The position numbers and the translations under genes were made by a program. From positions 310,001-374,000 of the forward strand of contig JAQMWT010000044.1 of NCBI GenBank assembly GCA_029834535.1: a DNA stretch of 64,000 nucleotides, read 5' to 3'. The stretch comes from Chrysophaeum taylorii. Lineage: Eukaryota; Sar; Pelagophyceae; Pelagomonadales; Pelagomonadaceae. The stretch's first letter is position 1. Each line of letters begins with the position of its first letter. Shown here in pieces: positions 1 to 64,000 of this stretch. The notes below the pieces were generated by a model. It saw nothing but the letters and a program-made list of their open reading frames with translations. It had not been told where the DNA came from and did not search any database.

Positions 1-133
1 GCAGCTCCCCACAAAGCGCTGTCTGTCGCAGGTCCTGGAAGAAAATAAATTTTCTGCATTGGTCCAGGAGGCCGCCGCCAACAACCAAAGCAAGGCCGCG
101 GTCGTGGCGAAGAAGCAGAAGCCAGCAGACTGA
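1..133 (+). CDS. C-terminal end of a hypothetical protein (partial)
   Basis: An open frame enters from the left edge and ends at a TGA at 131-133. The roughly 44 visible residues are Ala/Lys/Gln-rich and end in a basic tail (VAKKQKPAD). No domain is recognisable. A possible splice acceptor (CGCAG) lies near position 31, so this could be the last exon of a gene or the tail of another transposon ORF. Nothing downstream continues it. Confidence 0.3.
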   Translation, partial: QLPTKRCLSQVLEENKFSALVQEAAANNQSKAAVVAKKQKPAD

Positions 134-2280
134 GCGTGAGATCTCGAAGCGTCCCGTCCTTCATCTACGGCCGCACCGGCGATGGCACAACGAGGAGAAT
201 GCCCCGTCGAATCGAATCGGCTTCCACACAACCTCCTATTTCTGCCTCCGACGAAAATGTCGGCTCAAGACAATCTCCGGTTGCCAATCTCCAAAAGATT
301 CGCGAGTACGACGACGACCTGAGAGCCCGGCCGAGAGAGACCGCCGGTTTACATTCTTGGCGATGACCATGCTGCTCCTTGGGTGCTGCGTTTCAGCTCC
401 ACATAGGCAGGCATATTGCTGGGTGGGCCCTCCCCTTCCTCGAATAACGCCCTATCGTCTGCTTGACCGCGTCAAGTAGAAGGTCTCAAAACTCGCCTCA
501 GAAAAACCAACTTTATCGCGACGCGTTGTTGCGGGTTTGAGCCGATCCGGAACCACCACAGATGAAAATCACGCCGCTGGGGTATAGAGGGGACGAGGAC
601 TCGCTCACTCTCGCGGTTTGTGCGGGAGGTCAGGAGCAAAAGCGTCGTGCAGGAGGCGAAACCTGTTCGCGTTCTGCCTAACCGAGCGAACAACATCCTA
701 ACGGTCCGGGTGCTAGCCGGCCAGCCCGGGAGGCGAGCAGCTGCCGCGGGGAGAGAGCGTGTTAGGCGCCGTCCTCAGCATTACAGACGTGAACCAAACG
801 AAGAATAAACACCGTCGATCCTCAATCCCTCATTATTGTTACTACTCCCAGGCTATAATTTTTATCGCAAGCAAGCAAGCAAGCAAGCAAGCATCATCGG
901 AGTCGACGCGAAAAACGAGGGAGCGGGAAGACGATTAGCACGGTGCTTTTGGTCCCTATGAAGCCTGGTGCTTCGAGCTTAAAATTTGCAGCCTTCACAA
1001 TTTTTCTCGTTCTTTTGAGATAATGGTATGGTCCGTCGACTTCGAGCGCGTCGTGTCGGGTTGTGCCATGTCGAGCGACAATCCCTCTTCGGTCGCGTGC
1101 TCGAAGACATGCGGCGTCCGGCCAACTCGGTCGAGCGCGTCACGTCGGGATGGTGTGATGCGTACTGACGTTTGAATAGCTTCCAAGAGCATCTGCTGGT
1201 GCTTTGACAGCGGGAAGTTCCGGTTGGGCCACTCGAGGCGAAAGTGTAAGGTGGAGCTGCGACAGTCCACAATCATCGAGGGCATCGAGATCTGTGTACG
1301 TAGGCGAAAAAAAAACCCGGGGGTCATTAAATTTCCAAGTCGACGTAGGCAAATGCCCACGCCGTGTTGCCAAGCCCCTGAGGATCGAATAATCTTATGC
1401 AGCGCCGGCAAGCGTTCGCGAGGGCCATCACACGGCGATCGCGCCCAAGTTGCGAGCGCTAAATTTGTCGCCGCGAAGAGTGAGAGAATCGTCCTCGGGA
1501 GTTGCACTTTTCGGTCCGTCATCTGCTTCCCCCACTTTATTTGTTTGTTGGCAACATCGCGGTGCCGAGTTGGCTAGCGCGCGGCTCGAGGGAGCGTCGG
1601 CGCCGCTCGCGATGCGGCGCTGAGACCGTCGCAGTCCTCGCGGCGGCGGCACGGGTTGTTTGGTGCGCGGTCGGGGATTCGTTGTCGCGCAAACGGTCGA
1701 TTTGACCTCCGCCGGTCGTCTTGACCTCGATCAGCAGCGGCGTTGGTGGTGGTAGGTTTCGGCGCCTTGGAGTCGATCTCCCAGTCCCCTTCTCGCGGAC
1801 GGGTATCATCGCTGCGCCGCTGGTTGGTCATAATCTGTCGACGGCGAGGCTGTGGTGGCTCGCCGTCGTGTCGATCTTCGTCGTCGTGGTGTTGCGACAC
1901 CTCGGTGAGGTCCATTAGTTTCGCCCAGCCGTTGAGCTCGTTTCGCCTGTAACGCACTTCTTGTTCTGCTGCCGCCCGAAATCACGTCGAAAAGACGAGA
2001 AGCTGAAACCGCTCTTGTTTAGACCGTCCTTTTCGACGAGACAGACCGGATCGCTTTCGTTTTTTATTATTTCACACTCTGAGCTATTACGAGGCGTGGT
2101 CTCCCACCGCGCTCTCTGCCCGGCCTTTTGTGCATAACCGTCGGCGACGAGGCGCCGCACATCACGCTTACGCCCCACTCTCACTACTACAGTCGACGAC
2201 GACCATGAAAGACCGGCGGAAACTCCCGTACCAGTTGTGCTGCTCAGGTTAGGCCTTAAGTTTCTGAAGGAAAAGTTGCG
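134..2280. other. No supported gene
   Basis: Only short overlapping frames on both strands are seen, none with a recognisable domain or a convincing start. The sequence has no long repeat shared with the rest of the window that I could detect, apart from the GCAA microsatellite. It is probably decayed mobile-element or intergenic DNA. Confidence 0.4.
867..893. repeat. (GCAA)n microsatellite
   Basis: Between six and seven uninterrupted GCAA units lie in otherwise unremarkable sequence. Confidence 0.9.
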
Positions 2281-2289
2281 ACCGATACC

Positions 2290-3480
2290 TTCGACGGCAT
2301 GGAATCGCAGGCAGTGCCTGTGGCCTGCCGCGACAAGGCCAAGCTCGTAGTCCGTTCGGCGGCGGTGCGTGTCGCGTGGCCATCGGGGGGGCCTGTTGTC
2401 CGAGCGCTTTGAAGAAGCCGCAGGCCGAGACTGCGGCCTGGGCGAGAGTCAGCTACGGGGCGGCCGCAGATCGCGTTGCCACGATAAAGAAGGCCGGGCT
2501 TGCGGCGATCATCAAAGAAAACGTGCCGCCGACGACGACGACGGAGGGAGCTGCCACTCGAGGTTTTATCGCCGGGAGCTCTTCTGGATCAAAAATGGGA
2601 TCGCGGACGGGGCGGGCGTCTTGGCTGACGGTCAGTACTCTCGCGGCCGGCCTCAAGATGATCATGGACAGCTGCAACGCGCTCTACGGCGAGGACGCGA
2701 AGTGGTTGGAGAAAAAGAAACTCGGCGAGGATCGGATCGGATCGGATCGGATCGGATCGGATCGGATTGGATCTACGCCGCGTCGCCTCGAATCTCCAAG
2801 AGACGACGCTCGAGTGCTCAAGCTTAAGGCGTGGCAGGCTGTGCTCCAGCCCGAGGAGGTCAACGGCAAGGCCTCAGGGTCCAAGTCCGGCCTCTCCCCC
2901 TTCAACCAACCAGACCCCCTATTGGATCCAGCTCTAAAAGGAGCAGCAGCAGGACGGCGCCCGCGCGGCTCCGGCGGGCGAACTCTCCGCGGGTCTGAAC
3001 ACGCTGACGCTGTACCCGTCTTCTCGGAAAAAAGGCGCCACCCCGCCGCTCCCAACGCCGGCGGCGCTCGCCTGACATCTGCTGACTGACCTCCAAAGCT
3101 GTCCTGGCGCCGCCAACTCCGCAGAGAAACAAACTCCGAGGCATTTACCTCACGCAGAAGGAGGCTACTCGGTAAAGGCCCCATCACGGAGCAGCTTGGC
3201 AAGCACAATCTCGGGGCCTAGAGCAAGACTGCCCTCCTACGCCACCTCGAAGAAAAAAAGGCCCAGTTTGGCATGAAAATCCTCGTCTTCTGGCTCCCCG
3301 AGAGCCGACGACGACATAGACGTCTTCCAACTCAAAGCAGCCAAGAAGGCCGAGGAGTGCAGAGCCGCCAAGTCCACTAAACGCGCCGCCTCGAAAGCCC
3401 ATCGGGTGCGTGCCGCTTTCCCTAATTCGAGCTTCTAACACCACCTCAAGTGCCTGAGTCCCCCCCAGTCTCCCAGACAC
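2290..3480 (+). pseudogene. Decayed coding region, function unknown
   Basis: A frame of about 237 codons is open from 2376 to 3089. Its first half (Ala-rich, with a segment reading MIMDSCNALYGEDAKWLEKK) looks protein-like, whereas the second half is Arg/Gly/Pro-rich as expected of random GC-rich sequence. A GGATC microsatellite runs through the middle and encodes Asp-Arg-Ile-Gly-Ser repeats. Beyond 3096 another frame shows short coding-like scraps interrupted by stops. I do not recognise a family; a dead mobile-element ORF is the most likely explanation. Confidence 0.25.
2729..2767. repeat. (GGATC)n microsatellite
   Basis: About eight tandem GGATC units, the last with one mismatch (GGATT). 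Confidence 0.9.
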
Positions 3481-4017
3481 TTACCTTCGCTTCTAAGTTA
3501 TTTTGGGGGACCGGACCATCCGGAAGCATACAACAGAGCTCACCAGAAAAAAAAAGTTCCGGTGATGTCGGGGCGTTGTCCTTTGGGGACTCACTCGTAG
3601 GAGTCACAACTAACTTCATTCAGAAACCCGCCAAAAAATCACCGTCGGAGTGACCATTTTCGTGCCCGATTGTTACCACTCGACCCCAGCTTTCTTTCTT
3701 CTCAGGACTTGGAAAGGGCTCCATGAGTCGTTGTCTCGAGCCGTTATCATCGCTCGCATTTTCCCCTTCGAAACCTGAGAATAAAAGGTAGCTTTGCTCC
3801 TGGTAGAGCCTGCCGACGTTGAGCAATCTATAGAGCAAAGGGATCTTGGTAGTGTTGGAGAAATCTGATAGGACTTTTGGAAAAGCCACTTATTACTGGA
3901 CCCAAGGCACGAAGAAGACACGTTCGAACTCAACCTCGCAATGCTCCGGGGTCGCCTCCTCGCGATTGCCCAGCGTGCTTCTCGGGCTGGGGAGGAATGG
4001 CTTCGTGAGCGCGTCGA

Positions 4018-4225
4018 GCTTGATTTTTCTTCGGCTTTGAGCTTGTTTTTTTTTCTTCGGCTTTGAGCTTGATTTTTCTCCTTCGGCTTTGAGCTTGTTT
4101 TTTCTTCTTCGGCTTTGAGCTTGATTTTTCTCCTTCGGCTTTGAGCTTGTTTTTTTTTCTTCGGCTTTGAGCTTGATTTTTCTCCTTCGGCTTTGAGCTT
4201 TTGTTTTTTCTTCGGCTTTTTCGTG
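4018..4225. repeat. 26-bp minisatellite with two alternating variants
   Basis: About eight head-to-tail units of roughly 26 bp share the core TTCGGCTTTGAGCTTG followed by a T-rich segment. Units ending in a pure T run alternate with units ending in ATTTTTCTCC, giving a 52-bp higher-order period. On the minus strand all three frames are open through the array and encode Lys/Ser/Glu-rich repeats such as KIKLKAEEKK and SSKPKKKKQAQ. The array lies downstream, on the minus strand, of the transposase-like frame at 5009-5464. Confidence 0.85.
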
Positions 4226-5008
4226 ACCGAGATCCACGACTGAGAGATATGACCTTCATCGTGGTCGCCGCTTCTCGAATTGCGTGATGATGGCGCGGTT
4301 CGTCGTCGCGTTCGTGATGCCCTCGAACTCGACGAATGTTCCGGTCAACAATGCTTTCTAGCCAACCGCATCAGCAGCTTGACCTTGGGCGGCTGTGCCG
4401 TTGAGGTCTAGCTTTACGAGCGGTGCGTCCATGCTTTGCAACACGTATAGGGTTCGCTGACTTTGTTGTTCTGATAGAAGACCCACCGCCGAGAACTTTG
4501 TCTTTAAAGGTCGAGACTGGTAAGAGGGGGGTGTGTGTGGGGAGCATGAAGGATGTGGGTAAGAGGGGGGGGGGCATGAAGGATGTGGGTGGTTTTGTGG
4601 GGTAGGAGGGATGTGCCTGACGGGCGGAGATGAGTATGCGGGACCTAGTCGTCGGGGTCATCGCCGAGTCGTGGGGCACGCGAAGAGCGGACCAAGGGCC
4701 CCGCCTTGGTAGGTCGTACGCATGCTGCCGCCGGACGTATGTGCGACGACGAAGGGTGACGTCCTGCTGGGACTTTGTAAGTCATCGCGCGGTGGTTTTG
4801 GGTGACGGCAAGTCTTCATGGCCCACGCGCTCCTTCGGCTTTCATGTCGCTGGAGCTCCCAACGTTGATCACCGACGAGGTTGTGGTCCAAGTCTGGAGA
4901 CACAAATTGAAACCCGGCGGCAAAACTTGTTTGCCACGTCGTCGAAGGAGACGTTGACGACGCACGAAGACCTCCTCGACTTCGAGACGCCGTAGATTTC
5001 GAAGCGTC

Positions 5009-5464
5009 TTATTGAGCGCTACCGTTGTTCCCTTCCAGCGCCAAGTCGACGTTCAGCGCCTCCTCCCGTGGACCTTCATCCTCCTTTTCCGGCCACTCGA
5101 AGCGTTCGATAGACCAGCACCTCTTCGACCTGTTATTCCGGCTTCGCGCGCGGATGGTCGGTCTCGCTCGAGGTCTGGCCAACGCTGAAATCCATACTTC
5201 GTGCTCTAAGGTACGAAGTCCGTCGTCATCAGGACCTCGGGCACGCCAGAGGCGCTGCGGCTTTTCCCGCCGGCGGACATGTTGTTGATGTTGAGGAGGA
5301 CTTTTAACTTGTCCCGATGAGTGGTCAACCTCAATTAGGAGGAACTGGTGACGAGGGAACCAAATCTCCATGAAATCCAGGACCTCCTCCACCCGAAGAA
5401 AACAATTGTCCGAGTCGCACTGGTGCTGCTTGCCAATCTTCAAAGTCTGGAGACCTGGAGCCAC
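5009..5464 (-). pseudogene. Transposase-like fragment with a DHSSG motif
   Basis: A 151-codon minus-strand frame contains RVEEVLDFMEIWFPRHQFLL followed by IEVDHSSGQ. A buried hydrophobic strand ending in a conserved Asp, as in EVDHSSG, recalls the catalytic-Asp region of DDE-type transposases in protist genomes. Adjacent minus-strand frames continue coding-like scraps with frameshifts towards 3900. No complete domain can be assembled and I cannot name the superfamily. It may instead be an unrelated dead gene. Confidence 0.28.
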
Positions 5465-5699
5465 TTGACGCCGCGCTCAGATAGGAAGACCTTTTTTTTC
5501 AAAGGCGTGCTTGAGTGTCGGATCGATCGGAAGGTCGACATCGTTGTCTTCGTCGTAAGCGTCGGGACACGTTGGTCGCTGCTTGGGTCATGCTTGTCAT
5601 CATCATCAGAGTTGTAAATAAAACCCGTGAACCCGTGCGTTTCGTTCGTGGTGGCGATCCATCAATGAGTGTCCAGTACCACTTCCAGGGCATGCGCAG

Positions 5700-6260
5700 C
5701 CGACCTTGGAGATAGAGGATTTGAATTTGGGTTAGTACCCCCCCCCCCCTATCCTAGGGTTAGCTCCCATACCTTTAGCACATTCTTAATTCGGAAAAAC
5801 GCTGTGTTATTCACACCGGCTGTCCTCGTTATTAGGAGACAGAGGGCAGGCTACCACTGCTCTCGCTCTGCTGAAGGGTAACACAGTCGTCGACGAAATT
5901 ACTGTTCTCTAGACCTGTGTATAGCGCTCTTCGGCGACGCTAAAAACAGCTCAAACCCTACTTTCGTGAATCCATGACCCTAACCCTTTAATTTTCGCCC
6001 TTACCCTTTAATTCTACTATCCTTACCACTGAACGATACGGACCCGACCCCTTTGTGATAGCCGAAGGTCATATATATTGTGGATGAGTAGGACCTCGCA
6101 TCGTCGCGGAGGTCCCAAGTCCTTCGGCACGTGCCGCTTCGTGAGTCCCGAACGGTATGACAACTAAGGCCCACGAACGAACCCTGGAGCAGCAAACTTT
6201 GCGGCGTCCTATTCGGACAGAACGGGGTAGTTCCCACCCGGCTAGGAAGGCTCAGATCCC
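5700..6260. other. No gene; scattered telomere-like CCCTAA/CCCTTA motifs
   Basis: Short motifs such as ACCCTAACCCTTTAA and CCCTTACCCTTTAATT occur around 5950-6015, and GGGTTAG near 5758. They are dispersed, not a tandem array, so they do not amount to a telomere. No protein-coding signal is visible here. Confidence 0.4.
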
Positions 6261-6270
6261 TTAATAATAA

Positions 6271-6507
6271 TTACTCCATGTCGCTCTCTGTGTTTTTTCG
6301 TCTCATCTCCTCGGACACAAACCAACCCCATTCCTCCTCGACGCCGTCGCCATCGTCTCCCTGAAACGAGGGTTTCCGCTTCCACTCCTCGTCACTCGTG
6401 CGAAGCGACTTCTTCTCCGGCTCGAACAGGAGGGCCAGGTTCGCGCGCGGCCGTTCGGGAGGCGTGGGGCGCAAGCACGCCTCGACCTCGTAGCAACACC
6501 CCTCCAT
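6271..6507 (-). CDS. Small acidic hypothetical protein (78 aa)
   Basis: A complete ATG-to-TAA frame of 78 residues. Codon choice is strongly G/C at third positions, like the adhesin and ankyrin genes of this window, and unlike the surrounding noise. The protein begins MEGCCYEVEACLRPTPPERP and ends in an acidic, Trp-containing segment (EEEWGWFVSEEMRRKN). No signal peptide or membrane segment is seen and I do not recognise the family. The ATG at 6507 is the only one giving this frame. It could still be a chance ORF or an exon of something longer, so confidence is moderate. Confidence 0.42.
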   Translation of the reverse strand: MEGCCYEVEACLRPTPPERPRANLALLFEPEKKSLRTSDEEWKRKPSFQGDDGDGVEEEWGWFVSEEMRRKNTESDME

Positions 6508-6509
6508 CG

Positions 6510-7140
6510 CTTCAAGACTGATGATGATGCATTATTCTGAATGCTAGGGTTTGGCCTTTCTTCAACGTGATTTTCCTAAACCCTTACCCGTTTCATGATT
6601 TTCTTATACCCTTACCCTTATTGCCGACTGACTGCCCGGGGGGCTTTGTACAAGCTTATTCGACCATAAACCCCCCACTTTCTTTTTGTGCAAAAAAAAA
6701 ACAAAATCGCGCACCCGTCGAAACAACGTCCCCTTGCGCAGTCCGTGAAGCTACAAGTGGCCTCGCGCGACCCAGCGGCAGAGCGACGCGAACCCTCTTT
6801 TAGTCCTCCATTGAGGCTAAAAATCTGTCTTCGGTCGCCCGCGGTACGGACAAAATGGCCCGAGATATTATATTACCCCCACGGATTGATTTCGACGCGG
6901 ACTAAGCGGCTCTGAAGGGTGCGGGGTACCCTCCTCTCGGACCTATCGCGACACTGTCCAGCAGTCTACTACGAATTTATTCGGTAATAATAGAGTCCAT
7001 GCCGCTGTTGTTGGCGCGCTGCAGTTCATCAGAGGAATGGAGCGAAGGGTTCCGGCAGTCCGCCTGGGCTTCTTGGCGTGGCGCTGGGTTTCGATCGATC
7101 GCGAGAAAAATGGGGTCTTTGCCTCCATTCTCGGCGCGGT
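6510..7140. other. No supported gene
   Basis: Short frames with stop codons on both strands; poly-A and poly-C runs. Nothing recognisable. Confidence 0.4.
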
Positions 7141-7147
7141 AGACGAG

Positions 7148-7852
7148 CTATAGTACTCGCACTATGCCGTCCGCGAGTACCGCGCGAAACGTACGCCATG
7201 TTCCTCGAAAAGTGCCTCGTCTTCCGCTTTCTCTGGGCGCGCTGCAAGCACTTGGCGAGATTTGAGTCGATGAACTCATCATCCTTGCGAGTTCTTGTTC
7301 TGGAGAGGCCGGCCCAGCGAGCCGTGTCTCCGACGGCACGACGAGCACCCGTTTCGGTCCCACAAAGGCCGGCGCGAATTTGGCCTTCTTCAGCGGCGGC
7401 GACGACGCGGCCACCAACTTCGGCGGCCTCTTCGCCGTCTCTCCTCCGAGGCAACCGGCGCGCCCGCAGGCTTGCGCTTGTTCTCCCGCGGCTCGTGCTC
7501 CTGCCGAAAGTCGTCCCTCGCCGCAGCGGCCTCCTCCTTTGTGTCGTACAGCGTCGAGCTCCGAACCACCTTCGCCTTGTCTTTCCCCACCCTCTTCTCG
7601 TACTTGTCAACGATGACGAAGAGCTTGCCCGCGCGGCTTGCGTGTTGATCATCGCTCTACCGCCCGATCGATCCCTGGGATCGGCGGCCCGTCTCCGGAG
7701 GCCTCATACAAACCGTGCAGGAGCGTGCGCGTGAAGCTGTACTCTCCCGAGGCCACCACAGCGTGCAAGAGCGACGCAAGTATCGCGATCAGGTCTCGAT
7801 TCAGATCGATTACGCCGCCTTCGTCGAGCGCCAGCCATGCGGTCAGGCTCAT
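7148..7852 (-). pseudogene. Broken minus-strand gene of unknown function
   Basis: Three consecutive minus-strand frames read like parts of one protein split by frameshifts. The first (from 7852) starts MSLTAWLALDEGGVIDLNRD and is hydrophobic and helical. The second (7390-7630) contains LFVIVDKYEKRVGKDKAK and then YDTKEEAAAARDDF, faintly like a strand-helix pattern of AP2-type domains. The third (7148-7417) contains SSPPLKKAKFAPAFVGPKRV. GC-rich codon usage supports a former host gene. No domain can be assigned with confidence. Confidence 0.27.
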
Positions 7853-7859
7853 ATTGAAC

Positions 7860-8670
7860 TTCCCGTTTATGCTATCCGTTTAGTCTAGAACTGGAGAGAT
7901 TTGACGCTGTGGCGGCAACTCCTGACCGCTAAAGCTTACCCCCCCCTCTCTCGAGGCTTGATACCCGTTCAACGGGACACCTTTCCCGATCTTCTTAGTG
8001 ACATCATACCTCTCTTTTGTGAGAAGCATTCTTGCTGTATTCTTGTAGTTTTCCTTGCTATCATATTCCATCTCTCCATCTTGTTGAGAGGCTTGGTGAG
8101 CGTGAGCAAGGTGTGTGGCGAGCATACCCGACCCCGAGTCCGTGTTTTCCTCGTTCAGTGAGGTCTAGGACGAGTCGGTGAGTACCCCCTTTGTCTGTCA
8201 CCCGGGGGTCGGGGAGGTCTTTTTTCTGTGCCGCCATACGTGGTGGAGTACACGAGATCGTGCGACTATGTCGGTCGCCGACGAACACTCGAGTGCCGCC
8301 GTACGTATTGTATATACGTGGTCCGGATTTGCACGTGTGCCCTGATCAAGCACGCGGAGTTCCAGTGGACCGGTTTGCGTTGAGAATATACGCGAACGTT
8401 GTTTGTGTTCGTGCGTTCCGAGTGACGACGAACACGCGTGCGAGTTGGAAATCGCAGCGCATTCTCCCGGGAATTGATTTTGGTATAGCTGAACGGTGGA
8501 AGCTGTTTAGCGACTGGGATTGCTACCCACGGGCATTTTTGAATTGCCAGCGGATTGGAATTCCGCGAGTGCTGCTTTTACAGCGACAGATAGCGTTGTT
8601 GGAATCAACGTAAATTACTTCGAGTGATCGGATCCGGACGTGTTTCGAGATTCTTGATCGATATTTTGAT
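7860..8670. other. Upstream region of the gypsy-like element, no gene seen
   Basis: Lies before the first gag-like ATG. It may hold the element's 5' LTR and leader, but I could not find a matching copy downstream of the pol region, so no LTR is called. Confidence 0.35.
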
Positions 8671-8675
8671 ATAGT

Positions 8676-10026
8676 ATGGAGATAAACGCAGACGTGCGTG
8701 AGGAAGAATCTCCTCCAGTTCTTCCCGCCGCCCCTGAGATAGGCCGCGAGGAAGGTGAATTAAGAGAGGCCGAGGCAGTCGACGTTGCTGACGTGCCCCC
8801 TGATGTGCCTCCGGATACTGCCTTTTTTTCGCCGTTGAGTCCAACGACTCCGGACCGTGGCGAGCGTGTTACTATTGAGCGCGGATCTGCAGCCCGAAGT
8901 CGACTTCGTGAAGACCTCGAGCGGAGACGTCGCGAAAATGAACGATTAGCTGAGCTTTTTGCTCGTGAAAGGGCTGAAGCGAAAGAGGAAGCGGCTCGAC
9001 GAGAAGTTGATATGCTCAATGATGCATTACAGCAAGAGATTGAGACCTCGAAGACCCTACGTGAAGAGGCTGAACGATTTCGTCGTGAACGAGATGAATT
9101 GTTAGCCGAACGTACGCGTCGGGAGAGTAGCCGCGAACGACCCGCGAGTCGACCCGAACCGGAAACGCCCGTGAGGCCGCCTGAACCGGAAAGGAACACT
9201 GAAACGGGGAATGAACCTCCGCCCCGAGTCGATACGGAGAATGAGGGTAGGGCGGACGTTGAGAATGAAGGTACGAAAATTTTACGGGAATTATCGCGGG
9301 GAATATCGCAGACGGTTGCGGACGCCTTCGAAAAGGGCAACTTGAGCCGATCCCGTCGCCCCACCTCCAGTTTGAAGCCTGACAACTTCAAACTCGTCAT
9401 CGACGGCCGAGATCAACAGCAATTCAATTTGGATTCGGCAGCGATGATGCATACTTTAGCAGATGAACATTACTCGGTCGAGAAATTATGTTACCTCCTA
9501 CCCGTGCATCTACGGGACACCGTTGCACCAATTTTTGAGGACAAACACTTGCAGAAATACGAGGAGCTCTGCGATGAGCTACTGCACGGTCCGTCGTTTT
9601 ACTTGAAATTGGATACTGACGATGAAGAGCACGGAGCCTCGGTTCGTCGCACCCGTCGTCTTAATAAGACGTATTGTGATAAAATTCTGGATTATTTTAG
9701 ATCGACTTGCCGACCTCCACGCACGCACGCAGCAGGAGCTGCTCGACAAGCTGCGGAAGGTCACCCAGGCTTCAGTTCCGAAGAAGTCTGGGGAGTGGCA
9801 CGTCCAGACGTATTGTACTAAATTCCAATCGGAGGCCTTGGAGTTTTGTTCCGTGTCCAGCCGCACGATGGATGATGTCGATATCCTCGACCAGCTTATC
9901 AGTGGATTGACGTCCAAGGAGCTGAGGACCCGTGTGCGGACTATGAGGAGCGGACATCCTGATAGTTACGTGACTTTTAAGTCGATGGTAGCGCTTATTA
10001 CGCGGCTCGAGAACGACTTACAATAG
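8676..10026 (+). pseudogene. gag: Gag-like protein of the gypsy element (frameshifted)
   Basis: An ATG at 8676 opens a 381-codon frame. Residues about 70-160 are a long charged coiled coil (heptads rich in Arg/Glu, e.g. ARSRLREDLERRRRENERLA), followed by a Pro/Glu-rich linker and a helical segment (SAAMMHTLADEHYSVEKLCY) that resembles the start of a retrotransposon gag domain. Homology then moves to another frame (9622-10026), which continues with TYCTKFQSEALEFC and LDQLISGLTSKELRTRVRTM, the usual tail of that domain, and ends at a TAG. The switch near 9700 marks a frameshift. The assignment rests on helical pattern and position upstream of RT. Confidence 0.6.
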
Positions 10027-10190
10027 TTGATGGAGGAGGAGAAGGACCAAGGCCCTCCTAATCATCCGAAATCGAATAAACCGCCGCGAGGGCGGGGAGG
10101 TCGAGCTATGGCCTCCGATCAACAAGCCAAGCAAGATGCGGATAAACCGTCTGGGAATACGGATCCGCTGATCTTACGAGATCTTTTTTT

Positions 10191-10670
10191 TTGTGGGGCA
10201 AGAGAACGTGCCAGCACTGTGGGTTCTTCTGGACCACCCATGATGAAGATGAACACGGAAATCGCGTAGTTTGCAACCGCGATCCGGATCGTTACTACTA
10301 TGCGATGTGGAAGCGAATTCGTAAGCAGAAGAAGCAGCCCATATCGCGGTCCGATTGGGCGAAGCGTGATGATGCATCTCGTGCGAACGCCACGCGCGGA
10401 TCGGAGCCTTCTAATGAAATTCAAACGGCCCTCAAGGATCTTGGAACCACAACGGCGACCATGGTGAGCGAGGTCAGAAGCATCAAGGATACTACGTCGT
10501 TTTCTACACGACAGCGAGACGGACGATCACCTTCTAGACGATCGTCACGCCGACATCGAAGCCAGAGCCCTGATGATCGAAAAGCCCATACTGCTCAAAG
10601 CAGCCCGAGTCCTTGCCGTCACCGGAGCTCTAGTCGCAATTCGCGCCGGCGCCGACGTCATCGACATTAA
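10191..10670 (+). pseudogene. Putative nucleocapsid-like zinc-binding region
   Basis: The frame contains CQHCGFFWTTHDEDEHG and then a further Cys (RVVC), a C-x2-C...H-x4-H...C arrangement that could bind zinc, though it is not the classical CCHC knuckle. It ends in a Ser/Arg-rich tail (SRRSSRRHRSQSP) suited to binding RNA. Position between gag and pol fits a nucleocapsid. The region from 10671 to 11186 continues as an acidic linker without a recognisable protease motif. Confidence 0.45.
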
Positions 10671-11186
10671 GATGACGAGTATAACGGAGGCAGATATCAG
10701 GATAGTTCGAGACATTCGAGCGCAACTTTCGCGTTCCAATCTTTATGCGACGCGCCGCCAATGTCGGGGGTTGTCTTTTACCCGACGGCGCGCCCTGCCC
10801 GAGTCTCCGATGATGTTGCCGATGTCGCTGTGACGAGCAGCCATGGTTTGCAACAGGAGCAACATACCACCAACGCTCGGATCGTTCGGTGGCCTTCTAC
10901 ATCGTATGTGGAAACAATGTCAGATGCTACTTGGGATTCTCCGCACTACTGGGAAGACTCAGATTCGGAGACTGACGAACCCATGCCGCAGGTTCCAGTG
11001 TCCCCCCATTCGTCAATGTGCATGTCTTGCAGGGCAGTTCACGATGATGACGTTAGACCTTTCGAGTTGACGTCGGGGACGACGTCTTCTTTTCCTACGG
11101 GGATCCCCGAGACCGTTTAAGCCGTTTTAGCCGATGTTCTAGCCGATACCGTTTTAGTCGCAGCAGAGCAGACCACAGCGGCGCCG

Positions 11187-12062
11187 ATGGAGGAGAAGTT
11201 GACGGCAATGTCCGATTTGATGGACGAGAAACGACGATTACCAGAAGTTCCTATGCTTCCGCTTCCAACTGATGCGCCGGGGACGGCTCATGTTTTTTCT
11301 GCTGCCCCCCCCCGACAATCAAAAGTGGACGTTCCGCCGGATCCTGAACCTGAACAGGAGCCGAAAGTATGGAGCGAGCCGAATGTGCGCGTCAAAGGCG
11401 AAAAGATCAATAAGAGCCACCCTGAGGTGAGGTTCAAATACGAAGAAAAGTTCGATGTGCCATGGAAGGATGCGCCGCGCGATGCGGACGGTGTACCGTT
11501 ACCGCAGATTCCCGAGCACGTCAAGGACAATGATGCGATGAAAGTCGTAATTCCGACGAAGGAAGAAGTTAAGAAGGTTGTTCGAGATCTAGGAATTCCC
11601 GACAACCCGCATCTGGATGATGATGCGAAGATGATGTTGAGCCATTGCGTGCAATACGCGTGGGCTTTCTTTGATCCGATTATGAGACCCGTGGACTCGC
11701 CACCGGTTTCTCTACGCTTTAAAGACGCAAACCCAAGACCGATCAAGATGACGCCTTATAGGTTGACGCCAGCAAAGCTCGAGTGTCTCAGAAAGCAGAT
11801 CACTGAGTGGTGTCGCGATGGAGTCATCCGACCGGCGAACTCTCCGTGGGGATTTCCTGTACTGATGCTGCCTAAGAGGGGAGCCGAGGCCGGGACGTCG
11901 AATGCTTTTCGTGCTGCAGTTGACTTGCGTCAGCTCAATGATCAGCTGGTCAATGCCAGTTGGCCGAATATTCGTCAAGATGATGCTTTGGCTTTTCTTG
12001 CCATGCGCCGTTGGTGGACGTGCATTGATATTCGATGGGGTTATCATAACTTACGTTTGAAC
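11187..12062 (+). pseudogene. pol: Gypsy reverse transcriptase, N-terminal part
   Basis: The frame includes YRLTPAKLECLRKQITEWCR, then DGVIRPANSPWGFPVLMLPK, AAVDLRQLND and CIDIRWGYHNLRL. These correspond to the first RT motifs of Ty3/gypsy elements (the I-x-P-S-x-S-P-W-A/G block, the R-x-x-V-D-Y/L-R-x-L-N block, and the F/I-D-L-R-x-G-Y-H block with the first catalytic Asp). Translation is cut at 12062 by the SINE-like insertion and resumes after 12424. Confidence 0.8.
12051..12062. repeat. Target-site duplication, left copy
   Basis: TTACGTTTGAAC, repeated exactly at 12425-12436 on the far side of the insertion. Removing the insertion and one copy leaves the RT frame continuous (RLN followed by ATAQDAV). 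Confidence 0.85.
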
Positions 12063-12424
12063 CCTTACCCTGATCGCCGACTGCGGTTGCGATGGAGGAC
12101 GGTGCCTCATGAATCCTGAGCCTTGCGAGGGCATCCGGCCTCCCGGCGTAGGTTGGCACCTATTCGCCTCCCGGGCGGGCCGGTTGGCAGCCGGAACGTT
12201 CGCAGTGGGACGGGGTATGGCCGAGGGGCGAATACGGAAGGTTATCGACGAGTTGGTTGTCAGTCACATCGCGGTCTCCTCGTCGCATGGCGACAAGCTT
12301 GATGGTCACTCTCCGCCGACCGACCTTTCGGCGCTCCTCGTCTACAGGCCCGTGATTCCGGGCTGGCTCCTGTCGGTCCGGCCTGGCTCCCATGCTCGGG
12401 AGAGGTCTGAAGTTAGTTAGTTAG
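12063..12424 (+). mobile_element. SINE-like retroposon inside the gypsy RT
   Basis: A 362-bp non-coding insertion bounded by a perfect 12-bp duplication and ending in a (TTAG)n tail (12412-12424). Short target duplications of this size plus a 3' tandem tetranucleotide tail are typical of SINEs moved by a LINE. A second, 5'-shortened copy lies in reverse orientation at 41936-42190 and a decayed third copy at about 42715-42835, so this is a dispersed family. I could not recognise RNA polymerase III A/B boxes with confidence, so the tRNA/5S origin is open. Confidence 0.75.
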
Positions 12425-12436
12425 TTACGTTTGAAC
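12425..12436. repeat. Target-site duplication, right copy
   Basis: Exact second copy of TTACGTTTGAAC flanking the SINE-like insertion. Confidence 0.85.
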
Positions 12437-13353
12437 GCCACTGCTCAGGACGCTGTTACGATGGTTAGTCCACTTGGAGCCCATAGTTTCCTGCGCTTGC
12501 CTTTAGGAGTAAAAGCAGCAGGAGCTCTCTTTTGTAAGCAGATGGCTAGCAATTTGTCCACATGGATGTATAAGGACTTGGTCGCGTTTGTCGACGATAT
12601 TATGATGGGATCGGATGAACTCCATCGACATTTACAAGTTTTGATTGAAGTGTTGTGCCATTTAGCACAGCGAGGATATAGTGGACGAACTTCGAAGTTC
12701 CACCTCCTCAAGGATGAAATCGAGTTTTTGGGGCATATTTCGACTCCGGAAGGCTTGAAGCCGAACCCCAAGACGTTAGAAGCGCTGCAGCAGATGCCGA
12801 TTCCCGGTACGTTGCCCAATACGCGTCCCCGAAGACCCAGATTCGATCTTTCATTGGTATGAGCAACTATTCCCGCCGATATGTGAAGAATTATTCGAAG
12901 ATTGTGGAGCCGCTTAGGCGATTGTGTCTTGAAGGCGTTAAGTTTGAATGGACGCCCGAGTGCCCCAAAAGGCATATGGGACACGATCATCGAAGCTTTG
13001 GTGGACTCTCGCGGAGTTTATCATCCTGACTACGATCGTCCCTTTCAAATCCGCTCGGATGCTTCCAAGGATGGTCTGGGTGCGTATCTTTTTCAGCTCG
13101 TGGAAATCAAGGACGAATCCGGCGGAAAGGTGACACGCGAGGAACGAGTAATTGAGTATTGGAGCCGAGCTGTGCCGAAAGAGATGCGGAACTATGTGAG
13201 CCTCGCCGGCTAGAGCTGCTGGCAGTTATTCTTCTTTCTCTTGAGCATTTCCGCTCTTATATCGAAGGTCACAAGACGATCCTTGAAACGGAATCATCGC
13301 AACTTGACTTTATCCTGAATTGGGTTACAAGCCAGGGAAGTCGCCGGGAATGA
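12431..13353 (+). pseudogene. pol: Gypsy reverse transcriptase C-terminal part and RNase H
   Basis: Begins with the F-x-V/R-L-P-F/L-G-V-K block (SFLRLPLGVKAAGALFCKQM), then the catalytic box FVDDIMM, and the R-x-S-K-x-x-F thumb segment (GRTSKFHLLKDEIEFLGH). A frameshift near 12840 moves to a frame reading FIGMSNYSRRYVKNYSKIVE, the usual RT-RNase H connection. RNase H follows at 12902-13353 with FQIRSDASKDGLGAYLFQ (catalytic Asp) and, in another frame, ELLAVILLSLEHFRSYIEGH. The catalytic FVDD box is intact, but at least two frameshifts make the copy dead. Confidence 0.8.
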
Positions 13354-13560
13354 TCATGACTGTCTCTCTCGCAATCCTATAGATCATGTCATCGAGACGG
13401 ACGAGTTTGGTGAACACTTGAACCACGAGTATCTAGTGTGCCAAGAACTCCCTCGCCCTGTCGACGAAGAAGGAGTACTTTTACCTGGGTGCCATGTCAT
13501 TCTGTCGTTTGTTACGACTGAGTTGCCTGACCAGAAAAGGCTTGCGTCAAACTAAGGCCA

Positions 13561-14223
13561 GACCGAGAACTTGGCGCTCGGCGCGTACGAGATCTCCGAC
13601 CAGGGCAAAAGACCGCTGCGCGCATTCGTGGGGCTTCCTTCCTCGGGGTGGTTACCCCAAAACCCTCCCTTCAGCCCTATCTGCAGCTTGACGAGTAGAT
13701 ACTGTCTGGCGCAGCAATGCCCGTCGTCCCGGGGGGGGTCCCCACGCGCCACCGACTAGCTCCGGGGAAGCCAACCCCTAAATTTTCATGCTTGGGGGGT
13801 GTTTTGTCGCGCCCCCCCCATTTGTGGAAGCGGTCTTGCCTCTACCAAACAACAACAAAACGTGACGAGGGCCGGGCCCTCGAGAGGCGACGTCCAACGA
13901 GCATTTCGTGTCGCTTTGATGTCACGCAGGATTGTTGAGACGATGTCGGCGCTCTTAGATCCGTTTTCCGTCGCAGCCTTGATTTTTGTCGAGCACCCGA
14001 CTCGGGTTAGCACGTCGACCCTGGTTGGCCACCGAACGCTCTGCCCACAACTCTTAAACGGTCGACGTTAAAAACAAGCTACGTCAACACTCGTTAGTTC
14101 GTACAAGACACGCACTACCTGGTCGGTCGCAAACATCTGCGATACAAAGCAGAACAGACGTAATGTCGTGTAACAGTCCAAAAGAAAAGTGGATGAAATT
14201 ATTATCCAAGAATTTTAAAAAAA
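13561..14223. other. No supported gene
   Basis: Sequence between the end of the gypsy homology and the left terminus of the next transposon. G/C homopolymer runs; no coding signal on either strand. Confidence 0.4.
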
Positions 14224-17200
14224 TTGGGAATTCACTGGGCTCACTTCACGAGGTTCACTGAATTTGGTTCACTTCACTTCACTTCACTTCACTTCACCGA
14301 AATTTCCCGTCCGAAGTCCAATGTTCACTTCACGTTCATTCACTTTGGCTGACGGCCTGACCCTGATCCCGTCTGATGAGCGGAGCCGCGCTACCTGGAG
14401 GTGGAGGATAATGTTGATGATGAGGAGGAATTTAAACGCGGAAAGGAGGAGGAAGTTCACAAGAACGAGCCGATTGCGACGTCGATGTTGTGACGTGGAG
14501 CACACCCGGCAACAACAAAAGTGGACGATCAACCAGGTTTTTTTTTCCAATGTGTGGTGGGACTGCGTGCGTCGACTGAAGGAATATCATCCTGACCACC
14601 GCGTTGACTGACCAGTGGGAAGGCGACGCATGTGTGTGTCCGGTGCTGGGAGCGCCTGAAGGTGGCGACGAGAGACTTCAAGAAAGGCACGTAGCAGACA
14701 GACGACCAAGTCCTCGTGCGAAAGGCTGCGCATTCGGAGGAGGATTCGATTCGACGAGCTGGGACGTCAACAGCTCGCCAAGAAACAGAAGACAGACCAA
14801 GAAAAGGAGGGCGTTTTTTACGACGGCCGCGGGTGTTGTGGTGGCCTCGAAGGGTAAATCGGATATTACGAGATACTTCATGGCCATGCCCCCAGCCAGG
14901 CAAAGCACTCTTCCCTGATGGCGTTCTCGGCTCGGCACTACGTGTACACGTCGCAGCGGAATTTTTCCAAGCGCACCTTTGACAACGAAGATCGTCGCAA
15001 CCTAATTGATGCGTATTACCGCGGCGGTGGTGGCGGGAAAGGCAAGCGCCCTCGTTCATGACTCGAAAGGCGCTGTTTGAATGGGTGGACGACGCGGAAT
15101 ATCGTTGCTTTGTTGTTCGAATCTTGAAGCACGTCGTTACGGAGTGTTATGAAGCGGCGGCTTTCGGCAGTCCATTCGCCCAGGTGTGTGCTGCATGACG
15201 GCAGCGGGACACTCAAGGATAAGAAGTTCAAGCCACAGGCCATTGGCCTTGTATCCTTCATCTGGCCCGATTGGAGTGGCGTTGATATGGTGTGCCTCGT
15301 CCCAGCTGACGACGGAACCGATTCCGGCACGGCTTCTCTGCTCCGTTCTGTGGTCGCGGAGCGTGCGAGAATCGACATCGATTTGGCGGCCGCAACCATC
15401 GTTCAAGACCGGGCTGCAATTGGCGTCGCCGAAGAATCTTTTGTTGAGGTCGAAGCGTGTGACATGCATGATATCTCAAAAATCTTAGCAGCGGCATGTG
15501 GCGACTTGACACGATCCAGAGGCAAGCAGGTGATCAATCCATGCCCAGGTGGCCAGGAGCTGCTGAACAGTGGTGGCCACGGTGGAGCCACGTACTTTTC
15601 TTCTCACGGCACACGTTTGAAGGATCTGCATGCGCTTTTGCCATTACAGCCGGGGAAATAAATCTCCGAAGCTCAAGCTCGACCTCAATAAGACGAGGTT
15701 CCGGGCGCGATACCAACTTATTCGTTCCTTGCTACGTATGCACCACGTCGTGCTCAAACTGTACACGGCTACCAACATTGGACTACCCTGGACAATCAGT
15801 GACGAGCAATGGGTGGCGTTGGCTGAATTCGATTCTTGCTATAACGGATGCGGCCGTTGTTTTGGTGCAACATGAACACTTATACCTGGGGGCGTGCGCC
15901 GCGTTGATCAAGCACAACACGATCGAGTCTCTGCGAGCTGGCACGCTAGAAGAGTCATTGATCTCCTGAACATAAATAACTGCGAAATCCATGCCACGTA
16001 AGACTGTCGATGTTGACGACCTCAGCGAGACCGGCAAAATCTGTCTTGATCGGGCTATTTATTATTCTGGAATGTGAGCGTCGTTTTTTTTGCGGGAATA
16101 ATGAAAACTACGTGCGTCGCTTCGACTACGAATTCAACGATCGCGAGCTGATTGCCTTCCTTCTTGACTTTCGGACTATCAACTGCCGGCACCTGTCGCT
16201 CCAGATCAGAGAGCTCGGGCCAGGAAGTTGCTTGCTCAAGGAAGAATATGTGATTTACGCACGGACTGCATTCCACCACGAAAAGGTAAAGATTTCCTCC
16301 GAGTCTGCGCCGCCCTCCGAGCCTGCGCCTGCCCGCAGTCTCTTGGCGGCACTCGACGCACCAGACGACGCTTGGGACGACGACATTGGTGGCGACGTGC
16401 CTTCTTTTGCTATGCCCGAGAACCAGATGCCCGATTTTTTCAATGTGGAGGAGTTTGAACAGGTCTTCACTCAATGGACCATCAGGCTGTCGAGATCGCT
16501 CAACTGGAAAGAGCATTATCCTGAGCTTGAGAAGAAGGATGAAGTCTCAGCTTCACAGATCTGGCTGCTGTGCTCGACGTTGGAAAGCTGTATCGACCGC
16601 TCACCAAGGAGCAGTATGGGTTCCTTCCTTCCGGACATGGCGAGAGCCTGCCTCTAAGGGTTTTTTCAATTGGTACACATGGCGACGCGCAGAGCTACTA
16701 CTGTGAGCGCTGCCTGGGCATTGGAAATCTTGTCTCCTGACCGAGGGAAACACGTTTCTCGGCGCGGACGAGACGGGCAAAGTTGTTGCCAGCATACTGC
16801 ACATGAACAAGAATTTCGTTGCGGCGGCCCGCCCCGGATTAAGTACAGGGACCTCGGACACGAGACCGAGTTTTTCAAAAACGCCGAGAGCACCATGATT
16901 CCTTCCTTCCCCGAAGACTCTTTGGAGATGGAGGTTGATGAGGAAGAACCAGACGAAGATACCGAGGTCGTTCGTTCGTTCACATCGCCTAAAGTAGTAA
17001 GAAACACTGAACCCCATCCACGGTAGTATCTCCTCCTTCGCCCCGAATTTAACGCGAACGAATCTAAGAGCACCAGACCTAGGAGGCAATAAATAGCGCG
17101 CGGGGGGCACAAAACTGTGACGGGGCGCGGCAGGGACCGGCGCTGGCGTTAAAAAAGAAGTGGCGTTCGTTCACTTCACAAAGGTTCACTTTATAACCAC

Positions 17201-17289
17201 GTAGGGCGACGTGTTCACTTGAAATCACTTCACCAATATTGCGTGGCTGGTGAAGTGGTTCACGTTCGCTTGCTGAAGTGAATTCCCAA
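14224..17289 (+). mobile_element. hAT-like DNA transposon remnant, copy A (TTCACT family)
   Basis: The copy begins with TTGGGAATTCAC (14224-14235) and ends with its inverted complement GTGAATTCCCAA (17278-17289). Just inside both ends are many TTCACTTCAC-type motifs, as often seen subterminally in hAT elements. Inside lies a broken transposase. Two further partial copies occur at 20985-22830 (minus) and 32634-34192 (plus). No matching 8-bp target duplication is visible (left flank A/T-rich, right flank CGCTGAAA), so the exact ends may be a few bases off. Confidence 0.6.
14528..16657 (+). pseudogene. hAT-like transposase, heavily frameshifted
   Basis: Pieces in order: an N-terminal region whose better preserved version in copy B reads TTHVCIRCWEHLKVV, resembling a BED-type zinc finger; FMTRKALFEWVDDAEYRCFV near 15060; IGLVSFIWPDWSGVDMVCLV and then DIDLAAATIVQDRAAIGVAE and VEACDMHDISKI (15240-15490), comparable to the hAT core where a C-x-x-H block follows the second catalytic Asp; LPWTISDEQWVALAEF (15785) and LVQHEHLYLGACAALI; then a C-terminal part at 16010-16657 containing FEQVFTQW and LNWKEHYPELEKKDE. 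Many stops and frame changes show it is dead. The hAT label rests on this motif order, not on alignment. Confidence 0.5.
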
Positions 17290-17439
17290 CGCTGAAAAAA
17301 AGGATACACGAGTGATCGTTGTCTCGGGAAAGGATGTTGACTTCGGATTCGTGTCCACTGGCTCGTTCTTTGTCTATCGCCAGTGCTCCTTTTAGACCGA
17401 ACCGAAACACGGATTAGGCTTTCCAGAAACTGTAAAACG

Positions 17440-18180
17440 GTGTTTGCGCAACCAAGGTCACGACTTGCCGCTGCGAGGCGACGCGGGAGGCGGCCGTCCT
17501 CTGCGGCTGGAACGGCGCACGGCAGGTCGGCCTCAAGGACCCGGCGCACATCATCTTGGCCTTGTTTCTCGACCCCCTTTACTACGTCGAAGTGTCTCTC
17601 GCCGGGCTTGGGTGGAGATGTACCTCGTCAGCAAGTTCTACCTCCTGTATCTCGCCGACGACCAGGACGCCGCCCTCCTCCAGGAGCTCGACGACCTCAT
17701 CCTACGCCAAGGCATCTGGGGCGACCTCATCCGCCGCAAGCCAGCCATCGCTCATCCAACAGACGACATCATCATCGCCAAGTTTATATTAACAAAAAGA
17801 TCATCGCGATCGTCAAGGTGTCGAGATCTGAAAGCAGACTCCACCACCTCCTACTGGGCCGTGACCAGCGCGGCGCAATTGATTCCCAAGCTTGCCCCCA
17901 TCGCCTCGACAGGCTTGCCGTCCAGTCAACCGACGTGCCTGCAAGGCCCACAATGAATGTCGTCCACACCAAGGCCCGCAACTCCCTCGACGCTTGCACC
18001 GTTCGCGTGCTCCTCCTTTTCGCGTACATCAACCCGCGTCTCCTGAATAAGTGCACAGAAGAAGTCGACTATTTCCTCCTCCAATGCATCAGCGAGTATG
18101 CACGAGAAGATACCACCAACGACACTCCTCCTGGTGCTGACGACGACGACGACGAGCCCGTAGTCGTTGCAGCCGCTATA
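17440..18180 (+). pseudogene. C-terminal fragment of a second hAT transposase type
   Basis: Frames in 17444-18050 read AHHLGLVSRPPLL / VEMYLVSKFYLLYLADDQDA and QGIWGDLIRRKPAIAHPTDD, then in another frame VVHTKARNSLDACTVRVLLL and YINPRLLNKCTEEVDYFLL. The last block matches the hAT C-terminal dimerisation pattern (H-T-K-x-R-N-x-L ... Y-x-N-x-R-L-L). The same block is found at 41430-41560 in the DUF659-type element, so both remnants belong to one family. It lies immediately beyond copy A. Confidence 0.55.
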
Positions 18181-18870
18181 CGCCATCGACGACCACAGAA
18201 AGTAAGCTTACGTGGCATGAATGATGTGGTGGCGGTCCAAAACGGGAGGCCCCGAGTATTGGACAGTTCTAAAACCTTAATAAAATCCGGATTTAAAACT
18301 TTTTTTTCACAGTATAAAACTGTCAGGAGGAGCACTCTACTATCTATCGCAGCAGCAGCAGCAAAGCTTCATCGCCGAATAGTAGCACCGTAGTCACATT
18401 TGGCTTTTCTGCGTGCTTTGTATTGGATTGCATTGTCGTGTAGGCTTGATGCTCTTCAGTACCACATCCTCCAATCTCGAATTGTCTCGCTGCTTAGATA
18501 CGGCTACTAGCTCGCCACACAATGATATACGGCTAGCTCGCCACAATATCATCGCTTTGGAGTGCTGTCGCTTTTTTTTTTACCTAAGACCCGTTCCTAT
18601 TGGCGTGAACAGGTGTGTATGAAGCGCAAATATCGCCTGGTCGCGGAAGCTGTGAACTTGAGAGCGTCCGCTTGGTCGTCGCCATATCCGTGGCACAACG
18701 TGAGTCCGACATCGAGCTGCTGCTGCTGCTCGGGCCTCGAAGCTGCGCCGGACTCTAACGACGAGCGCTACAACTGGAAAACGCGCGGGTGTCGACGACG
18801 TCGTCCAGGGTGTTCCGGCGGAACTTCCGAATGGGAATAGACGACTCCTGCTGGGGATGATTCGGCATCG
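18181..18870. other. No supported gene
   Basis: Contains a short CAG run near 18351 and an imperfect internal duplication (TACGGCTAxCTCGCCACA, around 18498-18545). No coding signal. Confidence 0.4.
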
Positions 18871-18885
18871 GATCACGACGACTCA

Positions 18886-19470
18886 GTGCGACGCTCGGGC
18901 GCCCGACGATCGGACGCGCGCGGCGGCGAGATCAGACCGGAGGTGCGGTTGGCGGCGACGCTCAGAAGAAGATTCTTGGCGGGTGGTCAAGTTTGGGACA
19001 TCACCGACCGCTACGGTCTCTCAGCTACCGAGTTTTACAGCTCTCCAATTATCAGCAACGCGGAGGGAGCTCGCGACCAGGTTCCCCGTCACTGATTTGA
19101 GTGCTGTGGAGCAGGGCTTCAGGGCCAAGCAGTCGCGCAACCAGGGCTGCGTCGTCGGCGCCATCGACGACGGCTGCATATTCGAGATACAAAACTCGGG
19201 TCGTACGGTGGACAGCGTTACCACGTCCCGCGCAAGAATATGTACGGCCTCTAGGCCCGAGTGGTGTGTGATGCGGAGCGTCCTCTTCTTTGACATCAGC
19301 TTCCCTGGCAGGATTGGAACCACTTCCGCTCCACGTCACTGTTTGAGCAGTGTGAGAGCGTCACCGACAACCTCCGGTCCGACATCCTTGCCTCGAGGTC
19401 CAGAGCCGGGGATTCGCCCACCCGTCTTCGATCGCGACGGCCGCCCTCGACACCACCGAATCCGGTGAAA
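18886..19470 (+). pseudogene. PIF/Harbinger-type transposase fragment (DDE_Tnp_4)
   Basis: Frames contain ITDRYGLSATEFYSS, then EQGFRAKQSRNQGCVVGAID followed by DGCIFEIQNSGRTVD. The segment G-C-V-x-G-A-I-D-G is the hallmark first catalytic Asp region of PIF/Harbinger transposases; here it reads GAIDDGC. Further on, VPRKNMYGL, ARVVCDAE and LFEQCESVTDNLRSDIL follow in shifted frames, matching the expected second Asp region. Several in-frame stops show it is dead. Only the N-terminal half to two thirds of the domain is visible. Confidence 0.65.
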
Positions 19471-19732
19471 CCGCCCCCTTCCAGGCCAGCCCACGCAGAC
19501 GCACGGTCCGGTCGCGTGTTATTATAGCCGACACCGCAATCGTCCGCCCGCCGCCAATGACTTTACACCATCGTCGCGTCCGGTAATAAGATATCGGCGA
19601 AGGAAGATCGAGAGCACGCGGAAGGGACTGGAGATAGAAAGTTGGAAACTAGTTGACGTACGGGGTTTCGAAGGAGGGTTGTTGGGGGTGTCTGTTGTTG
19701 GCGCACATCAAGTCGTTGTTGCGTGCGGCGGG

Positions 19733-20858
19733 CTAAGTCCAGCCACCGTTTCTGCGTGACGCTCCCTTCGGGCGCTGCCGAAGCTCGCGCCTCGAAGTTT
19801 TCGATCTTCTCCACGAGCTGAGTCTCCGTGTCGACATCCCGTAATGCGCGCTCTCGTTTTTAATCATGACCATCTGCTTGTTCAACTCCTTCTGGCCATC
19901 GTCGATGATCAACCTTAACTGCTCCTTTTCTGCCAGCCTGTCGATGGACGCCGTAATTTGGTTTCGATTGGAGGCCGCAGAAGCTGACGAGCCGGGTCTG
20001 CGACCTGCGGTGTTGGATTTGTCGGTGCCGCTGGCAGCGCCCGAGTCCATTTTCGAAGTGAAGCGGGCGATGAGGCCGTGATCCTTGGCACCTAGGTAGA
20101 AGTAGTACACGTTGACTTCACCGTCGCAGAAATTCCAGAAGTTTGAGCTCCTGACCTCGGCTTTTTCCTCCTCCTTGCCGCCGTCACCCTGGCCGCTCCT
20201 TCTGAATCTGCCGTTGGCCTCGTCCAGCTTGCTTCGAATTTGCTTGAACTGAAACTGCACCTTGTCCACGTCCACGATTTTTTTTCTCCGGGAAGTCATC
20301 CGCGTATAAGTTGTGGGAGGTTTCAAGTTCGGGTCGTTGAAGGTGGCTGCAATCACCATCCAGACGGTTACGTTGCGAGACACACCTTTCGCTGGACTCG
20401 TCGATTTTGAGGAAGGCCTCCTTCTCGTGCTCGAGGATGGCTCCAGCCAGGCGCGCGTCAACATCACGCGAATGCGAGTAGCGCCCTACCACCGGCGGCG
20501 GCCGCTCCGGCGACGACGACGGCTCCCAACCGCCAGTCGCGGGCGGCGGGGAGCGCCTTGCCATCGGCGGCGACGGTGGCCGCGACGCCTCGTGTGATGC
20601 AAAAGCCGCACCTTCGCTCGCTGGAGCTCCTCTTCGTCCCGTGCGTTTCCTGCGAGAATTTAGACGTTTGGACGGGTTTTGGTGCGGACTCGGCACCGAA
20701 AGCTTTCTAGAGCGGCGCCTTTCAGCTTGAAGAGGTGCCTTCTGAGCAGATCCATGCATGAGCTCGTCGAACCCATCTTCTTCGTCGCTGTCGTCGCTAG
20801 CGTCAACCGGCTCGGAGGCTCGCAGAACGCCATACATACCTCCGCCCGCATCGATCAA
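19733..20858 (-). pseudogene. Probable Myb/SANT-like accessory protein of the Harbinger element
   Basis: Two overlapping minus-strand frames. The upstream one (20184-20858) is Ser/Pro/acid-rich, with DASDDSDEEDGFDELMHG. The downstream one has an ATG at 20299 and reads QFKQIRSKLDEANGRFRRSG, then SNFWNFCDGEVNVYYFYLGA and KEQLRLIIDDGQKELNKQMV. PIF/Harbinger elements typically carry a second, DNA-binding ORF with a SANT-like trihelical domain followed by such helical regions. Convergent arrangement with the transposase fragment at 18886-19470 supports a single element, but I cannot define its terminal repeats. Confidence 0.45.
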
Positions 20859-20859
20859 A

Positions 20860-20984
20860 AAATAAGGGAGCGAAGTGTGGCTAACACAAGCCGGCCGCTA
20901 TTCTTTGATCGGTCCCTTATTTACGATCGCACCCCAATTAAGCCAAAAATAAGGCTTAATAAGCCCCCGGTTAGGAACGGGTCT
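20860..20984. other. AT-rich spacer with inverted AAATAAGGGA motifs
   Basis: AAAATAAGGGAGCG near 20862 and TCCCTTATTT near 20914 are inverted relative to each other, about 45 bp apart, and AAATAAGGCTTAATAAG follows. They may be the terminal part of the Harbinger-like element or a small hairpin. Confidence 0.25.
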
Positions 20985-22830
20985 TACGTGGCATGGATTT
21001 CGCAGTTATTTATGTTCGGGAGATCAATGACTCTTCTAGCGTCCCAGCTCGCAGAGACTCGATCATGTTGTGGAGTGATCAATGCGGCGCACGCCCCCAG
21101 GTATAAGTGTTCGTGTTGCACCAAAACAACGGCCGTTATAGCAAAAAAAAGCCTCGTATTCAACCAACGCCACCCAAAGCTCATTACTGATTGTCTAGGG
21201 GAGTCCAATAATGTTGTGGGTAGCCGTGTACAGTTTGAGCACGTGGTGCATACGCAGCAAGGAACGAACAAGTTGGTATCGCGCCCGGAACCTCGTCTTA
21301 TTGAGGTCGACCTTGAGCTTCGGCCATTTATATCCCCGGCTGCAATGGCAAAAAGCGCACGCAGATCCTTCAAAAGTGTGGGTGTGCCGTAAGAAAAGAA
21401 CTTGGCTCCATCGTGGCCACCACTGTTCAGCAGCTCCTGGCCAGCTGGGAATGGATTGATCACCTGCTTGCCTCTGGATCGTGTCAAGTCGCCACGTGCC
21501 GCTGCCGATAGATCTTTGAGATATATCATGCGCATGTCACGCGTGTCATCGACCTCAACAAAAGATTCTTCGGCGACGCCAATTTGGGAGCCCGGTCTTG
21601 AACAATGGTTGCGGCCGCCAAATCGATATCGATTCCCGCACGCTCTGCGACCTCATAACTGGGCAGAGAAGCCGTGCCGGAATCGGTTCCGTAGTCGTCA
21701 GCTGGAACGAGGCCCACGCGGGAACACCGTCTCAACGCCACTCCAATCGGGCCAGATGAAGGATACAAGGCCAATGGCCTGTCGCTTGAACTTCTTATCC
21801 TTGAGTGTCCCGCCGCCGTCATGCAGCACACACCTGGGGGGCGAATGGATTGCCGAAAGCCGCCGCTTCATAAATAACACTCCGTGCTTCAAGATTCGAA
21901 CAACAAAGCAACGATATTCCGCGTCGTCCACCCATTCATCAAACAGCGCCTTTCGAGTCATGAACGAGGGCGCTTGCCTTTCCCGCCGCCACTGCCGCGG
22001 CAATATTACGCCTCAATTATTTGGTTGCGATGATCTTCGTCGTCAGTCAAAGGTGCGCTTGGAAAAAATCCGCTGCGACGTGTACACGTTGTGCCGAGCC
22101 GAGAACGCCATCAGGGAAGAGTGCTTTGCCTGGGCATGGCCATGAAGTATCTCGTAATATCCGATTTACCCTTCGAGGCTGCTGCCACAACGCCCACGGC
22201 CGTCATCAAAAACGCCCTCCTTTTTCTTATTCTATCTTCTGTTTCTTGGTGAGCTGTTGACGTCCCAGGTCGTCGAATCCTCCTCCGGATGCGCAGCCTT
22301 GTAGTGGGCCGGCCCCAAGAGGGCTTGGTCGTCTGTCTGCTACGTGCCCTTTTCTCGAAGTCTCTCGTCACCACCTTCAGGTGCTCCCAGCACCGGATAC
22401 ACACATGCGTCGTCGCCTTCCCACTGGTCGAAGCGGTGGTCAGGATGATGTTCATTTTTTGTCGACGCACGCAGTCCCACCATACCATACCTTGGAAAAA
22501 CCTGCCACCACACCTTGGAAAAAAAAAAAAAACCTGGTTGTTGATCGTCCACTTTTGGTTGATACCGGTCGCGTTATCCACGTGACAACATCGACATCGG
22601 CTCGTTGTTGTGAACTTCCTCCTTCTGTTAACACCGCGTTTAAATTCCTCCTCATCATCAACATTATCCTCCACCTCCTTGTAGCGCGGCTCGACTTGGC
22701 TCATCGAGGGTCAGGCCGTCAGCCAGAGTGAATGAACGTGAAGTGAACATTGGACGAAAAATTCGTGTGAAGTGAAGAAAATTCAGTGAACGTAGTGAAT
22801 TCTAAAGAAAGCTTAAAAAGTAGGGCTCTC
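20985..22830 (-). mobile_element. hAT-like DNA transposon remnant, copy B (TTCACT family)
   Basis: Reverse-oriented partial copy of the element at 14224-17289. It matches from the terminal region (AGTGAATTC with flanking GAAGTGAA motifs near 22740-22803) to a point equivalent to about 16000 in copy A, where homology stops abruptly at 20985. The first part of its transposase is the best preserved of the three: the minus frame 22111-22704 is open for 197 codons, starting SQVEPRYKEVEDNVDDEEEF and including THVCIRCWEHLKVV and KGKSDITRYFMAMP. The rest is frameshifted. Confidence 0.6.
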
Positions 22831-22850
22831 GCGTCGTCATCACCCTAAAT

Positions 22851-23340
22851 TTGGTAGTGATGACTGAGAGCAGATCCAGCAGCTCGAGGCAGCGCAAGAA
22901 GGGAGCGCCGCCGAGCGCGTTCGGAACCAGGCCGAGCAGAGGTACGAGGACGACGGGAGGAGCGCCGCCGGGGGAGAAGTTGGCGCGAAGGAGAAGCAGT
23001 ACGACACCGACATATGCCGCGAAGGTGCAGCGGCGAGCTCAACGAGACCAAGGCCAGTCAAAGGAGGCGGCGGGACAGGCTGCCAACCGAAGAAACCGGA
23101 CCCTCGGGATAACTCAAGGACAAGTACGCCGCCGCCGCCTTCAACCAGGAGGCGATGGAGATCGAGGTCGCCGTAGGAGGGGGAGATCGAGCGGCTGTGG
23201 GAGCGGGTTGTTGCCCTCGAGGAGTAGGACGCAGAAGCGCCGCGGAAGACATCTGGCAAGGGATCCGGCGAGGGCGCGCCGTGAGACTCGAAGCCCGGGG
23301 CGCCGTCATCGAAAAGAAGGGGAAAAATTTCCTTGGGGGA
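22851..23340 (+). pseudogene. Coiled-coil-like decayed ORF
   Basis: One frame reads IQQLEAAQEGSAAERVRNQA, an Ala/Glu/Arg-rich coiled-coil pattern, and another frame is open for 182 codons but of random Arg/Gly/Ser composition. A similar coiled-coil scrap (KKELEQQQQRLEKQVATLRA) occurs at about 25465-25535, suggesting two copies of one dead gene. Function unknown. Confidence 0.25.
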
Positions 23341-23350
23341 TCATGGTTTG

Positions 23351-23376
23351 CGTACCCAGGGATCATAAATTTTGGG
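23351..23376 (+). repeat. Inverted repeat, left arm
   Basis: CGTACCCAGGGATCAT followed by AAATTTTGGG. Its inverted complement lies at 24835-24861, 1.46 kb away; 16 bp match perfectly. Confidence 0.6.
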
Positions 23377-23399
23377 TAAAAAATCCCATGGCACTATAA

Positions 23400-24830
23400 G
23401 AGGACTTGACGTCGCGACGTCGCTCCTGGGGCACGCGCGGCACGGTGAGTGGCCCGACGGCGCACGCGACACAAAAAAAAAAAACGACTAAAACAATCAG
23501 CGCTCAGCATAGCGCGACCGCTGCGACCACTCGACGAGGTGTTTGCCGCTGCTTTGAAGATGCTGACTGGTAAAAAAGAGTGCTGACTGGAACGTCCTGC
23601 GTGCTCGAGAATCGCGAGGCGTGCGACGCTTTCGGCACCGCCGCCGCCAAGATATATTAGTCCATAACAAGAATAAACGGACCACCTCGGTTTGGACGGA
23701 TGTCGCGGTGCTGGCGGCGGCTGATGTCCACGACGGTATAGCGGGCACGCGCGGTGCAAGCCGGGGGCATCGTGCGAGGAGATCCGTGCGGCGGCCCCAT
23801 CCCGACGCGTCCGCGACGGGCGAAAGCGGGCGGCGGCGAGCGCCGAGTTCGTCGAGCTCACCGCCGCGGCGAGGATCCTGCTGCGCAAGGCGTCGTCGTC
23901 AAAGTCTTTCGCTTTCGGAAAAGTGTGAAAACGAACGAATACCCCCCGTCGGAATGAATGGGTGCCGGCGGTGCGGCGCGCGACGAGCCCGGACGAGGTG
24001 CTGCTCTCCGCACGAGATGCCGGACGGCCTGCGACGACTCGAGGTCGCCAACGACTTTTGTTTCCGGACCAATTCGAGATGGAGGAGCGATATCTCGGGA
24101 CCGACCCGCGTGCTGCCCCTCCTGAAACTCGTGCACGGCCAGAACCGGATCGGCGCTGTCGATGAGATACCCGCGAAGACGCCTTCCTCGCCGTTATCGC
24201 TCTTCGACCGCGAGGTCGCAACGGCGATGCGGGTGCGACGCGGCGGCGTTGACGAGACGATTTTTCGGGGTTTTCAAGTCCAAGCTCGCGAGTCCGGTGG
24301 TTAAGCGCGGGGTCACGGTTTTTGTTTGGGTGGGGGGGTGCGCAAGACCCACTTCGTGCGGACGACCCACCGCCTCCTCGAGAGCGCGAGCCCCGGGGTC
24401 ACCTCGATGCTGTGATATGTTGTCGCGCGGGCCGGCCTTCCGCCTTGTTTTTTTTTTTTTTCACACCCCGGTATCTTGTCGTCGCAAAGTGCACTCGGGC
24501 CTCGTTTCCCTCCCTCCGCGGGCGTTTGGCTCCCGTTCTTCCACGACTTAGGGTCCGACCACTACGCCGAGCGCGAAGAAGTCTGCTCGACATCGCGGGA
24601 CATCGCAACTAAGCGCGCTGCCATACCAGGCTCGGCTGCTACCCCACCCCACACCACAGCACCTCTGTGCGCGTGCCCATACACCACACCATGACCTTCA
24701 AGCACCCGCACCGCCACCTCTTTGCGCGCCCCTCAAATTTTTAGAGCGGTTTCGAGCGACGAGCCAGGGCATAGCCACCTACCACCGTTAAACACTTGAT
24801 CCCAACATTGGACTACTTATAGGTGGGTTT
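23400..24830. other. No supported gene
   Basis: GC-rich sequence with overlapping open frames on both strands, all of Arg/Ala/Pro-rich random composition. Homopolymer A, T and G runs. It is enclosed by the inverted repeat arms at 23351 and 24861, so it may be a non-autonomous or decayed DNA transposon. Confidence 0.35.
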
Positions 24831-24834
24831 TTTT

Positions 24835-24861
24835 CCCCCAAATGTATGATCCCTGGGTACG
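24835..24861 (-). repeat. Inverted repeat, right arm
   Basis: CCCCCAAATGT followed by ATGATCCCTGGGTACG, the inverted complement of the left arm at 23351-23376. Confidence 0.6.
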
Positions 24862-24921
24862 TAAACGATAATCCCAAGAGCGACCCGGTCCGATTGAAAG
24901 TGTTCGCCTTGGAATTCGAAA

Positions 24922-25296
24922 ATGCAAGAAGTCCTGGCTTCGGTCGTCGAGGGCGCCCAAGGGCGCTACGGCGACGTACGCGGCGTCAAACGCGTCGTCG
25001 AGACGGAGAACTGGACGACGCTCAGGTCGCACGTGATCTCCGACCAGAGCGCGGCGCGCGAGGCCAAGGCGATCGCCAGTCGGTTTGACCTGAGTAGTCC
25101 AGCGCTCCACCTCGTTAAGATATTGCGGAGCCGGTTCTCGAGCTCCTTCCGAGTTTGCCAGGATATATTCCACATATCGCGCACGAGGCCTTCGACGCCG
25201 AAAACCGACAGTTCTGACGGTTGTTCGAATAAGTCTCCCGCGGACACCAACGATCCAGAGACCAGACATCCAGAGCGCGGCGGAACTCGAGTTTAG
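24922..25296 (+). CDS. Hypothetical ORF
   Basis: An ATG-started frame of 124 codons reads MQEVLASVVEGAQGRYGDVR and GVKRVVETENWTTLRSHVIS, with an amphipathic, protein-like composition for its first half. The second half is less convincing. No domain is recognised. It may be a remnant exon of the same dead gene as the coiled-coil scraps on either side. Confidence 0.25.
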   Translation: MQEVLASVVEGAQGRYGDVRGVKRVVETENWTTLRSHVISDQSAAREAKAIASRFDLSSPALHLVKILRSRFSSSFRVCQDIFHISRTRPSTPKTDSSDGCSNKSPADTNDPETRHPERGGTRV

Positions 25297-25767
25297 CACC
25301 TTGAATTTTTACAAATAATACGCCGTCACGTCAAAGAGTGCGGTCGAATCGCTCCACTACGACTCGAGCTTGGGGACGGTGATGTTAACGGCGAACCCCA
25401 GCACGAATTGGAGGGGCATATCTCAGTCCAATGCTGCGAAAGTCGGTGTCGGGTGGGCCGCCGCGTAGCCCGACCAAGAAGGAGCTCGAGCAGCAGCAGC
25501 AGCGACTTGAGAAGCAGGTAGCGACGTTGCGTGCCAGCCAGCCAGCCTCGAGTAGGCGATGCGGCGCACGACGACGGCGCTCTCAATGCTGAGGTGGTGG
25601 TTGCGGAGGCTGAGGAGTGCCGAGACCAGGCCCCCGAGTTGCAGTTGGAGGAGGCTGTCCGTGTCGCGCCGCAGCTCGAGACGACGGAGCGTGCTGATCA
25701 ACCGACACGAAGACGCCAAGTCCAGCACTCCCGCGACGCTCGAGGTGGCCGAGGAAGCGGCCGAGGG

Positions 25768-26436
25768 ATGCACCCGGCGTTCGAATCCAAAGGAGTACCG
25801 CAAGCTCCAGTAACCGCGAGCGAGCGAGCAACATCTCGAGCATTTATCTCCGGCGTCGTCGTCGTTTGCTGTAGGGATATGGTGTGTTTGGCCGGCTTGG
25901 CGACTCGATCCGTGCCCAGCGCGCGTAGCACATCCGGGTCGATGCAAACGGCGGTGAAGCGTCGGCGCAAGGTTGAGCAGAGCGATGGAGTGTTGGGCTC
26001 ACTCTCACTCTCACCCCAGCTCGCGGCGGCGGCGGCGGCGGCGCTCGAGAGTGGTCGCCGTTCACTTGCAGATTTGACAGCCGACGCGAGGGCTCAGCAC
26101 AACGGTGCTGCCCAAGAGCGGCGTCGCGACGAGGATCGAGATGTGGAGAAGGCCCTCGACTTGCGCCAAGTAAGTAAGTCGAGGCTCTGGTCAAGTCGAG
26201 GTCACGCCCGTCTGATCGTCGTCGAATATTAGATCTCCACAACGGGTGTGTTTGTGGCTCTGCGAAAAAACATTCGCGAGCTTTTTCCACTCGGCTCTCC
26301 GACAGATCTATCCCGCGGCCGTGATGTCAGGGCAGCAGATCGAGTGCTGGGCATGGGGCGAAAGAGCGTGGGTTCTAAACCAACGCAAATATCGCCAAGG
26401 CCGGCTGCAGCGGAATTTTTCGATCTTAATATCTGA
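25768..26436 (+). CDS. Hypothetical protein with one intron
   Basis: An open frame from the ATG at 25768 (the frame stays open upstream to about 25531) reaches a canonical donor GTAAGT at 26170. An acceptor TATTAG ends at 26232. Removing these 63 bp (phase 0) joins LADLTADARAQHNGAAQERR and ALDLRQ to ISTTGVFVALRKNIRELFPL in the same frame, ending with a TGA at 26434-26436. The second exon has balanced composition (SPTDLSRGRDVRAADRVLGM). I do not recognise a domain. The intron is the main evidence that this is a gene; a transposon-derived protein is equally possible. Confidence 0.35.
26170..26232 (+). other. Candidate GT-AG intron
   Basis: 63 bp, donor GTAAGTAAGT, acceptor AATATTAG, phase 0, flanked by frames that join without a stop. 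Confidence 0.45.
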
Positions 26437-27680
26437 GAAAGAAGCTTTTCCCGTTAGCGCGCGAGCCATCGGTGCCGACGAGGCCGAAGAGCGAATTGCG
26501 GAAGCGACATGCCGACGTTCCGCAACAATCTAATCCGGTGCTGACGGACGGGGAGCTCAAATGGAATCGGGGCGTTAAGTCAACAAACAAAGCCGGGATG
26601 GACGGGCGGCAACAACGTCGGCTGGATTTACATTATGTCTACGAGGAGGAGGATTACGGCCCCTCGTACTCCAAGGCCGCCAACTCCTGGCGGCGCATGG
26701 ACCTTGCTTAAACCGGTCGTCGACGCAGAAGACGAATCCGAGCTTGGACGAAGACGACGGTCTGCGACGTCGCGACCCAGCGGGGTGCCCGCTGTTGTCT
26801 AGTCGCGTCTCCCCAAACGCTTTGCCCAGCTGCCCTACGTTGTCGAGTCCGCATCGCGTCGTCCCAGAACGGCCTCCGATGATGATGACGACCAAAATAT
26901 TATCAGCGCTAGCGGTGTTGAAACTGTAGTCCGGCCACCGGGACGTATTTCGGATCGTCGTCAAAAAAAACCCGCGCGAGTTATTTGGGGCACCTCCGGT
27001 TTCTTCTTAGAGCCGTTCTCTACGATCCAAGTTGTTTCGAACGCAGGCCTGGTAATAAATAATCCGTGCCCCGACTTCACACGTCACTTCCTTCAAGATA
27101 GCGCGTCGGGCGGGCTCAATTTATGGGAAAGGAAGCGCGGCGCGCCTCCGAATTGGAATTGGTTGGTTGGTTAAACTGGCAGGCATTGGGTGGCGAGGCA
27201 TGAATCACCGGACGACCACTGGAAGGACGCCGACATCGCGTACACGGTCATCATCATCATCATCATACCGGGACTGGTTGTTTCCGCGTCGCCGGTACGG
27301 ACGCAGCCGTCGCTTTCTCAGATCAACCCAAGTCAAGGTGCGGGCAAACTTTCTGAGGAGGAGGGACCAGACGGGGGTATGCGGGCCGAGCTGGAGTCCG
27401 ACACCAACTGGTTCTGGAAAATACGCCCGAACTCGACACGAACCTCTTTCCGTACCGAGTAGGAGCAGGGACGGAACCCCCTTTTGATATTTTCTCGCGC
27501 CCCCCCCCCCCGATCAAGTAGCCGACCTGCATATATGCTTGACCTCTTCTGAACGAACTCCCAGGGACCAGGAAAAAAGAAAGCTATTCGCTATTCGTCG
27601 CACGTTTAGGGTTCGAAAAAAGACCTTAATAAAATCCCGACCGACCGACCCAGGCTCTTTTTTTTTATTTAGAAAAAGAA
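26437..27680. other. No supported gene
   Basis: Coding-like scraps occur on the plus strand near 26940-27180 (e.g. SGFFLEPFSTIQVVSNAGLV, then LNLWERKRGAPPNWNWLVG) but with stops around them. A CAT/ATC microsatellite is near 27248-27267. The 3' end of the histone-fold/AP2 gene may use the A/T-rich stretch at 27660-27680. Confidence 0.35.
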
Positions 27681-27681
27681 A

Positions 27682-28266
27682 TCAGTCGGTCGGCGCCGGT
27701 GCCTCCGCGTCGTCGTTAGTTTCCTTTTTGAGATATTTGGAACTCTCGGGAAAGTCTTCTGGAAAATTGAGTAGCTCTGCCGCCGCGGTGCCGAGCTTAC
27801 TCCATATCGCGCGATCGTAGGCCCGTGCCGCGTCCTCGGGGGCCGCGAAGGAACCGAGATGTATCGGCTGGCCAGCGATGGATATCTGCGAATACCAAGC
27901 GTTGATCGAACCTTGGTAGACGCCCCTATACTTTTTAAGCGTGGGCGCGTGCTTCGGCCGATGCGCGCGGTCCGATTCGAGGTGAGCGTTGCATGGGTCG
28001 ACCCAATCCTCGTACCTCAGACTCTTGAGGGCGTTCACGACGTCTTGGGAACTTATGGTCTGTCGCTTCGCTTCTTTACATATAGACACGGCGGCCGCCG
28101 TGACGTACAGGACGAACAATCCTCCCATCCGCGCCATGGCCGTCTGCGCCGAGGGACTCATGGCAATGGCCGTCGGCTGCCCGCCCTGAGCGACGCCCTT
28201 GGCACCCAGCTTGAGAATGGCGGCGCGCGGGAGCTCAAAACTCAGCACATCATCGTCCTCGGTCAT
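27682..28266 (-). CDS. POLE3/Dpb4-like histone-fold protein fused to an AP2 domain
   Basis: Complete 194-aa ATG-to-stop frame. Residues 12-92 form a histone fold closest to DNA polymerase epsilon subunit 3 (POLE3/Dpb4): LPRAAILKL, then SAQTAMARMGGLFVLYVTAA, KEAKRQTISSQDVVNALKSL and YEDWVDP align block by block with that family. Residues 112-169 are an AP2/ERF DNA-binding domain: KYRGVYQGSINAWYSQISI, HLGSFAAPEDAARAYDRAIW and a closing LLNFP. POLE3 proteins pair with POLE4 or CHRAC15 and bind DNA as part of polymerase epsilon or chromatin-remodelling complexes; AP2 domains recognise specific DNA sequences. The fusion would give a histone-fold dimer a sequence-specific reader, which is inference. 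The gene is divergent from the ankyrin gene with 93 bp between starts. Confidence 0.85.
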   Translation of the reverse strand: MTEDDDVLSFELPRAAILKLGAKGVAQGGQPTAIAMSPSAQTAMARMGGLFVLYVTAAAVSICKEAKRQTISSQDVVNALKSLRYEDWVDPCNAHLESDRAHRPKHAPTLKKYRGVYQGSINAWYSQISIAGQPIHLGSFAAPEDAARAYDRAIWSKLGTAAAELLNFPEDFPESSKYLKKETNDDAEAPAPTD

Positions 28267-28359
28267 CTTGGGGTTTAGGGTATTTATTATCTATCACCCC
28301 TAAAACTTAACCCTTGTCAAGGCAAAGAGAGAGAGAGGTCCTCCTCCTCCTCCTCGCAT
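28267..28359. promoter_or_regulatory. Compact divergent promoter region
   Basis: Only 93 bp separate the two divergent ATGs. The interval contains a T/A-rich TATTTATTATC stretch and G/C-rich CACCCCTAAAACTTAACCC-type motifs on either side. No experimentally known box can be named. Confidence 0.4.
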
Positions 28360-30009
28360 ATGGAGGTGGTTTACGACGACGATTCTATGCGAAACGATAG
28401 TTTGGCGCTCTGGATTGCGAGCGCCGACGGTAAAGTCGATGTAGCTCGCCGCATGCTCGAGCGCGGGGCTCACGTGAACTACGTGGATTATATAGGAAAG
28501 TCGTCTCTTTACGTTGCGAGCCAGAACGGTCACGTGGATGTCGTGCGCCTTCTGCTCGAAGAAGAACACGGGGCCGACGCGAACTTGGTCGACGAGATGG
28601 GCGTCTCGATTCTCCTCGTTGCGTGCCGAGAGCGTCGCACTGACGTCGTACGCCTTCTGCTCGAACGCGGCGCGAACGTCGATCAATCGACCCGCGGACG
28701 AATCAAATCCCCGCTTCGCGTAGCGAGCGAGCACGGCGACGTCGATATCGCGCGCCTTCTGCTCGAACGCGGGGCCAACGTCAACGAGGTCGCGAGCGAT
28801 GGGTCGTGGTGTCTTTACGTCGCGAGCCAGAACGGTCACGTTCTGGTCGCTCGCCTTTTGCTCGAACGCGGGGCCGACCCAAACCAGACCACGATCCGCC
28901 GGGCTTCGTCGCTTTACGTCGCGAGCCATAACGATCACGTTCTGGTCGTTCGCCTTTTGCTCGAGCACGGGGCCGACCCCAACAAGACCACGTTCAGCGG
29001 ATTCACGTCACTCTACATCGCGAGCCAGAACGGTAACGGTCTGGTCGTTCGCATTCTTCTCGAGCGCGGCGCCGACGTCAACCAGGTTATGAGGGATGGG
29101 TTCACGGCTCTTCGCGTTGCGAGCAAGCACGGTCACGTGGATGTCGCGCGCCTTCTGCTCGAGCACGGGGCCAACGTCAACCAGGTCGACGAAGAAGGCG
29201 CCTCGTCTCTTCACGTCGCGAGCGAGAAGGGTTGCCTCGAGGTTGCGCGCGTTCTGCTCGACCGCGGGGCCGCCGACGTAAACCAGGTCGCTCTCAACGG
29301 CTTCTCGCCTCTTCACGTCGCGTGCCAGAACGGTCGCGTCGACGTAGCACGCCTTCTGCTCGAGCACGGGGCCGACGTAAACCAGGCCGCGAGCGACGGC
29401 TTCGCGTCTCTGCACGTCGCGGCCCGAAACGGTCACTTTCTGGTCGCTCGCCTTTTGCTCGAAGAACACGGGGCCAATGTCAACCAGGTCACGAAGCACG
29501 ACGTCTCGTCTCTTCACATTGCGACCCAGAACGGTCGCGTCGACGTCGCGCGCCTTTTGCTCGAACAACGCGGCGGGGCCGACGTCGACGCGGTGACGAA
29601 CGGAGGACAATCGTGTCTTCACGTCGCGAGCCGCAAAGGATATCACGACATCGTGCGCATTCTTCTCGAGCACGATGCGGCGCCGAACCGCGCGGATGAC
29701 GAGGGGTTCACGCCTCTTGCGCACGCCTGCACGAATGGCCGGGTCGAGACCGCGAGAGTTATTCTCGCTCGCCTGCGCGACGTTCGTCGCGACGCGACGA
29801 CCAACGCGAGGTCGATTCTTTACGTCCTGCACATGCGTGGCTTTTTGCGGGGTCTGCCGTGGCTGCCGTACGCAGACACGACGCATGTGGTTTTCAGTAG
29901 TCAACAACCTCAAAGTCTTCGCGACTTGGCCTCGAATCACCCGGCTATCGTACGACTTCTCGACGACGACCGAGTCGCCCGCCCCTCCAAGCGCGCCAGG
30001 CGACAGTAG
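28360..30009 (+). CDS. Ankyrin-repeat protein (549 aa)
   Basis: Intronless ATG-to-TAG frame. Fourteen consecutive ankyrin repeats of 33-35 residues fill residues about 10-485, with the consensus SLHVASQNGHVDVARLLLE followed by RGANVNQV. The repeats are unusually alike in both protein and DNA, which points to recent internal duplication. The N-terminus is a short acidic lead (MEVVYDDDSMRND); there is no signal peptide or membrane segment. The C-terminal tail ends in a basic cluster (RPSKRARRQ) that could serve as a nuclear localisation signal. Ankyrin stacks bind other proteins, so a scaffold or adaptor role is likely, but no partner can be inferred. Strong GC3 codon bias matches the neighbouring host genes. 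Confidence 0.9.
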   Translation: MEVVYDDDSMRNDSLALWIASADGKVDVARRMLERGAHVNYVDYIGKSSLYVASQNGHVDVVRLLLEEEHGADANLVDEMGVSILLVACRERRTDVVRLLLERGANVDQSTRGRIKSPLRVASEHGDVDIARLLLERGANVNEVASDGSWCLYVASQNGHVLVARLLLERGADPNQTTIRRASSLYVASHNDHVLVVRLLLEHGADPNKTTFSGFTSLYIASQNGNGLVVRILLERGADVNQVMRDGFTALRVASKHGHVDVARLLLEHGANVNQVDEEGASSLHVASEKGCLEVARVLLDRGAADVNQVALNGFSPLHVACQNGRVDVARLLLEHGADVNQAASDGFASLHVAARNGHFLVARLLLEEHGANVNQVTKHDVSSLHIATQNGRVDVARLLLEQRGGADVDAVTNGGQSCLHVASRKGYHDIVRILLEHDAAPNRADDEGFTPLAHACTNGRVETARVILARLRDVRRDATTNARSILYVLHMRGFLRGLPWLPYADTTHVVFSSQQPQSLRDLASNHPAIVRLLDDDRVARPSKRARRQ

Positions 30010-30820
30010 AAAGGGGAAGGAAGGAAAACAGCGGTTTGTGGATTACGTGAAGAAATGGTCCTCCAGTCTCTGTTGTTGGTGAAGCGAGCACGTTTGGGCG
30101 AACGAACGAACGAACTAATCGGTTGGTTTTACAAACAAACAAACAAACAAACACCCGCAAACCTCGGAGGAGGGAGGTGCCGGCGTATTTATTACCATCC
30201 TAGGTTGACAAAATTCATGCGGATGATCGTCTGGAACGGATTTGTTGTTGTTGCATCGTGGTGGCCTCGCGACGCGGTTGATCGAGGCGCTCATTCGACA
30301 GGCTCAAAATTGGCAGCAGTTCCCCCGTCTTCGAATTCAGCCATGCTGCATATGCCAAATGGATCACCTCTATTGCCACGGACCGCGCACGTTTGTTTGT
30401 TTGTTTGTTTGTTTGTTTCGGGTGGGTTGAGGGCACCATCGTCCGGACCAGCGCAAACGACGTGCAACTAACTAACTTAGTAGGGGTGGTTCGCTGCTCC
30501 CGCACTGTTTTCGATCTTGCGCTCGCTGTTGGTTGGCCGGTCCCTGATATTATCAAGCTGCAGCGGGCGTGCCACGAGAACCGAGGTTTGGTGGTGGTCC
30601 GCGACGAAGGACAGACGGATATACCTTCCACGACGAGTGTATTCCTCTTTTAAAGGTCGCGCGCTTGATTGAAGACATTACTCCATGTGGATGCTGTCGA
30701 CCTTGTCGTTGGACCCGAATTAATTAATTCGGGTCGTGGCAGGTATCATCCATCTGTGGTGACGTTGCCTTGCGCGTGTTTGACGGCACCTTCTTACTTG
30801 CGTATAGTTGATGTGCAAGT
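30010..30820. other. Intergenic region with inverted CAAA/TTTG microsatellites
   Basis: (CAAA)n at about 30131-30152 and (GTTT)n at about 30390-30418 are reverse complements 240 bp apart and could pair in single strands. A plus-strand frame ending at 30651 reads VFDLALAVGWPVPDIIKLQR, protein-like but unrecognised, and 30669-30911 reads VDLVVGPELINSGRGRYHPS, also unassigned. These may be degraded parts of the helicase-bearing element that follows. Confidence 0.35.
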
Positions 30821-30829
30821 CGCGGATGG

Positions 30830-31215
30830 TGATAACACGCGCTTGTGTCCGACGAGACCGCGGCCATTTTTTCCCGGAGACGAGGTCTCGGAGTTCTTTT
30901 CGGCCGACTAGGTCGGGTCGGAAGTTTTTCTTTACGCTCGAGTTTTCAATTCCCCGACAGACAACCTAAAGCATGCTGACTTCTTTGATCGCGAGCTTAA
31001 CGTCTTCGCAACCTCGACCCGTCGCACGGCCACTGCTGCCACGGCACGAGATACATGATCGATCGTAGGGCCAGACGCCCCGCGAGGTCGGCGTCCTCTT
31101 GCCCAAGCCCGTCTTCTGCCACGTCCAGCTGCTCTACGTGGCTCTCTGTCGAGTCGGCAACCCCGAGGATAATAGATATCCTCTTCTGGGTCGACGACTC
31201 CGCCTGTAGGTTTTT
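30830..31215 (+). pseudogene. PIF1/Helitron-type helicase remnant, copy 1
   Basis: About 385 bp that is repeated in direct orientation at 38550-38960. The segment GQTPREVGVLLPKPVFCHVQ and LLYVALCRVGNPED corresponds to the C-terminal helicase motifs of PIF1-like helicases of Helitron transposons (S-Q-G-x-T-x-x-x-V-G-V-x-L ... V-F-x-H-G-Q-L-Y-V-A-L-S-R). In this copy the preceding motif is lost and stops abound. Confidence 0.55.
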
Positions 31216-31372
31216 CTCGGACAATTATTAGGGCGCTAGCTAGCGAGCGATAAGGAGGGAATGAATGAATGAATGAATGACGCAGGATAGGTGGTGCAAA
31301 GAATCTGAGGAGGGTAAGGGTGTGTGAATAAAAGATACTTGACGCCTAACGCCCCACAGGACGGAAAAAAGG
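31216..31372. repeat. Short intergenic stretch with (GAAT)n microsatellite
   Basis: Five GAAT units lie around 31259-31279 just upstream of the EF-hand gene. Also a CGCTAGCTAGCGAGCG palindrome-like stretch near 31233. Confidence 0.6.
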
Positions 31373-32607
31373 ATGCCTCTGGTTGCCGAGCCGAAGTCGT
31401 CCGAGGACGACGTGACGTACTTGGTCCGAAAGATCCGGAAAGTGCTGCGGACCGAGGCGAAGAGCGAGTCTTTGAGGTCCTTGTTCCGGGAGCTGGACAG
31501 GAACGGCGACGGATCGATCACTGCCCTCGAGTTCAGGAAGGGACTCCGAGACCTTGGATTTCGGCTCGACGAGTTCGAGGTGACCGAGCTCGTGCGGCAC
31601 TGCGATCTCAACGGCAACGGCTGCGTCTCGTTCCGGGAATTCGAAGACTTTGTCAACTGCAGGACGATGCGCGATAGAGACGCGCGAGGCGGCGTCGACG
31701 CTGCTCGTTAGGCTCACCAAGCTGTTGTTGTTGTTGTTGTTGTTGTTAGCCTCATCGAAAAGATAGACGCCTCGACTCGGAAACCGCGTAGGTGCAAGAA
31801 GTGCTCGACCGGCTCGGCGAAATCGTGGAAAAGAAGTACTCGTGGCGCGGGATGCAGGAAGCGTTCGAGGAATTCGACGCCGACTTTTCGGGCGAGATTG
31901 ATGCCGAGGAAATGCATGAAGGCCTGCGAAAATTCGGCATCACGTTGAGCGTCGCCGAAGCCGAACGAGTTCTGGCGCGGTTCCCCGGGGACGGGCGCCG
32001 CGTGCGGTACCGGGACTTCGTCGCGGCGATGAGCGGCAGGCCCCCGCCGTTTTACGCGGGGGCGCGAACGGCGACATACGCGATACGGCGGCTGGCCCAA
32101 GAAGTCGAGCGATGCTCCAGAACCAAAACGGGCTACGACGTTCGGAAGGTCTTCGAAGATCTGGACGAAGACGGCTCGGGAAGCCTCGACAGACGCGAAA
32201 TCCGCGTCGCCCTCGAGCGCATCGGTGTTTCCCTCACCCGCTCAGAACTCATGGGCGTCATGGACTTTTTTGGAGGTAATCCTATCGACGTCGCGACTTT
32301 CACTCAGTTCGCGCTCCGCGAAGATCCCGGCACCAAACAACTTCTAAACCTAGTGCGCCGCGAGCTCGACCGCCTCTCCGAAAGGAACCGGGGACCTCCC
32401 GACTACCGCGGTGCCTTCCGCGAACTCGACGCCGACGCTTCTGGCACGATTGACCACTTCGAGTTCAAGACGGCAATGCGCAACCTCGGACTCCGCCTCT
32501 CCTCCGCCCAAGTCCGGCAGATCATGTGCATGTTCGACGCCAACGGCGACAACCGGATCTCCTGTCGCGAGTTCGTCGAATTCCTCGAAGCTAAGAACTT
32601 TGATTAA
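31373..32607 (+). CDS. Protein with eight EF-hands in four pairs
   Basis: Exon 1 (31373 to about 31700) carries two EF-hands with loops DRNGDGSITALE and DLNGNGCVSFRE. Exon 2 (31792-32607, ending TTTGATTAA) carries loops DADFSGEIDAEE, a degenerate partner (PGDGRRVRYRD), DEDGSGSLDRRE, a degenerate partner (GGNPIDVATF), DADASGTIDHFE and DANGDNRISCRE. So six of eight loops look calcium-competent. Each pair is preceded by a helical spacer of the type YLVRKIRKVLR. The junction contains a stop in the exon-1 frame and a TTG repeat, so an intron ending at the CGTAG before 31792 is likely. A GT at 31694 (98 bp) keeps the frame; alternatively a one-base indel near 31660 plus an 85-bp intron from 31707 fits the repeat pattern better. 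No transmembrane segment is seen. Confidence 0.8.
31714..31748. repeat. (TTG)n run within the presumed intron
   Basis: About nine to ten TTG units lie between the two EF-hand exons. Confidence 0.8.
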
Positions 32608-32633
32608 TAATAATAAGTAAATACATACCAGCC

Positions 32634-34192
32634 TTGGGAATTCACTCGGCTCGCTTCACTAGGTTATTCACTTCACTTCATTTCACCGGAATTTTTCGTC
32701 TCCGAAGTCCAATGTTCACTTCCCGTTCATTCACTCTTCCCTGATGGCGTTCTCGGCTCGGCACTACGTGTACACGTCGCAGCGGATTTTTTCCAAGCGC
32801 ACCTTTGACTGACGACGAAGATCATCGCAACCAAATAATTGAGGCGGCGTAATATTACCGCGGCAGTGGCGGCGGGAAAGGCAAGCGCCCTCGTTCATGA
32901 CTCGAAAGGCGCTCTTTGATGAATGGGTGGACGACGCGGAATATCGTTGCTTTGTTGTTCGAATCTTGAAACACGGAGTGTTATTTATGAAGCGGCGGCT
33001 TTTCGGCAATCCATTCGCCCCCCAGGTGTGTGCTGCATGACGGCGGCGGGACACTCAAGGATAAGAAGTTCAAGCGACAGGCCATTGGCCTTGTATCCTT
33101 CATCTGGCCCGATTGGAGTGGCGTTGAGACGGTGTTCCCGCGTGGGCCTCGTTCCAGCTGACGACTACGGAACCGATTCCGGCACGGCTTGTCGGCTCCG
33201 TTCTGTGGTCGCGGAGCGTTCGAGAATCGATATCGATTTGGCGGCCCCAACCAACCATTGTTCAAGACCGGGCTCCAAAATTGGCGTCGCCGAAAAATAA
33301 TTTTTTGTTGAGGTCGAAGACGCGCGTGACATGTGCATGATATATCTCACAGATCTAGCGGCATGTGGCGACTTGACACGATCCAGAGGCAAGCAGGTGA
33401 TCAATCCATTCCCAGCTGGCCAGGAGCTGCTGAACAGTGGTGGCCACGATGGAGCCGAGTACTTTTCTTACGGCACACCCACACGTGTGAAGGATCTGCA
33501 TGGGCTTTTTGCCATTACAGCCGGGGAAATAAAAGCTCAAGCTCGACCTCAATAAGACGAGGTTCCGGGCGCGATACCAAGTTATTCGTTCCTTGCTGCG
33601 TATGCACCACGTCGTGCTCAAACTGTATACGGCTACCAAAATTGGACTCCCCTGGACAATCCATCAGTGATGAGCAATGGGTGGCGTTGGCTGAATTCGA
33701 GGCGATTTTTGCTATAACGGATGCGGCCGTTGTTTTCGTGCAACATGAACACTTATACCTGGGGGCGTGCGCCGCATTGATCATTCCACAACATGATCGA
33801 GTCTCTGCGAGCTGGCACGCTAGAAGAGTCATTGATCTCCCGAACATAAATAACTGCGAAATCCATGCCACGTAAGACTGTCGATGTTGACGAGACCGGC
33901 AAAATCTCTCTTGATCGGGCTATTTATTATTCTCGAACGAGAGCGTCGTTTTTTTGCAGGAATAATGAAAACAACTACGTGCGTCGCTTCGATTACGAAT
34001 TCAACGATCGCGAGCTGATTGCCTTCCTTCTTGACTTTCGGACTATTAACTGCCGGCGCCTGTCGTCGTCCAATCAGAGAGCTCGGGCCAGGAAGTTGCT
34101 TGCTTGCTCAAGGGAGAATATGTGATTCACGCACGGACTGCATTCCACCACCACGAAAAGGCAAAGACTTCCTCCTCCGAGCCCGCGCCGCC
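32634..34192 (+). mobile_element. hAT-like DNA transposon remnant, copy C (TTCACT family)
   Basis: Starts with TTGGGAATTCACTCGG and TTCACTTCA motifs, the same left terminus as copy A. An internal deletion joins the terminal region directly to sequence equivalent to about 14910 of copy A (TTCCCTGATGGCGTTCTCGG). It then follows copy A to a point equivalent to about 16315, where homology breaks. Several frame-disrupting indels remove coding capacity. Copies B and C share variants absent from A (for example GTTATTTATGAAGCGG near 32978), so they are closer to each other. Confidence 0.6.
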
Positions 34193-34740
34193 CTTCCTTG
34201 TCGTTCATCTCGGCGCGCAATTTTTGTCGCGCCAGCTCGAAGGTAGCGCGGGGCTTCGGGAAAATAAATGTCGGTCGCAAAAAATTCGCGATTTGACACC
34301 GTAAAAAAACCGCTTTGTTCTCCAACCCGACAGAGTGGTGTCTCGATGTCGCGCCAGAACAGCGACCTGCTGCCGCAACGACGAAAGCTCTATTGCCTCT
34401 CGGCTTTTCGGACAAACGATCGAACCGCTTCTTCTGCGTCGCGTCGTAAATTCGAAATCGTGCTTTGCCGCAACTCGGCGGACGGTTTCCTCGGTGCGCT
34501 CGCTTTCTGATCCACGGAGTGCGCACGCGATTTGAAGACTTCGCGCGGACACCAGGTTCGTGGTGCCCGTAATTTTCCGCCTCGAGTTTGACCTCCTCGC
34601 GGGCGGCGAGTGCCCTCTTCGCTTTCGTCTGTTTGTTAGAATCGCCTTCAAGGCCGGAGGACTTGCGTGGGGGCTTTCCTTTCGGCGGCGACAGGCAACA
34701 AGGCTGCTGCATAAACATGCCGAAACGCAAAGGGTTTCAG
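34193..34740 (-). pseudogene. Decayed minus-strand ORF of unknown function
   Basis: Frames of 148 and 218 codons overlap. The more protein-like stretch reads KRALAAREEVKLEAENYGHH in one frame and SERTEETVRRVAAKHDFEFT, then REAIELSSLRQQVAVLARHR in another, suggesting a helical, charged protein with a frameshift. It abuts the truncated end of copy C. No domain can be named. Confidence 0.25.
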
Positions 34741-34770
34741 ACAGACAGACAGAGACAAGGGTTATTTATT
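34735..34770. repeat. (CAGA)n microsatellite and A/T-rich 3' flank
   Basis: CAGACAGACAGACAGAGACA is followed by TTATTTATTATTAAAGAAAA, which lies about 60 bp beyond the minus-strand CZIB-like stop codon and could hold its polyadenylation signal. Confidence 0.5.
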
Positions 34771-34825
34771 ATTAAAGAAAAGAGGGGGGACAAACATCTG
34801 TCGATTAGTAGTAAGGATAGAATAC

Positions 34826-35314
34826 TCATCGGAGGACCTCTACTTTGGTGATGGCGTTTGTGACAGAGACGGGGAGGTCGTTCGGCTCGTCGTAGTCGGC
34901 CCAGTCGCCGTCGGAGAGGTCGACGTCGAAGATGGTGCCTTCCGTCGAAGCAGCGACGAAGTTATCGCCGAGGTCAACTTTTAGGACGTCCATCCCGCGC
35001 GCCTCCATCGCCAAAAAGGGCGTCCAGTTGTCGTCCGTTACCGCCCGCAGCTTGAGCTTCTTGAGTTTCTTGTCGTCCGAACTCAGAATCCTGCAGGTCG
35101 ACTTCTCCTTGGCGTCGGCAAACTTTATTATCAAATTGGCCGTCCCCCGCGACCCCTCGATTTCGAAATCATCGCCGGCGGAAATCGTCACCCCACGCCG
35201 CGTTTCGTCGCTCTGACCGTTCTTCGCGTCGATGACCCACACCGACTGCGTCTTGGGAGCCAGCGACGACACGTTCTCTAGATCTACCTTGATCGACAAC
35301 ACGAACACCGGCAT
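34826..35314 (-). CDS. CZIB/UPF0587 (DUF866) family protein lacking the zinc-binding cysteines
   Basis: Complete 162-aa frame with the size and block order of the UPF0587/CZIB family (human C1orf123): an N-terminal LSIKVDLENVSSL, the central GSRGTANLIIKF, EARGMDVLKVDLGDNFVAA, and the C-terminal FDVDLSDGDWADYDEPND. Family members carry two CxxC pairs that bind zinc. Here the positions aligned with the first pair read K31-N-G-Q34 and those of the second pair F65-A-D-A68. The only Cys in the protein is C74. The fold is probably kept but zinc binding by this site should be lost. The frame is intact with host-like codon usage, so it appears to be under selection. Cellular role of the family is poorly known. 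Confidence 0.8.
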   Translation of the reverse strand: MPVFVLSIKVDLENVSSLAPKTQSVWVIDAKNGQSDETRRGVTISAGDDFEIEGSRGTANLIIKFADAKEKSTCRILSSDDKKLKKLKLRAVTDDNWTPFLAMEARGMDVLKVDLGDNFVAASTEGTIFDVDLSDGDWADYDEPNDLPVSVTNAITKVEVLR

Positions 35315-36000
35315 GCCTTCTTTCCTTCAACCACTCCGCTTTCAAAGTAGGGTTAGGAGTGGAGGGCTTGGGGCCCAGGAAGGACTTGGAACCCCAAAAA
35401 AAAAAAAACGCGAAACTAAAGCCCGCTGCATCGAAGAAAGAGGTGCGCTCAAGCAAGGGCGCGAGCAGCAGAAGCCGCGAACCGGCCGTGGCCGGAGAGC
35501 GGCTGAGCACGCGGGGAAGGATCGCACCGGCGGGGAAGGACCGCATTCGGCACACGCAAATGATTCCCACGGCACGCAGGCAAAGCAGCAATGTCGCCGG
35601 AAGGGCCCAATAGGAGTCGAGGGCCGCGCGCGCGAATCGTCGTCCAGCGGACTACTTGTCGAGAAGTAGAGAGCACCATAGTCGCGCACTTTGATTGCCT
35701 CGCCATACGGCAGAGGACAGCGTCGCGCGGGGGGGGGGACAGCCAGGACGCCGTCATCGAAGAAGAAGAAGAAGAAGCGACCACAAACAAAACCGCCCGA
35801 AGAAGCTTTGGGGGAAGGTTGGCGTTATCTTCTGGCGTCCGCCATTCTCTTCTGAACGAAAGGAGGCAAAGGCAGCACCGCAGCTATGCCGTCGTCGACG
35901 TCTATCGCGTCATCCTCCCGCTCTCATTTAGTCGTCATAATCGGAGCGCCAGGAAGCCGGCTTGGAGTCCTCGAAGAAGGTCGGCGCTGATTTAAAACGT
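35315..36000. other. No supported gene
   Basis: Contains A, G and GAA homopolymer or triplet runs (35395-35410, 35730-35740, 35760-35778). Frames on both strands are random in composition. Confidence 0.4.
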
Positions 36001-36294
36001 CGTCGTCGTCAGAAACGAAAATCCAGCCAAGAGTATCTTGCGACCGTCGTCGGATACTGCCGGGACATCACCGATTTCAATCCCAGAGAACCTCGGCGCG
36101 CGACCCGACCAAACAGCCGCTTCCTGCGGGGCGAGAGGCGCCTCAACCTTGGCCTCGAGTGAGTTCGTCGTCGAGGTGCCGCCTGTCGCCACTGCTGCCG
36201 CCTCGGCGAACAACTCGATAAAACCATAGACTGGTTTTTGTTGTTTGAGGAATTCGACGTTGGCGGCGTCCTCGATCAACTCGCGTTCTAGCCC
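35992..36294 (-). CDS. Possible exon of an unrecognised minus-strand gene
   Basis: A minus-strand frame without its own ATG reads RELIEDAANVEFLKQQKPVY, then GFIELFAEAAAVATGGT and PRFSGIEIGDVPAVSDDGRK, ending at a stop near 35992. Composition is clearly protein-like. A CTAG just upstream could be a splice acceptor; no matching upstream exon was found. It could be the last exon of a gene or a fragment. Confidence 0.28.
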   Translation of the reverse strand, partial: GLERELIEDAANVEFLKQQKPVYGFIELFAEAAAVATGGTSTTNSLEAKVEAPLAPQEAAVWSGRAPRFSGIEIGDVPAVSDDGRKILLAGFSFLTTTTF

Positions 36295-37395
36295 GCGGGT
36301 TGTCGTTCAACCAGAGTCGCTGGCGCTGTTGTATGCTTCAAGGTGCGGTGCTAACCTCGAGTTCCGCCGCCGCACTGGCCGTCGACAGAGAGAGAGCTTG
36401 GGCGACCCAGCAGCTTGGATCTCGACCCGGAACCCGGGTTTTTTTTGGATTACAAATCTTGGCGAACGAGCAGCGTTTGGGTCGCTGCGAGCCGTTGACG
36501 ATCGATCGAGATCTCGTACGCCCCCCCCGTTTTCTTGACGCGAGGGTGCTACAGATATCTTCGACGACGGACGGACGGACGGACGGACGGACGGACGTCT
36601 CGGTTGATGGACTCGGACGTCCGCGCGTGCGCTCCCGACTCTTTTAGTCAATCCGAATTCGCACGGAATCTTGATTTATCAGTGGCAGCCCGACGCTCGT
36701 GTCTGATGTCACGCTCGGCCTTGGCTCCTCCTTCGTCCGCACGGCTTCGTCGCTAACTGCTGCTCAACACTATCCATCGTCTATCAGCCCGGATGACTCA
36801 CTAATCTTACGACTGGGAAAGACGTTCCTTCGAACACTTCGACCGAAACCTCCTGCAGAACAACCTCCGAACCGCCGTTGTTAATGTGCCTTTACAGAAA
36901 CAAGACGCGCCTTTACTACTTTTCTGAGAACAGCTCGCACGACGGAAGCAAGCTCCATCAACTACTTTCAGAGTTGATGGCGACTACGACCACAAGAGCC
37001 CGTTTCTTAACCGATTCGATTGAGTAAAGTACGCGTATGAGTCCTTCTCATAGCACAACTGCGACACTTCCTCATCAAGGAGAGGTGGGAACGTTTTCTT
37101 CTACTCGAGTAAAGTCTCGTCAAGCACTTCGTTGCGAAGGACGACTTCGTAGTTAACGCAAAATCTTGTGTACGAGTCGCACTCAAAAATATGGCGCCAG
37201 CACATACGGTGAAACCGTAGCATCTATCTGCCAGGATCTGCAAACAAGCCCTCCCTCCCTCCCTCCCTCCGAAGTTGGAAGCGATGCCCCTTATGTTTGA
37301 GGAACTCAAAAAAAAAAACGGGTGTCTCGGAGCTCTGATTGTTCTGCCGCGAGAACTGTGACGTGAACCCGTATAGTCAGAGCAGGTTCTTGGCG
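36295..37395. other. No supported gene; simple repeats
   Basis: Includes (ACGG)n at about 36565-36597 and (CCCT)n at about 37251-37271. Plus-strand scraps such as GDYDHKSPFLNRFD (around 36975-37018) look like decayed coding DNA, perhaps of an LTR element. Nothing complete. Confidence 0.35.
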
Positions 37396-37399
37396 ACTA

Positions 37400-38040
37400 C
37401 CTCTAGGAGGGGCTCTGCCTAGAGGGAGGAGTCTATGTACACCCATCGTTTAAACGATGGCAAGATGTTTTTTATCTCTGTGTGCAAACTATGATTCCAA
37501 TCAAAAGTGCACTCGCTTAGCACGAACTGGCAGTTGTGTAATGTGGTGCTCTGCCTTGCAAGAGCTGTATATGCTGCGTCATCGTTGAGCGTCCAGGTGG
37601 ACGTACCCAAAATATTCAATAGCGCGCGCACACTCTGTACAGCTAACAAAACAGAATATACGCCAACACTCCAACGACAATACGAGAACACACAAACAGA
37701 CACACACAAGTCTTATGTACAGCAGCAGCAGCAGCAGCCCACGTATGTTAAGCGCGTCAAAATACAGTCGTGGTGCATGGCGAGGCGAGACCGGCGCGGT
37801 AACGGTCTGATACCCATCGGAGCATGCGACACGCGGTTCTTCACCAAGCAACCCCGCTGGGCCCATATCCTCCAGAGGAGTCTGAAGTGCAGTGGTAAAA
37901 AGTCACTTAAGAACAACCATCCCGTTAGAGTTCAGGGAACAGGCTATAGTCCCCCTAGCCTCAACGACAGACGACACGTAGATCTACATCTAGTTTCGCG
38001 TGTAAGAAGACTACGTACCTACGGGATGCGCTAATCAATA
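37400..38040 (-). mobile_element. Remnant related to the copia-like element's leader
   Basis: On the minus strand, around 37600-37625, the sequence GAATATTTTGGGTACGTCCA is shared with 43793-43812 just downstream of the left LTR of the copia-like element (there GGAATATTTTGGGTACGTCC), and flanking sequence is also similar. This indicates a second, decayed member of the same family in the opposite orientation. Its limits are uncertain. Confidence 0.4.
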
Positions 38041-38369
38041 AAGATGAGCGCGACCACGACAACTCTGATGACTAAGAGTTGTGAAGAAGGGAAGAAGAAG
38101 GGTTCAGGAGTAAGTAAACTCGAAGGTTTATTAGAGGGCGGAGCGTGCGCTGAATACAAGCAGCTTAGATTGGCGGGAGTCCGAGCGTCGAGCGGAAAAA
38201 GGAAGTCGTCCTCAACGGACGGCATAAGGGTTTGAGACTGCAGATTTTTTTTCCGCAATTGGACATCAAAGTTACCGAACAGCTTTAAACGTTCTTTTTT
38301 TCCTAACTACTAATCGACAGATGTTTGTCTGTCTGTTTGTTTGTCTGTCTGTTTGTTTGTCCCTCGATT

Positions 38370-38421
38370 TAGGGTAAGGATCAGGTAGGCGCGAGAGTAA
38401 GGATCAGGTAGGCGCGAGAGC
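38370..38421. repeat. Tandem duplication of about 26 bp
   Basis: AAGGATCAGGTAGGCGCGAG occurs twice in a row, preceded by a TGTC/TGTTTGTC microsatellite at about 38321-38362. Confidence 0.8.
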
Positions 38422-38549
38422 CAGACAGTGATCCTCCAAGCCGTCTACGGCGACCTCGCAGACTATTTCCACGACCCGCGGCGGCTGTTTTAGCCAGCGC
38501 GCCATTCTCACGCCCCGTCGAAACGATGTTGTCGATGCTGACAACGCGC

Positions 38550-38960
38550 GCATGACCGCGGCCTTTTTTTCCCGGAGACGAGGCGTCGGAGTTCTTTTCG
38601 GCCGACTAGGTTGGGTCGGAAGACGACGCCTCGCTCTTTATAGTCGAGTTTTCGACTCCCTGACAACCGACGGCATGCTGACTTTGATCGCGAGGTTAAA
38701 GTCTTCGCAACCTCGACCCGTCGCACGGCCTCTGCAATAGTACCAGATACATGATCGATCGCGTGTCACCGAGGCTCCTCCAACCTGTATCCCGTAAGGC
38801 CCGCCGACGCCAAACGATCACCAAGAGCCAGGGCCAGACGCCCCGCGAGGTCGGCGTCCTCTTGGCGAAGCCCGTCTTCTGCCACGTCCAGCTCTACGTG
38901 GCTCTCTGTCGATCGGCAACCCCGAGGATATCCTCTTCTGAGTCGACGACTCCACCCTAC
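38550..38960 (+). pseudogene. PIF1/Helitron-type helicase remnant, copy 2
   Basis: Direct repeat of 30830-31215 with a better preserved coding part. The frame 38751-38987 reads RRRQTITKSQGQTPREVGVL, LAKPVFCHVQLYVALCRSAT, which are the last two conserved helicase motifs of PIF1-like Helitron helicases (a K-S-Q-G-Q-T block and a H-x-Q-L-Y-V-A-L-C/S-R block), preceded by RYMIDRVSPRLLQ. The Rep/HUH nuclease and the rest of the helicase are absent, and no Helitron termini could be assigned. Confidence 0.6.
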
Positions 38961-39017
38961 CCCACACGTGCTGCGCAATACCGATAGGCCCCCTCCCGGC
39001 GTCTACACGCGCACTGT

Positions 39018-39352
39018 AGGTGAACTTACTGGGACCAGGTGAACTTACTGGGGTTTGAGATTGGGACTAGGTGAACTTAGTGACCAGGTGAACTTACTGG
39101 GACCAAGTGAACTTACTGGGGTTTTTAGAGTGAACGCAAAGGCTAGCGGCGTGTGCGGATCAAAGCAGCTTGGATTGGCGGAGGTGAGAGCGACGAGCTC
39201 GAAGGAGAGTGGGGTGAGTGGATGTGAGCACGAGTGGGCTTACGCCGAACTTACTGGGGTTAGAGATTGGGACTAGGTGAACTTACTGGGACCAGGTGAA
39301 CTTACTGGGGTTAGAGATTGGGACCAGGTGAACTTACTGGCGAACTTACTGG
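39018..39352. repeat. Minisatellite based on GTGAACTTACTGG
   Basis: About ten copies of GTGAACTTACTGGGACCA or GTGAACTTACTGGGGTT, interrupted by about 110 bp (39130-39240) that resembles 38140-38200 (shared AGCAGCTTxGATTGGCGG). The pattern is a compound array rather than a pure tandem repeat. Confidence 0.8.
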
Positions 39353-39503
39353 CCTGCACTTGTTTTAATATAACTTCGTTTTATTTCGATATAATTTCGA
39401 TATTATATCGTTTCGTTTGTATTTTTTTCAAAATTTCGCTTTGAAAATCCTCTCGGCGGGTCAGTACTTGGTTGTACAGTACTTTTGAGAGGCGGTTGCG
39501 TCG

Positions 39504-41660
39504 ATGGCGCCAAAGGTTGGCCGCAAAAAGAGCATCGTCGCGGACTACGTCGTCGAGGGACCTACGAATTCCGAAAATCAAACGACGTATTCTTGTGCGG
39601 CGGCGGCGCATGGCTGCACCTATTCGAATGAGACGCAGACATGGACGGCGTCGTACTGGGCGGATCCCTCATATTGTTGGGTGCAAGTTAGTTTACTACT
39701 GGTGAGGTCAAAATCGCCGTCGCCATGCCTGAATCGATCTGTGTCCCCTCTAAGCGAACAGCCGAGTCCGAGCCAGCCGCGAGCAGTAAGAGTAAGCAGG
39801 CACGGGTAACACACTGGCTGCTTTGACCGTTGTGACGACGCGCGTGCACAGCGCATCACCGCGACGATCACCAAGTTTGTTGTCGGGTGCGCTCTCCCGT
39901 TCTCCATCGTGGACTCCTTGGTGTTCTTCATTGATATGATTATAGCTCTCAACTCGGCATACTAAAAGCACTTGCCGCCCAAGTGCGACGCCGCGTTCCG
40001 GCGAACCTGGATGGTCCAGCTCTTCAACGACACGGTCGCGAACATCGACAAGATGTGGGCCAGCCAGCCTTGGAAAAAAAATCCGCGGCGGGTCATGGGC
40101 TTCGACGGGTACGAGACGGAGGCCAACACGCACGTCATCAACGTCACCGAGACTGCCGGCAACAAGTCGGCGTTCAAGGCCTGCGTAGACAGACCCCGGC
40201 GAGTACCGAGAGACGGGCGAGTACTTGGCCACGGTGCTCGAGGGCCAGCTGGTCGAGGGCGCTGACAATAAAGCCGGCAAATCTGTCGAGGAAACATACG
40301 TTGGTGTCGTCGCGGACAACAACAGCGTCAGCTACAATTTGAGCGCTTTCAGACTCCTCGCCTTCAAGTTCCCGCACCTGTTCTTTCTGGGCTGCGCGGC
40401 GCACTGTTTGTTTCGACCTGATGATGATGGAGGACCTCGCCAAGATCCGCGAGTTCAAGAAGCTCATCGATATCGTTGTTTTTTACGTGGCCGTCTTCGT
40501 CCGCAACCACAAAGTCGTCGTATATGCTCGGTTCAAGAATATCATCGGTAAGACAGACGGGCAAGATGGTCATCGGCTTCCCGCAGACCCGCTTCGCCTA
40601 CGCCGACCTGACCATTACCCGCTGCTTCAAGAATGCGCACAACCTCGAGAAGCTCATCTTCGCCGACAGCTGGTCTGAAGCTGCCCCCTGGGCATCAAGG
40701 CCACCCAGCTCAACAAGTTCGAGTGCTGCATCCGCGACCAGTCCTTCCGGAAGATGGAGTGCCTGCACGAGCTGCTCGGCCCCGTCGACGCGGCCATCCA
40801 CCATATCGAGACGTGCGGCGCCAAGCTGTTATGGGTCTTCATGCTATTCTCCGGCGTCTACGCCGACACCAACAACTGGGCGAAGAAGTCGTCGACGAAG
40901 CACTGCTTTCTCGGCGGATACGATCAAGGCGGCGACTGATGCGATTACTGGGCGGTGGCTCGGCTTGGGGTCGCGGCAGGTTGGTCTCCTGGACTCGCTG
41001 CACATCTTCGCCTGGCTGGTAGACCCGTTCACGACGCCGACGTATGATGAGCTTCTTAGTGTGACAGACTGGGAAGAAAGACCGCGGCATCAAGATAATC
41101 GAGCGGGTCTACCCAGACTCTACTGATCGCCGCGAGGTGGCCTTCACCGAGCTCAAGCAGATCGCTCTCCGACGGGGCCAGTGGGGCGCGCTCATCGAAC
41201 GCGAGCAGTCCCTCATCAAACCGCCCGCCGACATGCGATTCAAGAAAACGTCCACCGAGCGCGAGATCTTCAAGCAGTCGCGGATGATCTCATGTCCGTC
41301 GCCGACGACTGGCGACTCTGACACCGGCATCAAGCAATTCCCAAAGACTGATCTGATCACCCCCATCGCCATCAGCATCGACGAGATGACTGTCCAGTCT
41401 GCCGACGTCGAGCGAGTCGAGTCTGCAAGACCCACAAGCTCATCCACACCAAGACGCGCAACCGCCTCTACACCCTCACCGTCCATCGCCTTCACTTTAC
41501 CTACGTCAACCTCCGTCTCCTCAACAAGCGCACCGAGGAACTCGGCGACTTTTTTCCTCGTGCAGCAGACGCTGAGCAACTGCCACGACGAGGACGAGCC
41601 CCCTCTCGACCAGCCGGGCGCGCTCCGACTACGAAGAGCCAACCGCAGTCGCCGATGACG
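39504..41660 (+). pseudogene. hAT transposase of DUF659 type, frameshifted
   Basis: Starts near an ATG at 39504 (MAPKVGRKKSIVADYVVEG). In shifted frames there follow WMVQLFNDTVANIDKMWA and HVINVTETAGNKSAFKACVD (39990-40180), VGVVADNNSV then FKFPHLFFLGCAAHCL (40303-40408; the C-A-A-H-C-L block is diagnostic of DUF659/hAT transposases), DLAKIREFKKLIDIVVFYVA, TRFAYADLTITRCFKNAHNL, and at the end IHTKTRNRLYTLTVHRL and YVNLRLLNKRTEELGDFF, the dimerisation region. At least five frame changes occur. Both flanks are A/T-rich, with ATATAAxxTCGTTTTATTTCG near 39368 and CATAAAACGAAAAA near 41800 perhaps marking inverted ends. Confidence 0.7.
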
Positions 41661-41935
41661 CCTCCTTCGTCGCCGCAGTGCTGGACGACGACGAGAGCAT
41701 TTTGTTTATTTATTTATTTATTTCCGAGATTTAATAAGTTGGGCTGTTGGTTTGTTTAATTTTGTTTAGGCGTTTTTTTTTTAAGCGGCTCCTATATAAC
41801 ATAAAACGAAAAAAAACAATATTATATTTTTGCCAATATAATATAGCGCCGTTCAATACAATCAAAGCATAAGCGAAAGCAATACATTTGTAAAACGTCG
41901 TCGTCGTCAAATTTCGACATAAAAAATGAACTAAC
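41661..41935. other. A/T-rich flank, no gene
   Basis: A (TTTA)n run near 41705-41725 and several A or T runs. May include the right end of the hAT element. Confidence 0.4.
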
Positions 41936-42190
41936 TAACTAACTAACTTCAGACCTCTCCCGAGCATGGGAGCCAGGCCGGACCGACAGGTGCCAGTCCG
42001 GAATCACGGGCCTGTAGACGAGGAGCGCCGAAAGGTCGGTCGGCGGAGAGTGACCATCAAGCTTGTCACCATGCGACGAGGAGACCGCGATGCGACTGAC
42101 AACCAACTCGTCGATAACCTTCCGTCTTCGCCCCCCGGCCATACCCCGTCCCACTGCGAACGTTCCGGCTGCCAACCGGCCCGCACGGAT
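41936..42190 (-). mobile_element. SINE-like retroposon, second copy
   Basis: Reverse complement of the insertion at 12063-12424, beginning with the tail (AACTAACT...) at 41936-41949 and running to about 42185, so it lacks roughly the first 110 bp of the 5' end. Identity to the first copy is high by eye. A possible target duplication is AAATTTCG at 41910 and 42195, but the third copy also has a similar right flank, so this is uncertain. Confidence 0.75.
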
Positions 42191-42714
42191 AAAGTAAATT
42201 TCGTGTAAAAACCGATTTGGTTGCACTATATACATACAGGTATAGCATTGGCGAACATCATTATAAGTCAGGTGGTAAGTGATGTTAGCGCTGTGAAGTT
42301 GTTAACTAACTCCTTACGCGGGAAGGTATCTGAGGTCTCTCTCTCTCTCTCAAATCCAAATAACCCTTCCATCCATCGCTCGAGATTTTTTCGCTTCTGA
42401 AAACCACTGGAGCAGCCACACTCGTCGTTCGTTCCCCTTTGGCCCCAGGTACAACAAAGAGCGTCGAAATCGCCCAAACCACGAAGGTTTCCTTCCTCAA
42501 AAATATTTTCGGAGCGTATGAATCATTCGAGGAGGAAATGCAAGGTAGTGAGTTTTGCAGAGTAGAATTCTCGAGTAAAGGCAGCGTCGCACAGTGCGCG
42601 TGACAGCATCTTGTGCGATCATGGGAAGCGTCACTTAAAAAAACAGCTTTGGACTGACTAAGACCGCAATGCATGGGGCGTAGGCTCATCTAATCCGAGC
42701 GCGCGTGGATTCGG
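42191..42714. other. No supported gene
   Basis: A (TC)n run at about 42334-42351. A plus frame around 42460-42600 reads VEIAQTTKVSFLKNIFGAYE, then FCRVEFSSKGSVAQCA, protein-like but without a start or a recognised domain. Confidence 0.35.
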
Positions 42715-42835
42715 GCGTAGAGTCGAGGAACCGTCGCCATGCGAGGTGACTGGCAACAAAATCGTCGGTAACCTTTTTTCCTTTGCTGCGAACCTTCCAG
42801 ATTTTTTCATACTTCGCGTAAAAAGGAAAACTCGA
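42715..42835 (-). mobile_element. SINE-like retroposon, decayed third copy
   Basis: Matches the second copy imperfectly: CCGTCGCCATGCGAGGTGAC, ACAAAATCGTCGGTAACCTT, CTGCGAACCTTCCAG and TTCGCGTAAAAA align with the corresponding parts of 42065-42205. The match extends past the presumed 5' end of the second copy, so the family consensus may be longer at that side than copy 2 suggests. Confidence 0.5.
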
Positions 42836-43209
42836 AAAAAGCCGTGTCTTTAAAGGTCGACTGCGAAGAGGGGGCCCATAACCTTGAGAACAGTAATCAC
42901 AACTGTGTCACCCTTCAGCAGCAGAGCGTGAGAACAGTGGTAGTCTGTCCTCGAATCTCCTGTCTCTTAATCGAGGACAGACAGCCAGTGTGGATAAAGA
43001 ACACAGCGTTTTCTTCAATCACTAAAGGTGGCAACGTTAACCCTATAACATGGGGTACTAACCCTAGTTCGGTTTGTTTATCTCTACGCCCCCACAGATG
43101 ATTGAACGCGGGGAGCGAAATCTGGATCAAACTAAGCGGGAAGCGTCTTACCATCGACAAGAATGTAGAGAAAACCGTGTCCGTCAACAGTGGTGGTTAG
43201 GGTTTAGGC

Positions 43210-43522
43210 TGCAGAGAAATCTACTGCCTCTTACCCTTATCCGTCCGTTGAGAACGTGATCTCTTCCTTACCCTTCTTCTTCCTCTCTACACAGTCCTCA
43301 ATTAGTCCTCTGATTCGTGCTCAAGCTCATCATCATGGTCTAGCGCGTCCCGAGGTATGTAGCACTATACACTTTCGTGTAGTTCTAGATGCCGCCTGTC
43401 GTGTTCTGAGGATGTAGGGAACATAACCTTTCATTCCCCGAATTTAATAATACTTCCAGACGTTCATGATGAGACGGGGTGGTTTTCCAGGTGACTTACC
43501 ACTGCATGCTAAATGCTCTGCA
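43210..43522 (+). repeat. Left LTR of the copia-like element
   Basis: 313 bp, starting TGCAGAGAAATC and ending AAATGCTCTGCA; the outermost seven bases are perfect inverted repeats (TGCAGAG/CTCTGCA), with the TG...CA ends usual for LTRs. Very similar to 55040-55365, with some indels, so the insertion is not very recent. Confidence 0.9.
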
Positions 43523-44060
43523 GGTTATGGGCCCAGGCGGGTCCCTGAGAAACCATGTGTTAAAACGTGCACGTAACCACCTATGGGTTTTGGACTGTTA
43601 CCGCGCCGGTCCAGCCTCGACATGGAGACACCCTTGTCAATATAACGCCACTAACATAGGGCTGTATATAGCATATTTTGCTCGCGTAATCGTGTAACAA
43701 CCTTGTGTGCAGCTGTTCATAGTATCGTATTGTCATGTTAATGTTGATGTGTGTGTAAGTTGGCTAACCTGTACTCTTGCACACATGTTATGGAATATTT
43801 TGGGTACGTCCACTCGTACATTCCATGGCAATGCACCTAACAAGCTCCCTGAGAGCAATAAAAATAACCAGCTGCCATGAGTGACTACGCTTAGCGACAC
43901 TACTCTGGACTCACATCTTGCACAGTTGTCAAATAGACATTTATTTTCATCGATAACGGACCATGAGTGTACGTAGACACCGATAGATAGACAGACCCCC
44001 TTAGAATGTCTAGACAGTGTCAACTGCGTGACTGAACCCACAGGTTCCCCGTCAACTGCC
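43523..44060 (+). other. Untranslated leader of the copia-like element
   Basis: Begins GGTTATGGGCCCAGGCGG directly after the LTR, the position expected for the primer binding site; I cannot match it to a particular tRNA with certainty. No long frame until the gag ATG at 44061. Part of it is shared with 37600-37625 on the minus strand. Confidence 0.5.
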
Positions 44061-45130
44061 ATGGCAGAACACGCAGCACGAGCCGCACCCAAGGCGATCA
44101 CAGGTGCGGATATATTGAAGCTCGAAACTCCTGTAGTTGAGTTTCTCAGCGAAGGAAATCGATTTCAGCTTCAGACCCGCAAGGTATCCTTGTAAATTAA
44201 ACATATCAAGCAATTATTACGGTCCAGTCATGCCGATGCCTTCCTCGAGTACGACTCGTACGAAGCATACACTCGGTCATGCAAGGACTACGAGATCCTC
44301 CGGAATCAAATTCTCGATCGCGTTTTCCTGGAATGGAAGACCGATACGGCTGCTGATCTCCGTTTAGCTGTTGATGAATTGCCCCCTGAGTATCAGGAAT
44401 GGCACTTCACCAATGAAGCTTTCCCCAACTTACCTGACGCAGGAGTACCTCAGCTACCTACTGTCTGTTGCGACAATGAAGTCAAGGCATTACGCCCTGA
44501 AATCAATGATCGTTTCTTAGAAGAGGAACAAATATTAAATCGCGCGCACCCGAAAGCATTAGCTTTTGACACCCGTGTTCGTGCCCCTGTTACTGTGTTT
44601 TCGCTAACTGCTGCTGACTGGCACACTTATCAGAACACGTATGCTACATTCTTGCATACTTACTTCAATCTTGAAAGCGTTGGAAAACCAGCACTTGCTG
44701 CCTGGCCCGCCATCAATGAGGTATGTAACAAAAGTTATTTACCCAACAAGGCTCTCGAGCCATTATGCTCATTGCCTTTAGCCACTACGAGTCTGTTACG
44801 ACTACTGATGTGTCCTACTTGAAACAGCAGTTTTACTCTGTTGTTTATAATCCTAACTGGTATGTCCATGTATTTATCGAAGCTGTCCTAGCATTCAGCC
44901 AAATCTCTTACCAACTTAACCAGGAAGAGACTGACCTTCAATTCGACTTTGGTACTCTTTGTAGAAAAAAAAATTATGAAGAGATACATCGGCATTATGC
45001 CGATAATACCAGCAACAATCGTTACGATCGTGGTTGGGTAGATTGGTGTTATATGTATGAAACCCGATCTTCATCTCGACCTGTGCCAGACGCTGAACGA
45101 TTGTGTCACCCCACCAACCCTACGCATTAG
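44061..45130 (+). pseudogene. gag: Gag-like protein of the copia-like element
   Basis: ATG at 44061 opens MAEHAARAAPKAITGADILK. After an in-frame TAA near 44196 the same frame continues (HADAFLEYDSYEAYTRSCKD, then WKTDTAADLRLAVDELPPEY) to 44822, where a frameshift leads to 44765-45130 (YLKQQFYSVVYNPNWYVHVF). The content is helical and without recognised domains, and the position just after the leader is that of gag. No CCHC knuckle is seen. A further 370 bp of coding-like but interrupted sequence follows up to 45503. Confidence 0.6.
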
Positions 45131-45503
45131 ACTTATATAATGTAGTATCAAATGGGTCGAACAAAAGACGCTTAGAACGCCCTGTTTCTTGGCAACCCTA
45201 CGTCGAAGGATTGACACCACAACCAAAGCCAAAACTACTACTGACCAACACGCTGGATTTATCAGACAAAAATCTGACTCAAACTGCAAACACACTCGCG
45301 TCCATTACTTCTTCTCAACCTGGAACATCCTCCGCGTTTAACGCTAGACGCTAGCGTAACTCTAATGATGCTCGCCAGCCTTTCTCTCGCAGTGACCTAT
45401 CGTATTATCGTTCTGTTGATTCTTATGTCACCAAGAAACTGCTGGACAGTCCCATGACCGTCCAATTTACCCTCGCACTTTCGACAGGTCCTCTCGATCT
45501 ACC

Positions 45504-46502
45504 ATGAAATTATTAGATCGAACGAAGCACGCCTTAAATACTACACTGCAAGAGCAGTGTAGTGAACTTACGAAACATGTGACAGATAATGATATCACGG
45601 CTCAGCTACAACAGAACATCACCAAGTTACTTGAGACTCTGTTGCAATCCGCTGATATTCTGTCAACGACATCTACTGATGACAATAGTGACTTAATTCG
45701 CCTAAACGAACAACTCATGTTCGCAGAAGACATCATTTATGATGTAGACGTTCATCTATCCTCGACCGAAAAGTCGTTAAACTACGTGGAGCCACAACAT
45801 CATACTGTTGCTACTGCTCCCACCCCAACGGCAACTCCTCCTACTACAGATACCAAGAATGCCTCCAACACACAGGGTAATCCCTCCGATATTGTGCCTA
45901 ACTTCTTTACTGCTTCCGCCATCTCGGCGTTACCACCAGCGTTACTGTCCTCGCTATCTTCACAGGTCAAATCAGCCATTAACCAACCACCACAAGCCGA
46001 AACCACAAGGGATGTCGATCAGACCTCGCTATCATTATTTGATGAGAAGCACGGCATGGCTGATGAGGCTGACGAACCATCACCACCTGTTCAACCGATT
46101 ATCATTCCAAATCACTTGTTATTTCTGGAGAACTTCTTCACTGCCAGCCTCTCCACTACTTGCCCACATTCGGAAAATGCACTTCTAACCAAATATATGA
46201 AGGTAAACAGTGTCCCCCAACATTGTTCCTTTTTATATTTTGACTCTTGTGCTACCATATCATTGATGTCCACATACGATTTTAAAATACCAAATCATAT
46301 TATTCCACTGGATTCCAAATACGCGCCGATTATCATACAAACCGTCACTGGACAACAACGTGCCTCACATATGATGCTAAAACGTAATATAGTTGTTCCC
46401 CTACCAGATCATCCACAAACCGGCTACGTCAAGATTGAGTTCGCCTTATGTCTTCAGCCAGTGCACAATCGACATCTCGCTATCCTGAGCATGCTCGAGT
46501 GA
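45504..46502 (+). pseudogene. Gag C-terminal region and retropepsin-like protease
   Basis: Open for 332 codons. Residues 1-90 are helical; at residues 88-94 lies the first TEKSLNY motif (45765-45784), followed by a Pro/Thr-rich linker. The protease part is near the end: FLYFDSCATISLMSTYDFKI, IIIQTVTGQQRASHMMLKRN and HNRHLAILSMLE, with the spacing of a retropepsin (catalytic D-S/T-G near the start and an L-L/I-S/G-M strand at the end). The catalytic triplet is D-S-C rather than D-S-G, a single-base change from GGT to TGT, which should impair activity. Assignment is by pattern and by position before the integrase. Confidence 0.65.
45765..45784 (+). repeat. Boundary motif 1 (T-E-K-S-L-N-Y)
   Basis: ACCGAAAAGTCGTTAAACTA, first of five near-identical 20-bp copies in the element; lies between gag and the protease. 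Confidence 0.85.
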
Positions 46503-46861
46503 AACCAGACGAACTTGACCACTGTGTTCAATGATCGATCTGCGCAAAAGCTCAGCGCTGTCACGAGCCGCATAGACAAAGATGTGCGTATTCCCATACA
46601 CTACGTAGCAGCTAATTTACCTGCTCTCCCTTGTCTCACCTACAACATCGCTCGCGACAAGCAACTCGAACTACGCTCCCTCGCATTTCCGCTCAACCGA
46701 TACCACGAAAACAGGGATCTACTGACACATATTACAACTATCTCCTCAAGAGAGTTTTACCAGATCGCCCGTGGATTCGCCCTTTGGTTCTTAATCTTCG
46801 GAAACAGAACAAGTTCGTCCAGCAAAACACTCCGCCGTTAACATGAATACTTTCTTGCTCA

Positions 46862-47890
46862 GTGTTTCTCTCACAAGAGCCCGATCTTCGCACACCCTCT
46901 GTCATGTTGCTCTGTTCTGGTTTGTCAACCCCAGCGTTCCTGTCTCAAGACACTAATGACCTAGGCTTAAATATCAATGTAAAAGTTGTTGTTGAGTCTG
47001 ATGATACGCTTGTGCGCATGTTACGCCACCGTTTTCCTACAGCATTATTATTTGAATCTTTACCCACCTTTATCAACCATCTTCACCTAATCTCACCAGA
47101 GGAAAGGCGCAAATTTTATTGCGATATTATTGAGATCACTTCTCCCTGCACCAACAGGAATCTACTAAAGCAGCATAAGACCGAAGACTTACACAGCCTT
47201 CTCGACGACTCTCTGTTTGACAGCATGCTGTCTGTCATCAAACTTCTCCAACCCTTGGTACTACTGGCTGAGGTGACACCACCCCACAAGTACTGACATC
47301 AAGACCACATAAGCGTCGCCAATCTCATCCATGCCACACTCGATTACTGTGCCGATGTTGTTGACAGGTTCCCGACCTACCTCTGTGGCGACTACCAATC
47401 TAGGGAAAGGATGGACCTGCATCGCACGCAGGTATTCTACTGGACCAATCAACATACTGTCTTGGCATATCCACCATCCACGCCCCTTCCTTAAGATCGT
47501 GGATGACATACAAGCCATTCCTAAGCGACTTTGGCTATCCAAACATACCGCCAAAGGTTGGATCCGGGTGTTCCCCGATCCTCCATATGTCCCCGTTCCT
47601 AAAGCTTTTGCACCTTACTCTCGCACAGGTTCTGTTCAGCTTACTATGACTGACCTTGAAACACTCAATATGTTGTTTTTGCGCCGTCACTCACAACAGG
47701 CTCACGAGCAACGCACGCACTCTGTTCAATCCGAGTGTACTTACCATCAGCTGTGTTTCAAACGCTCCTCCATGGATCCGCTGCCTCATGCAACTAACCC
47801 ACTGCATGTCAAGGCTTTTACCATCCTCTGTAACGTGTTTGCCAGATTGCACACTAACTCACCCACTCCTGTGTCCTATTACATAACCGT
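46862..47890 (+). pseudogene. C5-cytosine DNA methyltransferase domain inside the copia-like element
   Basis: The frame from 46862 shows conserved methyltransferase motifs in order: motif I SVMLLCSGLSTP (residues 13-24), motif II VKVVVESDD with Glu45, motif IV IIEITSPCTN with the catalytic Pro95-Cys96 (Cys codon 47147-47149), and motif VI region LVLLAEVTPP. After a TGA at 47297-47299 the same frame gives motif VIII, QSRERMDLHRTQVFYWTN. Motifs IX and X continue in another frame: SVQLTMTDLETLNMLF and ATNPLHVKAFTILCNVF. Such enzymes transfer methyl groups to cytosine C5 in DNA. The spacing and HRTQVFYW block look DNMT3-like, which is tentative. The catalytic Cys is kept, but a stop and a frameshift break the gene. 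Retrotransposon-encoded methyltransferases have been reported in dinoflagellates and charophytes. Confidence 0.72.
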
Positions 47891-47929
47891 TTTCGAAACT
47901 GACCAACCGTCAGTCACATAGGTTACTAC

Positions 47930-48480
47930 TTACAACCTCATCAACATCCCATAATACCTACTTCCTAACCGGCGGCCACCATTCTGACGGCAACCTCACC
48001 ATAGAAAACGCCGCCACCAAATATCATGCTTGCATTGACGCGTTTGGAAGCACGTATACGTTTACTGCCTCCAACGTCCCCCGCGACAGAGACAGGTCTA
48101 TATATTTGGAGCCGTTTATGGGTTACTTGTGGATAATCCAACCCCTTCCTCAAGTTGGCTCCGCTGCCACCTATGGCACCGCCATACAAAAGCTCTTGTC
48201 CAGATGCTCCCTTGTGATGCCTGGCTGCCTTACCTACAAGGCCACCAACAATTCTTTCGACTACAAGGATTCTCATTTTGCTCTGGAAGATCACCACTTA
48301 TCTCATAGTCGCTATATAGGGTATCTTCGTGGAAGTGACACCAAACTCGGCTCTAAAATCCACTCCATGCTTGCTCCATTGCCTACCGTCCGCGGATATG
48401 CAAACATTATCTTATTACTCGACCTTCGCAACGGGAAATTACGCTATCCCACTCGACCGGAGTTGATTCGTGCTAACTAA
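47930..48480 (+). pseudogene. Uncharacterised polyprotein region between methyltransferase and integrase
   Basis: The main frame (to a TAA at 48478) reads NLTIENAATKYHACIDAFGS, DRSIYLEPFMGYLWIIQPLP and GTAIQKLLSRCSLVMPGCLT, ending RGYANIILLLDLRNGKLRYP. Clearly protein-like, but no domain recognised. It could be the C-terminal part of the methyltransferase or an N-terminal extension of the integrase. Confidence 0.5.
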
Positions 48481-50703
48481 CCACACCAAACAACAGGAAT
48501 CTTTCCTCTTGTCTCTTCGCCACGACCTTTGCTGCGACATGCTCAGCAATGCTCTGCCTGCCGGTACGTACAGCACACTGTACAAGCACCTTTCGCTCCT
48601 CGTTGCCGATATTAAATCCCTTATGTTGGACCCTACCTTCCAACATACTGCTGCCGTGACGAAGAAATCCTATGTATCCAACTTCATGACCTTTGATCCG
48701 GCCTCCACCACGTGCAGCACAGATACCTTGTCTTTGGCACAGGCCTTTATGGCGTCTATCTCCTGCAATTGCTTGACCGAAATGTCGTTAAACTATATAT
48801 CTTCGTCCTACGAAGATACTCTCGCTACTCGTGATGATGAGGATGCACCTCCAAGTGACCCTGCTGCGCACCAGGATGACGACGCACCACCTCCTCCTGC
48901 CTTGGACACCGAACTCAAGTTCGATGTTCGGCGCAAACGTCATATCCCCGCTCATCCCATTCCTCGCAAATCCTTCGCACACGGATCTGCTGAATACCTC
49001 AACGCCAAAGAACGTGCCAATCGCTTCCACCGGGTGCACCACTGCCCCGACAACGTCGCAGCCAAGGCCCCCAACGTACTGGCTCGCCCTGGCTTCTCTG
49101 CCTCCGACCTACCGTATCGCGACTTATGCACCGACTGCATCGCACATAACAAGCGCCACCCGCACAAGCACTTCAATCCGACCAAGCCCTCTTTTGAGCA
49201 AACTCACAAAGCCGGCGAAGTCTGGGCGTGCGACGGCGGCTATGTGACAATTCCATCAGAATGGGGAGGCTTCACACATATTATTGTGTTCAAAGAACTT
49301 ATCTCGAAGTTTCTCTTGGTGTACTTTACACGCACCACCAACGCCACGGAGTTCGCTCAAGCTCTAGACTTTGTGTATGACTTTTGTCGTACACAAATCA
49401 ACGTGCACATGCGCACCCTCTAGTCAGATGCCTTCAAGCCCTATTTTAGCCAGCACATTACCTCCCCGTACCGCGTCGATAAGGGCATTCAGCTCATCGC
49501 TTTCCGTACATGCACCACTTTAACTTTGAAGTCGAGTTAGCCATCGGCTTCATCGCCTCCGCCTCCTCAACTCGCCTTCGTTCTCTCCTTCATGCTCATT
49601 ATCGTAGCTCAAAGATCGTGGAGCGCGCTATCATGTTTCCCTGGGCGGTAATACACACCATCCAAAGCTACAACCTTCTCCCGAACGCCACGCTCGAGCG
49701 CATTCACCATGCTATCCTGGGTCCGCAACAGCTACTCTACAACCAACTAAACACCCCCCAGCATGACATGCTCAAGATCTTCGGCGCTGAATGCTACCTT
49801 CTATTGGAACCCCACGAGCACCACAAGTGGGAACCGTGCCGCCGCAAATATCTGTATCTCTGTTGCGCCAACGCACAAAACCCGCTCGTCTCCCCACGTG
49901 TTGACCATATTGCCGACGTCGTCCTCAACCCTGAAAACGGACAAATTCGTGTTTCGTCCAAGCTGCAATTTCTCTACATGCTCCAGCATCCTACTCCTGA
50001 TCCTGAACTTGCTCCTCCGCCTCACGCTCCTCCCACGCCTTTCTCGCTCACACCCCACGCTGCTATCCAAGACCATGTCATTCAGAGGGGGACACGGACA
50101 CTTCATCCTCAGAGGGGGCACTCTCCACCTCACTCAGCTCCTTCTTCATCCCCTGCTCCTGCCTCTCTTCACATTTCCGACGCTCCCGTCGACGAATCTG
50201 GCTCTATGCCACCGCCGCCCTTGCTTCCTTCTTACAAAGACCTTTTCTCACAAGATGACCTCATTCTTGTCCCAGGTTCCAAACAACCTAACACCCGCAA
50301 GGCAACCTCCATGAAAAATATCCAAGCCCGGCTGCAAGCGTCTACTATTGGTGCTTACGCTGGTGGCAAACTCGCCGATTCCCGCTGGGATCTTCGCCAC
50401 CACTTTCTTACGTTCAAGTCTCCCGCCCTCTCCGCCCTTCATATCAATGGTGGTATCCTGTGGTCTGCTATCTGCTCAGAGGGGGAACATGCGTTGTTAG
50501 CTCGTCTCCTTCTCCCGTTGCGCACTGACTTAATAGCCCGTCACCCTCGCGTCGATGGTTACTTCGCCCACGCTAAGTGCGCATCCAGCATCCCAGCCGC
50601 CACCTTTCTAACTGCTGATGGCTCACCTACGTGCCCCATTCCTCAGCCTCTCTTAGCTGCGTTCACTGAACACGCTGCTGCCTTTGGCATCTCTTCCTTA
50701 TAG
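48470..50703 (+). pseudogene. pol: Integrase of the copia-like element
   Basis: After the second boundary motif (48776-48795) comes a Pro/Asp-rich linker and then a zinc-binding HHCC region: RFHRVHHCPDN and LCTDCIAHNKRH. The catalytic core starts with VWACDGGYVTIPSEWGGFTH (first Asp). A TAG at about 49421 and then a frameshift near 49500 interrupt it; on both sides the homology continues (SDAFKPYFSQ with the second Asp, and SSKIVERAIMFPWAVIHTI with the catalytic Glu). A C-terminal tail (ECYLLLEPHEHHKWEPCRRK, YLYLCCANAQNPLVSPRVDH) fits the copia integrase C-terminal domain, followed by a long Pro-rich linker up to the third boundary motif. Confidence 0.8.
48776..48795 (+). repeat. Boundary motif 2 (T-E-M-S-L-N-Y)
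   Basis: ACCGAAATGTCGTTAAACTA; lies just before the integrase zinc-binding region. Confidence 0.85.
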
Positions 50704-50931
50704 TATGCACTTACGTATCTGGCGCCGACCAGCTTTATCGATCACAACTCTTCCGAGTTCGGCGCTAATTCTGCATCTCTGTCTGACTTGGAGGAATACC
50801 TCCTGGTCTCTACAGAGTATATCACCCAGGTCTCACATGCCGACCCTACTATCCATATCCAACTGAAATCTGCCCCTACTACTCCTACTGACGCTGTTTC
50901 CGCTCATCCCGAAGTTGCGCACACGGCCTCG

Positions 50932-50951
50932 AACGCAACGTCGCTAAACTA
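50932..50951 (+). repeat. Boundary motif 3 (N-A-T-S-L-N-Y)
   Basis: AACGCAACGTCGCTAAACTA; lies between the integrase tail and the reverse transcriptase. Confidence 0.8.
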
Positions 50952-52840
50952 TAATTCACCAGCCATTGTTGGTCCTGACGAATATAAGGTCCAAGAAGCG
51001 GACGTTTCCATTGACGAATATAAACTTAAGTGCCTCCACGGTATGTCGCCTGAAGACAGGCACGCCTACCTCAAGGCCATCGCCAAGGAACTCCACGACA
51101 TTATCCGCTTTGGCTGCTTCAAACTTTCATTACCCGACAGTGTCTCTCGCCCTATTGACAGCAGGATGGTGCTGAAGATTAAAACAGACTCTGCAGGCAA
51201 ATACGTTAAGCACAAGGCCCGCCTCGTGCTACTTGGCTTTCTAGCATCCCTTGGCGCCGATTTCTTTGGCACCTTCAGCCCAATGGCCACAATGACCGCA
51301 ATCCGGGTACTACTGGCTATTGCAGCATACAAGCAATTGCCTGTCTACCAAGCAGACGTCCCGAACGCCTTCGTTCAGTCTGACATTGATGCCAACGTCT
51401 ATGTTCAGTTACCAGACGGCATCAAGCTTATCGACCCCGATGACGCTAAGTACAAGGGCCGACGCCTACCGAAACTGCTGAAGTCACTTTATGGACTTCG
51501 TCAATCGCCATCTCTTTGGAACAAAGAGATAGACGGCTTCTTCCGTAGCCTTGGCTACAAGCGCCTGCATTCGGACTCTTGCCTATATGCTCGAGTATCC
51601 GCACATGCTAAGTTCGTCGTATGCAGTCTGTCTGTAGACAACATTGTTGTTGTGTCCAATGATAACAATTCTTCGTACTGAGTTACAGGATGCCCTCCAC
51701 CAACGGTATGCTGTAGAGCAGTTTGAACCTGTCCATACCCTCCTAGGCATGCGTGTGTGTCGCACATCTGATGGATCCATTTCCCTGGATGTGCAAGCCA
51801 AGCTTGATGAACTCTTCGCTGATCATCCTGTCTTGCAGCAACTAACCCCGCTTAAATATTCAATGTCCTCGTCTTTCAAGTATAAAGATGGCACTCCCAG
51901 CTCTGAAACAGAGTTGTACATCAACTCGCACTTTGCCACCCTCCTTGGCAAGCTGGTGTTCTTGCAAGTGGCCTGCAGACTTGACTTCTCGCAAGCCTTG
52001 GGCAGATGTTCGCGTGGTATGCATGCACCCAAGTATGTTCGCGTTCAAATGCTAGAGCACCTGCTCCGCTACCTGAGGAAGCCCGAAAACCGCTCACTTC
52101 GCCTCTGGTTCCATCCTAAAGGTAATGCTATTGAAGCTCACCTTCGCACTGTTTCCGCTAATCGAATTGATCTTTCCACTGTGGTTGACTACCAACCGCA
52201 GGATGTGTCCACTGGACAGTTTGATCCCTTAGTTGCCATGGTTGACGCTGACAACGCCCCTTCCATAGCACAGGAAGATAGGAAATCTACCGCCGGGTTT
52301 GTCTTCTATCTTTTCAACTGCCTTATTGGTTGGAAAAGCACGCTTCAACCGATTGTCTCCTGCTCAACTCACGAAGCTGAGTTGATTGCCCTCAGTGTTT
52401 GTGCTGATGAAGCTGTTTGGCTACGCAAGCTGCTGTTGGAACTCTCCTTTGCCGTCAACCCCACCTTTTACGTCAACAATGTTAACGGTGAGAACACCGC
52501 TGATCCTGTTCATTTCGATGACAATGACAACCCAATTGCTGAAGATATGCGCTTCATCAGAAGCCTACCTCTCTTGTCTGACAATGCTGCTGCTGTTCAC
52601 ACCTCTAATAACCCAGATGGATCCTCTCGATCCAAGGCAGTGTCGACCAGATGGTTTAAGATCCGTGAGTACATCTCGCTACAGAAAATTCGAGTCCATC
52701 ATGTTCCCGGCAAGCTAAACGTGCCTGATGGTTTTACAAAGCCACTTGCTGCTGAGTTCTCCATTTTTCGTTCTCTACTCGGTATGCATCATGCCTCTGA
52801 CGACAAGCCTCTACAGGATAGAAGATGCCTAACGCTAGTG

Positions 52841-52860
52841 ACCGCAACGTCGTTAAACTA
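52841..52860 (+). repeat. Boundary motif 4 (T-A-T-S-L-N-stop)
   Basis: ACCGCAACGTCGTTAAACTA; at the end of RNase H. The codon that is TAC or TAT (Tyr) in the other copies is TAG here, ending the pol frame. Confidence 0.85.
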
Positions 52861-52907
52861 GCCCTGGCCCTACCTTCTTTTGCCACAAATTTTTTGTACG
52901 TGTGTGA

Positions 52908-54893
52908 GTGTTGCTCATGTCCTTTTCTTGGCACTCCCGTGGCCGCGGCATCTCCCCAGTCGTTCGAAGGACAGTCCCACGCCCGCTCTCCACGGCCGAA
53001 CCTTCTCCCAGGTTGTCGAAAAAGCGACAACCTATGACCGCTGTTACTGCTACCCCACAGGCTGCTGCTGTTGCACCGACACCAGCCGAAAATATCTTAC
53101 CTCAATCGCTAACGCTCCAGGACGGCCTCAGCATGGACTATGCTTTGTACGAACGAGGAATCTCTCTCCTTGAGAACTTCCGTGTCCCTGTCACCCCATT
53201 TCTCTCTTCTTTTATGCGAGTGGAACTCATCTCAGCCCTACACTCTGTCTATGAGTCTACTGACTTTTCATTGTTTGTGGAACTGACCACATTCATATCC
53301 ATGCGCTTACCCATTACTATACCTTGGGAAGCTGCTCCTGCTATTGCTTCTATTGGCTGCTACAGAGGCCCCAAACGCGAACGTTTCATTTTGTCGTCCT
53401 TTTGTACGCAATGCCTTACTGATCTTGGACAACCGACTTTCCTCGTCTCGACCACGTACAGTTCCAAGGCACAAACACCTCGTGAACTTCCCACTGAAGT
53501 GCTGAGTCATCTCAACACGGACGACCATAAGAAGAATGGTCACATCCCCATCTCTGCTATTACTATGGGTATGTGCTTTGTTTGTCACAATACTGGTCAG
53601 GTGCCTATACAACCTACTGTATGTGCTCGCAATGATACTTCCTTCCAATTCCCTTGTGATGCGCGCTCAGCTGGTCATATACGCGCTACCCTCATACGCA
53701 TCTATCATTTGCCAAGGGAGTTATATACTCTTTTGACAAGTATACTAGCACAACACCCGTCACTTGTTAACTTGGTCTTATCTGTATCCGCTCTGGCCAC
53801 AACAGATCCTACTACACAATGGCCATTCGCACTGGATCTTCGGCTTATAACACAGATGCACCTTGAGCATCTTAATTTCCTTGTGACCCTTGTTCGAACA
53901 CAGAGTCGCAAAGCTCAGGCTATGTTCAAGCCCTCCAAATTCCAACCTGTGGTTACCACAGTTGCCCAATCGTGGGTACAACATCTTGACGACTACGTAT
54001 CATCTTCAGATGATACAAAACCGCCGTCACTCCTGGATGTAATGTTCGGCCCCACTTATACTCAGGCAGAACACCAAGACTTTCTGCGCTTTTTAAACGC
54101 GAAACACCCCCTACTTGCACAGCATGTGTTGACCGAAACGTCGTTAAACTACTCAATCTCCACATCAGACCCAACTCTGGAGATGTCTTCGCCATCGACA
54201 CACCCTGCGCCTTCTGCCTCGCTTGATGATGTCGATGCCTTGCGTCAACAAGTCGAACAACCCCAGGAAACTCTTCGTCTACACATCCGCAAGGTCAACA
54301 TTCTCAGTGCTGAGAATCAATCTCTACGCACAGATCTACAGGCTGCCATTGCTTCAATCACCTCCCTGGAGAACCGGCTCTTACCTCCTACAGCCAACGC
54401 GCACGTGTTACTTATAACACTGTACAAGATCACAGAGCTGTTGTCTCGCTTAACTCTTAGCGCTCATGACCAATATGCCGCCAACCACTCCTCCCAGGAC
54501 GATCACCTCCTTCATCTGCGTGACAAGTTGCTCTCGTGTATTCAGAGCATCCCATTCGCATGTGAATCGGAAGACTCTTCTATCTTCTCGGATCCGTTCG
54601 CTGAGTCCAACTTCTTGGAAAACCAACTGGACACCCTGCAACTTGACTCGCTGGTGCCATCCATACTGAATGCTTTACTTGCACTCACGTTTCGCGTGGT
54701 ACCACACCATTCTGCTATTGGTGTTCACCACCTTACAGCAGAAGCTGACGACGACGATACCGATACTCTCGAACCAGTAACGATGTTCACCACCTCAGAT
54801 AGCCTTAACACACTGTCTGTCGTACCTGTGTTTCGTAATGCTCTGTTCAAAAGCGTCAAGTCGACTCTCAGCTCCACCAAGTCCACGCCCTAA
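52908..54893 (+). CDS. Extra 3' ORF of the copia-like element (661 codons), function unknown
   Basis: A long frame open to the TAA at 54891-54893, in a different frame from pol. The start given is a non-ATG or internal codon; the first 60 codons (Arg/Pro-rich) are doubtful. The body is Thr/Leu/Ser/Pro-rich (QSLTLQDGLSMDYALYERGI, LTTFISMRLPITIPWEAAPA). The fifth boundary motif (TETSLNY) lies at 54132-54151, about two thirds along. It is followed by a coiled coil (DDVDALRQQVEQPQETLRLH, LSAENQSLRTDLQAAIASIT). No signal peptide, membrane anchor or envelope-like motif is evident. It is the longest uninterrupted frame in the element, which suggests either later loss or chance survival. It is followed by 150 bp to the polypurine tract. 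Confidence 0.6.
   Translation: MLLMSFSWHSRGRGISPVVRRTVPRPLSTAEPSPRLSKKRQPMTAVTATPQAAAVAPTPAENILPQSLTLQDGLSMDYALYERGISLLENFRVPVTPFLSSFMRVELISALHSVYESTDFSLFVELTTFISMRLPITIPWEAAPAIASIGCYRGPKRERFILSSFCTQCLTDLGQPTFLVSTTYSSKAQTPRELPTEVLSHLNTDDHKKNGHIPISAITMGMCFVCHNTGQVPIQPTVCARNDTSFQFPCDARSAGHIRATLIRIYHLPRELYTLLTSILAQHPSLVNLVLSVSALATTDPTTQWPFALDLRLITQMHLEHLNFLVTLVRTQSRKAQAMFKPSKFQPVVTTVAQSWVQHLDDYVSSSDDTKPPSLLDVMFGPTYTQAEHQDFLRFLNAKHPLLAQHVLTETSLNYSISTSDPTLEMSSPSTHPAPSASLDDVDALRQQVEQPQETLRLHIRKVNILSAENQSLRTDLQAAIASITSLENRLLPPTANAHVLLITLYKITELLSRLTLSAHDQYAANHSSQDDHLLHLRDKLLSCIQSIPFACESEDSSIFSDPFAESNFLENQLDTLQLDSLVPSILNALLALTFRVVPHHSAIGVHHLTAEADDDDTDTLEPVTMFTTSDSLNTLSVVPVFRNALFKSVKSTLSSTKSTP
54132..54151 (+). 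repeat. Boundary motif 5 (T-E-T-S-L-N-Y)
   Basis: ACCGAAACGTCGTTAAACTA; inside the extra 3' ORF, just before its coiled coil. Confidence 0.85.
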
Positions 54894-55029
54894 GACACCC
54901 TTCTATACTCTCGATGCTTCATATGTGACCTCTGCGACCATCAAGACTGTATTGTCCTTTTTTTTCTTTCCTTCATCATCATCTTTCTCAAGAGATGCTC
55001 TACAGTCGCACCTCGAGCGCTTAAGACAT

Positions 55030-55039
55030 CTCGAGGGGG
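55030..55039 (+). promoter_or_regulatory. Polypurine tract of the copia-like element
   Basis: CGAGGGGG ends exactly at the right LTR start, the expected position for the plus-strand DNA primer. Confidence 0.7.
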
Positions 55040-55365
55040 TGCAGAGAAATCTGCTGCTGCCTCTTACCCTTATCCGTCCGTTGAGAAAGTGATCTCTTCC
55101 TTACCCTTCTTCGTCCTCTCTATACAGTCCTCAATTAGTCCTCTGATATTTGTGCTCAAGCTCATCATCATGGTCTAGCGCGCGCCCCGAGGTATGTCTA
55201 TACACTTAACCCCTTTCTCGAGTAGTTCTAGATGCCGCCTGTCGTGTTCTGAGGATATAGGGAACATAACCTTTCATTCCCCGAATTAAATACTTCCAGA
55301 CGTTCATCATGATGACGGGATGGTTTCCCAGGTGAGTTGCACCACTGCATGCTAAATGCTCTGCA
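55040..55365 (+). repeat. Right LTR of the copia-like element
   Basis: 326 bp, TGCAGAG...CTCTGCA, highly similar to 43210-43522. Differences include a CTG insertion early on, an inserted ATTTGTG-like segment near 55147 and substitutions near 55200-55220. Confidence 0.9.
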
Positions 55366-56340
55366 GAAGCAATATTACTTTTAGTCGACACGTTTTAAGG
55401 GTAGAGTAAAAAAAGCCTTTACTTAGTTTTTGAGGTCGCGACAAGGGACAAAACGTTCAGAGTAAAATCAAGTGGCCGCTTTTAGATTATCGCGTCTAGG
55501 GGAAAAAGCAAAATAAAGTAAAAATAGACATGCAGTCTTTTTCGTATCCGCCGAATTATTCCACGCATGGCACTAGCATAAAAAACCTGGCGGGGATCGT
55601 GGTCTCGTCGGCGAAGTTGAGTTCTCGCCGTATTTGTCACGGGCCCACTCCAGGAACTCGCGGTTCATGCGCAAGAGGACGAGCGTGTGAGTTCTTCGTC
55701 GCCAAGCCGCGAGTTAGTAACCCCGTTCGCAGAAGCTTTCGGCAGGAAGCGTAAAGATGGTGAGGATCTCGTTTGGGGAGAAGGCCGTACTTGGGGTGTC
55801 TTTCTCGACCAAGTTCACGAGAGGAGGTTGCGCACAGGTCATCACACAAACGGGTTAAGACAAGTCCTCCTTGGGTCGCGAGAGGGGCAAAGTAATAAAG
55901 GCAAAATAATAAGGAAAATCAGGAGGAGGTTTTTTTACAACCTCTTCTTCTTTCTACTCCTCTGTAATAAAGAGTAGTAAAGGTGCAAAACGCTGGAACT
56001 TTCTTTGAGCAAGCAGTGCAGGGAGCGCTTTAAAAAAGCACGTTTTGCCCAACGCAGGCGCCCAGCGTCGAGGCGGAATACGAAGGCTGCGAGCAGCACA
56101 GAGGCAACGTTGGAGAGCGACATCGAAGCGCCCAAAACAAACAACAAAGCTCGCGCAGCAGCAGGCAACGAGCGATCACGCCCGAAAAAAAAGTTGAAGC
56201 TCGCAAGCAAGCGAAGCGGCGGCTCACCTTGCGACCCTGGCCAGGCGCATGCTTCATGGCGCAGCTGCTGAAGGAGCGTACTGGCCTGCACTCGTCGTAA
56301 AAAAATTAAAAAATCGTTGATCTATCAACTCGCGTATCAG
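55366..56340. other. No supported gene
   Basis: A minus-strand frame around 55640-55700 reads LVLLRMNREFLEWARDKYGE, which is protein-like and could be a decayed exon or transposase tail, but stops surround it. The stretch 56000-56260 is Lys/Arg/Ala-rich on the plus strand (AKTNNKARAAAGNERSRPKK) without a recognisable domain. The adhesin's 3' flank lies at 56300-56349. Confidence 0.35.
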
Positions 56341-56349
56341 TATAAAATG

Positions 56350-59300
56350 TTAGGCAGTTTCTGAAAAGAAGATGCCAGTTCTGCGAGCATAAGCGCCTTC
56401 TTCTTCTTCTTCGAGGCTGAGGAAGACGTCGTCGGGAGGAAGGGGGTCAGTTGCGAACAGGTCGTCGTCTTTATATTCCGATACTTCGACGATTTCGCGC
56501 AATTCTTTGGGTGGAACATCAACCAACAACGGATTAGGCTTATTGTCGGACGGAATCTCGTCGATCTCGATGAAGAGTTCGTCGATCGAATCGTCGAGGA
56601 AACCAGCAAAGGAAGGTGCGGCATACAAGCCTCTGCTGCGGAAGAACTGGAGCATACCGTAGGCGAGAACGACAAGATTCGTGAAGAAGCCGAGAGCAGT
56701 CGCGTAGTCGGGATCCGCGAGAATTAAAAAAGCGATCTTGGTAACGAGTTGCAGCGCCGAGGACGCGGCGGAGATAGCTATCGCGCGCGCGTAGACGCGC
56801 GGGCTCCCGGTGGTAATAATAGTCCCCGGAAGCAAGAGCCACGGACTAAACGCGATGCCGACGACGAGACTTGGTTCGAGGTATTTCTTTGTTGCCAATA
56901 ACGAAAATAAGACGCGAGCGGCGATGATGGCGAGGCCGATCCACGAGTAAACGCCGTGGCGAAGACATACGAACAAAAAGTCGCAGCCAGCGTCGCAGAC
57001 AGCAAAATAGAGGAAGGGGGAGCGTTTCCGGCCAACGACGATCAACCCCGCGAGCGTGATAATCCCGACTGCAACGTAGCAATTCGAAGAAGAAGAAGAA
57101 GAAAAGCTCCTGTGCTGCTGGGATGACGCAGCCTCATCCTCCAAGATCGCGAATTCCCCAGTGTAGAATACGGTCTCGCTCAGACGTCTACGACCTCCTC
57201 CGGTAGCAGCGGCGACAACGTAGGTGACGAAGCGGTAGTCGTAGCGAGGGACGCCGAGAGATGGCGACGGAAGGGTATGCGTGGATACGACGGTCCCAGC
57301 TTGGACGAAAGACTCGTTTGCAATTAGATCTGAGAATTCTCTGCACGGCTCGACGTCGTCGCCGTTCGCACACAAAAGGGTCTTAACTCGGACATTTTGA
57401 GCCGACGCGCGAAACGTGTAAGACAACGCGAAGGTGTCGCCCACGTAGAGGTGAGCGGAGTTGTTCGCCATGTCGATTTCTGCGTCTTCGGCGTCCAAAA
57501 CAGACATTGTGGAGAGAATCATCGAATCCCCGGATGCCGCCGCCGCAGCAGCAGAAGATGTTTTGGGGCAAGAACACTCGTATTCGCCGGTATACCCTCT
57601 TCCGTGGAGTTCGATGCCGTTCAAATCGTTTCCGTTGTATGACTTGGCGACGATGAAGCCGTCGACGTAGCCTATGTTTTGGTTCAGGAGTTCGACGTGC
57701 GCGAACGGAGCGAGCACGGATGGTCCGAACTGTCGACCTCCGCCGTCGGTGAGGAGAACGTCCGCGGTTCCGAGGAAAACGACCAGCGTTTTACCGTTGT
57801 TCGCGCCCTGAGAGTTTTGATCCCCAAAGTCGAACAGGTTCCAAGTGTCGCCCGCCTGTTGCGTGACCACGTACACGTTCTCGGCTGGTTCGATCGAGAG
57901 CGCGAGCGCCTCTATATCTTCCCAGCTTTTGAACCAACCAGGGAGAAAGGACGTATTCACGCCGCTCTGGAACCGCACGTTATCGAGCGGGAGTCCGTCG
58001 TTCACATAACTGGGCCCCTGGTCTTGAAAATTTGATGCGATCTCGATACTGTCGCCACCGTCTTTTCGCGTCAGGTTGCCACCAATGACGATGGGTCCGT
58101 AGATAGTCTTCGCCGCGATGTCTGCGTCGTCCCGCGTGATGAGCGTGTACTGCCGAAATTTGGTGATCAGCTTGCTGTACACATCGTTCTCCTCGCAAGA
58201 AAAAGTCGTGCCATTCGGCGGGCACACTCCATCGCGAGTGGTCGGAGCTGGCACCGGTGCCGAGCTGGGCAAGGCTGTCGGTGCCGCGAGTGGTCCTTGT
58301 GATGGTGCACTAGTAGGGCCGGCCAAAGGAGTGCTCGATGGCTGCGACGTGGGCGCGCTGATTGGCGAACCAGAGGGACTGACAGTCGGATCTGGCACCG
58401 GCGCCAAGCTGGGCAAGGCTGTCGGTGCGGGGAGTGGTCCTCGAGATGGTCCACTAGTAGGGCCGGCCAAAGGAGTGCTTGTTGGCTGCAACGTGGGTGC
58501 GCTGATTGGCAAACCAGAGGGACTGACAGTCGGAGCTTGTAATGGCGTCGCGCTGGGCAAGGCTGTCGGTGCCGCGAGTGGTCCTCGAGATGGTGCACTA
58601 GTAGGGCCGGCCAAGGGGGTGCTCGTTGGCTGCGACGTGGGCGCGCTGATTGGCGAACCAGAGGGACTGACAGTCGGATCTGGCACCGGCGCCGAGCTGG
58701 GCAAGGCTGTCGGTGCGGCGAGTGGTCCTCGAGATGGTGCACTAGTAGGGCCGGCCAAAGGAGTGCTTGTTGGCTGCAACGTGGGCGCGCTGACTGGCGA
58801 ACCAGAGGGACTGACAGTCGGATCTGGCACCGGCGCCAAGCTGCGCAAGGCTGTCGGTGCGGGGAGTGGTCCTCGAGATGGTCCACTAGTAGGGCCGGCC
58901 AAAGGAGTGCTTGTTGGCTGCAACGTGGGTGCGCTGATTGGCAAACCAGAGGGACTGACAGTCGGAGCTTGTAATGGCGTCGCGCTGGGAAAGGCTGTCG
59001 GTGCCGCGAGTGGTCCTCGAGATGGTGCACTAGTAGGGCCGGCCAAAGGAGTGCTTGTTGGCTGCAACGTGGGCGCGCTGACTGGCGAACCAGAGGGACT
59101 GACAGTCGGATCTGGCACCGGCGCCAAGCTGCGCAAGGCTGTCGGCGCAGCATGCGGTCCTTGTGATGGTGTCCTTGTAGGGCCTGCGGCAAATGGAGTG
59201 CTCGTTGGCTGTGCCGTGGGCGCGCTGACTGGCGAAGCAGAGGGGCTGACAGTCGGAGCTTGTAACGGCGCCGAGCTTGGCAAGGCTGTCGGTGTCGCGA

Positions 59301-62300
59301 GTGGTCCTTGTGATGGTGTCCTTGTAGGGCCGGCGGCAAATGGAGTGCTCGTTGGCTGTGCCGTGGGCGCACTGATTGGCGAACCAGAGAGACCGACAGT
59401 CGGAACTGGCAGCGGCGCCAAGCTTGGCAAGGCTGTCGGTGTCGGGCACGAACACTCGTATTCGCCGGTATACCCTCTTCCGTGGAGTTCGATGCCGTTC
59501 AAATCGTTTCCGTCGTATGACTTGGCGACGATGAAGCCGTCGACGTAGCCTATGTTTTGGTTCAGGAGTTCGACGTGCGCGAACGGAGCGAGCACGGATG
59601 GTCCGAACTGTCGACCTCCGCCGTCGGTGAGAACAACGTCCGCGGTTCCGAGGAAAACGACCAACGTTTTCCCGTTGTTCGCGCCCTGCGCGTTCTGATC
59701 CCCAAAGTCGAACAGGTTCCAAGTGTCGCCCGCCTGTTGCGTGACCACGTACACGTTCTCGGATGGTTCGATCGAGAGCGCGAGCGCCTCGATGTCATCC
59801 CAGCTTTTGAACCAACCCGGGAGAAAGGACGTATTCACGCCGCTCTGAAACCGCACGTTATCGAGCGGGAGTCCGTCGTTGACGTAGCTCGGTCCTCGAT
59901 CTTGAAAATTCGATGCGATCTCGATGCTGGCGCCATCGTCTTTTCGCGTCAGGTTGCCACCGATGACGATGGGTCCGTAGATGGACTTCGCCGAGATGTC
60001 TGCGTCGTCCCGAGTGATGAGCGCGTACTGCCGAAATTTGGTTATCAGCTTGGTGTACACATCGTCCTCCTCGCAAGAATAAGTCGTAGCATTCGGCGGG
60101 CACACACCATCGCTCGCCGAGGGAGTGAGCGTCGTCGGAGCTGGCACGAGCACCGAGCTTGGCAGGGCTGTCGGTGTTTCGAGCGGTCCATGTGATGGTG
60201 TCCTTGTAGGGCCGGCGGCAAATGGAGTGCTCGTTGGCTGTGCCGTGGGCGCACTGACTGGCGAACCAGAGAGACTGACTGTCGGAACTGGCAGCGGCGC
60301 CAAGCTTGGCAAGGCTGTCGGTGTCGGGCACGAACACTCGTATTCGCCGGTATACCCTCTTCCGTGGAGTTCGATGCCGTTCAAATCGTTTCCGTCGTAT
60401 GACTTGGCGACGATGAAGCCGTCGACGTAGCCTATGTTTTGGTTCAGGAGTTCGACGTGCGCGAACGGAGCGAGCACGGATGGTCCGAACTGTCGACCTC
60501 CGCCGTCGGTGAGGAGAACGTCCGCGGTTCCGAGGAAAACGACCAACGTTTTCCCGTTGTTCGCGCCCTGCGCGTTCTGATCCCCAAAGTCGAACAGGTT
60601 CCAAGTGTCGCCCGCCTGTTGCGTGACCACGTACACGTTCTCGGATGGTTCGATCGAGAGCGCGAGCGCCTCGATGTCATCCCAGCTTTTGAACCAACCC
60701 GGGAGAAAGGACGTATTCACGCCGCTCTGGAACCGCACGTTATCGAGCGGGAGTCCGTCGTTGACGTAGCTCGGTCCTCGATCTTGAAAATTCGATGCGA
60801 TCTCGATGCTGGCGCCATCGTCTTTTCGCGTCAGGTTGCCACCGATGACGATGGGTCCGTAGATGGACTTCGCCGAGATGTCTGCGTCGTCCCGAGTGAT
60901 GAGCGCGTACTGCCGAAATTTGGTTATCAGCTTGGTGTACACATCGTCCTCCTCGCAAGAATAAGTCGTAGCATTCGGCGGGCACACACCATCGCTCGCC
61001 GAGGGAGTGAGCGTCGTCGGAGCTGGCACGAGCACCGAGCTTGGCAGGGCTGTCGGTGTTTCGAGCGGTCCATGTGATGGTGTCCTTGTAGGGCCGGCGG
61101 CAAATGGAGTGCTCGTTGACTGCGCCGTGGGCGCACTGATTGGCGAACCAGAGAGACTGACTGTCGGAACTGGCAGCGGCGCCAAGCTTGGCAAAGCTGT
61201 CGGTGTCGGGCACGAACATTCGTATTCGCCAGTATACCCTCTTCCGTGGAGTTCGATGCCGTTCAAATCGTTTCCGTCGTATGACTTGGCGACGATGAAG
61301 CCGTCGACGTAGCCTATGTTTTGGTTCAGGAGTTCGACGTGCGCGAACGGAGCGAGCACGGATGGTCCGAACTGTCGACCTCCGCCGTCGGTGAGAACAA
61401 CGTCCGCGGTTCCGAGGAAAACGACCAACGTTTTCCCGTTGTTCGCGCCCTGCGCGTTCTGATCCCCAAAGTCGAACAGGTTCCAAGTGTCGCCCGCCTG
61501 TTGCGTGACCACGTACACGTTCTCGGATGGTTCGATCGAGAGCGCGAGCGCCTCGATGTCATCCCAGCTTTTGAACCAACCCGGGAGAAAGGACGTATTC
61601 ACGCCGCTCTGGAACCGCACGTTATCGAGCGGGAGTCCGTCGTTGACGTAGCTCGGTCCTCGATCTTGAAAATTCGATGCGATCTCGATGCTGGCGCCAT
61701 CGTCTTTTCGCGTCAGGTTGCCACCGATGACGATGGGTCCGTAGATGGACTTCGCCGAGATGTCTGCGTCGTCCCGAGTGATGAGCGCGTACTGCCGAAA
61801 TTTGGTTATCAGCTTGGTGTACACATCGTCCTCCTCGCAAGAATAAGTCGTAGCATTCGGCGGGCACACACCATCGCTCGCCGAGGGAGTGAGCGTCGTC
61901 GGAGCTGGCACGAGCACCGAGCTTGGCAGGGCTGTCGGTGTTTCGAGCGGTCCATGTGATGGTGTCCTTGTAGGGCCGGCGGCAAATGGAGTGCTCGTTG
62001 ACTGCGCCGTGGGCGCACTGATTGGCGAACCAGAGAGACTGACTGTCGGAACTGGCAGCGGCGCCAAGCTTGGCAAAGCTGTCGGTGTCGGGCACGAACA
62101 TTCGTATTCGCCAGTATACCCTCTTCCGTGGAGTTCGATGCCGTTCAAATCGTTTCCGTCGTATGACTTGGCGACGATGAAGCCGTCGACGTAGCCTATG
62201 TTTTGGTTCAGGAGTTCGACGTGCGCGAACGGAGCGAGCACGGATGGTCCGAACTGTCGACCTCCGCCGTCGGTGAGAACAACGTCCGCGGTTCCGAGGA

Positions 62301-64000
62301 AAACGACCAACGTTTTCCCGTTGTTCGCGCCCTGCGCGTTCTGATCCCCAAAGTCGAACAGGTTCCAAGTGTCGCCCGCCTGTTGCGTGACCACGTACAC
62401 GTTCTCGGATGGTTCGATCGAGAGCGCGAGCGCCTCGATGTCATCCCAGCTTTTGAACCAACCCGGGAGAAAGGACGTATTCACGCCGCTCTGGAACCGC
62501 ACGTTATCGAGCGGGAGTCCGTCGTTGACGTAGCTCGGTCCTCGATCTTGAAAATTCGATGCGATCTCGATGCTGGCGCCATCGTCTTTTCGCGTCAGGT
62601 TGCCACCGATGACGATGGGTCCGTAGATGGACTTCGCCGAGATGTCTGCGTCGTCCCGAGTGATGAGCGCGTACTGCCGAAATTTGGTTATCAGCTTGGT
62701 GTACACATCGTCCTCCTCGCAAGAATAAGTCGTAGCATTCGGCGGGCACACACCATCGCTCGCCGAGGGAGTGAGCGTCGTCGGAGCTGGCACGAGCACC
62801 GAGCTTGGCAGGGCTGTCGGTGTTTCGAGCGGTCCATGTGATGGTGTCCTTGTAGGGCCGGCGGCAAATGGAGTGCTCGTTGGCTGTGCCGTGGGCGCAC
62901 TGATTGGCGAACCAGAGAGACTGACTGTCGGAACTGGCAGCGGCGCCAAGCTTGGCAAAGCTGTCGGTGTCGGGCACGAACATTCGTATTCGCCAGTATA
63001 CCCTCTTCCGTGGAGTTCGATGCCGTTCAAATCGTTTCCGTCGTATGACTTGGCGACGATGAAGCCGTCGACGTAGCCTATGTTTTGGTTCAGGAGTTCG
63101 ACGTGCGCGAACGGAGCGAGCACGGATGGTCCGAACTGTCGACCTCCGCCGTCGGTGAGAACAACGTCCGCGGTTCCGAGGAAAACGACCAACGTTTTCC
63201 CGTTGTTCGCGCCCTGCGCGTTCTGATCCCCAAAGTCGAACAGGTTCCAAGTGTCGCCCGCCTGTTGCGTGACCACGTACACGTTCTCGGATGGTTCGAT
63301 CGAGAGCGCGAGCGCCTCGATGTCATCCCAGCTTTTGAACCAACCCGGGAGAAAGGACGTATTCACGCCGCTCTGGAACCGCACGTTATCGAGCGGGAGT
63401 CCGTCGTTGACGTAGCTCGGTCCTCGATCTTGAAAATTCGATGCGATCTCGATGCTGGCGCCATCGTCTTTTCGCGTCAGGTTGCCACCGATGACGATGG
63501 GTCCGTAGATGGACTTCGCCGAGATGTCTGCGTCGTCCCGAGTGATGAGCGCGTACTGCCGAAATTTGGTTATCAGCTTGGTGTACACATCGTCCTCCTC
63601 GCAAGAATAAGTCGTAGCATTCGGCGGGCACACACCATCGCTCGCCGAGGGAGTGAGCGTCGTCGGAGCTGGCACGAGCACCGAGCTTGGCAGGGCTGTC
63701 GGTGTTTCGAGCGGTCCATGTGATGGTGTCCTTGTAGGGCCGGCGGCAAATGGAGTGCTCGTTGGCTGTGCCGTGGGCGCACTGATTGGCGAACCAGAGA
63801 GACTGACTGTCGGAACTGGCAGCGGCGCCAAGCTTGGCAAAGCTGTCGGTGTCGGGCACGAACATTCGTATTCGCCAGTATACCCTCTTCCGTGGAGTTC
63901 GATGCCGTTCAAATCGTTTCCGTCGTATGACTTGGCGACGATGAAGCCGTCGACGTAGCCTATGTTTTGGTTCAGGAGTTCGACGTGCGCGAACGGAGCG
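56350..64000 (-). CDS. Giant repetitive surface protein with choice-of-anchor A domains and membrane-spanning C-terminus (5' partial)
   Basis: More than 2,540 codons are open without a stop; the 5' end lies beyond the window. From the N-terminal side it has about five tandem 294-residue units, each a choice-of-anchor A-type adhesive domain (YGPIVIGGNLTRKDDGASIE, NVYVVTQQAGDTWNLFDFGD, GPSVLAPFAHVELLNQNIGY, DGFIVAKSYDGNDLNGIELH) plus a short Pro/Thr linker. Then come a long Pro/Thr/Ser linker (58210-59440), one diverged domain copy (57560-58230), a unique beta-rich segment with RRRLSETVFYTGEFAI, and about five or six hydrophobic helices (56600-57090, e.g. VAVGIITLAGLIVV, IGLAIIAARVLFSLL). An acidic cytoplasmic-like tail ends the protein. 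A cell-surface adhesive role is likely. Each unit has Cys pairs (VCPPN, YSC, YECSCP) suited to disulfides. Confidence 0.85.
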   Translation of the reverse strand, partial: APFAHVELLNQNIGYVDGFIVAKSYDGNDLNGIELHGRGYTGEYECSCPTPTALPSLAPLPVPTVSLSGSPISAPTAQPTSTPFAAGPTRTPSHGPLETPTALPSSVLVPAPTTLTPSASDGVCPPNATTYSCEEDDVYTKLITKFRQYALITRDDADISAKSIYGPIVIGGNLTRKDDGASIEIASNFQDRGPSYVNDGLPLDNVRFQSGVNTSFLPGWFKSWDDIEALALSIEPSENVYVVTQQAGDTWNLFDFGDQNAQGANNGKTLVVFLGTADVVLTDGGGRQFGPSVLAPFAHVELLNQNIGYVDGFIVAKSYDGNDLNGIELHGRGYTGEYECSCPTPTALPSLAPLPVPTVSLSGSPISAPTAQPTSTPFAAGPTRTPSHGPLETPTALPSSVLVPAPTTLTPSASDGVCPPNATTYSCEEDDVYTKLITKFRQYALITRDDADISAKSIYGPIVIGGNLTRKDDGASIEIASNFQDRGPSYVNDGLPLDNVRFQSGVNTSFLPGWFKSWDDIEALALSIEPSENVYVVTQQAGDTWNLFDFGDQNAQGANNGKTLVVFLGTADVVLTDGGGRQFGPSVLAPFAHVELLNQNIGYVDGFIVAKSYDGNDLNGIELHGRGYTGEYECSCPTPTALPSLAPLPVPTVSLSGSPISAPTAQSTSTPFAAGPTRTPSHGPLETPTALPSSVLVPAPTTLTPSASDGVCPPNATTYSCEEDDVYTKLITKFRQYALITRDDADISAKSIYGPIVIGGNLTRKDDGASIEIASNFQDRGPSYVNDGLPLDNVRFQSGVNTSFLPGWFKSWDDIEALALSIEPSENVYVVTQQAGDTWNLFDFGDQNAQGANNGKTLVVFLGTADVVLTDGGGRQFGPSVLAPFAHVELLNQNIGYVDGFIVAKSYDGNDLNGIELHGRGYTGEYECSCPTPTALPSLAPLPVPTVSLSGSPISAPTAQSTSTPFAAGPTRTPSHGPLETPTALPSSVLVPAPTTLTPSASDGVCPPNATTYSCEEDDVYTKLITKFRQYALITRDDADISAKSIYGPIVIGGNLTRKDDGASIEIASNFQDRGPSYVNDGLPLDNVRFQSGVNTSFLPGWFKSWDDIEALALSIEPSENVYVVTQQAGDTWNLFDFGDQNAQGANNGKTLVVFLGTADVLLTDGGGRQFGPSVLAPFAHVELLNQNIGYVDGFIVAKSYDGNDLNGIELHGRGYTGEYECSCPTPTALPSLAPLPVPTVSLSGSPVSAPTAQPTSTPFAAGPTRTPSHGPLETPTALPSSVLVPAPTTLTPSASDGVCPPNATTYSCEEDDVYTKLITKFRQYALITRDDADISAKSIYGPIVIGGNLTRKDDGASIEIASNFQDRGPSYVNDGLPLDNVRFQSGVNTSFLPGWFKSWDDIEALALSIEPSENVYVVTQQAGDTWNLFDFGDQNAQGANNGKTLVVFLGTADVVLTDGGGRQFGPSVLAPFAHVELLNQNIGYVDGFIVAKSYDGNDLNGIELHGRGYTGEYECSCPTPTALPSLAPLPVPTVGLSGSPISAPTAQPTSTPFAAGPTRTPSQGPLATPTALPSSAPLQAPTVSPSASPVSAPTAQPTSTPFAAGPTRTPSQGPHAAPTALRSLAPVPDPTVSPSGSPVSAPTLQPTSTPLAGPTSAPSRGPLAAPTAFPSATPLQAPTVSPSGLPISAPTLQPTSTPLAGPTSGPSRGPLPAPTALRSLAPVPDPTVSPSGSPVSAPTLQPTSTPLAGPTSAPSRGPLAAPTALPSSAPVPDPTVSPSGSPISAPTSQPTSTPLAGPTSAPSRGPLAAPTALPSATPLQAPTVSPSGLPISAPTLQPTSTPLAGPTSGPSRGPLPAPTALPSLAPVPDPTVSPSGSPISAPTSQPSSTPLAGPTSAPSQGPLAAPTALPSSAPVPAPTTRDGVCPPNGTTFSCEENDVYSKLITKFRQYTLITRDDADIAAKTIYGPIVIGGNLTRKDGGDSIEIASNFQDQGPSYVNDGLPLDNVRFQSGVNTSFLPGWFKSWEDIEALALSIEPAENVYVVTQQAGDTWNLFDFGDQNSQGANNGKTLVVFLGTADVLLTDGGGRQFGPSVLAPFAHVELLNQNIGYVDGFIVAKSYNGNDLNGIELHGRGYTGEYECSCPKTSSAAAAAASGDSMILSTMSVLDAEDAEIDMANNSAHLYVGDTFALSYTFRASAQNVRVKTLLCANGDDVEPCREFSDLIANESFVQAGTVVSTHTLPSPSLGVPRYDYRFVTYVVAAATGGGRRRLSETVFYTGEFAILEDEAASSQQHRSFSSSSSSNCYVAVGIITLAGLIVVGRKRSPFLYFAVCDAGCDFLFVCLRHGVYSWIGLAIIAARVLFSLLATKKYLEPSLVVGIAFSPWLLLPGTIITTGSPRVYARAIAISAASSALQLVTKIAFLILADPDYATALGFFTNLVVLAYGMLQFFRSRGLYAAPSFAGFLDDSIDELFIEIDEIPSDNKPNPLLVDVPPKELREIVEVSEYKDDDLFATDPLPPDDVFLSLEEEEEGAYARRTGIFFSETA
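58210..59440 (-). repeat. Pro/Thr/Ser-rich tandem repeat linker in the adhesin gene
   Basis: Roughly eight units of about 150 bp encode variants of SPSGSPISAPTSQPTSTPLA with GPTSAPSRGPLAAPTALPSS. Several units are nearly identical in DNA. Probably a stiff, glycosylated stalk. Confidence 0.85.
59440..64000 (-). repeat. 882-bp tandem repeat array in the adhesin gene
   Basis: About 5.2 units with an exact 882-bp period (294 codons), almost identical to one another; only scattered substitutions distinguish them (for example VVLTDGG versus VLLTDGG, and APTAQS versus APTAQP). The array continues past the window edge, so copy number is unknown. Confidence 0.95.

Follow-up and report, generated by a model that had tools for sequence, protein, structure and literature searches.

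A predicted C5-cytosine methyltransferase domain in the Pol frame of Ty1/copia retrotransposons from a probable red-lineage alga

Introduction

Retroelements with a cytosine methyltransferase of their own are known from very few lineages. In 2018, such enzymes were reported in LINE and DIRS elements of Symbiodinium and in a Gypsy element of Klebsormidium, with the DIRS-borne Dnmt3 methylating CG de novo (PMC5890265). In the sections of that report considered here, the Copia elements of Symbiodinium are described as devoid of any DNMT domain, and its Discussion leaves open the reason why retroelements carry a cytosine methyltransferase (PMC5890265). A 2025 paper, which reports the deep branches of the DNMT phylogeny as unresolved, places DNMT3, in 1 sentence that refers to the 2018 work, within DIRS and "LTR Copia" elements (PMC12344493); the cited passages of the latter say Gypsy, not Copia (PMC5890265). 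Ty3/Gypsy and DIRS elements are listed as methyltransferase-bearing in the relevant part of a 2019 review, and no retroelement-borne methyltransferase is described in the corresponding part of a 2023 survey of diatom DNMTs. Judging from the portions of the respective papers considered, a DNA transposon of Ectocarpus carries an N4/N6-type methyltransferase, not a copia-borne C5 enzyme (PMC12477816), and no copia-borne C5 enzyme is shown in rust fungi (PMC12210899). Among the open-access titles and abstract openings listed in our searches, with preprints and most subscription papers outside their scope, none beyond the papers cited above describes a C5 methyltransferase in any retroelement, and none describes one in a copia element.

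Here, we analyze a stretch of 64,000 nucleotides (hereinafter, the window) and the 70.8 Mb genome assembly to which it belongs. The first-pass annotation of the window had proposed a C5-cytosine methyltransferase embedded in a Ty1/copia-like element, and this proposal holds: the predicted domain recurs in 3 copia families, is apparently maintained by purifying selection and lies in Pol frames together with a reverse transcriptase (RT). Elements of the copia superfamily with a putative C5 enzyme that lacks a Dnmt3 match, from a host that is probably a red-lineage alga, extend a known phenomenon.

Organization of the element in the window

The element is a defective, degraded copy of a Ty1/copia retrotransposon of approximately 12.2 kb, with all features located on the forward strand. 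It is bounded by a 5′ LTR of 313 bp (43210..43522; TGCAGAG...CTCTGCA) and a 3′ LTR of 326 bp (55040..55365), whose alignment comprises 294 identical and 12 mismatched columns plus 27 with gaps; both start with TGCAGAG and terminate in CTCTGCA. The 5′ LTR is directly followed by a primer-binding site (PBS)-like sequence, GGTTATGGGCCCAGG (43523..43537), assigned by eye, which we liken to the internal tRNA-iMet (half-tRNA) priming presumed for Drosophila copia, and a polypurine-like tract, CTCGAGGGGG (55030..55039), also assigned by eye, is located just before the 3′ LTR. The copy has TG..CA LTR ends, a putative PBS and polypurine tract, and the order protease-integrase-RT with an RT of the RVT_2 type, as expected of a Ty1/copia element. 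No target-site duplication was found at this copy, the only one inspected in this respect and a degraded one, the 5 bp on its two sides being different.

The internal region begins with a relic of ORF1 (44061..46843) encompassing gag and protease, the latter recognized solely by the protease-like motif DSCAT (46242-46256), assigned by eye. An in-frame TGA (46844..46846) marks the boundary between the protease and the predicted C5-cytosine methyltransferase domain, which spans approximately 355 residues with motifs I to X (46847..47912) and lies between protease and integrase. The integrase (48940..49504) comprises an HHCC zinc-finger-like stretch identified by eye and an rve core, the match to which (49205-49363) scores 17.1 bits, under the Pfam cut-off of 32.6; the ensuing SH3_retrovirus match (49753..49872; E 5.4e-5, 23.4 bits) is under the Pfam cut-off of 27. 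By contrast, the copia-type RT domain, RVT_2 (51130..51666), is matched with an E-value of 4.6e-36. The end of the RT and the RNase H region extend to the end of pol (51667..52861), the RNase H being recognized by eye in a region that yielded no Pfam match.

Two further parts of the element deserve a description of their own. The Pol stretch of approximately 300 residues in the interval between methyltransferase and integrase (window approximately 47913-48900) is partly alignable between families A and B (see below) and, by eye, with family C; scanned in loci L042 and L048, this interval produced no Pfam match. Between pol and the 3′ LTR lies ORF3 (52908..54893), which encodes 661 aa with a coiled-coil look by eye, matches no Pfam family at E 0.001 and has a relative in locus L050; it is open although pol of the same copy is broken.

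The degradation of the window copy is evident from gag-protease and pol being spread over several frames with internal stops, and extends to the methyltransferase, which is broken by 1 in-frame stop and 1 frameshift. Motifs I (46913-46942), II (46991-47002), IV (47141-47149; Ser-Pro-Cys, with the cysteine being catalytic by analogy), VI (47267-47287) and VIII (47387-47410) share a single frame, whereas motifs IX and X, assigned by eye and reaching up to approximately 47912, are in another. The coordinates and the LTR alignment agree with the first-pass placement of the motifs, in the right order, between protease and integrase and inside matching LTRs, with motifs I to VIII in 1 frame interrupted solely by a TGA (47294).

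Homology of the methyltransferase block

Pieces of the window have no match to PF00145, even with the limit set at E 10, and neither do the scanned copies of family A, to which the window element belongs. Because of this lack of Pfam matches, the window letters alone do not prove a methyltransferase, and the domain must be judged by its relatives. An intact frame of 371 aa (locus L011), searched against 5.8 billion proteins, finds a single protein, P0001, which is 40% identical over 96% of the length; P0001 is a 392-aa transcript product from the transcriptome source "mmetsp". An alignment-based protein search, in which the best 8000 candidates were scored, uncovered a second protein, P0002. 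The match of P0001 to PF00145 (E 4.4e-4, 20.2 bits) is just below the cut-off of 22 bits, and that of P0002 (E 6.1e-5, 23 bits) is above it. Sequences of a sister family of elements in the genome, family C, share approximately 39% to 44% identity with P0001, to which they align throughout, and 2 of the 4 scanned have sub-threshold matches to PF00145 (E 0.12 and 0.078).

The PF00145 check proposed at first pass, on the window region itself, was negative, as it was for family A; P0002 and a third family, family B, match above the cut-off. The first-pass annotation had named the lack of a significant PF00145 match as refuting its proposal, but the window family has diverged beyond the reach of Pfam, and a rejection on this ground would be wrong.

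Profile-based comparisons connect the divergent families to the one recognized by Pfam. A profile built from P0001, P0002, 1 family-C and 1 family-A sequence (A12), that is, with no family-B sequence, aligns collinearly with family B in hhalign, with 281 columns covered at E 2.1e-8 and a probability of 95%; as a negative control, a related profile (A5) was compared with an RT region, where 32 columns were aligned at E 0.28. Before the diverse relatives were added, 5 near-identical family-A sequences matched family B in hhalign at E 0.025. In HMMER, A12 scores 31.4, 27.8 and 24.3 bits against 3 family-B methyltransferases, with the best of 2000 shuffles reaching 2.8; chance resemblance is thus excluded at the family level, since the family-B scores lie far above those of the shuffles.

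Searches against the PDB point to the same enzyme class. A combined profile, consisting of family B, families A and C, P0001 and P0002, matches M.HhaI at E 1.5e-6, compared to E 0.044 for the longer alignment of family B alone (E 0.0025-0.009 for a shorter family-B alignment). All 13 sequences matched by the combined profile at E≤0.01 are C5 methyltransferases, 11 of them versions of M.HhaI, as are 17 of the 19 matched at E≤1. Profiles without family B retrieved no methyltransferase from the PDB at E≤1, and P0001 alone retrieved 1, at E 0.49, ranked after unrelated designed ankyrin proteins. Dnmt3 entries were absent from the PDB matches of the family-B profile at E≤5 and of the combined profile at E≤1. 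Among NCBIfam models, dcm (TIGR00675) matched family B below its cut-off, nothing was found for P0001 or family C, and P0002 gave 2 unrelated weak matches. No homologues of family B were found at E≤0.01 among 3695 candidates from 5.8 billion proteins, and a search of viral contigs found no homologues. The AlphaFold model of P0001, computed from a 4-row alignment, is poor (pLDDT 41, pTM 0.38), and Foldseek with this model returned no methyltransferase among the best 50 of 1445 matches. As judged from these sequence relationships, the block is a divergent C5-cytosine methyltransferase domain.

Families, copy number and position in Pol

A 149-aa piece of the window methyltransferase matches at least 150 places in the 70.8 Mb assembly, itself included (best 150 of 821 candidates), the other family-A places among the matches listed being 81% to 94% identical to it. 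A genome search with P0001 gave 105 matches, 25 at listed family-A places and 80 elsewhere; the latter constitute family C, of which 20 places (L021-L040) were fetched. The PF00145 genome search hit 57 places, and none of them overlaps those listed for families A and C. Two are the host proteins L001 and L002 (see below), and the other 55 are counted as family B, of which 6 were read as loci and a seventh lies within L048; the remaining places were assigned by the same partial PF00145 match. In total, at least 285 places match the domain (at least 150 of family A, 80 of family C and 55 of family B).

The domain recurs at a constant position. In L048, a protease-like motif (by eye), a PF00145 match over the cut-off, a weak rve match and RVT_2 are all encoded in a single frame of 1801 aa, and this layout implies that family B is also a copia family. 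Similarly, methyltransferase, integrase and RT share 1 frame of 1691 aa in L042, where the methyltransferase is below Pfam's reach. Family C has the same layout as family A. More generally, among the best 150 of 1670 RVT_2 candidates, 62 have a listed methyltransferase match upstream on the same strand at a distance of 3.4 to 6.3 kb (48 from family A, median 4.5 kb, and 14 from family C, median 4.0 kb); in a control that counted listed methyltransferases on the incorrect side or strand, the same 150 gave 2. Of the 88 RVT_2 hits with no such listed partner, 3 were fetched. The domain is present in all of them, in the case of L050 its C-terminal half only; copies wholly lacking the block, which the first-pass annotation had named as evidence against its proposal, were accordingly not encountered among the 3 places inspected. 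Collectively, the methyltransferase domain is, as read from these frames, part of the copia Pol and occupies the same place in 3 copia families.

The stretch behind the methyltransferase through the integrase is collinear between families A and B (23% identity), and their RTs are alignable (43% identity over 148 residues); on this ground, the data would fit 1 capture before the families parted, with independent gains also possible.

The lack of a direct Pfam match for the window pieces would be compatible with a resemblance that arose by chance or with a nested insertion at a later time. However, the homology detected with the combined profile, the match between A12 and family B and the presence of PF00145 and RVT_2 in a single frame speak against it, as do the shared position in 3 families and the domain in all 3 inspected unpartnered RVT_2 places. 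We regard this explanation as exceedingly improbable and reject it in view of the homology results, the constant place and the RVT_2 linkage.

Motif conservation and selection

Alignments of family members display the order I-II-IV(Cys)-VI(Glu)-VIII(QxRxR)-IX-X. Motif IV is Pro-Pro-Cys in 4 of the 5 aligned family-A copies, and loose patterns for motifs IV, VI and VIII are found in 30, 29 and 30, respectively, of the 31 loci with motif I. Motif I itself reads SGLST, a degenerate form which we consider unusual against the usual one, and SAM binding is for this reason not assured. In motif VI, families A and C have Met-Thr in place of Asn-Val, which we take to be the usual form.

Among copies with an unbroken domain, the methyltransferase is apparently under purifying selection, with median dN/dS values of 0.118 in family A (15 pairs, 6 sequences) and 0.056 in family C (135 of 136 pairs, 17 sequences), similar to that of the RT (0.065; 9 pairs, 7 sequences, approximately 100 residues); the methyltransferase values describe 23 unique sequences with an unbroken domain, compared in within-family pairs that are not independent, from loci chosen by similarity to the query and, for family C, to P0001. 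Between families A and C, synonymous sites are saturated.

The altered motifs I and VI would agree with a domain that is no longer catalytic and serves Pol as a structural component or in nucleic-acid binding; strong constraint would be equally expected of a structural component. Against this, no aligned member of families A and C departs from the motif-IV cysteine, the motif-VI glutamate or the motif-VIII QxRxR, nor do P0001 and P0002, and family B retains Pro-Cys (IV) and Glu-Asn (VI), though not the motif-VIII glutamine. We therefore judge loss of catalysis to be decidedly improbable.

The UGA junction and expression of Pol

The junction between the protease frame and the methyltransferase was examined in 32 loci of families A and C (L009-L040), of which 1 (L022) has no motif match and was left unscored. 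The in-frame stop is TGA in all 31 scorable loci, the window copy included, with family C contributing 19 of the 20 fetched loci. Of the 12 family-A loci, 5 have an ATG immediately after the TGA, on account of which separate initiation may take place in this family. Among the 19 family-C loci, the interval from the TGA to motif I is free of in-frame ATG codons in 18. The conserved UGA is probably a site of programmed bypass, for which Tca2 (see below) is a precedent; in this candidate for readthrough, the protease is encoded ahead of the UGA, together with gag. No significant RNA fold was detected 3′ of the UGA in 4 sequences (z-scores of 0.04, −0.51, 0.04 and −0.92) in a prediction of pseudoknot-free structures; readthrough does not always need a 3′ RNA structure.

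Family B is organized differently. In both copies inspected (L047 and L048), gag and the frame for protease, methyltransferase, integrase and RT overlap at CTTTTTCGCTGA, in the −1 frame. The sequence CTTTTTCGCTGA is a possible frameshift site in this family.

Host genes and other features of the window

Two host proteins were classified by eye, a Dnmt2-like protein of 360 aa containing PPCQPHTRQ (L001) and a large Dnmt5-like protein encoded by an open frame of 2086 aa (L002). In the assembly, the Dnmt2-like gene adjoins a light-harvesting gene (PF00504), the best PDB matches of which are VCPI-6, followed by FCP8 and dinoflagellate-type peridinin-protein complexes, names that we take to denote red-lineage antenna proteins. 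The first-pass suggestion that the host represents another lineage than those with described retroelement methyltransferases is likely to be correct. The antenna matches include peridinin proteins of the dinoflagellate type, and a dinoflagellate is made unlikely solely by the genome size of 70.8 Mb, dinoflagellate genomes being generally far larger; taken with this size, the antenna gene points to an ochrophyte, a haptophyte or a similar alga. Its corollary, an independent capture or a wider distribution of retroelement methyltransferases, is a reasonable suggestion.

Elsewhere in the window, an ORF at 11121-12119 resembles, by eye, the N-terminal part of a Ty3/gypsy-type RT and has no Pfam match at E 0.001. 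An open frame at 28279-30009 encodes a 576-aa ankyrin-repeat product in which 12 Ank stretches are recognized. A tandem-repeat ORF at 58103-59548, with a GALVGPAKGVLVG-like unit, is open on both strands and has weak glycine-zipper matches below the cut-off.

Possible role of the methyltransferase

We see an even chance that a copia Pol with a C5 methyltransferase is produced via UGA bypass and packaged, and that the enzyme methylates the element's own cDNA before integration. ORF1 (gag-protease) would terminate at the UGA, behind which methyltransferase-integrase-RT-RNase H continues in the same frame, and occasional bypass would yield this latter part; because of the bypass, the methyltransferase would be as abundant as the other pol products and would enter the particle along with RT and integrase. 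Within the particle, it could then methylate cytosines of the double-stranded cDNA, and the new copy might resemble methylated host DNA or evade surveillance of unmethylated DNA. The proposal is founded on the place of the domain in Pol and on the de novo CG methylation by the DIRS-borne Dnmt3 (PMC5890265).

A more specific scenario, which we put forward tentatively and hold to be possible rather than likely, is that copia captured a C5 methyltransferase of bacterial type, not Dnmt3, before the families split. The enzyme would have been kept in Pol, behind a UGA switch in 2 families and a possible frameshift in the third, and would have spread to hundreds of copies while marking the element's own cDNA. 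Such self-labelling would be akin to the modification half of a restriction-modification system and might conceal new copies from host sensing of unmethylated DNA.

It is unlikely, in our estimate, that an active enzyme acts instead on RNA, whether the tRNA primer or the genomic RNA in the particle, and so promotes priming, packaging or the stability of the RNA. An RNA target would be in keeping with the chemistry of Dnmt2-type enzymes, which employ the motif-IV cysteine in the same way on tRNA, and with the PBS, which looks like that of internal tRNA-iMet priming. In the 2018 work, RNA is suggested as a possible target of the LINE-borne enzyme, which did not methylate DNA in yeast (PMC5890265). 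However, the domain does not specifically resemble the Dnmt2-like protein of the host, with hhalign E-values of 0.031 (220 columns) and 0.26; the Dnmt5-like protein gave 0.011 and an unrelated control 0.28, and neither of the 2 host proteins beat the best shuffles in HMMER with A12. Moreover, the position in Pol beside RT and integrase suits cDNA equally.

The CG content was considered with regard to methylation of the copies themselves and of the host. The observed/expected CG ratio is 0.90 in the element and 1.26 and 1.35 in the flanks, with TG and CA being richer in the element. Among copies, CG>TG changes exceed CH>TH changes by 1.1-fold in family A and 1.3-fold in family C, as counted in gappy DNA alignments, and CG>CA is below CH>TH in family C. 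Heavy CG methylation of the copies is not indicated, since the CG>TG excess is slight. The CG-poor, TG/CA-rich composition and the very high copy number would be in line with an enzyme that acts on the host, methylating insertion sites or the genome at large or competing with host silencing, but the small CG>TG excess argues against this, and the linkage to pol favors activity inside the particle. We find such host action rather improbable and retain methylation of the element's own cDNA as the preferred reading.

Significance and comparison with known systems

With 3 copia families and hundreds of places in a genome of 70.8 Mb, these elements would provide an independent and convenient case, which could help to ask whether the enzyme of a retroelement marks cDNA, RNA or host chromatin. 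They also illustrate that Pfam-based surveys can miss divergent families, the window family, with at least 150 places, being invisible to PF00145.

Bacterial C5 methyltransferases, including M.HhaI, are stand-alone enzymes of restriction-modification systems. They are the best PDB matches of the combined profile and have a similar order of motifs; the match to M.HhaI extends over no more than a portion of the domain, and profiles of family A or of family C by themselves miss the bacterial enzymes.

With respect to expression, the closest parallel is Tca2 of Candida albicans, a member of the copia superfamily. In Tca2, an in-frame UGA likewise separates the upstream and downstream frames, with pol expressed from the same RNA, but the UGA is located between gag and pol, whereas in the elements described here the protease is upstream of it (PMC2194720). 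The sequence flanking the UGA of Tca2 was insufficient for readthrough in yeast, and the sections of that paper considered here do not mention a methyltransferase (PMC2194720).

Among the retroelement-borne enzymes, the "LTR Copia" of the 2025 paper, according to its single sentence, concerns DNMT3, and the section concerned gives no description of an element (PMC12344493); a DNMT3 entry is missing among the PDB matches obtained here. SymbioLINE-Dnmt and SymbioDIRS-Dnmt3 of Symbiodinium resemble the present elements in being cytosine methyltransferases present in hundreds of copies, with Dnmt3 of the latter located in Pol, but reside in a LINE and a tyrosine-recombinase DIRS element, respectively, rather than in copia (PMC5890265). 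KnitGypsy-Dnmt3 of Klebsormidium nitens, which has fewer copies than the Symbiodinium elements, differs in being a Gypsy element with a Dnmt3-family enzyme, a charophyte host and a DIRS-like repeat layout; like the window element, it is an LTR retrotransposon with the methyltransferase in Pol and several copies, and its enzyme is also under purifying selection, with Ka/Ks < 0.2 (PMC5890265).
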